Source: Dokdonella sp. (GTDB taxonomy: Bacteria; Pseudomonadota; Gammaproteobacteria; Xanthomonadales; Rhodanobacteraceae). Taken from it: a stretch of DNA of 64,000 nt. The translations under genes and the position numbers were made by a program. Below the pieces are notes generated by a model. The model was not told the origin of the DNA. It searched no databases and was given only the letters and a program-made list of their open reading frames with translations. The DNA is taken from positions 868,001 through 932,000 of the forward strand of contig JANQAE010000001.1 in assembly GCA_024707225.1 (NCBI GenBank), written 5' to 3'. Below, in pieces: positions 1 to 64,000 of the stretch. The first letter of the stretch is position 1; every line of letters begins with the position of its first letter.

Positions 1-2
1 CG

Positions 3-720
3 ATCGAGGATCTCGGTGACGAAGTGCGCCTGACGGTGCAGTACCGTGCGGACTGGTACATGTACAGCTCGCGCTGGGCGTTCTTCAAGGACGGCCGGAT
101 CCAGCCTTATTTCGGCTTCGGCAATCGCAACGGCACGTTCAACAGCGTGACGCACTGGCATCACAACTACTGGCGTATGGAGTTCGACATCGACAACGCC
201 GGCAATCAGGTCGTCAGCGAGAACGGCGTCGACAAGCCGACCGAGTTCTCGGCGCTGCGCAGCCCGACCGGCGGCGCGAACGGCGGCGCGCGGACCTGGG
301 AGGTGCGCAATCCCGACTCGGGTCGCGGCTATCGCCTGATTCCGGGCGCCGGCGACTATGCCGTGCCGACCAATGATTCCGGCGCGCGGCTACCACCCGG
401 TCGACTTTATGGCCACGATGCAGAAGACCAACGAGTACGGCGACAGCCAGAGCAACAATCTGTTCGACTGCCAGATGCACGAGAACAATCTCGTCAACAG
501 CGAGTCGATCGCCAATACGCGCGTCGCGCTGTACTACCGCGTGGCCGTGCGCGACAGTACTGCCAACGACTGGCCGCCGGGCTGCAGCGGAGCGAGCTGC
601 ATTCCGCAGGATTCGATGGTCTGCAAGAACACCGGACCGATGCTGGTTCCGTTCGGCGAGTGGGCGGACTACATCCACGTCAGCGGCAACGAAGGGCCGA
701 TCAACGGCACGTCGCCCTGA
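3..720 (+). CDS. Copper amine oxidase-like protein, C-terminal part (5' end outside window; apparent frameshift)
   Basis: The reading frame enters from the left edge, so only the C-terminal ~239 residues are seen. Features resembling the catalytic domain of copper amine oxidases are a THWHHNYW segment followed by FDID (family: HxH copper ligands, then a D-rich strand), NPDSGRGYRLIPG, and ESIANTRVALYY...DWPPG, which parallels the family stretch IENTDIVLWY...EDWP. A late YIHVSG could supply the third copper histidine. The frame changes near 380-392: codons to about 378 are read in frame 3 and the rest, from GYHPVDFM, in frame 1. The span is 718 bases, so there is one base too many or two too few. 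The topaquinone tyrosine region lies outside the window. Family assignment is by motif memory only and is moderately sure. Confidence 0.5.
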
Positions 721-754
721 GGAAGCTCTTGAACCGCGACCATTAGAGACGGAC

Positions 755-788
755 GGGTGAGGTTGCCGGAAGCGACCTCGCCCTTTTT
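755..788 (+). terminator. Rho-independent terminator after the amine oxidase-like gene
   Basis: A GGGTGAGGT arm pairs with ACCTCGCCC (nine pairs, one G-U) across an 11-base loop and is followed by five T. It lies 35 bases after the stop at 720 and 27 bases before the next start, so the following gene probably has its own promoter. Confidence 0.7.
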
Positions 789-814
789 CATGACGTTCAC
801 AGACTAGGGGCTTT

Positions 815-2797
815 ATGAACACGACTGTCGGATTGGTGGGCAAATCTCTCGCGGTCGCCGTGGCGATCGCACTGTGCGGCGCAGTCGGCGTCGGCCAGGC
901 GTCGGCGGCGGACATCGGCCGCGACAACAAGCCGGGCGCTGCCGAGCACTGGTCGGCCTGGGGCGGCACGGTCGGCGTGCGCTGGAACCGCGAACTGGCC
1001 GAGGACATCGGCCTGCTCATCGGTCAGGCCAGCGGCAAGCACGCGCAGCCGAGCTGGCGCGAGCACGAGATGTTCGACCTGCGCCAGACCGGCAGCCTCG
1101 AGTTCGACGTGCGCAACAGCAACCTGCACGATTTCATCGGCGGCTCGCTGCAGGCGCGTGGCGGCTACGTGATCGAGTCACCGGCCGGACGCATCGACCT
1201 CAGCGACTTCCGTCTGAGCCCGCGCGCCGGCGACGAGCTGATCCTCGACATCGTCGGCGGCGACGGCAAGGCCTGGTTCTACATCGACCGGCTGATGTAC
1301 GAGCTGATCGACGGCAACCAGCGTCTGGCCGTGCGCACGATGGATCTTCGCATCTCGCCGGACCTGGCCGAACGCCTCGGTCATCCGGAGGTCGCCAACT
1401 GGGCGATCGCCGACATGCAGATGACGACCGACGTGCTGCGCCAGGGCGCCAATCCGCAGCAGCCCAGCGGCGGCTACAAGTGGCACGGCACGCCGGTGCC
1501 GGGCGCCGGCGGTGCGGTCTACCAGGCCGACCTGTTCATGCAGACCTTCAGCGCCCAGTACAGCCGCTGCGACGGCTGCACCGGCGAGGGCGGCAGCGGA
1601 CGGGTCGTGTTCACGCCGTCCTCGACGCTGCGCAACAACGTCAACAACGGCACGCAGCAGGCCACGATTCCGAGCGATCCGCTCGGTACCAGCAACGCGC
1701 TGTACGCCGCCGATATTCCGTGGTGGCAGAAGTTCACCGGCAATCACGAGCCGTACGGCAACGACCAGCATCCGTTCCTGATCTGGAACCTGTACCGCCT
1801 CAACGCCGACGGCTCGATCGACCAGATCGGCCGCTCCGGCGTCAAGCACGCGTTCCTGACCACGAACTCCGGCTGCCTCGATCACCCCGGCACGAGCCAG
1901 GTGCTCGGCCGCGGCTGCTCGGACACCTACGGCACCGGCAACAACGACAGCAACAGCGATCTGGGTCCGCGTTCGGAGATCATTCCGGCGACCAACCAGT
2001 GGGGACGCTGCGGATCGATCTACGACACCAACTGCGACGGCTCGCCGAACAACTCCGGCAACGGCAACTTCGATCAGCGCATGATCACGCTCGAGTCGCA
2101 GTTCAGCGGCCCGGCCCATACCGGCGCGACCTATCTGTTCGAGTCGTGGTACCTGGCGCGCCAGGACATCAACATCTACAACTCGATGGCGACCAAGCGC
2201 GTCACGTTCACGCGCAACTCGAGCACCTGGAGCATCGGCGGCAACGATCAGTATCGCCTCGGTCCGGCGATCGATCGCTGGGTCGATCCGAGCGCGCCGG
2301 GTGCCAACGCGCGCTCGGTCGCGCTGAGCAGCACCGAGGGCAATACCAAGGTCGCAGTCAAGGTCACCGACCTCGGCGGCGGGCAGTGGCGTTACGACTA
2401 CGCGGTCATGAACCTGGACTTCGCACGGGCCAAGACCGAGGGCAGCGAGCCGAACCTGCGCGTGCTCAGCAACATGGGCTTCGACAGCTTCAGTGTGCCG
2501 GTCGGCAACGCGACGATCACCGACATCCGCTTCGGCGATGGTGACGTCGATTCGACCAACGACTGGGGCGGCGCGGTCTACAACGGCAGCGTGCTCTGGG
2601 CGACGCCGAACAAGACCAACCCGCTGAACTGGGGCACGATGTTCCGTTTCTCGTTCGTCGCCAACCAGGCGCCGGCCGAGAACGCCGCCGAGCTGCACAT
2701 CGCCGAGCGCGGCAGTCCGCAAACCATGAGCGCGAACGGCGTGCTTGCCCCGGTCGCCGCACGGCCGAAGGCATCGTTCGGCAACAACGCACCGTAA
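815..2797 (+). CDS. Secreted protein of unknown function (660 aa)
   Basis: The N-terminus is a clear Sec signal peptide: a short basic stretch, a hydrophobic core (about residues 10-27), and QASA-A as a likely cleavage site near residue 31. The mature part is rich in G, N, D, S and aromatic residues. A CxxC-type pair (RCDGC, about residue 250) and a cysteine-containing stretch between about residues 350 and 410 suggest disulfides in the periplasm or outside the cell. No catalytic motif or known domain was recognised. The start at 815 is the first ATG after the upstream terminator and begins the signal peptide directly. It stands alone between two terminators. It may be functionally tied to the preceding amine oxidase-like gene, but only proximity supports that. 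Confidence 0.75.
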   Translation: MNTTVGLVGKSLAVAVAIALCGAVGVGQASAADIGRDNKPGAAEHWSAWGGTVGVRWNRELAEDIGLLIGQASGKHAQPSWREHEMFDLRQTGSLEFDVRNSNLHDFIGGSLQARGGYVIESPAGRIDLSDFRLSPRAGDELILDIVGGDGKAWFYIDRLMYELIDGNQRLAVRTMDLRISPDLAERLGHPEVANWAIADMQMTTDVLRQGANPQQPSGGYKWHGTPVPGAGGAVYQADLFMQTFSAQYSRCDGCTGEGGSGRVVFTPSSTLRNNVNNGTQQATIPSDPLGTSNALYAADIPWWQKFTGNHEPYGNDQHPFLIWNLYRLNADGSIDQIGRSGVKHAFLTTNSGCLDHPGTSQVLGRGCSDTYGTGNNDSNSDLGPRSEIIPATNQWGRCGSIYDTNCDGSPNNSGNGNFDQRMITLESQFSGPAHTGATYLFESWYLARQDINIYNSMATKRVTFTRNSSTWSIGGNDQYRLGPAIDRWVDPSAPGANARSVALSSTEGNTKVAVKVTDLGGGQWRYDYAVMNLDFARAKTEGSEPNLRVLSNMGFDSFSVPVGNATITDIRFGDGDVDSTNDWGGAVYNGSVLWATPNKTNPLNWGTMFRFSFVANQAPAENAAELHIAERGSPQTMSANGVLAPVAARPKASFGNNAP

Positions 2798-2835
2798 TCG
2801 CCGGCCGGGGCGTGCGGCCCTGGTGACGAATCGAA

Positions 2836-2863
2836 CGCCCGGCTCCGGCCGGGCGTTTTTTTT
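2836..2863 (+). terminator. Rho-independent terminator after the 660-aa secreted protein gene
   Basis: Perfect 8-bp stem (CGCCCGGC / GCCGGGCG), TCCG tetraloop, then eight T, 38 bases after the stop codon at 2797. This is one of the two strongest terminators in the window. Confidence 0.9.
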
Positions 2864-3046
2864 GGTCGAGTGTCACGCGCCGGCCGCTTCCGCCGTGACG
2901 GCGCGGTCGGGAACGACATCGCGTTGGCCGCGATGCCGATGTCATCGAATGTCCGGCCTCGACGCTTCCTCGGATGCGTGTCGCCACAGACCGGCTGCGT
3001 CCGCCGTATCGGTGCGCATCGGCATCGCCTCTGCGACGGGGCCGAC

Positions 3047-5431
3047 TCAGCGAACGCGCGGCTCCAGGGCCAGTCGATGTCGTGGCGGACCCGGCAGGAA
3101 CGGCGTCGGCGTGCCGCTGGCCCAATCGGCGTGCCCGGCGCCGTAGAAGGGAGACAGCGGATGGCCGCTCTGGCCGCCCGGCATGTGCAGATAGCCGTCC
3201 TGCTCGGCGCCCGGCGAGACCGCGAAACGCTCGGACGCGCCGAAGCTGCGGCCCTGCACGCGCGGCATGTGACTGTCGCCGGGCAGGGCCTGCGCCGGCA
3301 TGTCGAGCCAGCGGCCGAGAAACGCCGGCAACGCGCGCGACAGCGGATGACGGATTCGGGTCGTGTTGCGCTCGCCCCAGGTCCGCTCGGCGATGCCGCC
3401 GGGCCCGGCGCCCAGTTGGGCGGCGACGCGCAGCGCCGAAGCATCGAGCAGGGCGTCCCAGCTGGTGTGGCCGGGCGGCAGCAGATGCGCCGGCCGGAAC
3501 AGCAGCAGGGCCGATACGGCGTGCTCGAACTGGTTCAGCCGTGGCAGCGTGAAGTCGGGGAAGCGGTTGCGCACGGCGGCCGTGATGCCGCCGCGAACGG
3601 TCTCGACGACGTCCTCGCGCCAGGCGCGCACGACCCGGTAGCCGGCCGAGTCGACGTCGGCCTTGCCGGTCCAGTCGGCGAGCGCCGAACGCAACGCATC
3701 GCGAGCCGGTCCGGCGGCCATCGCGTCGAGCTGGCGCGTCAGCGCCTCCTTCCAGGGCTCGAGCAGGGTCGCCTGGTCGTCGAGCTGGATCGCCAGCATG
3801 TCCTGCGGCGAGAAGTGCTCGCGCGCCTGCAGATCGTCGCGGATGCGCATCGCACGGACGCCGAGGTCGTAGCCGCCGTCGCCGAGCACGTCGAGCCACG
3901 GCGATTCGACCATGCGCTGGTTGCCGCTCCAGATGCGCTGCCATGGCGGATCGGCGATCAGCGGATGGTGCGCGCCGTCGATCCAGCCGTCCCAGCCGAC
4001 ACCGGGCCGGCTCCAGTCCGACGGCAGGCTTGCGTCGTAATCGCCGCCGCGCTTGGGCAGGCGTCCGGCGATCGTCCAGGCGATGTGGCCGGCACGATCG
4101 CCGACGATGAAGTTCTGCGCCGGAATGCCGCTCGACTGCGCGATCGCCACCGCTTCGTCGACCGTCTCGGCGGTGTCCAGCGCGAGCAGGCCGGCGTCGA
4201 TCGCGCCGGGCCGATGCGCGGCCCAGGCCAGTGCCAGCGGCGTGCCGTCGACGTCGCTCGCCAGCAGCGGACCCCAGGCGGTCTCGCGCACGTCGAGCGT
4301 GACATCGTCAGCGCCCCTTACGGCGATCGTCTCGCGGACCGTCGTGACCGGCGCCCAGCCGTCGGCGTTCCGGTAGCGACCCGGATCCGCAGCGTCGATC
4401 GAGACCCGGACCCAGTCGGCGAAATCGCCGTAGCTGTTCGTGAAGCCCCAGGCGACGCGGCCGTTGCTGCCGGCGACGATCGCCGGCACGCCCGGCAGCG
4501 AGACGCCGCTGACGTCGACGTCGCGGCCGGGGCGGCGCGGACTGGGATAGACGAAGCGGGCGCGGAACCAGATGTTCGGCACGCGCAGCCCCAGATGCAT
4601 GTCGTTGGCGATCAGGGCCGGGCCGCCGGCCAGCGCGCCGGATACCGCGAAGGCGTTGCTGCCGGGCGTGTCCTGCGACGGCGTGCCGGCGGTTGCGGCC
4701 GCCGCTGCGATCGTGCGCAGGTCCAGGTCGGCCGGCGTCGGCAGTGCCGGCCAGCGCAGCGGCGGTCCGGCCAATGGCGCGTCCCAGCCGCCGCCGGACG
4801 CGGTCACGAAACGGTAGGCCGGCCCGGACAGCGCTGCGTGCAGGCGAGCAAGGCCCAGTTCGCGGGCGTTGCCCGCGTCCTGCAGGTCGAAGAACATCGC
4901 CGCCACGACCAGCAGACTGTCCTCGCTGCGCCACGGCGCCGGTGCGGTACCGGTCAGCAGATAAGGAAACGGACGCACGCGCAGCGCGTGCATGCCGGCG
5001 TTGACGCCGTCGCGATAGCGATCGAGCTGGTCCTTCTGGCCGGCCGGCAGTCGTTCCAGCGCCGCGCTCAGGCGCGCGCGCATGCGATGCACGCGTGCGT
5101 CGCGATCGAGCCCGACGGCGGCCTCGCCGAACAGCTCGGCCAGCTCGCCGGCGGCGCTGCGGCGCATCAGGTCCATCTCGAAATAGCGCTCCTGCGCGTG
5201 CACGTAACCGATCGTCCAGGCGAGGTCGCCGCGATCGGCGGCGCGCACCGTGACCGAACCGGCCGCGTCGCGTTCGACCGTCGCCGGCGCATGCAGCGCC
5301 GCGGCGGCGATGTCACCGTCCAGCTCGGGCAGGCTGCCGCGCAGCAGCATCCAGGCGGTGACCGCGGCGATGCCCGAGAGCACGACCGCCGCGGCGAGCA
5401 GGCGGCCGGTCCAGCGCAGCGCGCGGCGCAT
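3047..5431 (-). CDS. Penicillin acylase family protein (Ntn-hydrolase, S45)
   Basis: The 794-residue precursor has an N-terminal membrane anchor or signal segment (about residues 10-30). The alpha-chain region carries the family stretch WTIGYVHAQERYFEMDLMRR (about 72-91), then a spacer, then GSNAF at about 257-261. The serine of that motif is the expected N-terminal nucleophile released by autocatalytic cleavage. Further downstream are NDMHLGL and the beta-chain features. Such enzymes are periplasmic and hydrolyse amides; in Gram-negative bacteria they act on beta-lactam side chains or acyl-homoserine lactones. The substrate here cannot be told. The ATG at 5431 shares one base with the stop of parC (TGATG), so the two genes are translationally coupled. 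An upstream in-frame extension was rejected because it only reads the end of parC in another frame. Confidence 0.88.
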   Translation of the reverse strand: MRRALRWTGRLLAAAVVLSGIAAVTAWMLLRGSLPELDGDIAAAALHAPATVERDAAGSVTVRAADRGDLAWTIGYVHAQERYFEMDLMRRSAAGELAELFGEAAVGLDRDARVHRMRARLSAALERLPAGQKDQLDRYRDGVNAGMHALRVRPFPYLLTGTAPAPWRSEDSLLVVAAMFFDLQDAGNARELGLARLHAALSGPAYRFVTASGGGWDAPLAGPPLRWPALPTPADLDLRTIAAAAATAGTPSQDTPGSNAFAVSGALAGGPALIANDMHLGLRVPNIWFRARFVYPSPRRPGRDVDVSGVSLPGVPAIVAGSNGRVAWGFTNSYGDFADWVRVSIDAADPGRYRNADGWAPVTTVRETIAVRGADDVTLDVRETAWGPLLASDVDGTPLALAWAAHRPGAIDAGLLALDTAETVDEAVAIAQSSGIPAQNFIVGDRAGHIAWTIAGRLPKRGGDYDASLPSDWSRPGVGWDGWIDGAHHPLIADPPWQRIWSGNQRMVESPWLDVLGDGGYDLGVRAMRIRDDLQAREHFSPQDMLAIQLDDQATLLEPWKEALTRQLDAMAAGPARDALRSALADWTGKADVDSAGYRVVRAWREDVVETVRGGITAAVRNRFPDFTLPRLNQFEHAVSALLLFRPAHLLPPGHTSWDALLDASALRVAAQLGAGPGGIAERTWGERNTTRIRHPLSRALPAFLGRWLDMPAQALPGDSHMPRVQGRSFGASERFAVSPGAEQDGYLHMPGGQSGHPLSPFYGAGHADWASGTPTPFLPGPPRHRLALEPRVR

Positions 5432-7671
5432 CAGCCGCTGGCCTCGATGCGCTCGACGCGCTGGAAGCCGCGCGGCAGCAGGCCGCCGCGCCCGGCGCGT
5501 CCGCCGCCGTATTCGACCAGATCGGCCCATTTGAGGATCAGCTTGCGCTGGCCGGCGTAGAGCGTCACCTCGCCCTTGCCCTCGGCGATCACGGCGACGC
5601 CGGCGACGCGTTCGCCCGCCGCGAACTTGGCCTTCGGAATCTCGATCAGCTTGTTGCCGCGGCCGCCATTGTCGAGCTCGGGCAGATCGGCGACCGAGAA
5701 CATCAGTACATGGCCGGCGGTCGTCGCGACGACGATGCGATCGCGCGCCGGATCGCCGACCAGCGGCGGCGCCAGCACGCGACTGCCGGCGTCGATGTTC
5801 ATCAGCTGCTTGCCGGCCTTCTTGTTGGCCAGCAGCGTCTCGAAACGCGTCACGAAGCCGTAGCCGGTATCGGAGGCCATGACCAGACGCGTGCCGGCGT
5901 CGGCGACCGCGATCGTGTCGATCCGGGCAGCGGTCGGCAGGCTGAAGCGGCCGGTCACCGGTTCGCCGTTGCCGCGTGCCGACGGCAGCGCATGGGCCGG
6001 CAGCGAGTAGCTGCGGCCGGTCGAGTCGATGAAGGCCACCTGCTGGGTCGTGCGTCCCCTGGCGGCGACCAGATAGGCGTCGCCCTCGCGATAGTTCAGG
6101 CCCGGCGCGTCCACGTCGTGTCCCTTGGCCGCGCGTACCCAGCCCTTCTCGCTGAGCACGATCGTGACCGGCTCGCTGGCGACCAGGGCCGACTCGTCGA
6201 GCGCCTGCGCGACCTGGCGCTCGACCAGCGGCGAGCGGCGGTCGTCGCCGTACTTGCGCGCATCCTCGCGCAGCTCATCCTTGATCAGGGTCTTGAGGCG
6301 CGCCTTGGAGTTCAACAGCACGTTGATGCGTGCGCGCTCCTCCTCGAGTTGGTCGCGCTCGGCGTTGATCTTCATCTCCTCCAGGCGCGCCAGCTGGCGC
6401 AGCCGCGTCTCGAGGATGTAGTCGGCCTGCTCCTCGCTGAGCGCGAAGCGCGCCATCAGGACCGGCCTGGGCTCTTCCTCGGTGCGGATGATGCGGATCA
6501 CCTCGTCGAGATTGAGATAGGCCGCACGCAGTCCCTCCAGCAGGTGCAGGCGCTTCTCGACCTTGCCGAGCCGGTGCTGCAGACGCCGCGTCACCGTATC
6601 GGTACGGAAGCGCAGCCACTCGGCGAGGATCTGCTTGAGGTTCTTGACCTGCGGGCGGCCGTCCAGGCCGATCATGTTGAAGTTGACGCGGTAGCTGCGC
6701 TCCAGGTCCGTCGTCGCGAACAGGTGCTGCATGGTCTCGTCGAGGTCGACGCGATTGGAGCGCGGCACCAGCACCAGACGGATCGGGTTCTCGTGGTCCG
6801 ACTCGTCGCGGTAGTCCTCTAGCATCGGCAGCTTCTTGGCCTTGGCCAGCGCGTCGATCTGCAGCAGGACCTTGGAAGGCGAGACCTGATAGGGCAGGGC
6901 GGTGATGACGAGGTTGCCGTCCTCGCGCGTGTAGACCGCGCGGCAGCGCACCGAGCCGCCGCCGGTCTCGTACATCGCGGCCAGCTCGGAGGCCGGCGTG
7001 ATGATCTCCGCGGCGCTCGGGAAGTCCGGGCCGCGGACGTGCTCGCACAGGTCGCGCACGCTGGCGTCCGGATCGTCGAGCAGGCGGATGCAGGCGCTGG
7101 CGAGTTCGCGCAGGTTGTGCGGCAGGATGTCGGTCGCCATGCCGACCGCGATGCCGGTCGAGCCGTTCAGCAGCACGTGCGGCACGCGCGCCGGCAGCCA
7201 GGCCGGCTCCTTGAGCGTGCCGTCGAAGTTCGCGGTCCAGTCGACCGTGCCGTGCGCGAGTTCCTCGAGCAGCAGCTCGGCGATCGGCGTCAGCTTCGAC
7301 TCGGTGTAGCGCATCGCCGCGAACGACTTGGGATCGTCCTGCGAGCCGAAGTTGCCCTGACCGTCGATCAGCGGATAGCGGTACGAGAACGGCTGGGCCA
7401 TCAGCACCATCGCCTCGTAGCAGGCCGAATCGCCGTGCGGATGGAACTTGCCGATGACGTCGCCGACCGTGCGCGCCGACTTCTTCGGCTTGGCCGACGC
7501 CTCGAGTCCGAGCTCGCTCATCGCATAGACGATGCGCCGCTGCACCGGTTTGAGCCCGTCGCCGACGAACGGCAGGGCGCGGTCGAGCACGACGTACATC
7601 GAGTAGTCGAGATAGGCCCGCTCGGCATAGTCCTTGAGGGCGATCTGTTCGTAGTTGGCTTGCAGGTTCAT
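5431..7671 (-). CDS. parC: DNA topoisomerase IV subunit A
   Basis: 746 residues, the usual ParC length. ParC is the breakage-reunion subunit that, with ParE, decatenates daughter chromosomes. The N-terminus reads [14 protein letters not shown], and the quinolone-resistance region reads [13 protein letters not shown], with Ser and Glu at the positions equivalent to E. coli Ser80 and Glu84 (the susceptible-type residues). [10 protein letters not shown] carries the catalytic tyrosine. The C-terminal part forms the beta-pinwheel. The start at 7671 (MNLQANYEQ) follows a GAAGAAG ribosome-binding site; the in-frame extension upstream lacks family similarity. The gene is divergent from asd, with 147 bases between them, and the penicillin acylase gene overlaps its stop. 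parE is not in the window. Confidence 0.95.
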
Positions 7672-7818
7672 CGGCTTCTTCGCGCGATCGGGACGGTTCG
7701 GTCCGGTCAAAGGATTCATTGTGCCGGAACGCGGAAAAACGCGCTGTCCCTGTTGCGCCGCTACCGCCAAAACGGTATCAACAGCGACCTTTTTCCCTCG
7801 GCACTTTCAGAGAAGACG

Positions 7819-8847
7819 ATGAGCGACGGCAGGACCTACAAGGTGGCGGTGGTCGGAGCGACCGGCGCGGTCGGCGAGACGCTGCTGGACATCCTCGCCG
7901 AGCGGCGGTTCCCGGTCAGTGAGCTGGTGCCGCTGGCCAGCACGCGCTCGGCCGGCGGCGAGGTCGTCTATGCCGGCCGCCGCCTGATCGTGCGCGACCT
8001 GGCCGCGTTCGATTTCGTCGGCGTCGACATTGCGTTCTTCTCGGCCGGTGGCGCGGTATCGCGCGAGCACGCGCCGCGTGCGGCCGCGGCCGGCGCCGTC
8101 GTGATCGACAACACCTCCGAGTTCCGCTACCAGGACGATGTGCCGCTGGTCGTCAGCGAGGTCAATCCGCATGCGATCGCGGGATATCGCACGCGCGGCA
8201 TCATCGCCAATCCGAACTGCTCGACGATGCAGATGCTGGTCGCGCTGGCACCGATCCACCGCGCGGTCGGCATCGAGCGCATCAACGTGGCGACCTACCA
8301 GTCGGTATCGGGCGCCGGCCGCTCCGGCGGCGAGGAACTCGGCCGGCAGACCGCGGCCCTGCTCAATTTCCAGGATCCGGCCCCGTCGAAGTTTCCGGTG
8401 CAGATCGCGTTCAACCTGATCCCGCACATCGACGAGTTCCAGGACAACGGCTACACCAAGGAAGAAATGAAGATGGTCTGGGAGACCCGCAAGATCCTCG
8501 AGGACGCCTCGATCCAGGTCAACCCGACCGCGGTGCGCGTGCCGGTGTTCTTCGGGCATGCCGAGGCCGTTCACGTCGAGACCCGCGAGCCGATCGATGC
8601 CGCCGCCGCCCGGGCACTGCTCGAGCGCGCACCGGGCGTCGTCGTCGTCGACGAGCGCAGGGCCGGCGGGTACCCGACCCCGGCCGGTCATGCCGCCGGC
8701 AAGGACCCGGTCTTCGTCGGCCGCATCCGCCAGGACATCTCGCATCCGCGCGGATTGAACCTGTGGGTGGTCGCCGACAATATCCGCAAGGGGGCCGCTC
8801 TCAACGCGGTGCAAATCGGTGAACTGGTGATCAAAACGTATCTCTGA
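7819..8847 (+). CDS. asd: Aspartate-semialdehyde dehydrogenase
   Basis: 342 residues. It makes L-aspartate 4-semialdehyde from aspartyl phosphate with NADPH, the branch point to lysine/diaminopimelate, threonine and methionine. The N-terminal GATGAVGE (about residues 13-20) is the nucleotide-binding loop. ANPNCSTMQ places the active-site cysteine at residue 134, and VPVFFGHAEAVHVE holds the expected catalytic histidine. Start chosen at the ATG at 7819, where MSDGRTYKVAVVG begins, preceded by AGAGAAG. It precedes fimV by 103 bases, the same order as in Pseudomonas and xanthomonads. Confidence 0.95.
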   Translation: MSDGRTYKVAVVGATGAVGETLLDILAERRFPVSELVPLASTRSAGGEVVYAGRRLIVRDLAAFDFVGVDIAFFSAGGAVSREHAPRAAAAGAVVIDNTSEFRYQDDVPLVVSEVNPHAIAGYRTRGIIANPNCSTMQMLVALAPIHRAVGIERINVATYQSVSGAGRSGGEELGRQTAALLNFQDPAPSKFPVQIAFNLIPHIDEFQDNGYTKEEMKMVWETRKILEDASIQVNPTAVRVPVFFGHAEAVHVETREPIDAAAARALLERAPGVVVVDERRAGGYPTPAGHAAGKDPVFVGRIRQDISHPRGLNLWVVADNIRKGAALNAVQIGELVIKTYL

Positions 8848-8950
8848 TCCGCAGTTACGATTGTGTTATAAGGCAGTTTCGAGATTCGCTCGCAGGAATT
8901 CGCCGCCAAGAGCCGGGTTCCGGATCATCGTCGCCGGGGGAGCTTTGCAT

Positions 8951-11467
8951 ATGAAACGACCGTTGCAACTGTCGCTGGCGATCGCGCTGGCGATCAGCGG
9001 TATCGATGCCATGGCCTTGGGCCTGGGCTCGATCCAGGTCAAGTCGCGTCTGAACCAGCCGCTGGAAGCCGAGATCCCGGTCATCCAGAGCAATCCCGGG
9101 GAGGCCGAGGGATTGATCGTGCAGCTGGCCAGCGCCGAGGATTTCGAGCGCGTCGGCCTGGACCGCGCGCGCAGCACGGCCGTCCCGCTCGAGTTCAAGC
9201 TGGTCCGCAACGCGCAGGGGCAGACCGTGATCCGCGTGACCACGGTCGACGCCGTCCGCGATCCGTTCGTCGATTTCCTGATCGAGGCGAACTGGACCAA
9301 CGGCCGTCTGCTGCGCGAGTACACCGTCCTGCTCGACCCGCCGGTCATGGCCGCGGCGCTGAAGGGATCGACGACGGTCGCCGCGTCCCCCGAGCCGGAA
9401 CGCGCGCCGGTCGAACCGCTGCCGGCGGCGACGCCGAAGCCGGCGCCGAAGACCTCCGCCGCACCGCCGCCGGTCGCGCGCGCTCCGGCCGCGCCGCCCG
9501 CGCCGCGCCCCGCGACCGCCGAGGGCGACTACGCCGTACAGAAGGGCGACACGCTGTCGGGCATCGCTCGGCAGGTCCGGCCTGGCGGCGACGTCAGCGT
9601 CGACCAGACCATGCTGGCGATCTTCAAGGCCAATCCGTCGGCGTTCTACAAGGACAATATCAACGCGCTCAAGAGCGGCGCGATCCTGCGCATTCCCGAT
9701 GCCGACTCGATCCGCGCGGTCGGCTCGCTGCGCGAGGCGGCCGAGCAGGTGCGCGGCCAGGTCGAGGACTGGCGCGGCGTTGCCGGCAGTCCGACCCGCA
9801 TCGCGCGCACGTCCGGCGACGCGCAAGCACCTGCGTCCGCCGCGTCGACCGGCACGCGGCCAACCGACGACTCGCGCCTGGCGATCGTGCCGCCGTCCGT
9901 CGGCAAGGACAGTCTCGCCGCCAGCGATCGCGTCGGTGCGAGCAGCGCGGCCGGCGGCAACGGCGATACGCGCCTCAAGAACGAGCTGTCGCGGACCCAG
10001 GAGGCCCTGGCCAGCCGCGAGCAGGAGACCGGCGAGCTCAAATCGCGCGTTCGCGAACTCGAGGATCTGAAGAACAAGAACGACCGCCTGCTGAGCCTCA
10101 AGGATTCGGAGATCGCCGAGTTGCAGCAGCGGCTCAAGGCACTGCAGGACGGGCAGGGCGGCAAGACGGCGGCGACCGCCACGCCGGCCACCGCAGCACC
10201 GTCGGCCGCACCGGCCGGCACCACGCCGCCGACCGGTGCCGAGACGCCGTCCGCGCCGACCAAGGACGACATCTGGGGACGCGGCGACGCGGCTACCGAC
10301 AGCTCGACCGCAGCCCAAACGCCTGCCGCTGCGACGCCGGTCCCGACAGCGCCGCCGGTCGACCCGGCCGCCACGGCGCCGGCAGCGACGCCCGAGACGG
10401 CTGCCACGCCTGCGCCGGTTCCCGGTGACGCGATCACCGCGACCGGCTCGGATACCGCACCGGCGGCGCCGCCGGCCACGCCCGCAAAGCCGCCGGTCGC
10501 GCCGCCGAAGCCGGCCGCCAAGACGCCGCCGAAGCCGGTCACGCCGCCGGCCGACAGCCCCTGGTTCATGGATCCGAAGGTGCTCGGCGGAGCCGGTGCG
10601 ATCGGCCTGCTGCTGGTCCTGCTCGGCGTCGTCGGCCTGCGCAAGCGTCGCAAGCCGGTCGAGCGCTCGTCGATCGCCGAGTCGTTCGGCGACTCGCCGT
10701 TGCCGGCGGTCGCTTTGGCCGGCACGGCCGCGGTCGCCGCAGCCGATCCGATCGAGGCGGCACTGCGCGCGCAGATCGACGCCAATCCGGCCGATCTCGG
10801 CGCGCGACTGGAGCTGCTCAGCCATTTCTATGCCGAACGCCGCGTCGAGGATTTCGAGGCCGGCGCACTGGACATGAACGATTACGTGATCGACCGCAGC
10901 CAGCCCGAGTGGCTCGAAGTGCAGGCGATGGGCCGCGAGCTGCTGCCGGGCAATCCGCTGTTCGCCGGGCCGGGCGGCTACACCGAAACCGTCGCGGACG
11001 CAGGCGACGAGGCGGCCTACGACGAGGCGTTCGCGTTCGACGCACCGGTCGCCGACCCGTTCGAGCCGGCGCCGACGCCGGCTCCGGTGACCGATTTCGA
11101 CTTCGATTTCGACGCGCCCTCGCCGGCCCGCCTCGACCAGCCGGCAGCGCCGCCGGCGGCACCGGCCGACGAGGACGGCTTCGACTTCGGTGACCTGCCG
11201 CCGCTGGACTTCCAGAGCGAGATCGACGCGGCGGCCCGCGATACCGCCGAACGCGCGAACCTGGCCGAGGAAGCCGTACCGTCGGCCTCGCTCGAGGACG
11301 AGTTCTTCGTCGGCGACGATGCCGTCAATACCAAGCTCGACCTCGCACGCACGTATCTGGACATGGGCGATCCGGACGGCGCGCGGGCGATGCTCGAGGA
11401 AGTGCTGTCCGAAGGCAGCCAGGTGCAGAAGGACGAAGCGCGACGCCTGCTCGACGGCATCGTCTGA
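8951..11467 (+). CDS. fimV: FimV family protein (type IV pilus/twitching motility, LysM and TPR-type domains)
   Basis: 838 residues. In order: signal peptide (1-23, ending AMA-L), the FimV N-terminal beta domain ([18 protein letters not shown]), an Ala/Pro-rich linker, a LysM peptidoglycan-binding domain (about 193-251, starting [13 protein letters not shown]), a coiled coil (about 340-400), a long low-complexity A/P/T linker, one transmembrane helix (about 541-561, [14 protein letters not shown]), and an acidic cytoplasmic part ending in the conserved FimV TPR-like motif ([24 protein letters not shown]). In pseudomonads FimV helps assemble the PilQ secretin and activates CyaB. The start at 8951 (MKRPLQLS) follows GGGGGAG. 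The earlier in-frame ATG at 8861 would add residues that look non-coding. Confidence 0.93.
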
Positions 11468-11492
11468 CCGGTCCGTCCAGGTTCACGCGCGC

Positions 11493-11516
11493 GAGGCCGG
11501 GAGCGATCCCGGCCTC
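11493..11516 (+). terminator. Strong hairpin between fimV and truA, possible terminator
   Basis: A perfect 10-bp inverted repeat, GAGGCCGGGA / TCCCGGCCTC, with a GCGA tetraloop lies 25 bases after the fimV stop. It is followed by GCCGTTTG rather than a clean T run, so it may attenuate rather than end transcription into truA-trpFBA. Confidence 0.5.
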
Positions 11517-11579
11517 GCCGTTTGTGCGGTCCGCCGCTTACAATCGCGCTCTTTTCTCAATGCTGGCGGAGTCAGGACC

Positions 11580-12365
11580 TTGCGCATCGCCCTCGGTGTC
11601 GAGTACGACGGCACCGACTTTCTCGGCTGGCAGCGGCTGCGCCACGGACCGACCGTGCAGGGTGCGCTCGAGGACGCGCTGAGCTTCGTCGCGGCCCGGC
11701 CGGTCGAGGTGACCTGCGCCGGCCGCACCGATGCCGGCGTCCACGCACGCTGCCAGGTCGTCCATTTCGACACCGATGCCGAGCGCAGCCCCCGCGCCTG
11801 GGTCCTCGGCAGCAACTCGCAGCTGCCGTCGAGCGTCGCCGTACGCTGGGCGACCCCGGTCGACGTGGGCTTCCACGCCCGATTCGGCGCCCGCGCGAGG
11901 CGCTACCGCTACTCGATCCTCAGCCGCGGCGTGCGGCCCGCACTAGACGCGCGCTTCGTGACCTGGGAGCGCTCGCCGCTGGACGCTGGCGCGATGCACG
12001 CCGCCGCGCAGACGCTGGTCGGCGAGCACGACTTCAGCGCGTTCCGCACCAGCGCCTGCCAGGCGCGCTCGCCGATGCGCTGCGTGCACGCGATCGCGGT
12101 GGTGCGCGACGGCGAGTACCTGCACGTCGAGATCCAGGCCAATGCGTTCCTGCATCACATGGTGCGCAACATCGTCGGTTCGCTGCTGCCGATCGGCCGC
12201 GGCGAGCGCGCGCCGGACTGGCTCGCCGAACTGCTGGCCGGCCGCGACCGCGACCGCGCCGGCCCGACCGCACCGCCGACCGGCCTGTGCTTTCTCGGTC
12301 CGCTGTATCCGCAGCAGGCCGGACTGCCGGCCGAGGTCTCGATCGCGGCCGGAGCGACGCCATGA
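11580..12365 (+). CDS. truA: tRNA pseudouridine(38-40) synthase
   Basis: 261 residues. It isomerises uridines 38-40 in the anticodon arm of many tRNAs. [13 protein letters not shown] at the N-terminus and the catalytic aspartate in [11 protein letters not shown] (about residue 51) are diagnostic; [14 protein letters not shown] is the conserved C-terminal box. The only start that gives a family-like N-terminus is TTG at 11580; the nearby ATG at 11560 is out of frame. A GGAG at about 11569 is a reasonable ribosome-binding site. Its stop overlaps the trpF start (ATGA), so the two are coupled. Confidence 0.93.
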
Positions 12366-12991
12366 GCCTGCGGACCCGCGTCAAGTTCTGCGGCATCACG
12401 CGGACACCGGACGCGGCCTGCGCGGTCGGGCTCGGCGTCGACGCGCTCGGTTTCGTGTTCACGCGGCGTAGTCGCCGCTTCGTCGAACCGGCGGCCGCCG
12501 CGGCGATCCGTGCCACGCTGCCGCCGTTCGTCTGCGCGGTCGCGTTGTTCATGGACGACGAGCCGGCCTGGATCGCGGCGGTGCTGGACGTGTTTCAAGC
12601 GGATCTGATCCAGTTCCACGGCACCGAGCCGGCCGCGCTCTGTGACGGCTTCGCGCGGCCGTATCTGAAGGCGATCGCGATGGCGTCGGTCGCGGACGTG
12701 CCCGCCTATCTGGATGCCTACCCGCGCGCTTCGGGTTTCGTGCTGGACGCGCACGCGGCCGGTGAGGCCGGTGGCACCGGCCAGCGCTTCGACTGGATGC
12801 GCGCATGCGGGCTGGCGCGGCCGGTCGTGCTCGCCGGCGGACTGACGACCGGGACCGTCGGCGAGGCGATCGCGCGCACGCATCCCTATGCGGTCGACGT
12901 CTCGAGCGGCATCGAAACCACCCCCGGCATCAAGGATGATGCGAAAATGCGTGCTTTCGCGGCGGCCGTCCGGGCTGCCGACTGCAGATGA
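12362..12991 (+). CDS. trpF: Phosphoribosylanthranilate isomerase
   Basis: 209 residues, a TIM barrel converting phosphoribosylanthranilate to CdRP in tryptophan synthesis. The general-base cysteine sits in KFCGITR (residue 10), and the general-acid aspartate in VDVSSGIE near the C-terminus. The second strand motif is [13 protein letters not shown]. It is a stand-alone TrpF, not fused to TrpC as in enterics. It overlaps truA by four bases and lies four bases before trpB, forming a truA-trpF-trpB-trpA unit; trpE, G, D and C are not in the window. Confidence 0.95.
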
Positions 12992-12995
12992 GACG

Positions 12996-14210
12996 ATGAT
13001 GCCTTCGACCGATTCCAGGCGTCTGCCCGACGCACGCGGCCATTTCGGCGACTTCGGCGGCAGCTACGTCGCCGAGACCCTGATGGTGCCGCTGGCCGAG
13101 CTGGCCGCCGCCTACGAGGCCGCCCGCAACGACCCGGCGTTCGTCGCCGAGTTCGAGCGCGACCTCAAGTACTACGTCGGACGGCCGTCGCCGATCTATC
13201 ACGCCGAACGCCTGTCGCGGAAGGTCGGCGGCGCGCAGATCCTGCTCAAGCGCGAGGATCTCAACCACACCGGCGCGCACAAGATCAACAACACGATCGG
13301 CCAGGCGCTGCTGGCGCGCCGCATGGGCAAGCGCCGCATCATCGCCGAGACCGGAGCCGGGCAGCACGGCGTCGCGACCGCGACGGTCTGCGCGCGACTC
13401 GGCCTGGACTGCGTGGTCTACATGGGCGCGGTCGACGTCGAACGCCAGGCGATCAACGTCTACCGGATGAAGCTGCTCGGTGCCGAGGTGGTGCCGGTGA
13501 CCTCCGGATCGAAGACGCTCAAGGATGCGCTGAACGAGGCGATGCGCGACTGGGTCACCCACGTCGCCGACACGTTCTACATCATCGGTACCGTCGCCGG
13601 ACCGCATCCGTATCCGATGATGGTGCGCGACTTCAACGCGGTCGTCGGCCGCGAGGCGCGCGCGCAGATGCTCGAAGGCTACGGCCGGCTGCCCGATGCC
13701 CTGGTGGCCTGCGTCGGCGGCGGCTCCAATGCGATCGGCCTGTTCCATGCCTTCCTCGGCGACGCGGACGTGCGCATCGTCGGCGCCGAAGCCGCCGGCG
13801 ACGGCATCGCCAGCGGCCGCCACGCCGCCTCGCTGGCCGCCGGACGCCCCGGCATCCTGCACGGCAACCGCACCTATGTGCTGTGCGACGACAACGGCCA
13901 GATCATCGAGACCCATTCGATCTCGGCCGGTCTGGACTATCCGGGGGTCGGCCCCGAGCACGCCTGGCTCAAGGACAGCGGACGCGCCGAGTACGTCGGC
14001 ATCACCGACGAGGAGGCGCTGGCCGCGTTCCACGAGCTCGCACGCAGCGAAGGTATCCTGGCCGCGCTCGAGTCGAGCCACGCGATCGCGCAGGGCATCA
14101 AGCTCGCGCGCGAGCTGCCGAGCGATGCGCTGGTACTGGTCAACCTGTCCGGCCGCGGCGACAAGGACGTGCACACGATCGCCGCGCGCGAGGGGATCAG
14201 CCTGACATGA
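12996..14210 (+). CDS. trpB: Tryptophan synthase beta chain
   Basis: 404 residues. It condenses indole with serine in a PLP-dependent reaction. [10 protein letters not shown] holds the Schiff-base lysine (about residue 96), and [10 protein letters not shown] is the phosphate-binding loop. [13 protein letters not shown] is the usual TrpB substrate loop. Two adjacent ATG codons (12996 and 12999) are both possible starts; the first is given. No strong Shine-Dalgarno is seen, consistent with coupling to trpF four bases upstream. The stop overlaps the trpA start as ATGA. Confidence 0.97.
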
Positions 14211-15025
14211 ACCGTATCGACGCGCGCTACGCCGAGCTGCGCGGCGCCGGCCGCATCGGCCTGATTCCGTTCGTCACCGCCGGCGACCCGTCGCCGGACC
14301 TGCTCGTGCCGACGATGCAGGCGCTGGTCGCGGCCGGAGCCGATCTGATCGAACTCGGCGTGCCGTTCTCCGATCCGATGGCCGACGGGCCGGTGATCCA
14401 GCACGCCAGCGAGCGCGCGGTCGCGCGCGGCGTGGGCATTGCGCTGATCCTCGACCGGGTCGCCGCGTTCCGTCGCGACGACGCGGCGACGCCGGTGATC
14501 CTGATGGGCTATCTGAATCCGATCGAGATCTACGGCTGGGCGCGTTTCGCTCGCGACGCGGCCGCGGCCGGCGTCGACGGCGTGCTGCTGGTCGATTGTC
14601 CGGTCGAGGAGGCCGATCGCGCCGCGCCGCTGGCGCAGGCCGGCCTGCACCAGATCTTCCTGGTCGCGCCGACCACGACGCCCGAGCGCCTCGGCGGCGT
14701 CACCGCGCGTGCGCAGGGCTTTCTCTATCTCGTATCGTTCGCCGGCGTGACCGGCGCCAACCGTCTGGACACCGGCGAGATCGCGCAGCGCATCGCGGCG
14801 ATCCGGCGTGCCACCGAGGTGCCGATCGCGGTCGGCTTCGGCGTGCGCGACGCGGCCTCCGCGGCGGCGATCGGCGCCGCCGGCGCCGATGCGGTCGTCG
14901 TCGGCAGTGCGCTGGTCGAGCGGCTGGCCGGCGCCGCGGACGCCGCCGAGGTGGCCGCCCGCATCGATGAATGCCTCGCGCCGATACGCCGGGCATTGGA
15001 CGCGGCGCCGCGCGACCCCAGCTGA
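14207..15025 (+). CDS. trpA: Tryptophan synthase alpha chain
   Basis: 272 residues. It releases indole from indole-3-glycerol phosphate and channels it to Trp[17 protein letters not shown] gives the catalytic pair Glu49 and Asp60 at exactly the numbering of the Salmonella enzyme. FAGVTGAN is the loop-6 region, and VGFGVRD is part of the phosphate site. The ATG overlaps the trpB stop by four bases, as expected for stoichiometric expression of an alpha2-beta2 complex. accD follows after 63 bases with its own ribosome-binding site. Confidence 0.96.
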
Positions 15026-15088
15026 TTCCTTCGTCTTCGACGGAACCGGTGCCGCACCGGAATCGTCACCCGATCCAGGAGCACGCAC

Positions 15089-15955
15089 ATGAACTGGCTG
15101 CAGAAACTGATGTCGGGCCGCGCCCGCACCGAGGGCACCAATGCCAAGGGCAAGGTGCCCGAGGGCCTCTGGGAGAAATGCGACGGCTGCGCTGCGGTGC
15201 TCTATCGGCCCGAGCTCGACCGCAATCTGATGGTCTGTCCGAAATGCGGACACCATCACGCGATGCGCGCGCGCGCGCGCCTGGCCGCGCTGTTCGACGA
15301 GAACTCCTCGGTCGAGCTGTTCGCCGGTCTGGAGCCGGTCGACGTGCTGAAGTTCAAGGACACCAAGAAGTATCGCGACCGCATCGTCGCCGCACAGAAG
15401 CAGACCGGCGAGAAGGACGCGATGGTCGTGATGCGCGGCCTGCTCAAGGAGCGTGCGCTGGTCGCCTGCGCGTTCGAGTTCTCGTACATGGGCGGCTCGA
15501 TGGGCTCCGTCGTCGGCGAGAAGTTCACGCGCGGCGCCGAACAGGCGCTGCACGAGGGCATTCCGCTGGTCTGCTTCTCGGCGACCGGCGGTGCGCGCAT
15601 GCAGGAGAGCCTGTTCTCGCTGATGCAGATGGCCAAGACCTCCGCGGCGCTGGCGCGGCTGCGCGCGGCCGGAATCCCGTACATCTCGGTGCTGACGCAT
15701 CCGACGACCGGCGGTGTATCGGCCAGCCTCGGCATGCTCGGCGACGTCAACATCGGCGAGCCGCAGGCGCTGATCGGCTTCGCCGGTCCGCGCGTCATCG
15801 AGCAGACCGTACGCGAGACGCTGCCGGAAGGCTTCCAGCGCTCGGAATTCCTGCGCGAGCACGGCGCGCTCGATCTGATCGTCGATCGCCGCGAGATGCG
15901 CGACAAGCTCGCCGCGCTGCTCGGACTGATGATGCGTCAGCCGCGCGCGGCCTGA
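15089..15955 (+). CDS. accD: Acetyl-CoA carboxylase carboxyltransferase subunit beta
   Basis: 288 residues. With AccA it transfers the carboxyl group from biotin to acetyl-CoA, the first step of fatty acid synthesis. The N-terminal zinc ribbon is complete: C31, C34, C50 and C53 (CDGC ... CPKC). The carboxyltransferase core has [23 protein letters not shown] and [14 protein letters not shown]. An AGGAG at about 15078 supports the ATG at 15089. The position after trpA is conserved in pseudomonads and xanthomonads, where folC often follows; here a convergent rapA follows instead. Confidence 0.97.
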
Positions 15956-15966
15956 GCGCGACTGGC

Positions 15967-15990
15967 CGGCCGCCGGGATCACGGCGGCCG
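15967..15990. terminator. Hairpin between convergent accD and rapA, possible bidirectional terminator
   Basis: Nine-bp perfect stem CGGCCGCCG / CGGCGGCCG with loop GGATCA, in the 46-base gap between two converging stop codons. There is no T run on either side, so its termination activity is inferred from position and stem strength. Confidence 0.45.
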
Positions 15991-16001
15991 TTGCGCCAGA
16001 C

Positions 16002-18830
16002 TCAGCGCAGCGACAGGAAGTCCGCGCTGCAGACCAGACGCACCGCGTCCAGGCGCGCCGCCGCCTTCGGCAAGGCCTCGCGCAGCGCGTCGAGCTCGGC
16101 GGCGACCGCGTCGACCTCTTCGGGCCGGACCGCCGGATTGACGCGCGCCAGCGCGCTCAGTCGCGCGTGTTCCTCGCCGAGCCGCCGCTCGGCCTCGGCC
16201 AGCGCGGCGGCGATCTCGATCTGCGCGTACTCCCGCACGCGGGTCTGCGCATGCGCGAGCAGCGGCGGCACCAGCTTGGCGAGGATCGGCCGGTAGCGCG
16301 CCGGATCGAGCGTGCGCTCGGCCGCGCGCAGGTCGGTCTGCGGCTGGAAGTCGCCGCGCTCCTGCAGGCGCGAGTCGATCACGACGCGGATCGGCGAGGG
16401 CGGCAGGAAACGGTCCACGCCGAGCCGCCGGTCGGCGACGCAGGCCAGCACGAACACGCATTCGAGCAGCGCGCTGCGCGCGGGCAGGGCAGGGTCGACC
16501 AGGAATGCCGCATTGCCTTGCTCGCTCTCGAGCAGCAGGTCGACCGCGCCGGCGACCATCGGATGATCGAGCCGCAGCAGCGGCAGATCCTCGCGCGACA
16601 GCGCCACCGTGCGCTGGAACGTCGCCTGCTGAGGCCCGTCCTTGAGCCCCGGGAAGCCGTCGGTGCTGAGGTATTCCGGATCGAGCAGGATCAGGCCGCC
16701 GCCCTGTTCCTCGCCGTGCACGCCGAACTGCTCGAACAGTCGCAGGATGAAGTCGCGCGCGCCGGTGTCGGCGTCGAGCATCGCCAGCGTGTCGGTCAGG
16801 TCCTCGCCGCGCACGTCGCGTTCGCTGGCCAGTTCGAGCAGGCGATCGCGTCCGGCATGTACGATCGCCGAGAGCTCCTCGTGCGTGGCGCGCGTCTCGG
16901 CGATCAGCGCGTCGAGCTCGGCGTCGGCTTCCTCGCCGCCGCGCGCGTGCAGCATCGCAGTCTCGGTGAGGCGCGCGCCGTAGCGCTTGAGCAGCTCGCG
17001 TCCGTCGGCCGGACTGCGGCGGAACGCGTCAAGTCCTTCCTCGTACCAGCGCGCCAGCGCCTGCTGCGCACTGCCCTGGACGACGCAGACATGGATCTGG
17101 ATGTCGTGCTTCTGGCCGATCCGGTCGAGGCGCCCGATGCGCTGCTCGAGCAGATCCGGATCGAGCGGCAGGTCCCACAGCACCAGATGCCGCGCGAACT
17201 GGAAGTTGCGGCCTTCCGAACCGATCTCCGAGCACAGCAGGACGCGAGCGCCTTCCGGATCGGCGAAATATGCCGCATTGCGGTCGCGCTGCAGCAGGCT
17301 CATGCCCTCGTGGAAGCGCGCGACCTTGGCCCCGCTGCGCATGCGCAGTGCGTCCTCGAGCGCGAGCACCTTGGCCTGGGTCCGGCAGATCAGCAGCAGC
17401 TTCTCCGTACCGTGACGCTCGAGCAGATCGATCAGCCACGGCAGGCGCACGTCCTCGCCGTAGTCGTGTTCGAGGCCGACGTCGCCGCTCTGGCCGTCGG
17501 CCTGGAACTCGGCGAGCAGCCGTTGACGGCCGGCATCGTCGAGCACGCCGGCGTCGAGCATCCGCGGCTGCGGCACACGCTGGGGAAAGCCGCCGATCCG
17601 CGCGCGCCGGTTGCGGAACATCACTCGTCCGGTGCCGTGCCGGTCGATCAACGCGTCGAGCAATGCGTCCGGGTCGGCGCCGCTGTCGAGCAGCGCCTGC
17701 AGTTGCGGATCGGCGTCGAAGCGCTGCGCGAGCTCGGCGCGATCGGACGCGTCCAGCGCAAGGCCGTCATGGAGCCTGGCGGCGATCGAGGACAGCCGGG
17801 CATAGCCCTCGGCTTCGGCGACATAGCGGTCCAGATCCGGAAAGCGAGCCGGATCGAGCAGGCGCAGGCGTGCGAAGTGGCCACTGCGGCCGAGCTGTTC
17901 GGGCGTCGCGGTCAGCAGGATCAGGCCCGGCACGTGCTCGGCCAGGGTTTCGACCAGGCGATAGGCCGGACTCGCCGACTCCGGCGTCCAGGCCAGATGA
18001 TGCGCCTCGTCGACGACCAGCACGTCCCAGCCGGCGGCGATCGCCTGCGCGGCGCGCTTCGGGTTGCCGGCCAGGAAGTCGACACTGGCGATGATCTGCT
18101 GCTCGTCGGCGAACGGATTGCGCTCGTCGCCGGCGGCCTCGATCGCCTCGCAGCGCTCTTCGTCATAGAGCGCGAAGGACAGATTGAAGCGGCGCAGCAG
18201 CTCGACGAACCACTGATGCACGAGACTCTCGGGCAGCAGCACGAGGACGCGTCCGGCACGCCCGGTCGCGATCAGCCGGCTGACGATCATGCCGGCCTCG
18301 ATCGTCTTGCCGAGGCCGACCTCGTCGGCCAGCAGCACGCGCAGCGGCTGCCGGCCGACCGCCGAGGCGGCCACCTTGAGCTGATGCGGAATCAGGTCGA
18401 TCCGTGCCGACGCGAGGCCCCAGGCCGGCGAGCGCAGGGCGGCCGCGCGCCGGCCGAGCGCATCGAGGCGGAAGTCGAAGCGGTCGCTGCGGTCGAGCCG
18501 CGCCGAGATCAGGCGTTCGTCGGCGCGCGAGATCGGCTGCGTGTCGTCGAGCTCGGACTCGCTCAGCCGCTGACCGCCGCCGTGATAGACCAGCAGGCCG
18601 TCCTCGTCCTCGACGCGTTCGACCGTGAACGACAGGCCCTTGCCCTGGATCTTCTGGCCGGCACGAAACTCGGCACGCGTCAGCGGCGCGGCGTGCACGG
18701 CATAGTGGCGCAGCACGCCGGAGGTCGCATAGAGCACCTGCACGCTGCGGCCCTCGACGCGCAGGATCGTGCCGAGGCCGAGTTCGGGTTCGGCGTTGGA
18801 GATCCAGCGTTGTCCGGGCTTGAGCTGCAT
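16002..18830 (-). CDS. rapA: RNA polymerase-associated SWI2/SNF2 ATPase RapA (HepA)
   Basis: 942 residues, close to the 968 of E. coli RapA. It binds RNA polymerase and uses ATP to recycle it from non-productive complexes. In order: N-terminal Tudor-like domains (GQRWISNAEPELGLGTI), helicase lobe 1 with ADEVGLGKTIEAG (Walker A) and VVDEAHH (Walker B), TATPEQLG (motif III), helicase lobe 2 with CSEIGSEGRNFQFA and QRIGRLDRIGQ (motifs V and VI), and the long RapA-specific C-terminal region. The start is the ATG giving MQLKPGQRW. It lies 89 bases downstream of ispA on the same strand. Confidence 0.95.
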   Translation of the reverse strand: MQLKPGQRWISNAEPELGLGTILRVEGRSVQVLYATSGVLRHYAVHAAPLTRAEFRAGQKIQGKGLSFTVERVEDEDGLLVYHGGGQRLSESELDDTQPISRADERLISARLDRSDRFDFRLDALGRRAAALRSPAWGLASARIDLIPHQLKVAASAVGRQPLRVLLADEVGLGKTIEAGMIVSRLIATGRAGRVLVLLPESLVHQWFVELLRRFNLSFALYDEERCEAIEAAGDERNPFADEQQIIASVDFLAGNPKRAAQAIAAGWDVLVVDEAHHLAWTPESASPAYRLVETLAEHVPGLILLTATPEQLGRSGHFARLRLLDPARFPDLDRYVAEAEGYARLSSIAARLHDGLALDASDRAELAQRFDADPQLQALLDSGADPDALLDALIDRHGTGRVMFRNRRARIGGFPQRVPQPRMLDAGVLDDAGRQRLLAEFQADGQSGDVGLEHDYGEDVRLPWLIDLLERHGTEKLLLICRTQAKVLALEDALRMRSGAKVARFHEGMSLLQRDRNAAYFADPEGARVLLCSEIGSEGRNFQFARHLVLWDLPLDPDLLEQRIGRLDRIGQKHDIQIHVCVVQGSAQQALARWYEEGLDAFRRSPADGRELLKRYGARLTETAMLHARGGEEADAELDALIAETRATHEELSAIVHAGRDRLLELASERDVRGEDLTDTLAMLDADTGARDFILRLFEQFGVHGEEQGGGLILLDPEYLSTDGFPGLKDGPQQATFQRTVALSREDLPLLRLDHPMVAGAVDLLLESEQGNAAFLVDPALPARSALLECVFVLACVADRRLGVDRFLPPSPIRVVIDSRLQERGDFQPQTDLRAAERTLDPARYRPILAKLVPPLLAHAQTRVREYAQIEIAAALAEAERRLGEEHARLSALARVNPAVRPEEVDAVAAELDALREALPKAAARLDAVRLVCSADFLSLR

Positions 18831-18919
18831 GCGCGTGTCGACTCCAAAACGGCGAAGGGGCGCGGATTATCCGCACTGACCCGCGACGGCGCCAGGCATG
18901 CGAGGCGATGCGGTCGCGA

Positions 18920-19812
18920 TCAGCTCTCGCGCAGCGCGACGAAGCGGGCCAGATCGCCCAGCGCGCGGCCGCGCGCGCCGAACGTCGCCGCGTCGGCGAG
19001 CGCCTGCTCGGTCATCGCCGCGAGCTGCCCGCGCGAGGCCGTCATGCCGAGGATCGCCGGATAGGTCGGCTTGGCCTGTGCCACGTCCTTGCCGGCGGTC
19101 TTGCCGAGCTGATCGGTGCTGCCTTCGACGTCGAGGATGTCGTCGCGAATCTGGAACGCCAGGCCGACGCAGTGGCCGTAACGGTCGATTCGCGCCAGTA
19201 CGGCCTCGTCACGGCAGCCGGCCGCGAGTGCGCCCAGGCGCACCGATGCGCGGATCAGAGCGCCGGTCTTGTGTACATGCATGCGCTCCAGCTCGGCCGG
19301 GTCGAGCCGCTGCCCGACCGATGCCAGATCGAGCGCCTGTCCGCCGGCCATGCCCTGCGATCCGCAGGCCTTGGCCAGGATGCGCAGCATCTCGACGCGG
19401 ACGGCCGGCTCGACGTCGAGCGCCGGCGCTTCGCTCAGAACCTCGAACGCGAGTGCCTGCAGCGCGTCGCCGGCCAGGATCGCCATCGCCTCGCCGAACG
19501 CGACGTGACAGGTCGGCTGGCCGCGGCGCAACGCATCGTCGTCCATCGCCGGAAGGTCATCGTGCACGAGCGAGTAGGCATGGATGATCTCGACCGCGGC
19601 AGCCGGCGCATCGAGCCGGTCCAGCGCCGCGCCGAGCGCCAGTCCGGCCGCATAGACCAGCAGCGGGCGCATCCGCTTGCCGCCGCCGAGCACCGCGTAG
19701 CGCATCGCGCGATGCAGCGGCACCGGCGACATCGCCTCGTCGGGCAGGGCGCGCGCGAGCGCCACGTCGGCGCGGCTCGACAGCGCCTGCAGATCGGGGG
19801 GAGCTCGCGCAC
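18920..19812 (-). CDS. ispA: Polyprenyl (farnesyl) diphosphate synthase; N-terminus needs a 1-base correction
   Basis: Condenses IPP with DMAPP/GPP to farnesyl diphosphate. GGGKRMRPLLV, the first aspartate-rich motif HDDLPAMDDD and the second motif DDILD are intact, and Q-rich and KT motifs follow in order. In the frame of the protein no ATG, GTG or TTG precedes the conserved region near its start. A GTG directly after the xseB stop (19812) is out of frame by one base and joins the protein frame if the C6 run (plus-strand G, 19796-19801) is really C7. The span 18920-19812 is 893 bases, and one more base gives 297 codons plus stop, matching the ~299 aa of E. coli IspA. Downstream of tilS and xseB; dxs is not adjacent. 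Confidence 0.88.
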
Positions 19813-20067
19813 TCAGGGCGTTTCGGGATCGAAGGGTCTGGCCGAGCCGATCGCTTCGGGATCGAGCAGCTGCTGTACGCGCAGCTCGGCCTGTTCGAGT
19901 GCGCCCTGGCAGCTGCGGTAGAGCGCGATGCCGCGTTCGAACGAATGCAGCGACTCGTCCAGGCTCAGATCGCCGTGCTCCATGCGTGCGACGAGCTGCT
20001 CGAGCTCGTCGAGCGAGCGCTCGAACTGCGCCACCTGCGTCGTGCTGTCGTCGGTCGGATCGGACAT
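19813..20067 (-). CDS. xseB: Exodeoxyribonuclease VII small subunit
   Basis: 84 residues, an acidic helical protein with the family core FERSLDELEQLVARMEHGDLSLDESL...FERG. It forms the small subunit of exonuclease VII with XseA, which is not in this window. The ATG at 20067 gives MSDPTDDST. Its stop abuts the proposed GTG start of ispA, the same xseB-ispA order as in E. coli. Confidence 0.93.
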   Translation of the reverse strand: MSDPTDDSTTQVAQFERSLDELEQLVARMEHGDLSLDESLHSFERGIALYRSCQGALEQAELRVQQLLDPEAIGSARPFDPETP

Positions 20068-20107
20068 GCACGAAAAGTAGCCCAGGGCTCGGTCAAGTTC
20101 AATGGCG

Positions 20108-21463
20108 TCAGCCAGGTGTGCCGGCGCGGCCGGCCCAGTACACGCGCCGGCCGAGGCGTGCGAGCTCGGTCCGGCCCTCCTCGCTGGTCCACAGGTCGGC
20201 CACCGCCAGCAGCGTGCCGTCGGCACCGACCACCAGCGGCAGGCGGCCGCGCTCCCACGGTGGCAGGCCCGATTCCTGCAGCAACTGGGCCAGATCGCGG
20301 CGATGCTCGCTGCTCGGCAGCCGGATCGTTTCGCCGCCGCGGCGGAACCGGACATGGAGAGGGGGCGACGGTCCGCCGCCGCGCGCGCCGTCGTCGGCGA
20401 TCAGGCGCAGCATGCCGAGCCCGGCCGGCAGTTCGACGTCGCCGGCGTCCAGCCGCGCCGTCCAGTCCAGCGGCGGCGATCGCAGCGGCTCGGAGGCATA
20501 GAGGAGGTCGCGGTAGCGGCGCAGTTCGGCACCGGGCCAGCGCACGCAGGGCTGGCGGTCGTCGCCGGCCTCGGCCAGCTGGCGCACCAGCTCGGCGATC
20601 TGGAAGTGCGTCGGCTCCGGCAGGCCGAGCCCGCGCAGCCAGCGCCGCAGCGACGGATCGCGCAACGCCTCGGGCAGATCGAGCCAGCCGCGGTAGCGCA
20701 AGGTCGCAGGATCGAGTCCCTGCAGCGAGGCCAGCGCCTGTTCGGCCGCTCCATCGATGAAATCGGCGGCCGCCCGCGCCCAGGCCGACGCCATGACGAT
20801 GCTGGCATCGGCCTCGGGCCAGCGCTCGCGCAGGCGCGGCAGGATCTGGGCACGGACCAGATTGCGATCGATCGTCATGTCGAAATTGCTCGGGTCCTGG
20901 ATCCAGGCCAGGCCGTGCACGGTCGCGTAGTCGCGCAGCGTGGCCTGCGGCAGATCCAGCAGCGGCCGCCAGGCATGGCCGAGGCCGAGCGGGCGCAGCG
21001 TGCGCATCGCGCCGAGCCCCTCGGGTCCCGAGCCGCGCATCAGCTTGAGCAGGACCGTCTCGGCCTGATCGTCGCGGTGATGGGCCAGTGCGAGAATCTC
21101 GCCCGGGCCGAGCACGGTCTCGATCGCGCCGTAGCGCGCGCGCCGCGCGGCCGCCTCGGGCCCGAAGCCGGTGCCCGCGCCGACCTCGATCGTGATCCGC
21201 CGCATCGGCACGCCGAGCGCCTGCGCGACGCGCTGGCAGTGCTCGGCCCAGGCCCGGCTTTCCGGCTGCAGCGCATGGTCCACGTGCAGCGCGCTCAATC
21301 CGCGCGCGCGCGCCGCATCCAGGCCGGCCAGCGCGTGCAGCAGCGCCGAGGAATCGAGTCCGCCGCTGTAGGCGACGCGGATCGGGCCGGCCGGCAGCAC
21401 GGCCAGTGCCGCTTCGAGCGTCTGCGTCAGCCGATGGATCTTCAGGCGCCGCTCCGGACACAT
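20108..21463 (-). CDS. tilS: tRNA(Ile)-lysidine synthase
   Basis: 451 residues. It ATP-dependently attaches lysine to C34 of the CAU-anticodon tRNA-Ile, changing its decoding from Met to Ile. The PP-loop SGGLDSSALLHAL is at about residues 33-45, then HVDHALQPES, AHHRDDQAETVLLKLMRG and WRPLL, all typical of TilS, followed by the two TilS C-terminal domains. The start at 21463 gives MCPERRLKIHRL. It stands 40 bases before xseB and 58 after tdh on the same strand. Confidence 0.93.
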   Translation of the reverse strand: MCPERRLKIHRLTQTLEAALAVLPAGPIRVAYSGGLDSSALLHALAGLDAARARGLSALHVDHALQPESRAWAEHCQRVAQALGVPMRRITIEVGAGTGFGPEAAARRARYGAIETVLGPGEILALAHHRDDQAETVLLKLMRGSGPEGLGAMRTLRPLGLGHAWRPLLDLPQATLRDYATVHGLAWIQDPSNFDMTIDRNLVRAQILPRLRERWPEADASIVMASAWARAAADFIDGAAEQALASLQGLDPATLRYRGWLDLPEALRDPSLRRWLRGLGLPEPTHFQIAELVRQLAEAGDDRQPCVRWPGAELRRYRDLLYASEPLRSPPLDWTARLDAGDVELPAGLGMLRLIADDGARGGGPSPPLHVRFRRGGETIRLPSSEHRRDLAQLLQESGLPPWERGRLPLVVGADGTLLAVADLWTSEEGRTELARLGRRVYWAGRAGTPG

Positions 21464-21521
21464 TCGCCTCGCCCCCGGCCGCGGTCGTCGCGGGCGAGGG
21501 CGGTGATCGTCGCGGTGACGC

Positions 21522-22544
21522 TCAGTTCCAGGAGCACACCACCTTGCCGCAGTTGCCGGCTTCCATCAGATCGAAACCCTTCTGGAAGTCATCGATGTGG
21601 ATCTGATGGGTCAGTACCTTCTGCAGCGGGAACCCGGTCAGCACCATCTGCGTCATCTTGTACCAGGTCTCGTACATGCGGCGCCCGTAGATGCCGTGCA
21701 GCACCAGCCCCTTGAAGATCACCTTGTCCCAGTCGATGCCGGCCCCCTTGGGCTGGATACCGAGCAGGGCGATCTTGCCACCGTGGTACATGCAGTCGAG
21801 CATGTCGTTGAACGCGCGCGGGTTGCCGCTCATCTCGAGGCCGACGTCGAAGCCCTCGATGTGGAGGTCCTTGACGACGTCGCGCAGCGACTGCTTGGAG
21901 ACGTTGACGACGCGCGTGGCGCCCATGTCGGCGGCCAGCTTGAGGCGGTAGTCGTTGACGTCGGTCACCACGACGTTGCGCGCACCGACGTGCTTGGCGA
22001 TGCCGGCCGCGATCACGCCGATCGGACCGGCGCCGGTGATCAGCACATCCTCGCCGATCAGGTCGAACTCCAGCGCGCAGTGCGCCGCATTGCCGTACGG
22101 GTCGAAGAACGCGGCCAGTTCCGACGGAATCGGGTCCGGAATCGGCCACAGGTTCGACGCCGGCATCGCGATGTACTCGGCGAACGCACCGTGCCGGTTG
22201 ACGCCGATGCCGACGGTGTTCGGGCACAGGTGCTGGCGGCCGGCGCGGCAGTTGCGGCAGACGCCGCAGACGATGTGACCCTCGGCCGAGACACGCTGGC
22301 CGATCTCGTAGCCGCGGACGCCGGCGCCGAGGTCGACGATGCGGCCGACGAACTCGTGACCGATCACCAGACCCGGCTTGATCGTGCGCTGCGACCATTC
22401 GTCCCACAGATAGATGTGGAGATCGGTGCCGCAGATCGCGGTCTTCTCGAGCTTGATCAGGACGTCGTTGGGTCCGATCTCGGGCAGCGGCACGTCTTCG
22501 AGCCAGATGCCCTTGCCGGGCTCGCGCTTCACCAAAGCCTTCAT
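21522..22544 (-). CDS. tdh: L-threonine 3-dehydrogenase
   Basis: 340 residues (E. coli Tdh has 341), a zinc medium-chain dehydrogenase oxidising threonine to 2-amino-3-ketobutyrate with NAD+. The catalytic zinc cysteine is in [16 protein letters not shown] (about 38). The structural zinc set is [15 protein letters not shown], and the Rossmann loop is [11 protein letters not shown]. The ATG at 22544 (MKALVKRE) matches the family start; 40 more residues upstream in frame do not. The partner kbl is not adjacent. A near-palindrome at 22661-22678 upstream could be an operator. Confidence 0.94.
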
Positions 22545-22867
22545 GCAGGTCGTCGCATTCGTGGAGAGGGCGCGGATTATAGGTCCACGAGGAACGCTCG
22601 ATGCACTGCGATGCGTCAGGCCCCGCTCGCGACCATCAGTTGCGTCCGCTCTCGGGCGGGCCATACGGTTTCGTACGGCAAGCGATCGAAAAATGATGAC
22701 TTATCGCCTGTTGCGTCCGTAGCCTGAATGTGCTCGAATTGTTAAATGGCTTTCGTGCGTCCAGTCCGCTGGACATCATTCGAACAGTTGCCCAAAGCCC
22801 GGGAGGGGGTTTCTCCTGGGAAGTTCGTCAACGCGGGCGGTTTCTGCCCCATTCCGGAGAACGTGTA
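22545..22867. other. Divergent intergenic region, tdh / exported protein
   Basis: 323 bases without a gene. It contains CCATACGGTTTCGTACGG at 22661-22678, a near-perfect inverted repeat (CCATACG / CGTACGG) that could be an operator for tdh, and a comparatively A/T-rich stretch (about 22685-22760) that may hold the promoter of the rightward gene. No confident -35/-10 pair was picked. Confidence 0.4.
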
Positions 22868-23584
22868 GTGTCCAAGTCCCTTCTTGCCCTTTCCGTCGGC
22901 CTCCTCTGCGCTGCCGGTGCCCAGGCTGCCAGCTTCAGCACCACGCCCCAGTCGCTCGGCAATGTCCCGGCCGCGGCCTGCCCGACCGGCCCGGGCAACC
23001 TCAGCCACAACACGGACTGCGCTCCGCTTCAGGGCACTGTCGCCTGCGGCGCGACCGGTCTGGCCACCACGGCCGAGAACAGCTACTACCGCCGCTACGT
23101 CCTGGCCGCCGGCACCACGCCGGGCGCCAGTGTCTCGTCGGTCCACATCGGCATCGAGAGCACGACCTCGGGCACCGGTGGCGACGTGTCCGGTATGGAA
23201 GTGCGCATCTACACGATCCCGACCGGCAGCGCGCTGACCACCGGCAACCTGACCCTGATCGGCTCGGCTCCGTTCACCTCGCCGGACGGCAACGTCCTGG
23301 CCGAGCTGGACCTGCCGATCTCGCCGGCCGCGGTCATCGACACGCCGGCCACCAAGGACATCGTCGTCGAGCTGTTCCAGCCGGACCTCGAGCCGTCGGC
23401 CAGCGCGTTCGTGTTCGGTTCCAATCCGACCGGCTCGGGCATCACCTACCTGCGCGCTCCGGACTGCGGTGCCGACCAGCCGGTCGACATCGCCTCGCTC
23501 GGCGCCTTCAGCAACGTCAAGGTCATCGCCGCGCTCGCCGGCCAGGGTCTGCCGGTGTCGCTGCAGGACTTCACGATCGAGTGA
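22868..23584 (+). CDS. Exported protein of unknown function (238 aa)
   Basis: Begins with a typical signal peptide when read from GTG at 22868 (SKSLLALSVGLLCAAGAQA, cleavage near residue 21), preceded by a GGAGA ribosome-binding site; an ATG far upstream (22730) would put unlike sequence before the signal. The mature protein is small, neutral, rich in S, T, G, P and V, and has five cysteines in CPTG, DCAP, ACGA and PDCG contexts. It looks like a beta-sandwich secreted or surface protein; no family was recognised. It has its own promoter region and its own strong terminator, so it is a single-gene unit. Confidence 0.72.
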   Translation: MSKSLLALSVGLLCAAGAQAASFSTTPQSLGNVPAAACPTGPGNLSHNTDCAPLQGTVACGATGLATTAENSYYRRYVLAAGTTPGASVSSVHIGIESTTSGTGGDVSGMEVRIYTIPTGSALTTGNLTLIGSAPFTSPDGNVLAELDLPISPAAVIDTPATKDIVVELFQPDLEPSASAFVFGSNPTGSGITYLRAPDCGADQPVDIASLGAFSNVKVIAALAGQGLPVSLQDFTIE

Positions 23585-23610
23585 TGCTGCGCTCCATCGC
23601 GTGAAAACGA

Positions 23611-23638
23611 CGCCCCGGTTCGCCGGGGCGTTTTTTTT
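23611..23638 (+). terminator. Rho-independent terminator after the 238-aa exported protein gene
   Basis: CGCCCCGG / CCGGGGCG stem with a TTCG tetraloop followed by eight T, 26 bases after the stop. UUCG-capped stems are typical of efficient intrinsic terminators. Confidence 0.92.
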
Positions 23639-23724
23639 CCGCGTGCCGGGCATGACTTCTGTCCTGCGCGTGGGGGGGATCGTTGCGGCACCATCGGCGG
23701 TTCGTTTTCGCCGAAGGTCTATCC

Positions 23725-25875
23725 ATGCATCGCCGTTCATCGCTGGCACTCATTCTGGCCGTCCTCGTCACCACGCCCGCCCTCGCGACCGAAGGCATGT
23801 GGCAGCCGGCGCAGCTGCCGGCGATCGCCGCCGATCTCAAGGCGGCCGGCCTTGAGCTCGACCCGCACGATCTGACCGACCTGACCGGCCCGACGATGGG
23901 CGCGATCGTGAGTCTCGGCTTCTGCACGGCCTCGTTCGTGTCGCCGCAGGGCCTGATCGTGACCAATCACCACTGTGCCTACGGCGCGATCCAGTACAAC
24001 TCGACGGCGGAGCGCAACCTGATCAAGAACGGTTTCCTGGCGCGCCGTTTCGAGGAGGAGCTGCCGGGCGACCCGAACCTGCGCGTTTACGTGACCGAGG
24101 AAATCCGCGACGTCACGCGCGAGATCAACGCTCGCGTCAAGCCGGACATGGACGGCTATGCGCGCTTCGAGGCGATCGACCGCGCCGAGAAGGAACTCGT
24201 CGCACGTTGCGAGAAGCCCGGCGGCCTGCGCTGCAGCGTATCGGCGTTCTACGGCGGTGCCAGCTACCAGCTGATCCGCCAGCGCGAGATCCGTGACGTC
24301 CGCCTCGTCTACGCACCGGCCGGCGCGATCGGCAAGTTCGGCGGTGACGTCGACAACTGGATGTGGCCGCGCCATACCGGCGACTTCAGCTTCCTGCGTG
24401 CCTACGTCGGCAAGGACGGCAAGTCGGCCGCGTATTCGAAGGACAACGTGCCGTACAAGCCCGCCCACGTGCTGCCGGTCAATGCCGAGGGCGTGCAGGC
24501 CGGCGATTTCGTCATGGTGACCGGCTACCCCGGACGCACGAATCGCTACCGGCGCGCCGCCGAGGTCGCCGACGCGATCGACTGGTCGTATCCGGTCCAG
24601 CAGCAGATCGTCACCGACATCCTCGGCATCATCGACGTCGAGGGACGGCGCGATCCGGAGGTGGCGGTCAAGTACGCCAGCTCGGTCGCGAGCTTCAACA
24701 ACGTACTCAAGAACTACGGCGGCCAGCTCGAGGGCCTCGGCCGCGCGGACGCGGCCGCGACCAAGCGTGCGCGTGAAGCGGAACTCGACGCCTGGCTGTC
24801 GCGCCAGGGTGCCGAGGAGGCCGCCTTGCGCGCCGACATCACGGCGCTCGATGCGCTCCTGTCCGGCCAGCGCGCGACGCGCGATCGCGACCTGCTGCTC
24901 GGCTATCTGCAGCGCACCCAGCTCTACAGCGCCGCCTACAGCGTCTACCGGCTCGCGATCGAGCGCGACAAGCCGGCGATCGAGCGTGAATCGGGCTATC
25001 AGCCGCGCGACGAGGCGCGCATCGAGGGCAATCTGCGGCAGATGGAGCGCCGCGGCGATCCGGCGACCGATGCGCGGATCCTCGCCTACGTGCTCAAGCG
25101 CTACCAGCAGCTGCCGGCCGCGCAGCGCGTCGCGGCACTGGACCAGTGGCTCGGCGCCGATGCGGCGCAGATCGACGCCAAGGTCGGCGCGCTGTACGCC
25201 GGCAGCGCGCTCGGCGGCACCGACGCGCGACTGGCCGGACTGAAACTCTCACGCAAGCAGATCGAGGCATCGGACGATGCCGCGTATCGTCTGATCGTCG
25301 CGCTGATGCCGGATCTGCTGCGCATCGAGCGCGAGCGCAAGACGCGCGCCGGCGAGGAGATGAAGCTGCGGCCGCGCTACATGCAGGCGATGATCGCGTT
25401 CAACGAGTCGCAGGGACGGGCGGTCTATCCGGACGCGAACAGCTCGCTGCGGCTGACCTACGGCAAGGTGCAGGGCCTCAAGAAGGACGGTGCGGAGTTC
25501 TTCCCGTTCACGACGCTCGAGGGCATCGTCGCCAAGACCACCGGCGTCGATCCGTTCGACACGCCCGAAAAGGTCGTCGAGCGGATCCGCGCCAAGGATT
25601 ACGGCCGCTACGCCAATCCGGCGATCGGCTCGGTGCCGGTCGACTTCCTGGCCGACCTCGACATCACCGGCGGCAACTCCGGTTCGCCGACGCTCGATGC
25701 GCGCGGCCGGCTGGTCGGCCTGGCCTTCGACGGCGTCTGGGAGAGCGTCAGCGCCGACTGGCTGTTCAACCCGGCGCTGACGCGCTCGATCCAGGTCGAC
25801 GTGCGCTACATGCTGTGGGTCATGGACAAGGTCGACGGCGCGAGCAATCTGCTGCAGGAAATGGGCGTACGCTGA
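23725..25875 (+). CDS. S46 family dipeptidyl-peptidase (DPP7-like)
   Basis: 716 residues with a signal peptide (about 1-22). S46 peptidases are periplasmic serine exopeptidases that cleave dipeptides from peptide N-termini, important in bacteria that live on protein. The triad is visible: histidine in VTNHHCAYG (about 82-83), aspartate in [17 protein letters not shown], and serine in [13 protein letters not shown] near the C-terminus. Just after it AFDGVWE has Gly where acidic-specific DPP11 has Arg, so a preference for hydrophobic P1 residues (DPP7-type) is inferred. The start at 23725 begins the signal peptide; the upstream in-frame ATG at 23683 does not. miaA follows after 23 bases. Confidence 0.92.
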
Positions 25876-25898
25876 ACGTCCGTTTTCCGGGGGCGTCC

Positions 25899-26882
25899 AT
25901 GCCGGCCGATACGCGACCGCCCGCGATCTTCCTGATGGGGCCGACGGCATCCGGCAAGACGGCGCTGGCCTGCGTGCTCGCGGCGCGTTTCGAAGTCGGC
26001 CTGATCAGCGTCGATTCGGCGCTGGTCTACCGCGGCCTCGACATCGGCGCCGCCAAGCCCGATGCCGAGACGCTGCGCCGCCATCCGCATGCGCTGATCG
26101 ACATCCGCGATCCGGAGCACGCCTATTCGGCCGCCGAATTCGCGGCCGATGCGCGCCGCGCGATGGAGGCGGTGACGCGATCGGGCAGGGTGCCGCTGCT
26201 GGTCGGCGGCACGATGCTGTACTTCCATGCGTTGCAGCGCGGACTGTCCGACCTGCCGGTGGCCGATCCGGCCGTGCGCGCACGTCTGGCGGCCGAGGCG
26301 GCGGCGCTGGGCTGGCCGGCGCTGCATGCGCGTCTGGCCGAACGCGACCCCGCGGCTGCCGCGCGGATCGGACCGGCCGACGTTCAGCGCATCCAGCGCG
26401 CGCTCGAGGTGATCGAGCTCTCGGGCCGGCCGCTGTCGGACCAGCAGGGCGGGCCGCGCATGCGCTTTCCGTGGCGCGTGCTGAAGCTGGCGCTGGTGCC
26501 GGCCGACCGCGCCCCGCTGCACGCGCGGATCGCGCAGCGTCTCGAGGCGATGTTCGAGGCCGGTTTCGTCGATGAGGTGCGCGCCCTGCGCACGCGCCCG
26601 GGGCTGAACGCCGACGCGCCGGCGATGCGCGCGGTCGGCTACCGCCAGGTCTGGGAGCATCTCGATGGCCGGACCGATGCGGGCGCCATGCGCGACCGCG
26701 CGATCTTCGCGACGCGGCAGCTCGCCAAGCGGCAGATCACCTGGCTGCGCAGCGAACTGGACGCGCGCTGGCTCGACCCGGAGAGCGCAAGCCACGCGCA
26801 CATCGCCGAGCGGGCGCTTGCCCGGTTCCTGGAACGGCCGAAACGTGAGGCCGACATTGGAACTTGGCCGCCGTTTCCCTAA
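25899..26882 (+). CDS. miaA: tRNA dimethylallyltransferase
   Basis: 327 residues. It transfers a dimethylallyl group to N6 of A37 in tRNAs reading U-starting codons. [11 protein letters not shown] is the P-loop (about 12-22), followed by [42 protein letters not shown] and the C-terminal [12 protein letters not shown]. The family usually has DSAQVYRG; here Q is replaced by L, a small deviation. Start chosen at ATG 25899. It begins the conserved miaA-hfq-hflX-hflK-hflC-DUF2065-purA series. Confidence 0.95.
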
Positions 26883-26887
26883 GATAA

Positions 26888-27235
<348 letters not shown>

Positions 27236-27251
27236 TTCGAGGTAGACCGCA

Positions 27252-28589
27252 CTGTTCGAGCGATCCAGAAAGGGCGAGCGCGCGCTGCTGCTGCAGCCGC
27301 AGCCGCCGGGCGGCCATGATCCGGTCCTGCTCGAGGAATTTGCCGAGCTGGCCCGCTCGGCCGGCGCGAGCGTGGTCGGCAGTCTCAGCGCCCGCGTCGA
27401 GCGGCCGAACCCGCGCTATTTCGTCGGTACCGGCAAGGCCGACGAGCTCAAGTCGCAACGCGAGGTGCTCGGCGCCGACCTGATCCTGGTCAATCACGCG
27501 CTCAGTCCGGTCCAGGAGCGCAATCTCGAGAAGCTGACGGCCTGTCGCGTGGTCGACCGCACCGGTCTGATCCTGGACATCTTCGCGCAGCGCGCGCGCT
27601 CGCACGAAGGCAAGCTGCAGGTCGAGCTGGCCCAGCTCAAGCACATGTCGACGCGCCTGGTGCGCGGCTGGACGCATCTGGAGCGCCAGCGCGGCGGTGC
27701 GATCGGCCTGCGCGGCCCCGGCGAGACCCAGCTCGAGCTCGACCGCCGCCTGCTCGGCGAGCGCATGAAGCAGCTGCAGAAGCGGCTCGACAAGGTCGCC
27801 ACGCAGCGCGCGCAGGCGCGTCGCGCGCGTCTGCGCAACGAACTGCCGGTGGTCGCACTGGTCGGCTACACCAATGCCGGCAAGTCGACGCTGTTCAATG
27901 CATTGACCGGTGCCGGGGTCTACGCGGCCGACCAGCTGTTCGCGACGCTCGACCCGACCTTGCGGCGGCTGCCGGACCTCGACAGCGGACCGGCGCTGCT
28001 CGCCGATACGGTCGGCTTCATCCGCGACCTGCCGCACGATCTGGTCGCGGCGTTCCGCTCGACGCTGGCCGAGGCGCGCGATGCCGATCTGCTGCTGCAT
28101 GTCATCGACGTGGCCGATCCGGAGCGCGAGCAGCGCATCGTGGACGTCGAGGCGGTCCTGGCCGAGATCGGTGCCGGCGACGTGCCGCAGATCCTGGTCT
28201 ACAACAAGATCGATCAGGTCGAGGGTTTGCAGCCGCGCCTCGATGCCGGCGACACCGGGTCACCGCCGCGCGTGTCGGTCTCGGCTCGCGATCGGCGCGG
28301 CCTGGATCTGCTGCGCGAGGCGATCGCCGGCCGCCTGGCGGCCGAACGCATCGAGGCCGTGCTGCAGCTGCCGTCGAGCGCCGGCCGGCTGCGTGCGCGC
28401 CTGCATCAGCAGGGCATCGTCGCCGAGGAAAGCGCGGACGAGGCCGGCTGGCGCATCCGCATCGATGCGCCGCGTCTGCTGGTCGAGCCGATGTTCGGCC
28501 TGCCCGACGGCGACGGCGCCTGGCTGCGCGAGCGCTTGCTTGCCCCGTCCGAGGACGAAACCTACAATCCCCGGGCAACTGCGCATTGA
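27252..28589 (+). CDS. hflX: Ribosome-rescue GTPase HflX, CTG start
   Basis: 445 residues. HflX binds 70S/50S particles and splits stalled ribosomes, notably after heat stress. The N-terminal HflX domain (FERSRKGERALLLQP, YFVGTGKADEL, RARSHEGKLQVELAQLKH) precedes the G domain: GYTNAGKST (G1), DTVGF (G3), NKID (G4), SARD (G5). Homology runs back to a codon aligning with the E. coli MFDR start; in this frame it is CTG at 27252, and a TAG at 27243-27245 closes the frame just upstream. GAGGTAG (27239-27245) is a good ribosome-binding site at seven bases. No ATG, GTG or TTG fits, so a CTG start or a base error is needed. Confidence 0.93.
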   Translation: MFERSRKGERALLLQPQPPGGHDPVLLEEFAELARSAGASVVGSLSARVERPNPRYFVGTGKADELKSQREVLGADLILVNHALSPVQERNLEKLTACRVVDRTGLILDIFAQRARSHEGKLQVELAQLKHMSTRLVRGWTHLERQRGGAIGLRGPGETQLELDRRLLGERMKQLQKRLDKVATQRAQARRARLRNELPVVALVGYTNAGKSTLFNALTGAGVYAADQLFATLDPTLRRLPDLDSGPALLADTVGFIRDLPHDLVAAFRSTLAEARDADLLLHVIDVADPEREQRIVDVEAVLAEIGAGDVPQILVYNKIDQVEGLQPRLDAGDTGSPPRVSVSARDRRGLDLLREAIAGRLAAERIEAVLQLPSSAGRLRARLHQQGIVAEESADEAGWRIRIDAPRLLVEPMFGLPDGDGAWLRERLLAPSEDETYNPRATAH

Positions 28590-28688
28590 TCGCGTCATCG
28601 CGACGCCGGCGGTTGCCTTCCCCGATCAGGATTCATCGACGGTCACGCCTCGCGCGGCGGCCGTTCAAGGCAACGAGGTACGAAATCG

Positions 28689-29810
28689 ATGGCTTGGAAC
28701 GAACCCGGTAGCGGCAAACGCGATCCGTGGCGTGACGGCGGCGGTGGCGGTGGCAACGGTGGCGGCACGCCGCCGGACCTGGACGCGTTCTTCCGCCGGA
28801 TCCGCAATTTCTTCGCGCGCCTGACCGGCGGCGGCAGCGGTGGCGGCGGCGGAATCGGCATCGCCGTGGTCGGCGTCCTGATCGCCTGGCTGCTGCTCGA
28901 TTCGTGGGCGCTGATCGATGCGCGTCAGCACGGCGCGGTGCTGCGCTTCGGCGAGTATTCGCGGGCGATGACGCCCGGCCTCAACCTCAAGTGGCCGCGC
29001 CCGATCGAGTCGGTCGAGAAGGTCGACGCGACGATCCGCTCGGTCTCCGACCAGGTCCGCATGCTCACGCGCGACGAGAACATCGTCCAGGCCGAGTTCA
29101 ACGTGCAGTACGAGGTCTCCGACGCCCGCCGCTACCTGTTCAACGTCGACAAGCCCGACGAGACGCTCAAGCAGGCCGCCGAGAGCGCGGTCCGCGAGGT
29201 CATCGGCTCGAGCAACCTCAATTCGATCATGCCCGACCAGGTCGTCGAGGTCGAAGGCGAGCCGACGCCGGCCAATCCGAGCGCCGAACTCGCCAACCAG
29301 GTCAAGCGCATCCTGCAGCAGACCCTCGATCGCTACGAGGCCGGCCTGGAAGTGACCGAACTCAACTTCCAGAACGTGCGCCCGCCGCAGGAGGTCAAGG
29401 ACGCGTTCGACGATGCGATCAGCGCGCGCGAGGATCGCCAGCGTTCGAGCAATCTCGCCGACGCCGATGCCAAGCGCCTGGTACCCGAGGCGCGCGGCGA
29501 AGCAGCCCGGATCATCGCCGAAGCCGCCGGCTACAAGGCCGAGCGCATCGCCAAGGCGCAGGGTGACGCCGATCGCTTCCGGCTGATCGCCGAGGAGTAC
29601 CGGGCCGCGCCCGAGGTCACGCGCCGCCGCCTGTACATCGAGACGCTGCAGCAGGTGCTCGGCGAGAGCAACAAGATCATCGACTTCACCGGCGGCAAGA
29701 ACGTGTTCTATCTGCCCGCGCCGGGCACGACCGCGGCGCAGCCGCAGGCACCGCCCGATCCGATGCCGGCGGTGATGGCGACCCCGCAGGCTCCGAAGGG
29801 AGGACGCTGA
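28689..29810 (+). CDS. hflK: FtsH protease modulator subunit HflK
   Basis: 373 residues. The N-terminal Gly-rich cytoplasmic tail (about 16-55) is followed by one transmembrane helix (about 56-76, GIAVVGVLIAWLLL) and a periplasmic SPFH/Band-7 domain (EYSRAMTPGLNLKWPRP onward), then a long amphipathic helical region (ARGEAARIIAEAAGYKAERI) and a Pro-rich tail. HflK and HflC form a large cage around FtsH. Start ATG 28689 within GAAATCGATGG. hflC follows after one base, as in other proteobacteria. Confidence 0.96.
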   Translation: MAWNEPGSGKRDPWRDGGGGGGNGGGTPPDLDAFFRRIRNFFARLTGGGSGGGGGIGIAVVGVLIAWLLLDSWALIDARQHGAVLRFGEYSRAMTPGLNLKWPRPIESVEKVDATIRSVSDQVRMLTRDENIVQAEFNVQYEVSDARRYLFNVDKPDETLKQAAESAVREVIGSSNLNSIMPDQVVEVEGEPTPANPSAELANQVKRILQQTLDRYEAGLEVTELNFQNVRPPQEVKDAFDDAISAREDRQRSSNLADADAKRLVPEARGEAARIIAEAAGYKAERIAKAQGDADRFRLIAEEYRAAPEVTRRRLYIETLQQVLGESNKIIDFTGGKNVFYLPAPGTTAAQPQAPPDPMPAVMATPQAPKGGR

Positions 29811-29811
29811 C

Positions 29812-30672
29812 ATGCGTACCGCAACCGCCGTCGTACTCGCGCTGCTGGTCCTGCTCGGGATCAACTCGGCCTTCGTCGTCAGCGAGGCGCAGACCGCGCT
29901 GCTGCTGCAGTTCGGCCGTATCGTCAAATCCGGTTACGAGCCGGGGCTGCACTTCAAGGTGCCGCTGATCCAGCAGGTCCGGCACTTCGACAAGCGCGTG
30001 CTGACGCTCGATTCGGCGCCCGAGCGCTATCTGACGTCCGAGAAGAAGGACGTCAACGTCGACTTCGTCGTCAAATGGCGCATCGTCGATTCCGGCAAGT
30101 ACTACACCGCGATGGCCGGCGACGAGCAGCGCGCGCAGCAGCGCCTGAGCCCGATCGTCAAGGAAGGCATGCGTACCGCGATCAACTCGCGCACGCTGCA
30201 GCAGGTGGTATCGAGTGCGCGTTCGGACATGACGGCGGGCCTCGTGCTCGGCGCGAACCGCGCCTCGCAGAACTTCGGCGTCGAGATCATCGACGTGCGC
30301 ATCAAGCGCGTGGATCTGCCCGAGGAGAGCGCGGTGCTGCGCTCGGTCTACGAGCGCATGCGCTCGGAACGCAAGCAGGTCGCCGACTCGCTGCGCGCCG
30401 AGGGCGAGGAAGCCGCCGAGCGCATCCGCGCCGAGGCGCGCCGCGAGATGCAGGTCATCAAGGCCGATGCCTATCGCGACGCGCAGAAGACGCGAGGCGA
30501 GGGCGACGGCGAGGCAGCCAAGATCTACGCCTCGGCCTACGGCAGCGATTCGGAGTTCTATGCGTTCTACCGCAGCCTCGACGCCTACCGCGAGTCGTTC
30601 AAGGGCGGCAACGGCGTGCTGCTGCTCGATCCCGATTCGGAGTTCCTGCGCTACCTCAAGAGCAGCAAGTAG
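29812..30672 (+). CDS. hflC: FtsH protease modulator subunit HflC
   Basis: 286 residues. Short N-terminal transmembrane segment (about 5-23), SPFH domain (TALLLQFGRIVKSGYEPGLHFKVP), NSRTLQQVVSSARSDM, and the coiled-coil region VYERMRSERKQVADSLRAEGEE typical of HflC. It pairs with HflK in the membrane complex that restrains FtsH. The ATG lies one base after the hflK stop, so the pair is surely co-translated. Confidence 0.96.
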   Translation: MRTATAVVLALLVLLGINSAFVVSEAQTALLLQFGRIVKSGYEPGLHFKVPLIQQVRHFDKRVLTLDSAPERYLTSEKKDVNVDFVVKWRIVDSGKYYTAMAGDEQRAQQRLSPIVKEGMRTAINSRTLQQVVSSARSDMTAGLVLGANRASQNFGVEIIDVRIKRVDLPEESAVLRSVYERMRSERKQVADSLRAEGEEAAERIRAEARREMQVIKADAYRDAQKTRGEGDGEAAKIYASAYGSDSEFYAFYRSLDAYRESFKGGNGVLLLDPDSEFLRYLKSSK

Positions 30673-30676
30673 GCCG

Positions 30677-30865
30677 GTGAGCGGAACCACGCTCTGGGCC
30701 GCGCTGAGCCTGGTCCTGGTGCTCGAGGGGCTGCTGCTGTTCGCTGCGCCGGGCGGCTGGAAGCGGCTGGTCGAGCAGGCGCGCCAACTCGACGAGCGCA
30801 GTCTGCGCATGATCGGCCTCGGCATGATCGTGGTCGGCCTGATCGCGCTGCAATGGGCCGGCTGA
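30677..30865 (+). CDS. DUF2065 small membrane protein (YjeT family)
   Basis: 62 residues from GTG at 30677, four bases after the hflC stop. Two hydrophobic segments (LWAALSLVLVLEGLLLFAAP and MIGLGMIVVGLIALQW) flank a short basic/acidic loop (WKRLVEQARQLDERSLR), the usual DUF2065 pattern. In E. coli the homologue yjeT sits in the same place, between hflC and purA. Function unknown; membrane location is inferred. Confidence 0.85.
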   Translation: MSGTTLWAALSLVLVLEGLLLFAAPGGWKRLVEQARQLDERSLRMIGLGMIVVGLIALQWAG

Positions 30866-30956
30866 CCCGGCCGGGCTGAAAGAAATCGGTATCCCGATCG
30901 GCGTATGCTGGCCGCGCGGTACGCGCGCGGCATCGTGCCGGATCGGAACGTGGACA

Positions 30957-31076
30957 GGCGACTTGGCGAGCGAGGACCGCGAGCCTGGTCGCCGACGTCG
31001 CCCCACGGTGGGGCGTGATCAACGAAGCGAGAATCAACATGGGCAAGTCGGTAGTCATTCTGGGTGCGCAGTGGGG
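30957..31076 (+). repeat. Direct repeat copy 1 (120 bp), truncated duplicate of the purA 5' end
   Basis: Identical at 118 of 120 positions to 31153-31272. It contains the purA leader with its CGCCCCA-CGG-TGGGGCG hairpin, the ribosome-binding region, the ATG (31039) and the first 13 codons of purA. After the repeat the frame runs on four more codons to TAG at 31090-31092, giving a 17-codon open frame that starts exactly like PurA ([13 protein letters not shown]). Differences from copy 2 are G/A in the CCTGGTCG stretch and C/T before the GAG of the ribosome-binding region. Confidence 0.9.
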
Positions 31077-32527
<1,451 letters not shown>

Positions 32528-32973
32528 GCGATCCGGCAGGAGCCGGCGCGTGCCATGCGCAGGCTCCATGCGTGCCTCGCCATCGAAAGCATGAGGCAGG
32601 TGCCTGACCGGTGGCTGCGATTGCCGCGCTTGCGATCGACGTAAGCCGGTACGGCGGGCCCCTCGGCGATCCTCCCGGAGGTCGGGCCCGGACTGCGCGC
32701 GGCCGTGGACCTCCTTGCGTTGCGCGCACCAGGATCGGGATGGCCCGGCCTTGCCTGAGGGCGGCCGGAGACGACACTTGCCGAGTCCGGCGCGTCCCCC
32801 CGAATCCGTTGCGACAGGCTTACCGTTCGCGGCCTCGATCGCGCAGCGTGCCTCGCCGCGCGCTGCACAGCGGATTGCCGGCCGGCGTGGCGCGCCTACC
32901 GTGACTTTCGAACTACTCGTGCGCCGGCCGGATCGCCTACATTGGCAGACTGCCTCTCATCCGGAGCCGCCCC
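32528..32973. other. Intergenic region, purA to M13 peptidase
   Basis: 446 bases. The open frames present have no family-like composition and no ribosome-binding site. Short G/C palindromes occur, but no clear terminator, promoter or RNA gene was identified. Confidence 0.4.
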
Positions 32974-35091
32974 ATGCGTATGCGCCACGCCAGACCCCTC
33001 ATCCTGGCCTTCTCGATCACGACGGTATTGGCCGCCTGCCAGCAGGCGCAGACGCCGGCCGCCGATCCGGCTCCGGCCCCCGCCGACAAGCCGACCCCGG
33101 CTGCCGCTGCGATCGATCCGAAGGCCCTGAAGACGCCGATGATCGCGTTCAACGCCGCCGATCTCGACCCCGCCGTGCCGGCCTGCACCGACCTCAATGC
33201 CTACGTCAACGGCAAGTGGCTGGCCGCCAATCCGGTGCCGGCGGACCGCACGACCTGGGGCAGCTTCGAGATCCTCGGCGAGCGTTCGCTCGAACTGCAG
33301 CAGAAGATCGCCGAGGCCGCCGCCGCGCGCGCCGACGCAACCGGCGTCGAGAAGCTGGTCGGCGACTTCTACGCATCGGGCCTGGACGAGAAGGCGATCA
33401 ACGCCGCCGGCGCCAAGCCGCTCGAGCCGTTCTTCGCGCGGATCGCCGCGATCGATTCGCCGGCCGCCGTCTCCGCCTACGTGCGTGACGCCTATGCGCA
33501 AGGCCGCGGCGTGCTGTTCAGTTTCGGCGGCAATGCCGACTACAAGAATTCCGAGATGGTCATCGCCTACGCCGGGCAGGGCGGCCTGTCGCTGCCGGAG
33601 CGCGCCTATTACCTGGAGGACCGTGAGGACTACCAGAAGGCGCGCACCGCCTTCGTCGAGCACGTCAGGAAGATGCTCGAACTGTCCGGCGTCGATGCCG
33701 CATCCGCCGCCACGCAGGCCGAGGCCGTGATGGCGCTCGAGACGCGTCTGGCCAAGGCCTCGCTGCCGCGTGTGGAGCTGCGCGACCCGGCCAAGCGCTA
33801 CCAGCCGGCCACGCTCGCCGAGGCCGACGCGCTGACGCCGAACTTCTCGTGGACGGCATTCTTCGACGCGGTCGGCGTGCAGCAGCCGCAGATGTTCTCG
33901 CTGTCGATGCGCGAGTTCTTCGGCGAAATGGACAAGATGCTCGTCGACGTGCCGGTCTCGACCTGGCAGGCCTACCTGCGCTTCCATGAGATCGACAACG
34001 CCGCGCCGTATCTCAGCGACGCGTTCGCCGATCAGAACTTCGCGTTCTACAGCCAGGCGCTGCGCGGCCAGGCCGAGCAGCAACCGCGCTGGAAGCGCGT
34101 GCTCAATTCGCTCAACGGCCTTGCCGGCGAGACGCTCGGCCAGCTCTACGTCGACGTCGCGTTCCCGCCCGAATCCAAGGCCAAGATGGAACAGCTGGTC
34201 GGCAATCTCAGCCAGGCGCTCAAGCACCGGCTCGAGAACCTGGCGTGGATGGGCGATGAGACCAAGGTCAAGGCGCTCGAGAAGTGGTCGACCTTCACGC
34301 CGAAGATCGGCTACCCGGACAAGTGGCGCGACTGGACCGGCCTGACGTTCACGCGCGACAGCTATGCCGGCAACGTCGTCGCGGCGATCGCGTTCAACGC
34401 GCGCTACCGCTACTCGAAGATCGGCAAGGCGGTCGACCGCGACGAGTGGTACATGCCGCCGCAGACCGTCAACGCCTACTACAACTCCACGCGCAACGAG
34501 ATCGTGTTCCCGGCCGGCATCCTGCAACCGCCGTTCTTCGACCCGAAGGCCGACGATGCGCTCAACTACGGCGGCATCGTCGCCGTGATCGGCCACGAGA
34601 TGCTGCACGGCTACGACGACCAGGGCAGCAAGTTCGACGCCAAGGGCAACTTCGACAACTGGTGGACCGATGCCGACCGCACCGGCTTCGAGCAGCGCAC
34701 CGCCAAGCTCGGCGCGCAGTTCGACGCCTACGAGTCGATCGACGGCATCCACGTCAACGGCAAGCTGACGATGGGCGAGAACATCGCCGACCTCGGCGGT
34801 CTGGCGGTCGCCTACGACGCGATGAAGCGCGCCCAGGGCGAGGGCTATACCGACCCGAAGATCGACGGCTTCACGCAGGACCAGCGCTTCTTCCTCAACT
34901 GGGCGACGGTCTGGCGCCGCAACTTCACGCCGGCCGAGCTGAAGGTCCGGCTGACCACCGACTCGCACGCGCCGGCCAATTTCCGCGCGATCGGCGCGCC
35001 GTCGAACCTGCCGAGCTTCGCGGCCGCATTCGACTGCAAGGCCGGCGATCCGATGGTGCGTCCGGACGATGCGCGCGTGGTGATCTGGTAG
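32974..35091 (+). CDS. M13 family zinc metallopeptidase (neprilysin/PepO-like), lipoprotein
   Basis: 705 residues. Signal peptide ends in a lipobox, TVLAAC (Cys at about 22), followed by an Ala/Pro linker, so the enzyme is probably lipid-anchored in the periplasm or outer membrane. The N-terminal peptidase_M13_N region begins CTDLNAYVNGKWLA. The catalytic domain has VNAYYN (substrate binding), VIGHEMLHGYDDQGSKFD (HExxH zinc site, about 540), GENIADLGG (third zinc ligand and Asp) and HAPANFRAIG. All catalytic residues are intact. It likely degrades oligopeptides, complementing the S46 enzyme encoded nearby. Confidence 0.95.
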   Translation: MRMRHARPLILAFSITTVLAACQQAQTPAADPAPAPADKPTPAAAAIDPKALKTPMIAFNAADLDPAVPACTDLNAYVNGKWLAANPVPADRTTWGSFEILGERSLELQQKIAEAAAARADATGVEKLVGDFYASGLDEKAINAAGAKPLEPFFARIAAIDSPAAVSAYVRDAYAQGRGVLFSFGGNADYKNSEMVIAYAGQGGLSLPERAYYLEDREDYQKARTAFVEHVRKMLELSGVDAASAATQAEAVMALETRLAKASLPRVELRDPAKRYQPATLAEADALTPNFSWTAFFDAVGVQQPQMFSLSMREFFGEMDKMLVDVPVSTWQAYLRFHEIDNAAPYLSDAFADQNFAFYSQALRGQAEQQPRWKRVLNSLNGLAGETLGQLYVDVAFPPESKAKMEQLVGNLSQALKHRLENLAWMGDETKVKALEKWSTFTPKIGYPDKWRDWTGLTFTRDSYAGNVVAAIAFNARYRYSKIGKAVDRDEWYMPPQTVNAYYNSTRNEIVFPAGILQPPFFDPKADDALNYGGIVAVIGHEMLHGYDDQGSKFDAKGNFDNWWTDADRTGFEQRTAKLGAQFDAYESIDGIHVNGKLTMGENIADLGGLAVAYDAMKRAQGEGYTDPKIDGFTQDQRFFLNWATVWRRNFTPAELKVRLTTDSHAPANFRAIGAPSNLPSFAAAFDCKAGDPMVRPDDARVVIW

Positions 35092-35100
35092 GAAAACAGG

Positions 35101-35126
35101 GCAGCTTCACGTCGTCCCGAAGCTGC
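35101..35126 (+). terminator. Hairpin after the M13 peptidase gene
   Basis: Eight-bp stem GCAGCTTC / GAAGCTGC with a 10-base loop, nine bases after the stop, followed by AATTT. It is a weak intrinsic terminator candidate separating the peptidase from the tRNA promoter. Confidence 0.45.
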
Positions 35127-35135
35127 AATTTCCCG

Positions 35136-35164
35136 TTGACAATACGGCAGGTGAACCGTATTGT
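35136..35164 (+). promoter_or_regulatory. Sigma-70 promoter of tRNA-Leu
   Basis: TTGACA (35136-35141), 17-base spacer, TATTGT (35159-35164), then a G/C-rich discriminator (CGCGCCCC), as in stringently controlled stable-RNA promoters. The tRNA begins about 31 bases after the -10. An inverted repeat, AATACGG / CCGTATT, fills the space between the two hexamers and could bind a regulator. Confidence 0.75.
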
Positions 35165-35195
35165 TCGCGCCCCGGTCGGCACTGCCGACCGGTAT

Positions 35196-35280
<85 letters not shown>

Positions 35281-35324
35281 CCTATCGATCGTCGGACGCA
35301 GCACGGCATCCGATGGTCCAAACG

Positions 35325-35354
35325 AAAAGCCCCGCCATCGAGCGGGGCTTTTTT
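35325..35354 (+). terminator. Rho-independent terminator after tRNA-Leu
   Basis: AAAAGCCCCGC / GCGGGGCTTTT with loop CATCGA and a six-T tail, 45 bases after the tRNA. The A run on the other side would also allow function on the opposite strand. Confidence 0.9.
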
Positions 35355-35914
35355 GTTGCGCGATTCCCGCGCGGCGTATGCCTCGCCAGGGACTGTAAGG
35401 CGATCTGCGTAGCGCGCGGTGCGTCGCGCTGATAGCGGGATGCGGTCATCGTCGTATACGGCACGCTTGCCCGGCTCGTGGCCGATGAAACGGTAAGCGC
35501 GTCGACGACGTGACGAGGGACGCTGGCCACCGTGGCTGGATCGGGTAAGGGCGCGAGAAACGCAATTCCAGCTGCTGAAACGAACCGGCCCCGGCATTGC
35601 CGGGGCCGTACGTTCTCTGGCTTGGTCCGTAGCGATCCGATCGTCCTTGATGGCGGCGCTCTCGCGCGGCGCGAACGGGGAGTACCTCAGGGGGAAGGAA
35701 ACTCCGTATCCGACGCGAGGACAGTGTCGCCGATCGGGCCTGAACCGTCGCAAACAAATGGAGCTGCGCGCCAACGGCATGTCACATCGCGTTCACGGCA
35801 GGACACGCCGCCACCGCGTATCTTGCCAAACGTCGTCGCGCTCAGGCGTACCTGTCCTGCGAGGCACGCTGTGGCGTCGGCATATTTCTCTCTTCCGATA
35901 CGAGGACGGCAACG
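35355..35914. other. Intergenic region, tRNA-Leu to OsmC gene
   Basis: 560 bases. It has a very strong palindrome at 35586-35608 (CGGCCCCGGC / GCCGGGGCCG, loop ATT) without a T run. Open frames here lack coding character. Nothing else was recognised. Confidence 0.4.
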
Positions 35915-36343
35915 ATGAAGATCCAGCGCAGCGGTTCGGCCCAGTGGCGCGGCGGGCTCAAGGACGGTCAGGGTGCGATCTCGACGCAGAGCGGCGCGCT
36001 CAAGGCGCATCCGTACGGCTTCGCGAGCCGCTTCGAAGGCGTCGCCGGCACCAACCCCGAGGAGCTGATCGGCGCCGCACACGCCGGCTGCTTCACGATG
36101 GCGCTGTCGGCAGCGCTCAACAAGGCCGGCTTCACCGCCGACCAGCTCGATACCAAGGCTGTCGTCACGCTCGAGCAGGACGAGAAGGGCTTCGTGATCT
36201 CGGCGGTGGCGCTGACGCTCGACGCGAAGGTGCCGAACATCGAGGACGCGCAGTTCCAGGAGATCGCGGCCGACGCCAAGGCCAACTGCCCGGTCTCGCG
36301 TCTGCTCGATACCGAGATCACGCTGAAGGCGACGCTCGCTTAG
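35915..36343 (+). CDS. osmC: OsmC family peroxiredoxin-like protein
   Basis: 142 residues. OsmC/Ohr proteins are cytoplasmic thiol peroxidases for organic hydroperoxides. The two redox cysteines are present: C59 in GAAHAGCFTMALS and C125 in AKANCPVSRLL. The N-terminal beta region has ISTQSGALKAHPYGF, typical of the OsmC rather than the Ohr branch. Start ATG 35915 follows a weak purine stretch (ACGAGGACGGCAACG). Stands alone; a convergent gene follows. Confidence 0.92.
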   Translation: MKIQRSGSAQWRGGLKDGQGAISTQSGALKAHPYGFASRFEGVAGTNPEELIGAAHAGCFTMALSAALNKAGFTADQLDTKAVVTLEQDEKGFVISAVALTLDAKVPNIEDAQFQEIAADAKANCPVSRLLDTEITLKATLA

Positions 36344-36569
36344 CGTCGAGCCTTGCCGCCAGGCCGGTGTCGATGGCCCGTGCGCCGCGCACCGGCCCTC
36401 GGCGGCTGCGATTTTCGGGTCGACGCGACGAGGTTGCCGGCAGCATGCTGCCGCGTGCGCACACCGGCGCGTCGACGGCGGTGCGCAGAGTCGAGCGGAG
36501 CAGGGCGGACGGACACCGCTTGGGGATTGCTTGCCGGGTCGCGCGCCGAACGTCGATGGCTCCGCGACG

Positions 36570-37172
36570 CTAAATCCGATGGTCGAGCTCGTGATGGATC
36601 AGCACGACGCATTGCGACGCGAAGAGCATCCTCGGGCCCAACGAGATCTTCCTCACGCCCTTGCGCTCGAGGCCGTGAAACGTCTTCTTCGGCATCGGGA
36701 TGTGGTCGGTCAGCAGAAAGCATGGGGCACCCTCGAACGTCTGCTCACGCATCGGCGTGCCCTTGCGATCCATGACGTACAGCTGATGACCTTGGGCCAG
36801 TTCGTCGACGAGCCGCTCGAAGCTGACGGTCCGCACGGTGACACCGTCCTCGACCGGTCGCGACTCGTCCTTGCCCATGCCGCGCGATGCGTCCAGTGCC
36901 TTGGCGATCTTGCCGAGCAGCGCCTGCTCGTGGAAACCGCCGATGTCGTGCATGCGGTCGACCTCGAAACGGATCGTCCGCGAGTAGTCCTGGGTGCTTT
37001 CGAGCACCAGATGGACCGTCACGCCGGACCGGTGCGATTGCGCGACGAAGATCGCGTTCATCAGCGTATGCGCGAGCACCTCGGTATGCGCATCCTGGCC
37101 GACGGCCGCCAGCAGCTTCGCGCTGTCGGTCGGTGCTGCGCGGGCTCTCAGTACGAAGGTTCGGGTCTGCAA
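36570..37172 (-). CDS. TrmY-like SPOUT methyltransferase (DUF358; putative tRNA pseudouridine-54 N1-methyltransferase)
   Basis: 200 residues. The sequence follows the TrmY/DUF358 pattern: RTFVLRARAAPTDS at the N-terminus, TLMNAIFVAQSHR, a TIRFEV strand, SFERLVDELAQGHQLYVMDRKG, and the C-terminal trefoil-knot region LTDHIPMPKK...KISLGPRMLFASQCVVLIHHELD, where the SAM site lies. TrmY methylates pseudouridine-54 in archaeal tRNA; bacterial homologues are scattered and their target is not well known. No ATG fits; a TTG at 37172 lies eight bases after GGAG and gives a family-like start. Function is inferred from the fold family. Confidence 0.8.
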   Translation of the reverse strand: MQTRTFVLRARAAPTDSAKLLAAVGQDAHTEVLAHTLMNAIFVAQSHRSGVTVHLVLESTQDYSRTIRFEVDRMHDIGGFHEQALLGKIAKALDASRGMGKDESRPVEDGVTVRTVSFERLVDELAQGHQLYVMDRKGTPMREQTFEGAPCFLLTDHIPMPKKTFHGLERKGVRKISLGPRMLFASQCVVLIHHELDHRI

Positions 37173-37599
37173 ACGTCTGCACTCCAGGAACGACCGTGAC
37201 CGGTACCACGCCGATCGGGGGCGCACTGTAGCCGAGGCTTGCAACGCGTGTCAGAGGGGCATCGAAATGGACGTCGACTCGGAGGTGGCAACCCCAACAG
37301 ACGTCACCAGGACATGCCGACGGCAGGATTCGGTTCCTTGGGAAGCCGGCACGAATGCATGGATATGTATATTATGTCAAATAAAGGATATCCCCCCCGG
37401 TGCGTTGCCTGGGCGTCCTCGCTCCGCGCTCAAGCGTTATTTCCGACCGTTGCCGGCGGCGGCCCATTCGAGCGAGCTTCACCCACCCCTCGGCAGCTCC
37501 GGACAGCTTGCTTCGATAACACGGGAGCGGCGCTGTCCTGCGCCGCTCCCGCTGTCACGGGCATCGGCATGTGCCGATGCCCTGGCGCTGACGGTCGTG
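37173..37599. other. Intergenic region with hairpin, TrmY-like gene to hydrolase gene
   Basis: 427 bases. Positions about 37350-37395 are unusually A/T-rich for this genome (ATGGATATGTATATTATG), then a C7 run, suggesting a promoter for the TrmY-like gene or foreign sequence. At 37523-37550 a 10-bp stem GGGAGCGGCG / CGCCGCTCCC lies 50 bases beyond the stop of the minus-strand hydrolase gene and may act as its terminator, although no T run follows. Confidence 0.45.
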
Positions 37600-40500
37600 C
37601 TACCGGACCACGAACGCCGTCTCGGCACTGCCGCTCGGCAGCAGCGGCCGTGCATCGCTGTTCGGCGCGAACCGTGCGCTGACCGTATGCGCACCGGCGC
37701 GGAGCTCGACCTTCCAGGTCGCTTGTCCGTCCGCGTCGAGGCCGACCGGCACCTCGATGTCCTTTCCGTCGACGGTAAAGCGAACCTGGCCGACCGCGAG
37801 ACCTGCCGCGGTGCCACCGGTGACCGGCTCGCCTGACTTCTTCATCCGCACCAGTGCGACCAAGGTGACGCTTCCGGGATTCTGCGCGATGCGGACTTCG
37901 GTCTGCGTCGCCTCCCGGTCGATCTTCTCGCTCAGCTGGTAGGCCTTGACGAAGCTGAGCTCACCGGTCGCAGCGACGTCGAACGTGCAGCTGTGCCGCA
38001 GGCCGCCGTCGAGCAGGTCGCGGCATTCGTGAGCGGCCACCTCCCAACGGATCGGCGTCACGCGCGGCGAATCCGGCGCGATGCACGGTTCACCCGGTTC
38101 CGGCGGCCACTTCTTGTCGGTGAAGCTGGCCGTCGAGGTACCGGCCGCATAATCGAACAGACTGGTCGCGTTGGTGATGCGCCAGGCATCGGCGAACGTG
38201 CGGTTCAGATCGATGTGACGCTGCACCGTCGGCGCCGGACGCGGCCCCATCGAGCTGCCGTCCGGCAAGGCCGGCAGCCAGCCGCCCGGCGAGAGCGCAC
38301 CCATGATGCCTTCGGTCGCCGGCGTCTTGAACACGCTGAGGTTGAGATACCACTTGTTCTGCCCGCTCCACCATTGCGGGATCGCGCTCAGCGAGGTCCC
38401 GTTCGGGAAGTCGATGTCGATGCCGGCTCCGAGCGGTGACTTGGCGACGCGTCCGCCCGAGCCGAGGTTGACGCTCTGCAGCGCGTTGATGTCGGTCAGC
38501 ACGCCGTCGATGCGCAGTTGCAGACCGCTCGGATTCGGCAGGCCGGACAGGTCCGGCTGGTAGCTGACCGTGTGGCCGCCGACGCGGGCCGCCACGGCCG
38601 TGTTGACGCTGACGCAGCTGCTGAGGCCGGTATGCGCGTTGGCGACCGGCGACGTTCCCGATATCGCGGTCTGCCGCACCTGCACTTCCATCGCGCCGTC
38701 CTGCAGCAGCGTGAATTCGCCGGCACCCTGGAAGTCGTAGTACGTGCCGTCCACGGTCGTGATGTGCGGGTCGCCGTTGGTGCCGCCGTCATAGACCGCA
38801 CGATCGTTGGTCAGCATGAGGTCGTCGATCACGATGCGGCCTTCGGGCGATCCGTGTGCGGGCCCGACGTCGAGCCGGATCGCGACGATGTTGCTCAGAT
38901 CGATTCCCGATCCGTTGTTGAGGAAATCGGTCAGCCGGATGCGGATCGTCTCCATCTCGTTGTGCCAGCCGCCGTCGCGCTGGTACGGCTGCTCCAGACC
39001 GCCGCCGAACGCGCCGATGTTGATCGAACTGGTCACCGACGCGGCATCGCGCAACGTCACGTCGAAGGTCAGATCGCCGAGCACCGCCAGCGTGTAGGGA
39101 TGGCGGGTACCCTGCGCGCCGCGGAACGACAGCAGCAGATTGTCGGTGAAGTCCTGCTCGGCGATCGGGACCGCCCATTCGTAGAACCGGTTCGCACCGT
39201 TCCAGTCGAACACCACGCCGCGGCTGGTGTCGCCCGGACCGGCCTGGGTGGCGCCGTTGAACGGATCGGTGGGTGTCCAGACGAAATCGGAGTTGTTGTC
39301 GTCGAGCAGGCCTTCGGTGAGGTTGGTGACGTTGAACGTCACCGCGGCGCCGGAACTGCTGACGTTGGTTGCGAACTGCGTCTGGTAGTCGTCGATGACG
39401 ACGGTCTTCTGCGCACCGACCGAAGCGTCGAGGTATTCGTGGCTGACCACGATGCAGGCATTGCCGGTCGGCACGCCGATCGGCCGGAAGCTCTCGTACT
39501 GGCGCGTCAGGAAATCGATCGACGGAATGTTGTCGTCGACGTAGCGCTTGACCAGCGGCAGCAGATGGCCGAGCTGGATCTGATGCGTCAATGCATCGGT
39601 CGGCCCGATCGAGCACGGGCCGACGGCCCAGGGGTAACCGCCGTTGTCGTGGAACCAGGTGTGACCGGTACCCTGGATCGTCGTCGACTGGCGGTGGCCG
39701 ATCGCGCGATCGTGCAGATGATAGGTCTGGCACAGATTGCAGGCGGCCGAACCGTTGACGTCCTCGTCGCCGGACGCCGTCCACAGATGGTAGTTCGCAT
39801 CGTGTGGATCGGCGATGCCGGGGCCGTTGAAGTCGGTCGGCAGCATGCTGCTGATCAGCTTGACGTTGGCCTTGACGTAGTTGACCGGCACGTAGGTCGC
39901 GTCGAACAGACGGTCGTAGCTGATCGCGACACCTTCGCCACCGCGACTGTGGCCGATCCAGACGATGCGTCCGGCATCGACGTGCCCGACCAGCGCACCG
40001 CCTGCGATGACACCGGCAGCGGCCTGATCGATGAACGCATCGGTGTGGCCGAGCGTCGTGGTCGACGCGTTGAAGGGACCGGGTCCGGTATTGTTCGCAT
40101 GGCTCATCACGATGTAGCCGTACGAGGCCAGGTGATAGCCGATGTGGGCGTACCAGTTGTAGCTGTGGCCGTTGCCGTGCGAGATCACGATCAGCGGCAG
40201 CGTGCCCATCGTCGCGATGCCGGTCGGATAGAACAGATCCTCGGCGAGGAAGCCGCCCGGGATGCCATAGGTCGACCCGACCGGGGGACTGAGGGTGTAG
40301 GTCACGCGCGTGACCGGCAGCGGGCCGGGCGCCGTGGTGTCGTGGACGACGTAGAAGCCGGACTCGTTGTTGCGCCCGTCGATGTAGTCGTTGCCGTTGA
40401 GCACGCCGTCCTGGTTGCAGTCGAGGACGACGTCGTAGCCGACGCCCAGATCGGTGCCGGCGTTGCCGCTGAGCTCCGACGGCACCGTCACCGCGTAGGT

Positions 40501-40848
40501 GTTGACCTGGATCGTCGGTGCGCTGAACGTCACCGTCATCGCGCCGCCGAGCGTGATGTCGGTCAGGGCGGGATTGGTGTTCCACTGCGTCGTCGTCTTG
40601 GCGGCGACGACGTAGATGTCGCAGGTCTGGCCGACGATCGCCGGGAAGCGCGTCGGATCGATCGCGACCTGCACGCCGGTGTTCTGATTGAACGCCTTGA
40701 CGTACTCGAAGAACGGATACTGCGTCAGCGAGCGGCCGGCCAGTTCGGTCTTGGTGACCGCCGCCCAGGATGCCGGCGCCCACAGCGCGGCCAGCGCGGC
40801 CAGGACGATCGACGCCGTCCTCGGCCTGATTGCGGATGTCGTGTTCAT
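37600..40848 (-). CDS. Secreted multidomain protein: alpha/beta-hydrolase plus VWD-type domain plus C-terminal Ig-like domain
   Basis: 1082 residues, no close family recognised. Signal peptide (about 1-29, ending SWA-A). Residues ~140-160 hold an EF-hand-like calcium loop (DCNQDGVLNGND). An alpha/beta-hydrolase domain (about 190-450) has an HGNG oxyanion-type motif, the nucleophile elbow GHSRGGEG (Ser about 301) and a late GTGHTWFHD (His about 396), resembling PAF-acetylhydrolase/dienelactone-hydrolase-type esterases. After a beta-rich middle, NGDPHITTVDG at about 691 opens a von Willebrand type D-like domain (YYDFQGAGEFTLLQ). The last ~120 residues look like an Ig-like repeat. AAGGAGGAC just upstream is a near-perfect ribosome-binding site. 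It lies 31 bases after the next gene on the same strand. Confidence 0.82.
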   Translation of the reverse strand: MNTTSAIRPRTASIVLAALAALWAPASWAAVTKTELAGRSLTQYPFFEYVKAFNQNTGVQVAIDPTRFPAIVGQTCDIYVVAAKTTTQWNTNPALTDITLGGAMTVTFSAPTIQVNTYAVTVPSELSGNAGTDLGVGYDVVLDCNQDGVLNGNDYIDGRNNESGFYVVHDTTAPGPLPVTRVTYTLSPPVGSTYGIPGGFLAEDLFYPTGIATMGTLPLIVISHGNGHSYNWYAHIGYHLASYGYIVMSHANNTGPGPFNASTTTLGHTDAFIDQAAAGVIAGGALVGHVDAGRIVWIGHSRGGEGVAISYDRLFDATYVPVNYVKANVKLISSMLPTDFNGPGIADPHDANYHLWTASGDEDVNGSAACNLCQTYHLHDRAIGHRQSTTIQGTGHTWFHDNGGYPWAVGPCSIGPTDALTHQIQLGHLLPLVKRYVDDNIPSIDFLTRQYESFRPIGVPTGNACIVVSHEYLDASVGAQKTVVIDDYQTQFATNVSSSGAAVTFNVTNLTEGLLDDNNSDFVWTPTDPFNGATQAGPGDTSRGVVFDWNGANRFYEWAVPIAEQDFTDNLLLSFRGAQGTRHPYTLAVLGDLTFDVTLRDAASVTSSINIGAFGGGLEQPYQRDGGWHNEMETIRIRLTDFLNNGSGIDLSNIVAIRLDVGPAHGSPEGRIVIDDLMLTNDRAVYDGGTNGDPHITTVDGTYYDFQGAGEFTLLQDGAMEVQVRQTAISGTSPVANAHTGLSSCVSVNTAVAARVGGHTVSYQPDLSGLPNPSGLQLRIDGVLTDINALQSVNLGSGGRVAKSPLGAGIDIDFPNGTSLSAIPQWWSGQNKWYLNLSVFKTPATEGIMGALSPGGWLPALPDGSSMGPRPAPTVQRHIDLNRTFADAWRITNATSLFDYAAGTSTASFTDKKWPPEPGEPCIAPDSPRVTPIRWEVAAHECRDLLDGGLRHSCTFDVAATGELSFVKAYQLSEKIDREATQTEVRIAQNPGSVTLVALVRMKKSGEPVTGGTAAGLAVGQVRFTVDGKDIEVPVGLDADGQATWKVELRAGAHTVSARFAPNSDARPLLPSGSAETAFVVR

Positions 40849-40879
40849 TGGTGTCCTCCTTGTTCCCTGTCGACGTCGG

Positions 40880-41542
40880 TCAGCGCTGCGCGATCGGCAG
40901 CTGCCACATATCGGCCAGCGCCCTCTCCTGCGGCGCATATCGGATCACGATCTCCGCGACGTGGTCGCGCAGCAGCGTCGCCAGATCCGAAGACTGCACG
41001 CGATCGTGCGTGACGCTGCGCACCCTGCCCTTGTCGAACGGTGCGATACCGGCCTGCTGCGCCTTGGCGCGCTCGGCGCGGATCGTGTCGGCGTCGACCC
41101 ATTCGGGCAGATCGGCGGCACCGAACCAGACCGGTTCGGTCGACAGATCGACATCGCCGGGAATCAGTACGACGACGTAGCCGGACTCGTAGCCGTGGTT
41201 GAGGCGCTGCGCGGTCTGATTGCCGGCATAGAGCACCGGCTCGGCCGCATCGCGCGGATAGACCAGCGCAGGCGCGACCTTGAACACCGCCAGCGTGCCG
41301 GAGGCGACGCGCGGCCGCTCCTGCCGCCAGTCGAAGACGTAGCCTTCCTGCAGCGTGAACGGCTGGATGTGGACGACGTCGGCCACCGCGGCCGGCGTGA
41401 CGATGTCGGCGATGCGCGGCGGCGCCTCGGCAGCCGGCGCCGGCAGCGCAAACGACAGCAGGCCGATCGCCAGCAGATGCGGCAGGATCCCTGCCCCTCG
41501 GCCGCGCTTGCCGGTCCTTTCCCTATGTTCGTGCTTCAACAT
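40880..41542 (-). CDS. Exported protein of unknown function, cotranscribed with the hydrolase/VWD gene
   Basis: 220 residues from ATG 41542 (227 from the alternative ATG at 41563). N-terminal basic stretch then a hydrophobic signal (LPHLLAIGLLSFALPAPAAEA, cleavage near residue 38). The mature part has GYESGYVVVLIPGDVDLSTEPVWFG and an Asp/Glu-rich helical segment; no cysteines and no catalytic motif noted. AGGAG precedes the chosen start. The tight spacing to the large secreted hydrolase suggests a shared role, for example as an accessory or binding partner. This is inference only. Confidence 0.65.
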   Translation of the reverse strand: MLKHEHRERTGKRGRGAGILPHLLAIGLLSFALPAPAAEAPPRIADIVTPAAVADVVHIQPFTLQEGYVFDWRQERPRVASGTLAVFKVAPALVYPRDAAEPVLYAGNQTAQRLNHGYESGYVVVLIPGDVDLSTEPVWFGAADLPEWVDADTIRAERAKAQQAGIAPFDKGRVRSVTHDRVQSSDLATLLRDHVAEIVIRYAPQERALADMWQLPIAQR

Positions 41543-41971
41543 GGTCCTGACACTCCTGTGCATGTGAACGTCGGTGTGAAACGGTCCTTGCTCGATTCAG
41601 TACCTGTCGTCGGTGACCCTCCTGTGTCGATGTCGAAGTCGCGGTGGTCGGATGCTCCTGATGCGATGGTCGGGCGTGGTGCGCGATGCGCCACGCCGGT
41701 GCCGATACGGGACACGCCGCCGTACCGGCTGCGCCGGCAGGTCTGGCCTGGATCGATTCTGAGTACGTGCCCCGATACACGATGCGCGCCGCCGCGACCG
41801 ATGTTCAGGATCGCGCTGCGGAGCGTGATGCGACGCTGTCACGGCCACCGTATCGGTACCGTGACGGGCTGCACGTTCCGAACCGGCCGGCTCGGCGGAC
41901 CGGCCTGGTCGACGGCCCTCGTCGCCGTGCGGCGGCTACCCGCTCGATCCGTTCAGGCAGCGTCGAGAAGG
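41543..41971. other. Intergenic region upstream of the exported protein/hydrolase operon
   Basis: 429 bases with no convincing gene. The region directly before 41542 should carry the operon promoter on the minus strand, but no clear hexamers were found. Open frames here are arginine-rich readings of GC-rich DNA. Confidence 0.35.
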
Positions 41972-42307
41972 CTACCGGTGCGTCGTCGGTCTCGCGTCCG
42001 ATGCGCGTCGCGACTGCGCCATGTCCCGCCTCGACGCCTCGTCCGATCGCCACGCCAGCATCCGGGCCCGAGCGAGCATCGCCAGCTGCGTGCGAGGATC
42101 GTGCTCGCCGAGCGCCTCGCGCCTCAGCCGCTCGCTGCGCTCGAATGCCTCGAGTGCGGCATCGGACCGCCCGAGCCGCGCCCGGACCAGCCCGAGCTGT
42201 CGCGCATAGGCCGCGCGGTCCAGGACATCGAGCATGTCGACCGCGTGCTCGATCGGATCCAGACGGGTCGACACCCTGCCCGGCTGCCCACTGATTTTCG
42301 AGGGCAC
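41972..42307 (-). pseudogene. Possible TPR-protein remnant
   Basis: A 111-codon frame whose middle (AYARQLGLVRARLGRSDAALEAFERSERLRREALGEHDPRTQLAMLARARML) has the A/L/G/Y spacing of tetratricopeptide repeats of the kinesin-light-chain/TPR_10 type. In xanthomonads this type often forms the C-terminal part of serine/threonine kinase-TPR proteins. No kinase or further repeats flank it, and the ends look non-coding. It could be a decayed fragment of a larger gene, a small TPR protein, or chance. Confidence 0.35.
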
Positions 42308-42432
42308 GATCGTCGCCGGAACCGAGAAATCGCCGCCGACCGGACGGCCGCGCTGCGGAGGCCACGCGCCGGGCGGCGATGCCCGTTATGATCCGGGCTG
42401 GCCGCGCGCCGTACCTCGATACCAGGAGTCCC

Positions 42433-43524
42433 ATGAGTCAGCAGATCAGGCACAACCCGCTTTGGAGCATGGCGATCCCGCCGGCCGGACTGGCGATCCT
42501 CGCACTGTCGTGGCTCGCGCCGGACATTCCGGGACTGGTCGCCTTGATCGTGCTGGGCCTGATCGGCAACGTCATCGCGTCGGTGCATCATGCCGAGGTG
42601 ATCGCCCATCGCGTCGGCGAGCCGTTCGGCACGCTGGTGCTGGCACTGGCGGTCACGATCATCGAGGTCGCGCTGATCGTCTCGATGATGCTGTCCGGCG
42701 GCGCCGATGCGGCCGGCCTGGCGCGCGACACGGTCTTCGCGGCGATCATGATCATCCTCAACGGCATCATCGGCGCCAGCCTGCTGGTCGGCGGCCGCCG
42801 CCACGGCGTCCAGGGCTTCAGGCTCGACGGCGTCAATGCCGCGCTCGGCGCGCTGACGGTCATCGCGGTGTTCACGCTGATCCTGCCCAATTACTCCACG
42901 AGCGCGGCCGGTCCGGTCTATACGAGCAGCCAGTTGATCTTCGTCGCGATCGCCGTGCTGCTGCTGTTCGTCGCGTTCACGCTGTTCCAGACGATCGGCC
43001 ACCGCGACTATTTCCTGCCGACCGACGAGGACGAGGACGATCCGGACAAGCATGCCGCGCAGCCGACCACGCGCGACGCGCTGACCAGTCTGGCCCTGCT
43101 GCTGGTCGCCCTGGTCGCGGTGGTGCTGAGCGCCAAGGCGATCTCGCCGTCGATCGAGGCCGCGCTCGGGGCGTTCGGCGCACCGGCGGCCACGCTCGGC
43201 ATCCTGATCGCGGCGATCGTGCTGATGCCCGAGAGCGTCGCGGCGATCCGCGCCGCGCATTCCAATCGCCTGCAGACCAGCCTCAATCTGGCGATCGGTT
43301 CGGCGATCGCGAGCATCGGCCTGACCGTGCCGGTCGTCGCGGTGCTGGCCGTCGTGATGGGCTGGCCGCTCCAGCTCGGCCTCGATATGAAGCAGACCCT
43401 GCTGCTGGTGCTGTCGCTGTTCGTCGTGTCGATCTCGCTGCGGACCGGCCGCACGACCGTGCTGCCGGGCGTGGTCCACCTGGTCATCTTCGCGGCGTAT
43501 CTGTTCCTGAGCTTCGTGCCGTGA
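42433..43524 (+). CDS. chaA: Calcium/proton (sodium-potassium/proton) antiporter, ChaA family
   Basis: 363 residues (E. coli ChaA 366). About eleven hydrophobic helices in two halves, each with a CaCA alpha-repeat: GEPFGTLVLALAVTIIEVALIVSMML in the first and the ALVLMPES/NLAIGSAIASIGLTVP region in the second, with conserved acidic residues for cation exchange. The central cytoplasmic loop is strongly acidic (DEDEDDPDKH), as in ChaA. The start at 42433 (MSQQIRHNP) follows AGGAG. It is convergent with selD. Confidence 0.9.
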   Translation: MSQQIRHNPLWSMAIPPAGLAILALSWLAPDIPGLVALIVLGLIGNVIASVHHAEVIAHRVGEPFGTLVLALAVTIIEVALIVSMMLSGGADAAGLARDTVFAAIMIILNGIIGASLLVGGRRHGVQGFRLDGVNAALGALTVIAVFTLILPNYSTSAAGPVYTSSQLIFVAIAVLLLFVAFTLFQTIGHRDYFLPTDEDEDDPDKHAAQPTTRDALTSLALLLVALVAVVLSAKAISPSIEAALGAFGAPAATLGILIAAIVLMPESVAAIRAAHSNRLQTSLNLAIGSAIASIGLTVPVVAVLAVVMGWPLQLGLDMKQTLLLVLSLFVVSISLRTGRTTVLPGVVHLVIFAAYLFLSFVP

Positions 43525-43606
43525 CGATGCGGCAAGGCAGTCGCGCGCGTCGACGTCGGTTCGAGGCGGCCGCTTACGGCCGGCCGTTCGTCTAGCCGCC
43601 CTGCCC

Positions 43607-43628
43607 CTGCGGCGCGCGAGCGCCGCAG
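43607..43628. terminator. Hairpin between convergent chaA and selD
   Basis: CTGCGGCG / CGCCGCAG, eight-bp stem, loop CGCGAG, seven bases beyond the selD stop on the minus strand. No T run. It is the only structured element in the 110-base gap and may end both transcripts. Confidence 0.4.
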
Positions 43629-43634
43629 CCGGTC

Positions 43635-44690
43635 TCAACGCACGCCGACGCGTGACTCGCCGGCCGTCAGCGCACCGATCACGGCAGCGTCGCCGAAACC
43701 GGCGGCAGCGAACGTCGCGAGCACCGCATCGACCGCGTCCGGCGCGCAGGCGACCAGCAGCCCACCGCTGGTCTGTGGATCGGTCAGGATCGCGCGATCG
43801 ACCGGCCGCACCGTATCGGCCAGATCGACGCGCTCGCCGTAGGCGGTCCAGTTGCGCGCGGAGGCACCGGTCGCCGCACCGGACTCAGCCAGCGCGCGCG
43901 TCGCCGGCAGCAGCGGAATGCGCGCCATTTCCAGTTGCGCGCCCAGATCGCTGCCGCGCGCGATTTCGAGCAGATGCCCGAGCAGGCCGAAGCCGGTCAC
44001 GTCGGTCATCGCGTGGACGCCGTCGAGTCGCGCCAATTCGATGCCGGGCCGGTTGAGCCGCGTCGTCGTCTCGATCAGAGCCTGGTAGCCGGCCGCATCG
44101 AGCAGGCCCTTCTTGAACGCGGCCGAATGGATGCCCACGCCGAGCGGCTTGCCGAGCACGAGCCGGTCGCCGTCGCGTGCGGTCGCATTGCGCCGCACGT
44201 CGCGCGGGTGCACCAGGCCGATCGCGGCCAGGCCGTAGATCGGTTCGACCGAATCGATGCTGTGTCCGCCGGCGACCGGAATGCCGGCCTGTGCGCAGAC
44301 CGTCTCGCCGCCGCGCAGAATCTCACGGATCGTCCCGGCCGGCAGCGTATCGATCGGCATGCCGACGATCGCCAGCGCGAACAACGGCGTCGCACCCATC
44401 GCGTACAGATCCGACAGCGCGTTGGTCGCCGCGATGCGGCCGAAGTCGAACGGATCGTCGACGATCGGCATGAAGAAGTCGGTCGTCGCGACGATCGCCT
44501 GCGTCTCGTTGAGGCGGTAGACCGCCGCATCGTCCGAAGTCTCGCGCCCGACCAGTAGATCGGCGAAACCGGCCGCCGCCGGCATGTCCTTGAGCAGGCC
44601 GGCCAGCACGCCCGGCGCGATCTTGCAGCCGCAACCGCCGCCATGCGACAGCGAGGTCAGGCGCGGCGTCGGCGTCTGGGTCGTGCTCAT
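43635..44690 (-). CDS. selD: Selenide, water dikinase
   Basis: 351 residues. It makes selenophosphate, the selenium donor for Sec-tRNA, from selenide and ATP. The glycine-rich catalytic loop HGGGCGCK gives C20 and K23, equivalent to E. coli C17 and K20; the position is Cys, not Sec. [22 protein letters not shown] and GGHSID form the ATP/metal site, and [11 protein letters not shown] and [10 protein letters not shown] are further SelD signatures. It is the last gene of the fdh-sel block, 306 bases after selC. It also could serve tRNA 2-selenouridine synthesis, but no ybbB is in the window. Confidence 0.96.
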
Positions 44691-44996
44691 GCGCGGCTAC
44701 TCCCGATCGATGCGCCACGTTACAACGAAGCACGCCGTGCGTAAAAATGCCGCCACGGACGCGCTCGTAGTCCACCGGCAGCGATCGACCGCACCACCCA
44801 ATCAGGACAGGCAACGCCGGTCAGGAATTACCGTCAGCCCACCAGCCGCTTCTACCCAGATATGCCCCCCAACGAAGCCGGCCCTTCTTGAAGAGTGCGG
44901 CCAAGGATGGCCGCGGTAGACCATCCGAAGTTCTCGAACCCGCCCCCCGTTCGCGCCCATCCCGGAGCAGCGTTCAGGGACGAACGCAAAAACACA
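44691..44996. other. Gap between selC and selD
   Basis: 306 bases, minus-strand oriented on both sides. A palindrome GCGGCCA / TGGCCGC (44897-44914) may be a processing or termination element between the tRNA and selD. No open frame with coding character was found. A separate selD promoter may lie here but was not identified. Confidence 0.4.
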
Positions 44997-45092
44997 TGGC
45001 GGAAGGCAGCAGGAGTCGAACCTACCCGGGAGCGATCGTCGCCCCCAACCGGGTTTGAAGCCCGGCCGCATCACCGGATGCGCATGCCTTCC
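44997..45092 (-). tRNA. selC: tRNA-Sec (anticodon UCA)
   Basis: 96 bases including an encoded CCA. It has the special features of bacterial tRNA-Sec: an 8-bp acceptor stem (GGAAGGCA / TGCCTTCC), G discriminator, a long D stem, anticodon loop CTTCAAA with UCA at complement 45056-45058, a very long variable arm (GGGGGCGACGATCGCTCCC) and T loop GTTCGACTC. SerRS would charge it with serine, SelA converts it to Sec-tRNA, and SelB delivers it. It begins 27 bases after the selB stop on the same strand, so it may be processed from a selAB-selC transcript. Confidence 0.97.
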
Positions 45093-45119
45093 GGAATTCT
45101 CGCGCGGCAGTGCCGGCGG

Positions 45120-47114
45120 TCAGCGCATCGGCCAGTGCCCATCGCCGCGCAGCACGTGCGTATCGCGCACGCGGCGAGTGTAGCCAACGCGATCGAAGAA
45201 CTCCAAGATCTGGACGGTACGCTTGCGGCCGAGCCCGATCGCATCGCGATAACGGGCCGCATCGACGCGACCGTCGCGTTCGGCGATCGAGCGGGCGATC
45301 GCGGCGAGTTCGTCGACGCGCTCGCGCGTGTAGAACAGGTCGCGCACGATCTGATGCAGATCGCCGCGCGCCGCACTCTTGCGCAGCGTCTGCCGCACGG
45401 CTGCCTCATCCATGCCGGTCTGCGTCGCCAGATCACGCACCCACGGCGGATCGAAGCGGCCTTCGGCGATCAGCGGCCGCAGACGTTCGACCAGGCCGGT
45501 CTCCTCTTCGCTGAGCACGACGCGGTGCCCGGGCAGCCGCAGCCAGGCGCCGGCGTGTTCGATCGCGCCGGCCGCGACCAGCGCGCCGATCAGGCTGCGC
45601 CAGGTCGCCTCGGCCAGTGGCGGGGCGACGCGCCGGCGCAGCGCCGCCGAACCGAGGCCGGGTTCGTCCGGCGCGGCCTCGTGCACCTGGGCCAGCGTCG
45701 TGACGGTCCGCTGCTGCAGTGCCTGCCAGTACGCTGCATCGAAGATCACCGGTCCGGCCGCGGTCTCGACACGCACGGCCGCCTCGGGCAGCGCGATGCG
45801 CGACGGGTCGCAGCCGCAGAGCCGCTCCAGCTCGGCCAGCGCGATGCCGTGCGGCGCCTGCGCCAGCAGCGCTGCGATGCCCTCGCCTTCGAGCAGGCGC
45901 TCGATCGCATCGAGCCAGGCCAGCCGCTCGGGGCTGCGGCGCCGACGTTCGGGGCCGCTCGGATCGAGCACGCGACCGCCGCCGATCGTCGCGGCGGCGC
46001 GCGCATCGCGCACGATCAGGCGATCGCCGGCGGCTGCGCAGATCGGCGCGTCGAAGACCAGTTGCACGCGGCCGGTTCCGCCCGGCGGCAGCCGCTCGGC
46101 GTCGAGCAGCACGGCCTCGGCGAGACGGTGAGCGGTGCCGACGTGGACATGCAGCGGTGTGCGCTGGCGTGACAGCGCCGGCGCATCGGCGAGCAGGCGC
46201 AGACGTACATCCAGACGCCGACTCGCCAGAAGCGCACGCGGATCGGCCAGCCAGTCACCGCGTGCGATGCCGTCGCCGGCGACGCCGGCGAGATTCAGCG
46301 CACAGCGCTGGCCGGCACCGGCCGTCTCGGCCGCGCGCTGCTGTGCGTGCAGGCTGCGCACGCGGACCGATTCGCCGGCCGGCATGCGGCTCAGCACGTC
46401 GCCGACGCGCACACGGCCGGCGTGGACCGTGCCGGCCGCGATCGTGCCGTGGCCGGGCAGCGTGAACACGCGATCGACCGCGAGCCGGAACAGGCCGTCT
46501 TCCGGGCGGCGTGCGCGCCGTGCCGCGGCCGCATGCAGATGTGCGCGCAAGGCCGCGACGCCGGCATCGCCGTCCGCGCTCGCATCGAGCGCGAAGATCG
46601 GCACCTCGCGCAACGCGGTCGGCGCCAGCACGGCGCGTACGTCGGCCTCGACCTCGGCGACACGGACGGCATCGACGCGATCGATCTTGGTCAACGCGAC
46701 CGCGCCGTCGTCGATGCCGAGCAGATCGAGGATCGCCAGATGCTCGCGCGTCTGCGGCATCACGCCGTCGTCGGCCGCGATCACCAGCAGCGCGAAATCG
46801 ACACCGCCGGCACCGGCGACCATCGTGTGCACGAGGCGCTCGTGGCCGGGCACATCGATAAAGCCGAGCACCGGATCGGCATCGGCCGCCATGGGTCGGT
46901 CCGGCGCGGCCGCGATCGGGCCGCCGCCGTGCGGCTGCACCGCCGGCTCCGCCTCGACCGGGACATAGGCATAGCCGAGCTCGATCGAGATGCCGCGTGC
47001 CTTCTCTTCCTTGAGCCGGTCGGTGTCGACGCCGGTCAAGGCGCGGACCAGGGTGGTCTTGCCGTGATCGATGTGGCCGGCGGTTCCGACGATCACGGCG
47101 TCAGCTGCATCCAT
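45120..47114 (-). CDS. selB: Selenocysteine-specific elongation factor
   Basis: 664 residues. It brings Sec-tRNA to the ribosome at UGA codons followed by a SECIS hairpin. The EF-Tu-like half has [17 protein letters not shown] (G1), [18 protein letters not shown] (G3) and TKID (G4). The C-terminal half consists of winged-helix domains (ending [14 protein letters not shown]), which bind the SECIS stem-loop. An insertion (about 55-70) in the G domain, [17 protein letters not shown], is unusual and near switch I/II. Start is ATG 47114, inside the end of selA; earlier in-frame codons are selA read in another frame. Overlap with selA is 22 bases. Confidence 0.94.
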
Positions 47115-48508
47115 TGCGCGACGAAGTCGGCCTCGTCGCGCTCGGCCAGGCAGCGCAGGTCCAGCCACAATGCCTTGTCGGCGATGCGTCCGAGCACCGG
47201 CCGCGGCAGCGCGCGCAGGCGCGCTTCGAGCCGCGTCACGCTGGCGGCACCGCGCCGCGCCGGACGAATCTGCAGGCCATGGCTCGGCAGCCGGTCGACC
47301 GGCAGCGCACCGCTGCCGATCTGGCTGAGCATCGCTGCCGCGTCCGCCGCGTAATCGGGCCCGAGCGCGGCCTGCACGGCCGGCAGCACCCGCGCGGCCT
47401 GTTCGGCGATCGCCTGCGGCGCGCGCGTCAGCAGTTGCAGTGTCGGCAGTTGCTCGGCCAGCCGCTCCGGCGCGCGGTACAGCGCGAGCACGGCCTCGAG
47501 CGCGGCCAGCGTCGACTTGCCGGTGCGCAGCGCACGCTTGAGCGGATTGCGGTCGAGCCGCGCGATCAGATCGCGGCGGCCGGCGACGATACCGGCCTGC
47601 GGGCCGCCGAGCAGCTTGTCGGCGCTGAACGCGACCAGGTCTGCACCGGCCGCGAGCGTCTCGCGTACGGTCGGCTCCCTCGGCAGTCCCCAGCGCGACA
47701 GGTCGACGAGGCTGCCGCTGCCCAGATCGACCGCGAGCGGCAGCGCGTGCGCATGCGCCAGATCGACGAGCTCGGTTTCGGGCACGCTCGCGGTGAAGCC
47801 GGTGATCGCGTAGTTGCTGGCGTGTACCTTCATCAGCAGCGCGCTGCGCGGGCCGATCGCGGCGGCATAGTCGTGCCGGTGCGTGCGGTTGGTCGTGCCG
47901 ACCTCGACCAGGCGCACGCCGGCGCTGCGCATCACGTCGGGGATGCGGAACGCGCCGCCGATCTCGACCAGTTCGCCGCGCGAGACGATCACCTCGCGGC
48001 GCGCGGCCAGCGTGTTGAGCAGCAGCAGGACCGCCGCGGCATTGTTGTTGACGACGGTCGCCGCCTCGGCGCCGGTCAGTTCGCAGACCAGCGCGGCGAC
48101 CGCCGCGTCGCGGTCGCCGCGGCGGCCGGTCGCCAGATCGAACTCCAGATCGACCGGCTCGGCCGCCGCGCGTGCGGCCGCCTCGACCGCGACGGCCGGC
48201 AACAGCGCGCGGCCGAGATTGGTGTGCAGCACGGTGCCGGTCAGGTTGAACACGGCGCGCATCCGCGGTGCCGCGGTGCGTTCCAGCACCTCGCCGATCG
48301 CCGCGGCGATCGCCGCGGCCGCGATCGCGTCACGCCGCAGCGTGCCGGCGCGTGCGCGCGTGCGCAGCCGGTCGAGCTCCGCACGCAGGGCCGCGACCAC
48401 CGGCGTGCGGCCGTGCCGCTCGATCAGACCGGCGATGGCGGCATCGCCGAGCAGCCGGTCCAGCGCCGGCAGATCGCCGGCGGCCGCGGTGTCCGCGCCG
48501 GCGCTCAT
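47093..48508 (-). CDS. selA: L-seryl-tRNA(Sec) selenium transferase
   Basis: 471 residues (E. coli 463). A decameric PLP enzyme that converts Ser-tRNA-Sec to Sec-tRNA-Sec with selenophosphate. The core shows [52 protein letters not shown] and the PLP lysine in [12 protein letters not shown], all standard. The ATG overlaps the fdhE stop as ATGA, and the C-terminus overlaps selB, so fdhE-selA-selB are translationally coupled. Confidence 0.96.
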
Positions 48509-49470
48509 CGCGCGTCGTCCGGCTCGGCCTGCCACAACAGCGGATGGCCGCTCGCGCGCGCGTAGCCGTGCTCGGCCAGCAGCAGGTCCAGCGCGAGACT
48601 GGCCAGATCGTCGGCGACCGGATCGACGCCGGGATCCTTCTCCTGATAGACGATCTTGCGATAGCTGCTGCACTGCTCGCAGGTCTCGGCACGCACGGCC
48701 TGGTCGAGCGCGCCGGCCGGTTCGCCGGTGCCGTCATCGGCCACCAGCGAGCGGTACGCGACGTCCTTACCGGATGCGCCGCACTGGCTGCACTGCACGC
48801 GCACGAGATGCCATTCGCAGGCGCACAGCGCACAGTGCAGATAGCGGTAGCCGCGATACGGCGCCTGCGCGCGGACGATGCTCGCGACCGGCGGCATGCC
48901 GCAGAGCGGGCACAGGCCCGGCACGTCGAGCGGCTGGACTTCGTCGGCGACCAGGCGGCTCGACGCCGCGGTCCAGTGCACCTGCAGCGCCGCCATCAGC
49001 AGCGGCGCGGCGGCGGTGTCGACGGCACCCTCGCGCACGCCGAGCAGGCGATCGGCCTGGGTATCGGCGTCCTCCATCGACAGCAGGGCGACGCGTTCGC
49101 CGAGCCGTGCGACTTCGACCGGGCAGTCCGCGAGCGCCGCGACGGCGCGTCCGATCGCGCTCAGTGCATCACGCCATGCCGGCGCGCGCGGCCAGGCGGC
49201 CGGCATCGGCGGCATGCGGTGCGCCTGCGCGGCCGAGCGCTGTGCCGGCGTCGGCAGCGTGCCCGGAAAATCGGCGAGTGCGGCGTGCTGCGCGCGGGCC
49301 ACGGCGGCCTGCAGGCGCAGATAGGCGCCGATCGGCGAGGCGACGGCCAGTGCCTCGAAACGCTCGGCGCGCCGTGCGAACAGCGTGTCGCGATCGGGCA
49401 GACGGATGCGCGGTATCGAGCGCTGCGCGAGCGTCTCGATCTGGCCGGGCTCGAGGATGCGCGAGGTCAT
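48505..49470 (-). CDS. fdhE: Formate dehydrogenase accessory protein FdhE
   Basis: 321 residues (E. coli 309). A rubredoxin-like iron-binding cytoplasmic protein needed for activity of membrane-bound Sec formate dehydrogenases before Tat export. Four CxxC pairs are visible in the C-terminal half: [17 protein letters not shown] and CEQC, as in the family. The N-terminal half is helical. Start ATG 49470 ([14 protein letters not shown]). It is 71 bases after the gamma-subunit gene and overlaps selA by four bases. Confidence 0.93.
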
Positions 49471-49541
49471 GGCGGCGGCCCACAGGTCGGGCGACCATCC
49501 TCGCCGCAAGCGCTGCCGGCGTCCAGCGCTGCCGGGCCGCC

Positions 49542-50186
49542 CTACTCGCTCGGATCGCCGCGCGTCACCGCGCGAAACCAGGCGCGGTGATGCTTCCAGG
49601 CCCAGCCGGGACTGACCGTGCCGCGCGTCATCGCGCGGATCGACCCCTTGACCCAGATCGCCGCATAGATGTGCACGACGATCGCGCAGATCAGCACGAC
49701 CGCGCAGAACGCGTGCAGCACCGATGCGAAACGGACCACCTCGATCGGGAAGTAGAACGCGAAGTAGGCGCGCCACATCACGATGCCCGATGCGAGCAGG
49801 CCGATCAGGCACAGGACGATCAGATAGAACAGCAGCTTCTGGCCGCCGTTGTAGCGGCCGACCTCGGGCAGGCGGTCCTCGCGGTTGGTCACGACGTCGC
49901 CGGCGTTGCGCAGCCAGATCCAGTCGCGATGCTGCAGGCGGTTGTAGCGCCACAGACCCGCCGCGAGGATCGCGAACGCCAGCGTCATGACCAGGCCGAT
50001 GAACGGGTGCACGATGCGCGTCCACGGGCCGCCGCCGAACAGAGCGGTCAGCCAGAACAGCGAGGGATGGAACAGCGCCAGGCCCGACAGCGCGAGCAGC
50101 ACGAAGCTGATCGCGACGATCCAGTGGTTGATGCGGGTGCCGGCGCGGTAGCGGACGATGCGCTCCTCGTCGCGAACGCGGTTCAT
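49542..50186 (-). CDS. fdoI: Formate dehydrogenase gamma subunit (cytochrome b556)
   Basis: 214 residues, four transmembrane helices ([77 protein letters not shown]). Histidines in RINHW, HPFIG, LHAF and VVHIYAA are the expected ligands of two b hemes. It anchors the periplasm-facing enzyme and passes electrons to quinone. The N-terminus [15 protein letters not shown] matches FdnI/FdoI. Start ATG 50186 overlaps the stop of the beta subunit gene as ATGA. FdoI and FdnI cannot be told apart with certainty; the symbol follows the aerobic homologue by convention. Confidence 0.92.
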
Positions 50187-51084
50187 GTCGTCTTCTCCCG
50201 TTCGCGGCGCGCGGCTTCCTCGTCGTGCTCGTCGGTCTCGTTCGGGCCGATGCCGATGTAGTGCAGGAAGCCGGCGCGGCCGTCGCGACGATCGCGAGCA
50301 GGCCGAGCGGCTTGGCGACGCCCTTCCAGAGGCCGACGAGCGGGCTGATCCGCGGCTGCTCGGGCAGGCCGGCATAGAGCTGCGGCTGATCGGCGTGATG
50401 CAGCACGTACATCACGTGCGTGCCGCCGACGCCTTCGGGGTCGTACAGGCCGGCCTGGTCGTAGCCGCGCGACTTGAGATCCTCGACGCGCTCGGCCGCG
50501 TGCTGGCGCATGTCCTCCTTGGTGCCGAATTCGATCGCACCGGTGGGACAGGTCTTGACGCAGGCCGGCTCCAGGCCGACCGCGACGCGGTCCGAGCACA
50601 GCGTGCACTTGTAGGCCTTCTTGTCCTTCTGCGAGATGCGCGGCACGTCGAACGGGCAGCCGGTCACGCAGTAGCCGCAGCCGATGCAGTGCTCCTGGTG
50701 GAAGTCGACGATGCCGTTGGCGTACTGCACGATCGCGCCGGGCGACGGACAGGCCTTCAGACAGCCCGGATCGGCGCAGTGCATGCAGCCGTCCTTGCGG
50801 ATCAGCCATTCGAGATCGCCGCTGGCGGTCTCGTGCTCGGTGAAGCGCATCAGCGTCCAGGACTGGTCGCTGAGGTCGGTCGGGTTGTCGTAGTGCCCGG
50901 TGCAGCTGCCGACCTCGTCGCGCAGGTCGTTCCATTCCATGCACGCGACCTGGCAGGCCTTGCAGCCGATGCACTTGCTGACGTCGATCAGCTTGGCGAC
51001 CTGGCCGGTATGCGCGCCGCGCGCCTGCGGCTCGGGCAGCGTGGTCGCCGAGCGCCGGACGATGTCGAGCGATTGCAATGCCAT
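50183..51084 (-). CDS. fdoH: Formate dehydrogenase iron-sulfur beta subunit (apparent 1-base deletion near 3' end)
   Basis: Binds four [4Fe-4S] clusters: [48 protein letters not shown] and CTLCSDR...[10 protein letters not shown], all intact. A C-terminal transmembrane helix anchors it. Within this helix, near 50280-50290, the frame changes: [18 protein letters not shown] is read in one frame and [17 protein letters not shown] in the other. The span of 902 bases is one short of 903, which would encode exactly 300 residues, the length of E. coli FdoH. AGGAGGT lies just before the ATG (51084), eight bases after the alpha-subunit stop. Confidence 0.9.
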
Positions 51085-51092
51085 GGGACCTC

Positions 51093-54000
51093 CTACGCCT
51101 TCTCGACGCGGACCAGGAACGATTTGAATTCCGGCGTCTGCGTATTGGCGTCGCCGACGAACGGGGTCAGGGTGTTGGCGAGGTAGCCCGGCTTGGCGAC
51201 GCCGAGGAAGCCCCAGTGGATCGGCACGCCGACCTGATGCACGACGCGTCCCTCGACCGTCAGCGGCCGGATCCGCTTGGTCACCATCGCGACTGCGACG
51301 ATCTCGCCGCGCTGCGAGGACACGCGCACGCGGCTGCCGTTGGCGATGCCGAGCTCGTCGGCCAGCGCCGCGCCGATCTCGACGAACTGCTCGGGCTGCA
51401 CGATCGCGTTCAGACGCACGTGCTTGGTCCAGTAGTGGAAGTGCTCGGTCAGCCGATAGGTGGTCGCCACGTGCGGGAAGCGGTCCGGCGTGCCGAACGC
51501 GGCGCGGTCGTCCTCGAACACGCGCGCGGCCGGATTGTGCAGTGCCTGCGGCTGGTCCGGGCTCAGCGGGTTGACCGCCAGCGGCGTCTCGAACGGCTCG
51601 TAGTGCTCCGGGAACGGCCCCTCGGCCATCGCGCCGCGCGCGAAGAAGCGCGCGACACCCTCGGGGTTCATGATGAACGGCCCCATCCCGCCGGCCGGAT
51701 TCTCGCCGGCGGCGAAATCCGGCACGTCCGCCCCGCTCCACGCGCTGCCGTTCCACGCGATCAGCGAACGCCGCGGGTCGAACGGCCGGCCGGCCACGTC
51801 GCAGGACGCACGGTTGTAGAGCACGCGCCGGTTGGCCGGCCAGGCGAACGCCCAGTTCAGCGTCTGCCCGATGCCGGTCGGATCGGCGTTGTCGCGGCGT
51901 GCCATCAGATTGCCGGTCGGTCCCCAGGCGCCGCAGAAGATCCAGCAGCCGCTCTGCGTGCTGCCGTCGTCGCGCAGCTCGGCGAAGCCGGCCAGCTGCT
52001 CGCCGGCCTTGCGGACGATCCGCGTCGGGTCCTTCGGGTCGGCCAGGTCCTTGAGCGCGCTGCCGGAGAACTCGCGTGCGAGCTCCTCGGGCGCCGGACT
52101 CTCCGGCTGCGCGTACTTCCAGGTCAGGTTGACGATCGGATCCGGGAACGCACCGCCGTCGGCGCGGTACATCGCCCGCATGCGCACGAACAGGCCGGCC
52201 ATGATCTCCAGGTCGCTGCGCGCCTCGCCGGGCGGCTCGGCGCCCTTCCAGTGCCACTGCAGCCAGCGCGAGGAATTGGTCAGCGAGCCGTTCTCCTCGG
52301 CGAAGCAGGTGGTCGGCAGACGGAACACCTCGGTCTGGATCGCCGAGGAGTCCACGTCGTGCAGCACCCCGTGGTTCTTCCAGAACTCGCTGGTCTCGGT
52401 CGCCAGCGGATCCATCACGACCAGGTACTTCAACTTCGAGAACGCCGCGGTCAGCTTGGCCTTGTTCGGCGCGGCCGCGAGCGGGTTGAAGCCCTGACAG
52501 ATGTAGCCGTTCATCCTTGCCCTGGTGCATCAGCTCGTAGGCCTGCAGCATGTCGTAGGGCTTGTCGAGCTTGGGCAGGTAGTCGAACGCCCAGCGGTTC
52601 TCGGCGGTCGCCGCCTCGCCCCACCAGGTCTTCATGAAGCTCACGAAGAACTTGCGGTAGTTCTGCCAGTAGCTGAGCTGGTTGGGCCGCAGCGGCTTGG
52701 GCGCGCGCGCGGCGATGTAGGCCTCGAAATCCTGCTCGGCCTGATTCGGCAGCGTCATGTAGCCGGGCAGCAGGTTCGACATCAGGCCGAGGTCGGTCAG
52801 GCCCTGGATGTTGGAGTGGCCGCGCAAGGCGTTCATGCCGCCGCCGGACACGCCGATGTTGCCGAGCAGCAGCTGCACCATCGCGCCGGTGCGGATCATC
52901 TGCGAGCCGATCGAGTGCTGGGTCCAGCCGAGCGCGTACATGATCGTCATCGCGCGGGTCGGCGTCGCGGTCGAGGCGATCATGTCCCAGATCGCCAGCA
53001 CCTTGTCCTTCGGCGTGCCGCAGACGCGCTCGACCATCTCCGGCGTGTAGCGCGCGTAGTGGCGCTTGAGCAGGCTGTAAACGCAGCGCGGGTCGGTCAG
53101 CGTCGGATCGGTGCGGACATAGCCGTCCTCACCGATCGCGTAGTCCCAGCTGGATTTGTCGTAGGTGCGGCGGCCGGCGTCGTAGCCCGAGTACAGCCCC
53201 TGCTCGAACGCGAACTCGTCCTTCACGACGAACGCGAGGTCGGTGTAGTTGACGACGTACTCGCGCTGGATCGCGTCGTTGGTCAGCAGGTGGTTGATCA
53301 GGCCGCCGAGGAAGACGATGTCGGTTCCGGTGCGGATCGGCGCGTAGACGTCGGCCACCGAGGCCGAGCGCGTGAAGCGCGGATCGACCACGATCAGCTT
53401 GGCCTTGTTGTGCGCCTTGGCCTCGGTCACCCACTTGAAGCCGCACGGATGCGCCTCGGCCGCATTGCCGCCCATGATCAGGATCAGGTCGGCATTCTTG
53501 ATGTCGACCCAGTGATTCGTCATCGCGCCGCGGCCGAACGTCGGGGCAAGACCTGCCACCGTCGGGCCGTGTCAGACGCGTGCCTGATTGTCGAATGCGA
53601 GCAGGCCGAACGAACGGGCGACCTTGTGCGTCAGATAGCCGACCTCGTTGCTCGAGGCCGAGGCCGCGAGCATGCCGGTGGTCAGCCAGCGGTTGACGGT
53701 GAGGCCGTCGGGCGTGGCGGCGACGAAGTTCGCGTCGCGGTCGGCCTTCATCAGCTTGGCGATGCGCTCGAGCGCCTCGTCCCAGGAGATGCGCTGCCAG
53801 GTGTCCGAGCCCGGCGCGCGGTACTCCGGAAACTTCAGGCGGCTCTCGCTGTGGATGAAGTCGATCAGCGCCGCGCCCTTCGGGCACAGCGTGCCGCGAT
53901 TGACCGGGTGATCCGGATCGCCTTCGATGTGGAACAGGCTCGGCCGCGCATTCTTGGCGCCGTCGCCGAGTCCGTACATCAGCACGCCGCAGGCGACCGA

Positions 54001-54162
54001 GCAGTACGGACAGGTATTGCGAGTCTCGGTCGCACGGGCCAGCTTGAACTGGCGCACCTCCGCGAGCGCGGGGCCGGGCGAGAAGCCCATGAGCGCCAGG
54101 CTGGAACCCACCAGGGTCGTCCCGGTGACTTTCAGGAACTGGCGCCGAGTCAGAGCAGACAT
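51093..54162 (-). CDS. fdnG: Formate dehydrogenase alpha subunit, selenocysteine- and Mo/W-bis-MGD-containing (UGA at 53572-53574; apparent +1 frameshift)
   Basis: Oxidises formate to CO2 in the periplasm. Twin-arginine signal [10 protein letters not shown] (about 5-14); [4Fe-4S] motif [14 protein letters not shown] with a later GTLCPKGA; then RV[24 protein letters not shown], where an in-frame TGA (complement 53572-53574) aligns with Sec196 of E. coli FdnG. Bis-MGD binding and C-terminal domains ([57 protein letters not shown]) follow. At about 52515 one extra C on the plus strand shifts the frame: HQGK goes on as DERL instead of [11 protein letters not shown]. Removing it gives 1022 residues; E. 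coli FdnG has 1015. Start ATG 54162 follows GAGGAGAACGTC. First gene of the block. Confidence 0.94.
53542..53574 (-). promoter_or_regulatory. UGA-Sec codon with bacterial SECIS element in fdnG
   Basis: TGA is at 53574-53572, followed after ten bases by a hairpin with the features SelB recognises: stem CGG/CCG, a bulged U (53558), an upper stem GGCA/UGCC, and apical loop GGUCU (53553-53549). E. coli fdhF and fdnG have the same bulged U and the same GGUCU-type loop. A lower stem of GGCC-type pairs may extend it. The element lies within the coding sequence, which constrains codon choice there. Confidence 0.92.
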
Positions 54163-54645
54163 GACGTTCTCCTCGATCGCTGGTCGCGGCGCCGCCTCGC
54201 GGGAGCGGGAGAACGCCGTACTGGCCTCGGATGACACATCGACGCATCAGGCGCGGCGAGTATAGATCAACTTCCGGGCGCGTCTCGATGTCACCCGCGC
54301 GTCTTGCGGCGTCGCAGCAAACGCCATGCCGCCCGTGCTTGCATGACGTAACGATGACTGCGGGTCGCCGCCGTTCAGCGCTGGCGCGGTGACGCTGTGG
54401 CAGTTTGCGTCTCGCCGCGCGAGACACCTGCCCGGCACCCTGCTCGACATCGACCTTCCACAGCTCACGCGCCGGACTTCGATCACCGCGCCATGTCATC
54501 GTGCACGCCCGATTTCACCGCCGACCTGCCGCGCGCGCTCGCCGCGCCGGCGCGCGGCATGGTGCCGTCGGCCGGCACCGGCGCGATGACACATGACACC
54601 GTGCGCGCCCGCGGTGCCGCCACCACGCAGCAACAGGAGAACGGC
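54163..54645. other. Divergent intergenic region, fdnG / T5orf172 gene
   Basis: 483 bases with no convincing gene. It should contain promoters for the fdn-sel block (minus) and the rightward gene. Upstream in-frame ATGs of the rightward gene at 54493 and 54586 lie here and could extend it. Beyond the -10 candidate at 54259-54264 no clear FNR, NarL or sigma-54 site was found. Confidence 0.4.
54259..54264 (-). promoter_or_regulatory. Candidate -10 element for the fdnG operon
   Basis: On the minus strand TATACT lies about 97 bases before the fdnG ATG, directly after TTGATC, which equals one half of an FNR box (TTGAT). The corresponding -35 position (CGAGAC) is poor, which would fit an activator-dependent promoter. 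Weak evidence. Confidence 0.3.
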
Positions 54646-55356
54646 ATGCTCGACATGTCAGCCCAATCCCTCACCACGCCGATGCCCGGAGCCGCCGATT
54701 CGCAGTCGCACGCGATCGGCGACGGCGTAACCGATGCGGACCGGCCGGCCGCCAGCGGCTGGCGAACGCTGCGCAACGGGCGTTGCTTCGTCTACGTGCT
54801 GCCGTGTCGCGAGTCCGACACGATCAAGGTCGGCTACGCACGCGATCCGCTGGTCAGGCTGCACGCGCTGCATGCGCGCTACTTCGAGTTCTTCGACCTG
54901 GACCGCGCGCTGCTGGTCGAGACCGACTACGTGCGCGACGCGCGTGAGATCGAGCGCCGCCTCAAGCAGGCGCTGGCGGACGATGCGGTGACGGCGCCGC
55001 TGAGCGTGCGCGAGGCCGCCGGCGGTCGGACCGAATGGTTCGGCGGCGCCTGGTCGCGCGCGGTGGCGCTGAGCGAGCGGATCTGCGAGGAGGACGGCTA
55101 CCTGCTGCATCCGCAGCTGTCAGCCTGGCTGCGCGTGCGCTGGTTTCGCGACGCGGCGCTGTACGACTGGTCGCAGCAGGCGCTGCGGCAGATCGAATTC
55201 TTGAGCTTCAACGGTGCGCCCGACACCGCGCAGAAGCTGCACCGCGAACTCAAGAACGCGCTCGACGCCTGTGACGCGGTCGGTCTGCGGCTCGAAGGCA
55301 AGGTGCCGGGGGCCGTACTGGCCTGGTATCGATCCGGCGCGCGCGCGTTCGGCTGA
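54646..55356 (+). CDS. GIY-YIG-like (T5orf172/MUG113) domain protein
   Basis: 236 residues from ATG 54646, which follows ACAGGAG by a normal distance; earlier ATGs (54493, 54586) give unlikely N-termini. Residues ~43-115 match the T5orf172 pattern: CFVYVLPCRESDTIKVGYARDPLVRLHALHARYF with VYVL and KVGYA in place of GIY and YIG, then VETDYVRDAREIERRLKQAL carrying the conserved Glu. The remainder is helical and unrecognised. Such domains occur in phage and mobile-element proteins and in DNA-processing enzymes. Whether this one cuts DNA is unknown. Convergent with nadD, divergent from fdnG. Confidence 0.7.
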   Translation: MLDMSAQSLTTPMPGAADSQSHAIGDGVTDADRPAASGWRTLRNGRCFVYVLPCRESDTIKVGYARDPLVRLHALHARYFEFFDLDRALLVETDYVRDAREIERRLKQALADDAVTAPLSVREAAGGRTEWFGGAWSRAVALSERICEEDGYLLHPQLSAWLRVRWFRDAALYDWSQQALRQIEFLSFNGAPDTAQKLHRELKNALDACDAVGLRLEGKVPGAVLAWYRSGARAFG

Positions 55357-55360
55357 GCGC

Positions 55361-56003
55361 TCAGCCGGCCTCTCGGTACGGCGCCAGCAGCGCCGGATCG
55401 GCGAGGATGCCGTCGGGCACCAGATAGCGCGGTTCGCGGCCCTCGGCCAGCAAGGCACGGATGCGGCTGGCCGAGAAGTCGAGCGGCGTCACGTCGATCT
55501 CGAACACAAGACCGGCCGGCGCCGCGCGCAACGCGGTCGCATCGTCGACGCGGCGCGGCCGCGTCTCGTGCTCGAGCGCGGCGTCGAGCGCCGCGACATA
55601 GCCCGGCGCGCGGCAGCACGCCGACATGGGCCTGGTCGAACAGCTCGCGCCAGCGGTGCCAGCCGGCCAGCCCCGCGAACGCATCGGCGCCGACCAGCAG
55701 CACCAGCGGCCGCTCCGGGCCGATCTCGGCGCGCAGCTCGACCAGAGTATCGATCGACCATGACGGCCCGGCCCGGTCCAGTTCGCGCGTGTCCAGCCGC
55801 AGCCGATCCTGTCCGGCCAGCGCGGCCGCCAGCAGGGCGACGCGCTGCGCCGGCGTCGCGACCGGCTGGGCCCGGTGCGGCGGCACGCTGGCCGGCAGCA
55901 GGCGCACCTCGGCATCGAGCAGTTCGGCGGCTTCCCAGGCCACGCGCAGATGCGCGTTGTGGACCGGATCGAAGGTGCCGCCGAGGATCGCCAGCGGGCG
56001 CAT
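55361..56003 (-). CDS. nadD: Nicotinate-nucleotide adenylyltransferase (apparent +1 frameshift)
   Basis: Adenylates nicotinate mononucleotide in NAD synthesis. N-terminal GGTFDPVHNAHLRVA is the nucleotidyltransferase HxGH-type site, followed by LLPASVPPHR and LVGADAFAGLAGWHRW. At about 55604-55611 the frame changes: GVLPR continues as AGLCRG instead of the expected PGYVAALDAALE. Deleting one G (an extra base in a GCGCG stretch) restores it and gives 213 residues; the span is 643 bases. SASRIRALLAEG near the C-terminus is the family's ISSTxIR-type motif. Start ATG overlaps the holA stop by one base. rsfS and rlmH, which usually follow nadD, do not. Confidence 0.92.
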
Positions 56004-57025
56004 CAGGCGGCGATCAGCGCTGCGCCTGATCGCGGCGAGGCGATCGCCGCGATCAGGCGCTCGAGCTCGCGCCAGACCTCGCCGTCGCGGCGGCCCTTGG
56101 CGATCGCGTCGATCCGCGCGGCTTGCGCGAGGCAGGCTTCCCAGTGCGCGGCGCGTGCGGATTTGAGCGCACGGCGATACAGCGGCTGGCGCGAATCCCA
56201 GACCCGTTCGCTGCGGAACGCCGCTGCCAGATTGTCGCCGGCCGCCGACAGGCGCTGCAGCAGGCGCAGCTGATTGAGGATCCAGCCGAGCAGCGGGATC
56301 GCGTCCTCGCCTTCCTCGCGCAGGCCGCGCACGATGCGCAGGGCGCGCTCGGCGTCGCCACCGAGCGCGGCATCGGTCAGACGGAATGCGTCGTAGCGCG
56401 CATCGTCGGCGACCGCGGCCTCGAGCAGGCCGGCGTCTACGCGGCCTTCCGGTGCGAGCAGGGCCAGCTTGTCGACCTCCTGCGCGGCGGCCAGCAGATT
56501 GCCCTCGACGCGCTCGGCCAGCAGATCGACCGCATCCGGCGTGGCCTTGAGGCCGCGCGCCGCGAAGCGCGCGCCGATCCAGCCCGGCAGTTCCTCGCGC
56601 TTGAGTGGCCAGACCGGCACGAACATGCCGGCGCGCTCGACCGCGGCGACCCAGGCGCCTTCGTGCTGCTTGCTCCATTCCTGACAGGTGATCAGCAGCA
56701 CCGTATCGGGCGGCGGCGCCTGGCAATACGCGGCGATCGCGGCCGCGCCGTCCTTGCCGGGCTTGCCGGTCGGCAGGCGCAGATCGATCAGCTTGCGGCT
56801 CGCGAACAGCGACAGCGCACTGCCGGCGCGCGCGAGCTCGTCCCAGTCGAAGCGCGCATCGGCGTCGTAGACCTCGCGCTCGAGATAATCGAGCGCGCGC
56901 GCGCGGGCGCGCAGCGCGTCGGCGGCCTCGAGCACGAGCAGGTGTTCGCTGCCGGCCAGCAGATAGACCGGCCGCAGATCGGGCTCGCCGAGCGTCTTGC
57001 GGAACTGGGCCAGCGTCGCCGACAT
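56003..57025 (-). CDS. holA: DNA polymerase III subunit delta
   Basis: 340 residues. Clamp-loader subunit that opens the beta sliding clamp. The N-terminus has QFRKTLGEPDLRPVYLLAGSEHLLVLEAADALR, and the middle has SLFASRKLIDLRLPTGKPGKDGA, matching HolA (beta-binding wrench SLFASR). The C-terminal collar domain follows. Start ATG 57025, 13 bases after the lptE stop; the stop overlaps nadD. lptE-holA-nadD order is conserved. Confidence 0.93.
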   Translation of the reverse strand: MSATLAQFRKTLGEPDLRPVYLLAGSEHLLVLEAADALRARARALDYLEREVYDADARFDWDELARAGSALSLFASRKLIDLRLPTGKPGKDGAAAIAAYCQAPPPDTVLLITCQEWSKQHEGAWVAAVERAGMFVPVWPLKREELPGWIGARFAARGLKATPDAVDLLAERVEGNLLAAAQEVDKLALLAPEGRVDAGLLEAAVADDARYDAFRLTDAALGGDAERALRIVRGLREEGEDAIPLLGWILNQLRLLQRLSAAGDNLAAAFRSERVWDSRQPLYRRALKSARAAHWEACLAQAARIDAIAKGRRDGEVWRELERLIAAIASPRSGAALIAA

Positions 57026-57038
57026 CGAGCGCGTCCGC

Positions 57039-57539
57039 TCAGCCGGCGCGGCCGAGCACGTCGAGCCGGCGCAGGATCGCCTGCACCATCTCGCGCTGCA
57101 GTTCCTTGGTCAGCAGGTCCTGCTCGGCGGCGACGCCGAGCGCCTGCGAGGCGTCGAACGTGAAGTCGCGCGTCAGATCGATCACCTGGACCGGCAGCAG
57201 GCCGCGGCCGGCGGCGTCCTCGAGCACGAACTCGACGTGGTAGCGGATCGTGTACTCGGTCGCGCGCGCGTTGCCGCCGACCGACAGCACGTCGGTCGAC
57301 AAGGCATTGGCGGTGATCTTGAGCACCGAGACGCCGTCCTCGACACGATCGGCGATGGTCGCACCGGAGCGTGCCAGCGCCTTGGCCAGATCGCGGCCGA
57401 GCGGGCTCAGCGGGTCGGCACCCTGGATGTGGACATGCTGCATGCCGGCCGGAAGCCGGGCCTCACCGCGCAGCTGGAAGCCGCAGGCGGTCAACAGAAC
57501 CGTGAGGAGGACGAGGCCGAGGACGCGGAGGGTGTTCAT
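57039..57539 (-). CDS. lptE: LPS-assembly lipoprotein LptE
   Basis: 166 residues. Outer-membrane lipoprotein that plugs LptD and helps deliver LPS to the surface. Signal peptide with lipobox LLTAC (Cys at about 19) followed by GFQLRGEARLP, the signature of the LptE/RlpB family. The C-terminal region is helical (ELQREMVQAILRRLDVL). ATG 57539 follows GGAG. It lies between leuS (284 bases upstream) and holA. Confidence 0.93.
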   Translation of the reverse strand: MNTLRVLGLVLLTVLLTACGFQLRGEARLPAGMQHVHIQGADPLSPLGRDLAKALARSGATIADRVEDGVSVLKITANALSTDVLSVGGNARATEYTIRYHVEFVLEDAAGRGLLPVQVIDLTRDFTFDASQALGVAAEQDLLTKELQREMVQAILRRLDVLGRAG

Positions 57540-57823
57540 GGATGCCGGAGGCCGGACCGAGTGCGGGAAGACGGCAAGGATAGCCGAATCGGCTGCCGCC
57601 GCGTCCGTGACCGCAGGCGTGCCCCGCAGCCTCGCCATGCCTGCCGCGCGGCCACCGGCGGCACGATCGCAGCCGCGATCGGCTCGTGCGGCTGGTCCGA
57701 CCCGCGCATCCGGCCACGTCCTCGTCCGGCACCGCGGCGTGACCGGACGGCGGCGCCGCGCTGCCTGCGGTCGCCGCGCGCTGCAGGCCGGAGGACCCCG
57801 CCGCCGGGGGCGAGGTCGCGTGC

Positions 57824-63062
<5,239 letters not shown>

Positions 63063-63368
63063 GGCCGCGACCGGCGTCGCGCGGCGGACGGTTCGGCGCG
63101 TCCGCGGCGCCGCCGGTCCGTTCGGTACAGACCGGGGCCTGCGGTCTGCCACCGACCCGGTAACGCCGGGCGTCGTGCCGAACGGCCCGCCCTGCATCGG
63201 CCGGCAGCCGAGGACGGCCCTGATCGGTCGCGGTTCATGCCGGATGCCGGTGCGCGGCGGCATCATCGTCCCCGATGCGTCCTTGCATCCGGCGCATCCG
63301 CCGGGCGAGCGCGCGCCTCGGTCCGGCGCCTCGCTCGCCGCGCGTATCCGCCACGACCGGAGACCGAC
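63063..63368. other. Intergenic region, protease to phasin-like gene
   Basis: 306 bases, very GC-rich, with several short inverted repeats and no T run. Nothing specific was recognised. Confidence 0.35.
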
Positions 63369-63878
63369 ATGACCACGAACACCCCGACGCCGTTCGCGCT
63401 GTACAAGGCCAACCTCGAACTCGCACTGCGCATCGGTCAGCTGCTCAACGAAAACCGCAAACAATGGGCGCGCCAGGGCCTGGCCGGCGTTGACCAGGCG
63501 GTCGGCCGCACGCTCGACGAATCCGAGCGCGCGATGGCCGGCGTCGACTGGACGCGCCTGGCCGGCCTGCCGGTCGAGGGCGTCTGGAACACGCTGAACT
63601 GGGATGCGCTCAAGCCCGATGTCGGCACGCTGAAGAGCTCGATCGACGAGGTCATCGCGCAGCAGTCGAGCTTCGCCAGCGGCCTGCACGAAGCCGTCGA
63701 GGCCTGGCAGCGCCAGTGCGGCGAGGCCGTGCGCGAAGCCGGTCTGGCCTTGCCGACGACGACCGGATTCGAGGATTTCCTGAAGGTCTTCACCGACGCG
63801 ACCAAGCCGGCATCCGGCACCGACACGCGCGGCCCGAAGGCCGGCGATTCGGCGAAGCGCCCGACCCGCCGCAGCTGA
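63369..63878 (+). CDS. Phasin-like protein
   Basis: 169 residues. Amphipathic helical protein: FALYKANLELALRIGQLLNENRKQW (about 9-33), then FASGLHEAVEAWQRQCGEAVREAG, with a Gly/Pro-free middle, as in phasins, which coat polyhydroxyalkanoate granules. The C-terminal tail is low-complexity, basic and Pro/Lys-containing, similar to PhaF-type tails but short. Start ATG 63369 (MTTNTPTP). No PHA synthase is in the window, so the assignment rests on composition and length. Confidence 0.55.
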   Translation: MTTNTPTPFALYKANLELALRIGQLLNENRKQWARQGLAGVDQAVGRTLDESERAMAGVDWTRLAGLPVEGVWNTLNWDALKPDVGTLKSSIDEVIAQQSSFASGLHEAVEAWQRQCGEAVREAGLALPTTTGFEDFLKVFTDATKPASGTDTRGPKAGDSAKRPTRRS

Positions 63879-63901
63879 CGGCATCCGGCGCGGCCGGATC
63901 C

Positions 63902-64000
63902 TCAGGCGCGGTGGTACGGATGTCCGGCCAGCAGCGAGCTGGCCCGGTACAACTGCTCGACGACGAGCAGCCGCACCAGCATGTGCGGCAGCGTCAGCGG
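63902..64000 (-). CDS. rlmH: 23S rRNA (pseudouridine-1915 N3)-methyltransferase, C-terminal end only
   Basis: The last 32 codons before the TGA at 63902-63904 read [31 protein letters not shown], the signature C-terminus of RlmH (LxxEQLYRA ... HPYHR). The rest continues beyond the right edge. Usually rsfS-rlmH follow nadD; here rlmH lies upstream of leuS on the same strand, so the group has been rearranged. Confidence 0.93.

Follow-up and report, generated by a model that had tools for sequence, protein, structure and literature searches.

Gene content and layout of the locus

The analysed window is a 64,000-nt stretch of Dokdonella sp. DNA (assembly GCA_024707225.1, contig JANQAE010000001.1, positions 868,001 to 932,000). 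Frame reading, profile searches and tRNA detection tools placed eight genes on its minus strand, at positions 43635-54162, in the order fdnG(Sec)-fdnH-fdnI-fdhE-selA-selB-selC-selD (Table 1). The block extends from the ATG codon of fdnG (54162) to the stop codon of selD (43635). The content, order and strand given in a preliminary description of this DNA were thus borne out by NCBIfam profiles, ARAGORN, Rfam and frame reading. The genes for a membrane formate dehydrogenase follow the order alpha, beta, gamma (the first two with frame changes, see below), and selA, selB, selC and selD are all present and adjacent. SelD, SelB, SelA, FdhE and the beta and gamma subunits passed the curated NCBIfam cut-offs. 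Since the alpha-subunit gene is split into three pieces, each of them scored below the whole-protein cut-off of TIGR01553, but together they cover the profile end to end (positions 2-194, 201-547 and 549-1009 of 1009).

Table 1. Features of the fdn-sel block (positions in the window)
Feature	Position	Strand	Evidence
fdnG, 5' part, ATG to in-frame TGA	53572..54162	-	TIGR01553, E 3.7e-72
SECIS element (RF01989 SECIS_3), overlaps the Sec codon	53519..53577	-	85.2 bits, gathering 63
fdnG, middle part after the Sec codon	52516..53571	-	TIGR01553, E 1.6e-160
fdnG, C-terminal part, other frame	51093..52514	-	TIGR01553, E 2.4e-189
fdnH, iron-sulphur beta subunit	50183..51084	-	TIGR01582, 449.8 bits, cut-off 334.7
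fdnI, cytochrome b gamma subunit	49542..50186	-	TIGR01583, 183.2 bits, cut-off 115.85
fdhE, formate dehydrogenase accessory protein	48505..49470	-	TIGR01562, 254.4 bits, cut-off 187.65
selA, L-seryl-tRNA(Sec) selenium transferase	47093..48508	-	TIGR00474, 580.1 bits, cut-off 267.9
selB, Sec-specific elongation factor, GTG start	45120..47096	-	TIGR00475, 427.3 bits, cut-off 242.25
selC, tRNA-Sec, anticodon tca	44997..45092	-	ARAGORN tRNA-SeC; Rfam tRNA-Sec, 77.2 bits
selD, selenophosphate synthetase, 351 aa, no internal stop	43635..44690	-	TIGR00476, 421.2 bits, cut-off 125

The earlier statement that most junctions overlap was an overstatement: three of the seven do so (fdnH/fdnI, fdhE/selA and selA/selB, by 4 nt each), and the other four are separated by gaps of 8, 71, 27 and 306 nt, the last two being selB-selC and selC-selD. 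We infer a single transcript for the block; one promoter-like site was detected upstream of fdnG (0.6 expected) and two terminator-like sites in the scanned DNA, both between selC and selD (2.8 expected), which gives no support either way. The G+C content of the block is 0.706, and that of its flanks 0.701 and 0.668.

The block is predicted to encode a respiratory, membrane-bound formate dehydrogenase with selenocysteine in its alpha subunit, at an in-frame UGA codon. SelD would provide selenophosphate, SelA would convert Ser-tRNA(Sec) (the tRNA encoded by selC) into Sec-tRNA(Sec), and SelB would deliver the latter at the SECIS element by the UGA codon. FdhE may assist in assembly of the enzyme. 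Formate would be oxidised outside the membrane, with its electrons reaching the quinone pool via FdnH and FdnI, while FdhD, the molybdenum cofactor and SerRS would be supplied by host genes located elsewhere.

Selenocysteine codon and Sec genes in the genome

The TGA codon of fdnG (53572-53574) lies in frame at the active-site position, with the SECIS_3 match over it. Among 145 examined loci, 109 could be aligned at this position, and TGA is kept in 107 of them; the remaining two, both remote paralogues (L076 and L085), carry Cys. The SECIS_3 match was the only one in the genome among the 150 of 2681 candidates scored, and its folding energy was no better than that of shuffled sequences (z -0.04).

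Second copies of selC and selD, named in the preliminary description as evidence that would count against it, were sought in the genome and none was found. The profile search gave only one match for selD. Two tRNA-Sec matches exceeded the Rfam cut-off (150 of 669 candidates scored), and the second of these (49.2 bits) was ruled out as a tRNA-Ser. In a search for other selenoproteins that covered SECIS_3 carriers and SelW types, no SelW-type protein was found in the genome. Neither was selU found in the genome. The machinery and the Sec enzyme are therefore packed together as had been proposed, but the block is not a self-contained formate dehydrogenase unit because the single fdhD detected is on another contig, C3, where a Cys-type formate dehydrogenase is encoded nearby.

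Distribution and two versions of the cassette

SelB was detected in 54 of 233 genomes of the family (47 of the 192 good ones) and was not found in the other 179, some of which are incomplete. In the sample of the order, 50 of 398 genomes were carriers. Within the genus it was found in two of ten genomes, with a piece in a third (G023), and it was not found in the remaining seven. Among the carriers the gene order is conserved: two families of the order share it, as do named Betaproteobacteria. In 52 of the 53 family relatives with SelB, and at 11 of 11 loci of the second family, selD adjoins the other Sec genes. The layout is thus real but common in the order, and the arrangement including selD is the rule among the SelB carriers read.

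The SelB proteins of the family form two unrelated versions. Type A, to which the Dokdonella copy in the window belongs, occurs in four genera and is common to the second family, whereas type B, found in six other genera, groups with Alphaproteobacteria. In type A selD is co-oriented with the other genes, and in type B it is inverted: all 13 type A relatives of the family (several of them cut by contig or stretch ends) have selD downstream in the same orientation, as do all 11 second-family loci. When five candidates per genome were scored at E 1e-60, no genome among the 54 showed two SelB genes. We consider it probable that one family (probably Rhodanobacteraceae) harbours two unrelated versions of the whole cassette, which were not observed together in the 54 SelB-bearing genomes.

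Trees were built for four of the proteins. These were quick trees with SH-aLRT values in place of bootstrap, read against family and genus codes in place of a species tree. They comprised 86 and later 48 of 143 rows for SelB, 78 and later 45 of 134 for SelA, 46 and later 35 of 79 for SelD, and 43 of 111 for the middle part of FdnG. Near-duplicate rows of Pseudomonas, Alphaproteobacteria, type B and the second family were thinned, as were many Betaproteobacteria in the final trees, and a row was used only if a single alignment covered at least 75% of the query. After the first SelB tree, long or remote rows (L076, L081, L084-L087) and doubles (L027, L068) were dropped, and the final trees also lack L062, L079, L080, L082, L083 and L088.

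Monophyly of the whole family was rejected for SelA, SelB, SelD and FdnG. The type A rows of both families fell on one side of a branch in the SelA and SelB trees (SH-aLRT 100 and 94, respectively), next to Betaproteobacteria, and this grouping was not rejected by SelD (p-AU 0.158) or FdnG (p-AU 0.36). A clade formed solely by type A rows of the window's own family was rejected by FdnG (p-AU 0.00276): in this tree G036 is placed with second-family rows and G229 stands outside, so that a degree of exchange within type A appears likely.

The overlap of selB and selC, observed at 17 of 40 type B loci (48 nt in each case), at 2 of 14 type A loci (L127 and L130, 71 nt) and at 14 of 67 named loci, is no clean marker of type. 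No selenium gene was found among the 14 frames scanned in DNA lying within the cassettes of the relatives L124, L127, L130 and L132.

State and origin of the Dokdonella copy

Placement of the block where rsfS-rlmH would be expected, as proposed previously, does not hold. The rsfS gene (G000:C1:932425-932715) is found shortly beyond the edge of the window, some 8 kb away from nadD with leuS between them, beside a frame presumed to be rlmH, and it has not been displaced by the block. Stretches of 6-20 kb around rsfS in eight congeners gave no match to holA or leuS. In the genus, holA was found in nine of ten genomes (the exception, G026, has rsfS at a contig start) and chaA in two of ten, and in the seven congener stretches read the DNA following nadD shares nothing with the other flank of the block; consequently no empty site can be named, and none was found beside nadD in these stretches. 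In the congener G019 the cassette occupies the same locus and its neighbouring genes are the same. Between genera the flanks are mostly unlike.

Mere adjacency of the genes, i.e. coincidental packing, is extremely improbable. The wide selC-selD gap with its two terminator-like matches, and the interruption of the fdnI-fdhE junction in two relatives (by 3.2 kb in L124 and 6.6 kb in L132), would fit it, but the order is shared by two families and by named Betaproteobacteria and persists across genera despite the unlike flanks, and three junctions overlap by 4 nt. Decay of the locus, with the Sec trait being lost from this genome, is more conceivable, though still quite unlikely. It would be marked by the frame changes near 52515 in fdnG and near 50275 in fdnH, as compared with G019, where the middle and C-terminal parts of fdnG form a single open frame and whose fdnH is 91% identical, and it would agree with the failure to find SelB in seven genomes of the genus. 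However, 8 of the 31 compared frames, including leuS, show a frame change (one of these is antisense and another duplicates that of fdnH), and nadD of the same window is also affected. Both leuS and nadD are expected to be essential, which indicates that assembly indels are likely to underlie the changes in fdnG and fdnH. Moreover, selA, selB, selD, fdhE and fdnI each have an open frame, and the selC tRNA gene is intact. The frame changes nevertheless count against calling the enzyme working, and its function is a prediction from sequence.

Recent entry of a mobile Sec island, acquired in one step from a betaproteobacterium, also appears unlikely. The patchy occurrence in the genus, family and order, the position of type A beside Betaproteobacteria, the unlike flanks and a pair of 24-nt repeats (88%) outside both ends of the block (42097 and 56977) would be consistent with such an event. 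On the other hand, type A is common to the second family, the copy of G019 occupies the same locus, and the G+C content of the block is close to that of its flanks. The G+C-rich stretch yielded 40 families of short imperfect matches, of which this pair is one (none of the 20 listed was convincing as end repeats), and none of the neighbours to which a name was given proved to be an integrase.

We therefore favour a different reading: the block very probably represents the known proteobacterial fdoGHI/fdnGHI-fdhE-selABCD cassette, with type A inherited and type B of separate origin. Type A is most readily understood as an old version that has been inherited and lost many times, and the Dokdonella copy looks inherited with its relatives and not newly arrived, whereas type B would have entered other genera of the family independently. 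The unlike flanks and the seven genomes of the genus in which no SelB was found also fit repeated gain. The preliminary description regarded the block as a unit able to transfer the trait in one step. That cassettes have moved whole is supported by the Alphaproteobacteria-like version in the same family and by the rejection of a single family clade. The view of the Dokdonella copy as a special transfer island is not supported, given the same layout in relatives, the shared locus in G019, the lack of an empty site or convincing repeats in the DNA compared, and the grouping of its SelA and SelB with the second family, not rejected by SelD and FdnG. The same gene order and trees compatible with descent, named beforehand as arguments against the proposal, were largely found among the carriers, although no SelB was found in most genomes of the family.

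Taken alone, the window adds one further member to an already described cluster, since the fdoGHI-selABCD arrangement and its transfer have been published (PMC8124441, PMC1794560, PMC5029168). The passages of Mukai 2021 on this cluster report it on pSymA of Sinorhizobium meliloti and in Rhizobiales, and discuss Rhodanobacteraceae and transfer among Alpha-, Beta- and Gammaproteobacteria (PMC8124441). As there, a Sec formate dehydrogenase is combined with selA, selB, selC and selD, but in the window selC follows selB without overlap, and selD has the orientation of the other genes. The Dyella/Luteibacter form of that study, with the selB stop codon inside selC, corresponds to type B and not to the window, which does not conform to the Alphaproteobacteria type (selC overlapping selB, SelB nearest Rhizobiales), given its 27-nt gap and a SelB grouping with type A. 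Zhang 2006 described selA-selB-selC with neighbouring fdhA in Pseudomonadales and Betaproteobacteria, and proposed transfer of the cluster together with fdhA (PMC1794560). The window likewise has clustered Sec genes with fdhA as neighbour and sole selenoprotein; however, that study describes selD as having a separate evolution and, in Pseudomonadales, as sharing an operon with ybbB, whereas in the window it adjoins selC and ybbB/selU was not found in the genome. A further parallel is provided by Peng 2016, where in most donors and recipients of transferred Sec traits the key genes, including selD, and the sole selenoprotein gene fdhA are close or in single operons (PMC5029168); its main text contains no word beginning with "xanthomon". 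Our literature search found no paper pairing "Dokdonella" with "selenocysteine".

If the family does carry two unrelated versions of the whole cassette, gain, loss or replacement would have affected all Sec genes including selD as a unit, and the family, in which two complete cassette versions appear mutually exclusive, would constitute a natural test of whether the Sec trait must travel whole. Such a comparison allows one to ask whether selD must move with selABC where, as in this genome, no selenouridine pathway that could retain a resident selD was found. A selABCD cluster with formate dehydrogenase-O has also been reported in Streptomyces (PMC4498112).

Gene content of the block and the remainder of the host genome

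All eight genes of the minus-strand block, i.e. those of a Sec formate dehydrogenase together with selA, selB, selC and selD, were identified in the order previously proposed. Profile searches placed SelD, SelB, SelA, FdhE and the gamma and beta subunits above the curated NCBIfam cut-offs. The three pieces of the alpha subunit together cover TIGR01553 end to end; because the gene is read piecewise, none of them alone reaches the cut-off set for the whole protein. A SECIS_3 match extends across the Sec codon (85.2 bits; Rfam gathering score 63), and the folding energy of this element by itself was not better than that of shuffled sequences. Of 145 sources examined, 109 were aligned at the codon: 107 carry TGA and two, both remote paralogues, TGC. 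The overlaps described for most junctions were detected at only three of the seven (4 nt each), the others being gaps of 8, 71, 27 and 306 nt.

Coordinates of the block and of related features (window positions unless a locus is named)
Feature	Position	Strand	Remarks
fdnG (in-frame TGA), fdnH, fdnI, fdhE, selA, selB, selC, selD	43635-54162	minus	block, genes in this order
selC	44997-45092	minus	ARAGORN, anticodon tca; Rfam 77.2 bits
Sec codon TGA	53572-53574		in fdnG
T5orf172-domain protein	54577-55353		between block and nadD; same place in G019
L174 (host contig C3)	~2105-3181 and 9529-10242		Cys-type formate dehydrogenase frame, ~6 kb away from the single fdhD detected
L132 (genome G210)	262-6898		fdnI/fdhE insertion: CitMHS-type transporter, PALP-glutaredoxin protein, MlaE, ABC and MCE-type genes
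L124 (genome G208)	3930-7151		fdnI/fdhE insertion: four frames scanned, no match

Frame changes were observed in fdnG (near 52515) and fdnH (near 50275), and comparison with the congener G019 revealed nine changes in 8 of 31 window frames, these eight including one antisense frame and one repeat of the fdnH change. Two housekeeping genes, leuS (near 58855; one of these eight) and nadD (near 55600), both considered essential, are also frame-shifted; uncorrected indels in this assembly are therefore the likelier cause of the changes across several genes.

The host genome (4,366,231 bases, 4 contigs) was searched for a second selD or selC, which would speak against a single unit. The searches found one selD and, among the best 150 of 669 candidates, one tRNA-Sec; another tRNA-Sec match above the Rfam cut-off is a tRNA-Ser, hence not a second selC. 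One SECIS_3 was detected (among the best 150 of 2681 candidates), and neither selU nor, in the search for other selenoproteins, a SelW-type protein was found in this genome. The sole fdhD found lies on contig C3, near a second formate dehydrogenase-like frame with Cys where FdnG has Sec. The block thus depends on at least fdhD from outside and, contrary to the earlier claim, is not self-contained. Molybdenum cofactor genes and SerRS are also required from outside.

Two cassette types in Xanthomonadales

SelB (threshold E 1e-60; five candidates scored per genome) was detected in 54 of 233 Rhodanobacteraceae genomes (47 of the 192 good ones), representing 10 of 26 genera. An order-wide sample of 398 genomes contained 50 with SelB, all belonging to two families. 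The 54 genomes were divided by SelB identity to the window into type A (14 genomes including the window's own, from genera coded g1, g4, g24 and g25; relatives 59–71% identical) and type B (40 genomes from g5, g7, g9, g12, g16 and g22; 41–48% identical). None of the 54 carries two SelB genes at E 1e-60 among its best five candidates; a double match in G210 represents adjacent pieces on one contig.

selD is co-oriented and downstream of selC in 13/13 type A relatives, six of which are cut by contig or stretch ends and do not show all eight genes whole. The second family likewise has it co-oriented in 11/11 loci. Of the 40 type B loci, 39 have an inverted selD, and in the remaining one, L162, none was seen. 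The SelB row of L068, titled Candidatus Eremiobacteraeota bacterium, is identical to that of L162; this title looks wrong, the matching genome (G082) belonging to Rhodanobacteraceae. In a set of 80 named loci from other organisms, many of them truncated, selD was within the stretch in 16, so clustered selD is the lesser case outside this order. In six of these (Stenotrophomonas sepilia, [Pseudomonas] boreopolis, Achromobacter, Verticiella, a Nitrospirae genome and Novimethylophilus) it is co-oriented after selC. Romero 2005 (PMC1273633) describes selD as rarely contiguous to selAB, whereas in this order adjacent selD is the rule for the carriers that were read. Two type A cassettes, L124 and L132 (both g24), are interrupted between fdnI and fdhE.

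The selB stop lies within selC in 17 of the 40 type B loci, always 48 nt in, and in 2/14 type A loci (L127 and L130, 71 nt each). Overlap was also observed in 14 of 67 named loci, with selC entirely within selB in nine. Judging from these sequences, the overlap seems to have arisen more than once, its position in L127 and L130 differing from that in type B. For Dyella and Luteibacter (Rhodanobacteraceae), Mukai 2021 (PMC8124441) reports a selB stop that occupies nucleotides 46-48 of selC and suggests transfer from Alphaproteobacteria; the fdoGHI-selABCD cluster is also named there. The type B loci are similar, in line with the family being Rhodanobacteraceae, whereas selC of the window begins 27 nt past selB, without overlap.

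Genomic location and descent of the cassettes

The block is an ordinary cassette of an already described kind, and the observation itself is sound. Earlier papers describe a selABC-fdhA cluster and its transfer (Zhang 2006, PMC1794560), and report that in most donors and recipients the sole selenoprotein gene and the key genes, selD among them, lie close together or in single operons (Peng 2016, PMC5029168).

The neighbourhood in G019 is the same as that of the window, from about window position 17.5 kb to beyond the window's end, with the order chaA, block, T5orf172, nadD, holA, leuS, rsfS; between leuS and rsfS, G019 has one frame that finds no match at this locus. chaA was not found in the other eight genomes of the genus, seven of which show no SelB. 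The eighth, G023, has a 6,150-base contig that ends inside selB and carries a SelB piece together with selC and selD; no block was seen in its 3.6 kb after nadD. No empty site could be named in the genus genomes compared. Among 27 type A loci, matching flanks were observed within the g38 set of the second family, L126/L127/L129 (g4), L128/L131 (g25) and window/G019, as well as for L027 and L254, which are one record and its double. The flanks of L123, L124, L125, L130, L132, L133 and L247 match none of the 27. In G036 the chaA-side genes are at the opposite end of the block, with a weak match to [P.] boreopolis.

Quick trees (SH-aLRT support) of SelB, SelA, SelD and FdnG revealed the same main pattern. 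Type B forms a group with the alphaproteobacterial sequences (SelB 100, SelA 99, FdnG 86); in the SelD tree not all alphaproteobacterial rows join type B, although the grouping is not rejected (p-AU 0.192). Type A of the two families is united by SelA (100) and SelB (94), and this union is not rejected by SelD (p-AU 0.158) or FdnG (p-AU 0.36). A single clade of the whole family is rejected by all four (p-AU 9e-69 for SelB, 2e-5 for SelA, 1e-57 for SelD, 8e-5 for FdnG). FdnG also rejects the type A rows of Rhodanobacteraceae as one clade (p-AU 0.00276), and its tree places G036 amid rows of the second family and leaves G229 outside, which counts against a simple story. Of the proposed one-step transfer, the trees support movement of whole cassettes within Rhodanobacteraceae in the case of type B; the reading of the window copy as such an island is not supported. 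Type A lies near Betaproteobacteria in the SelB and SelA trees, and the type A lineage of this order may therefore go back to an old transfer at its base. The locus L043, titled Pantoea sp. Ap-967, has cassette identities like those of Pseudomonas loci and was kept out of the trees.
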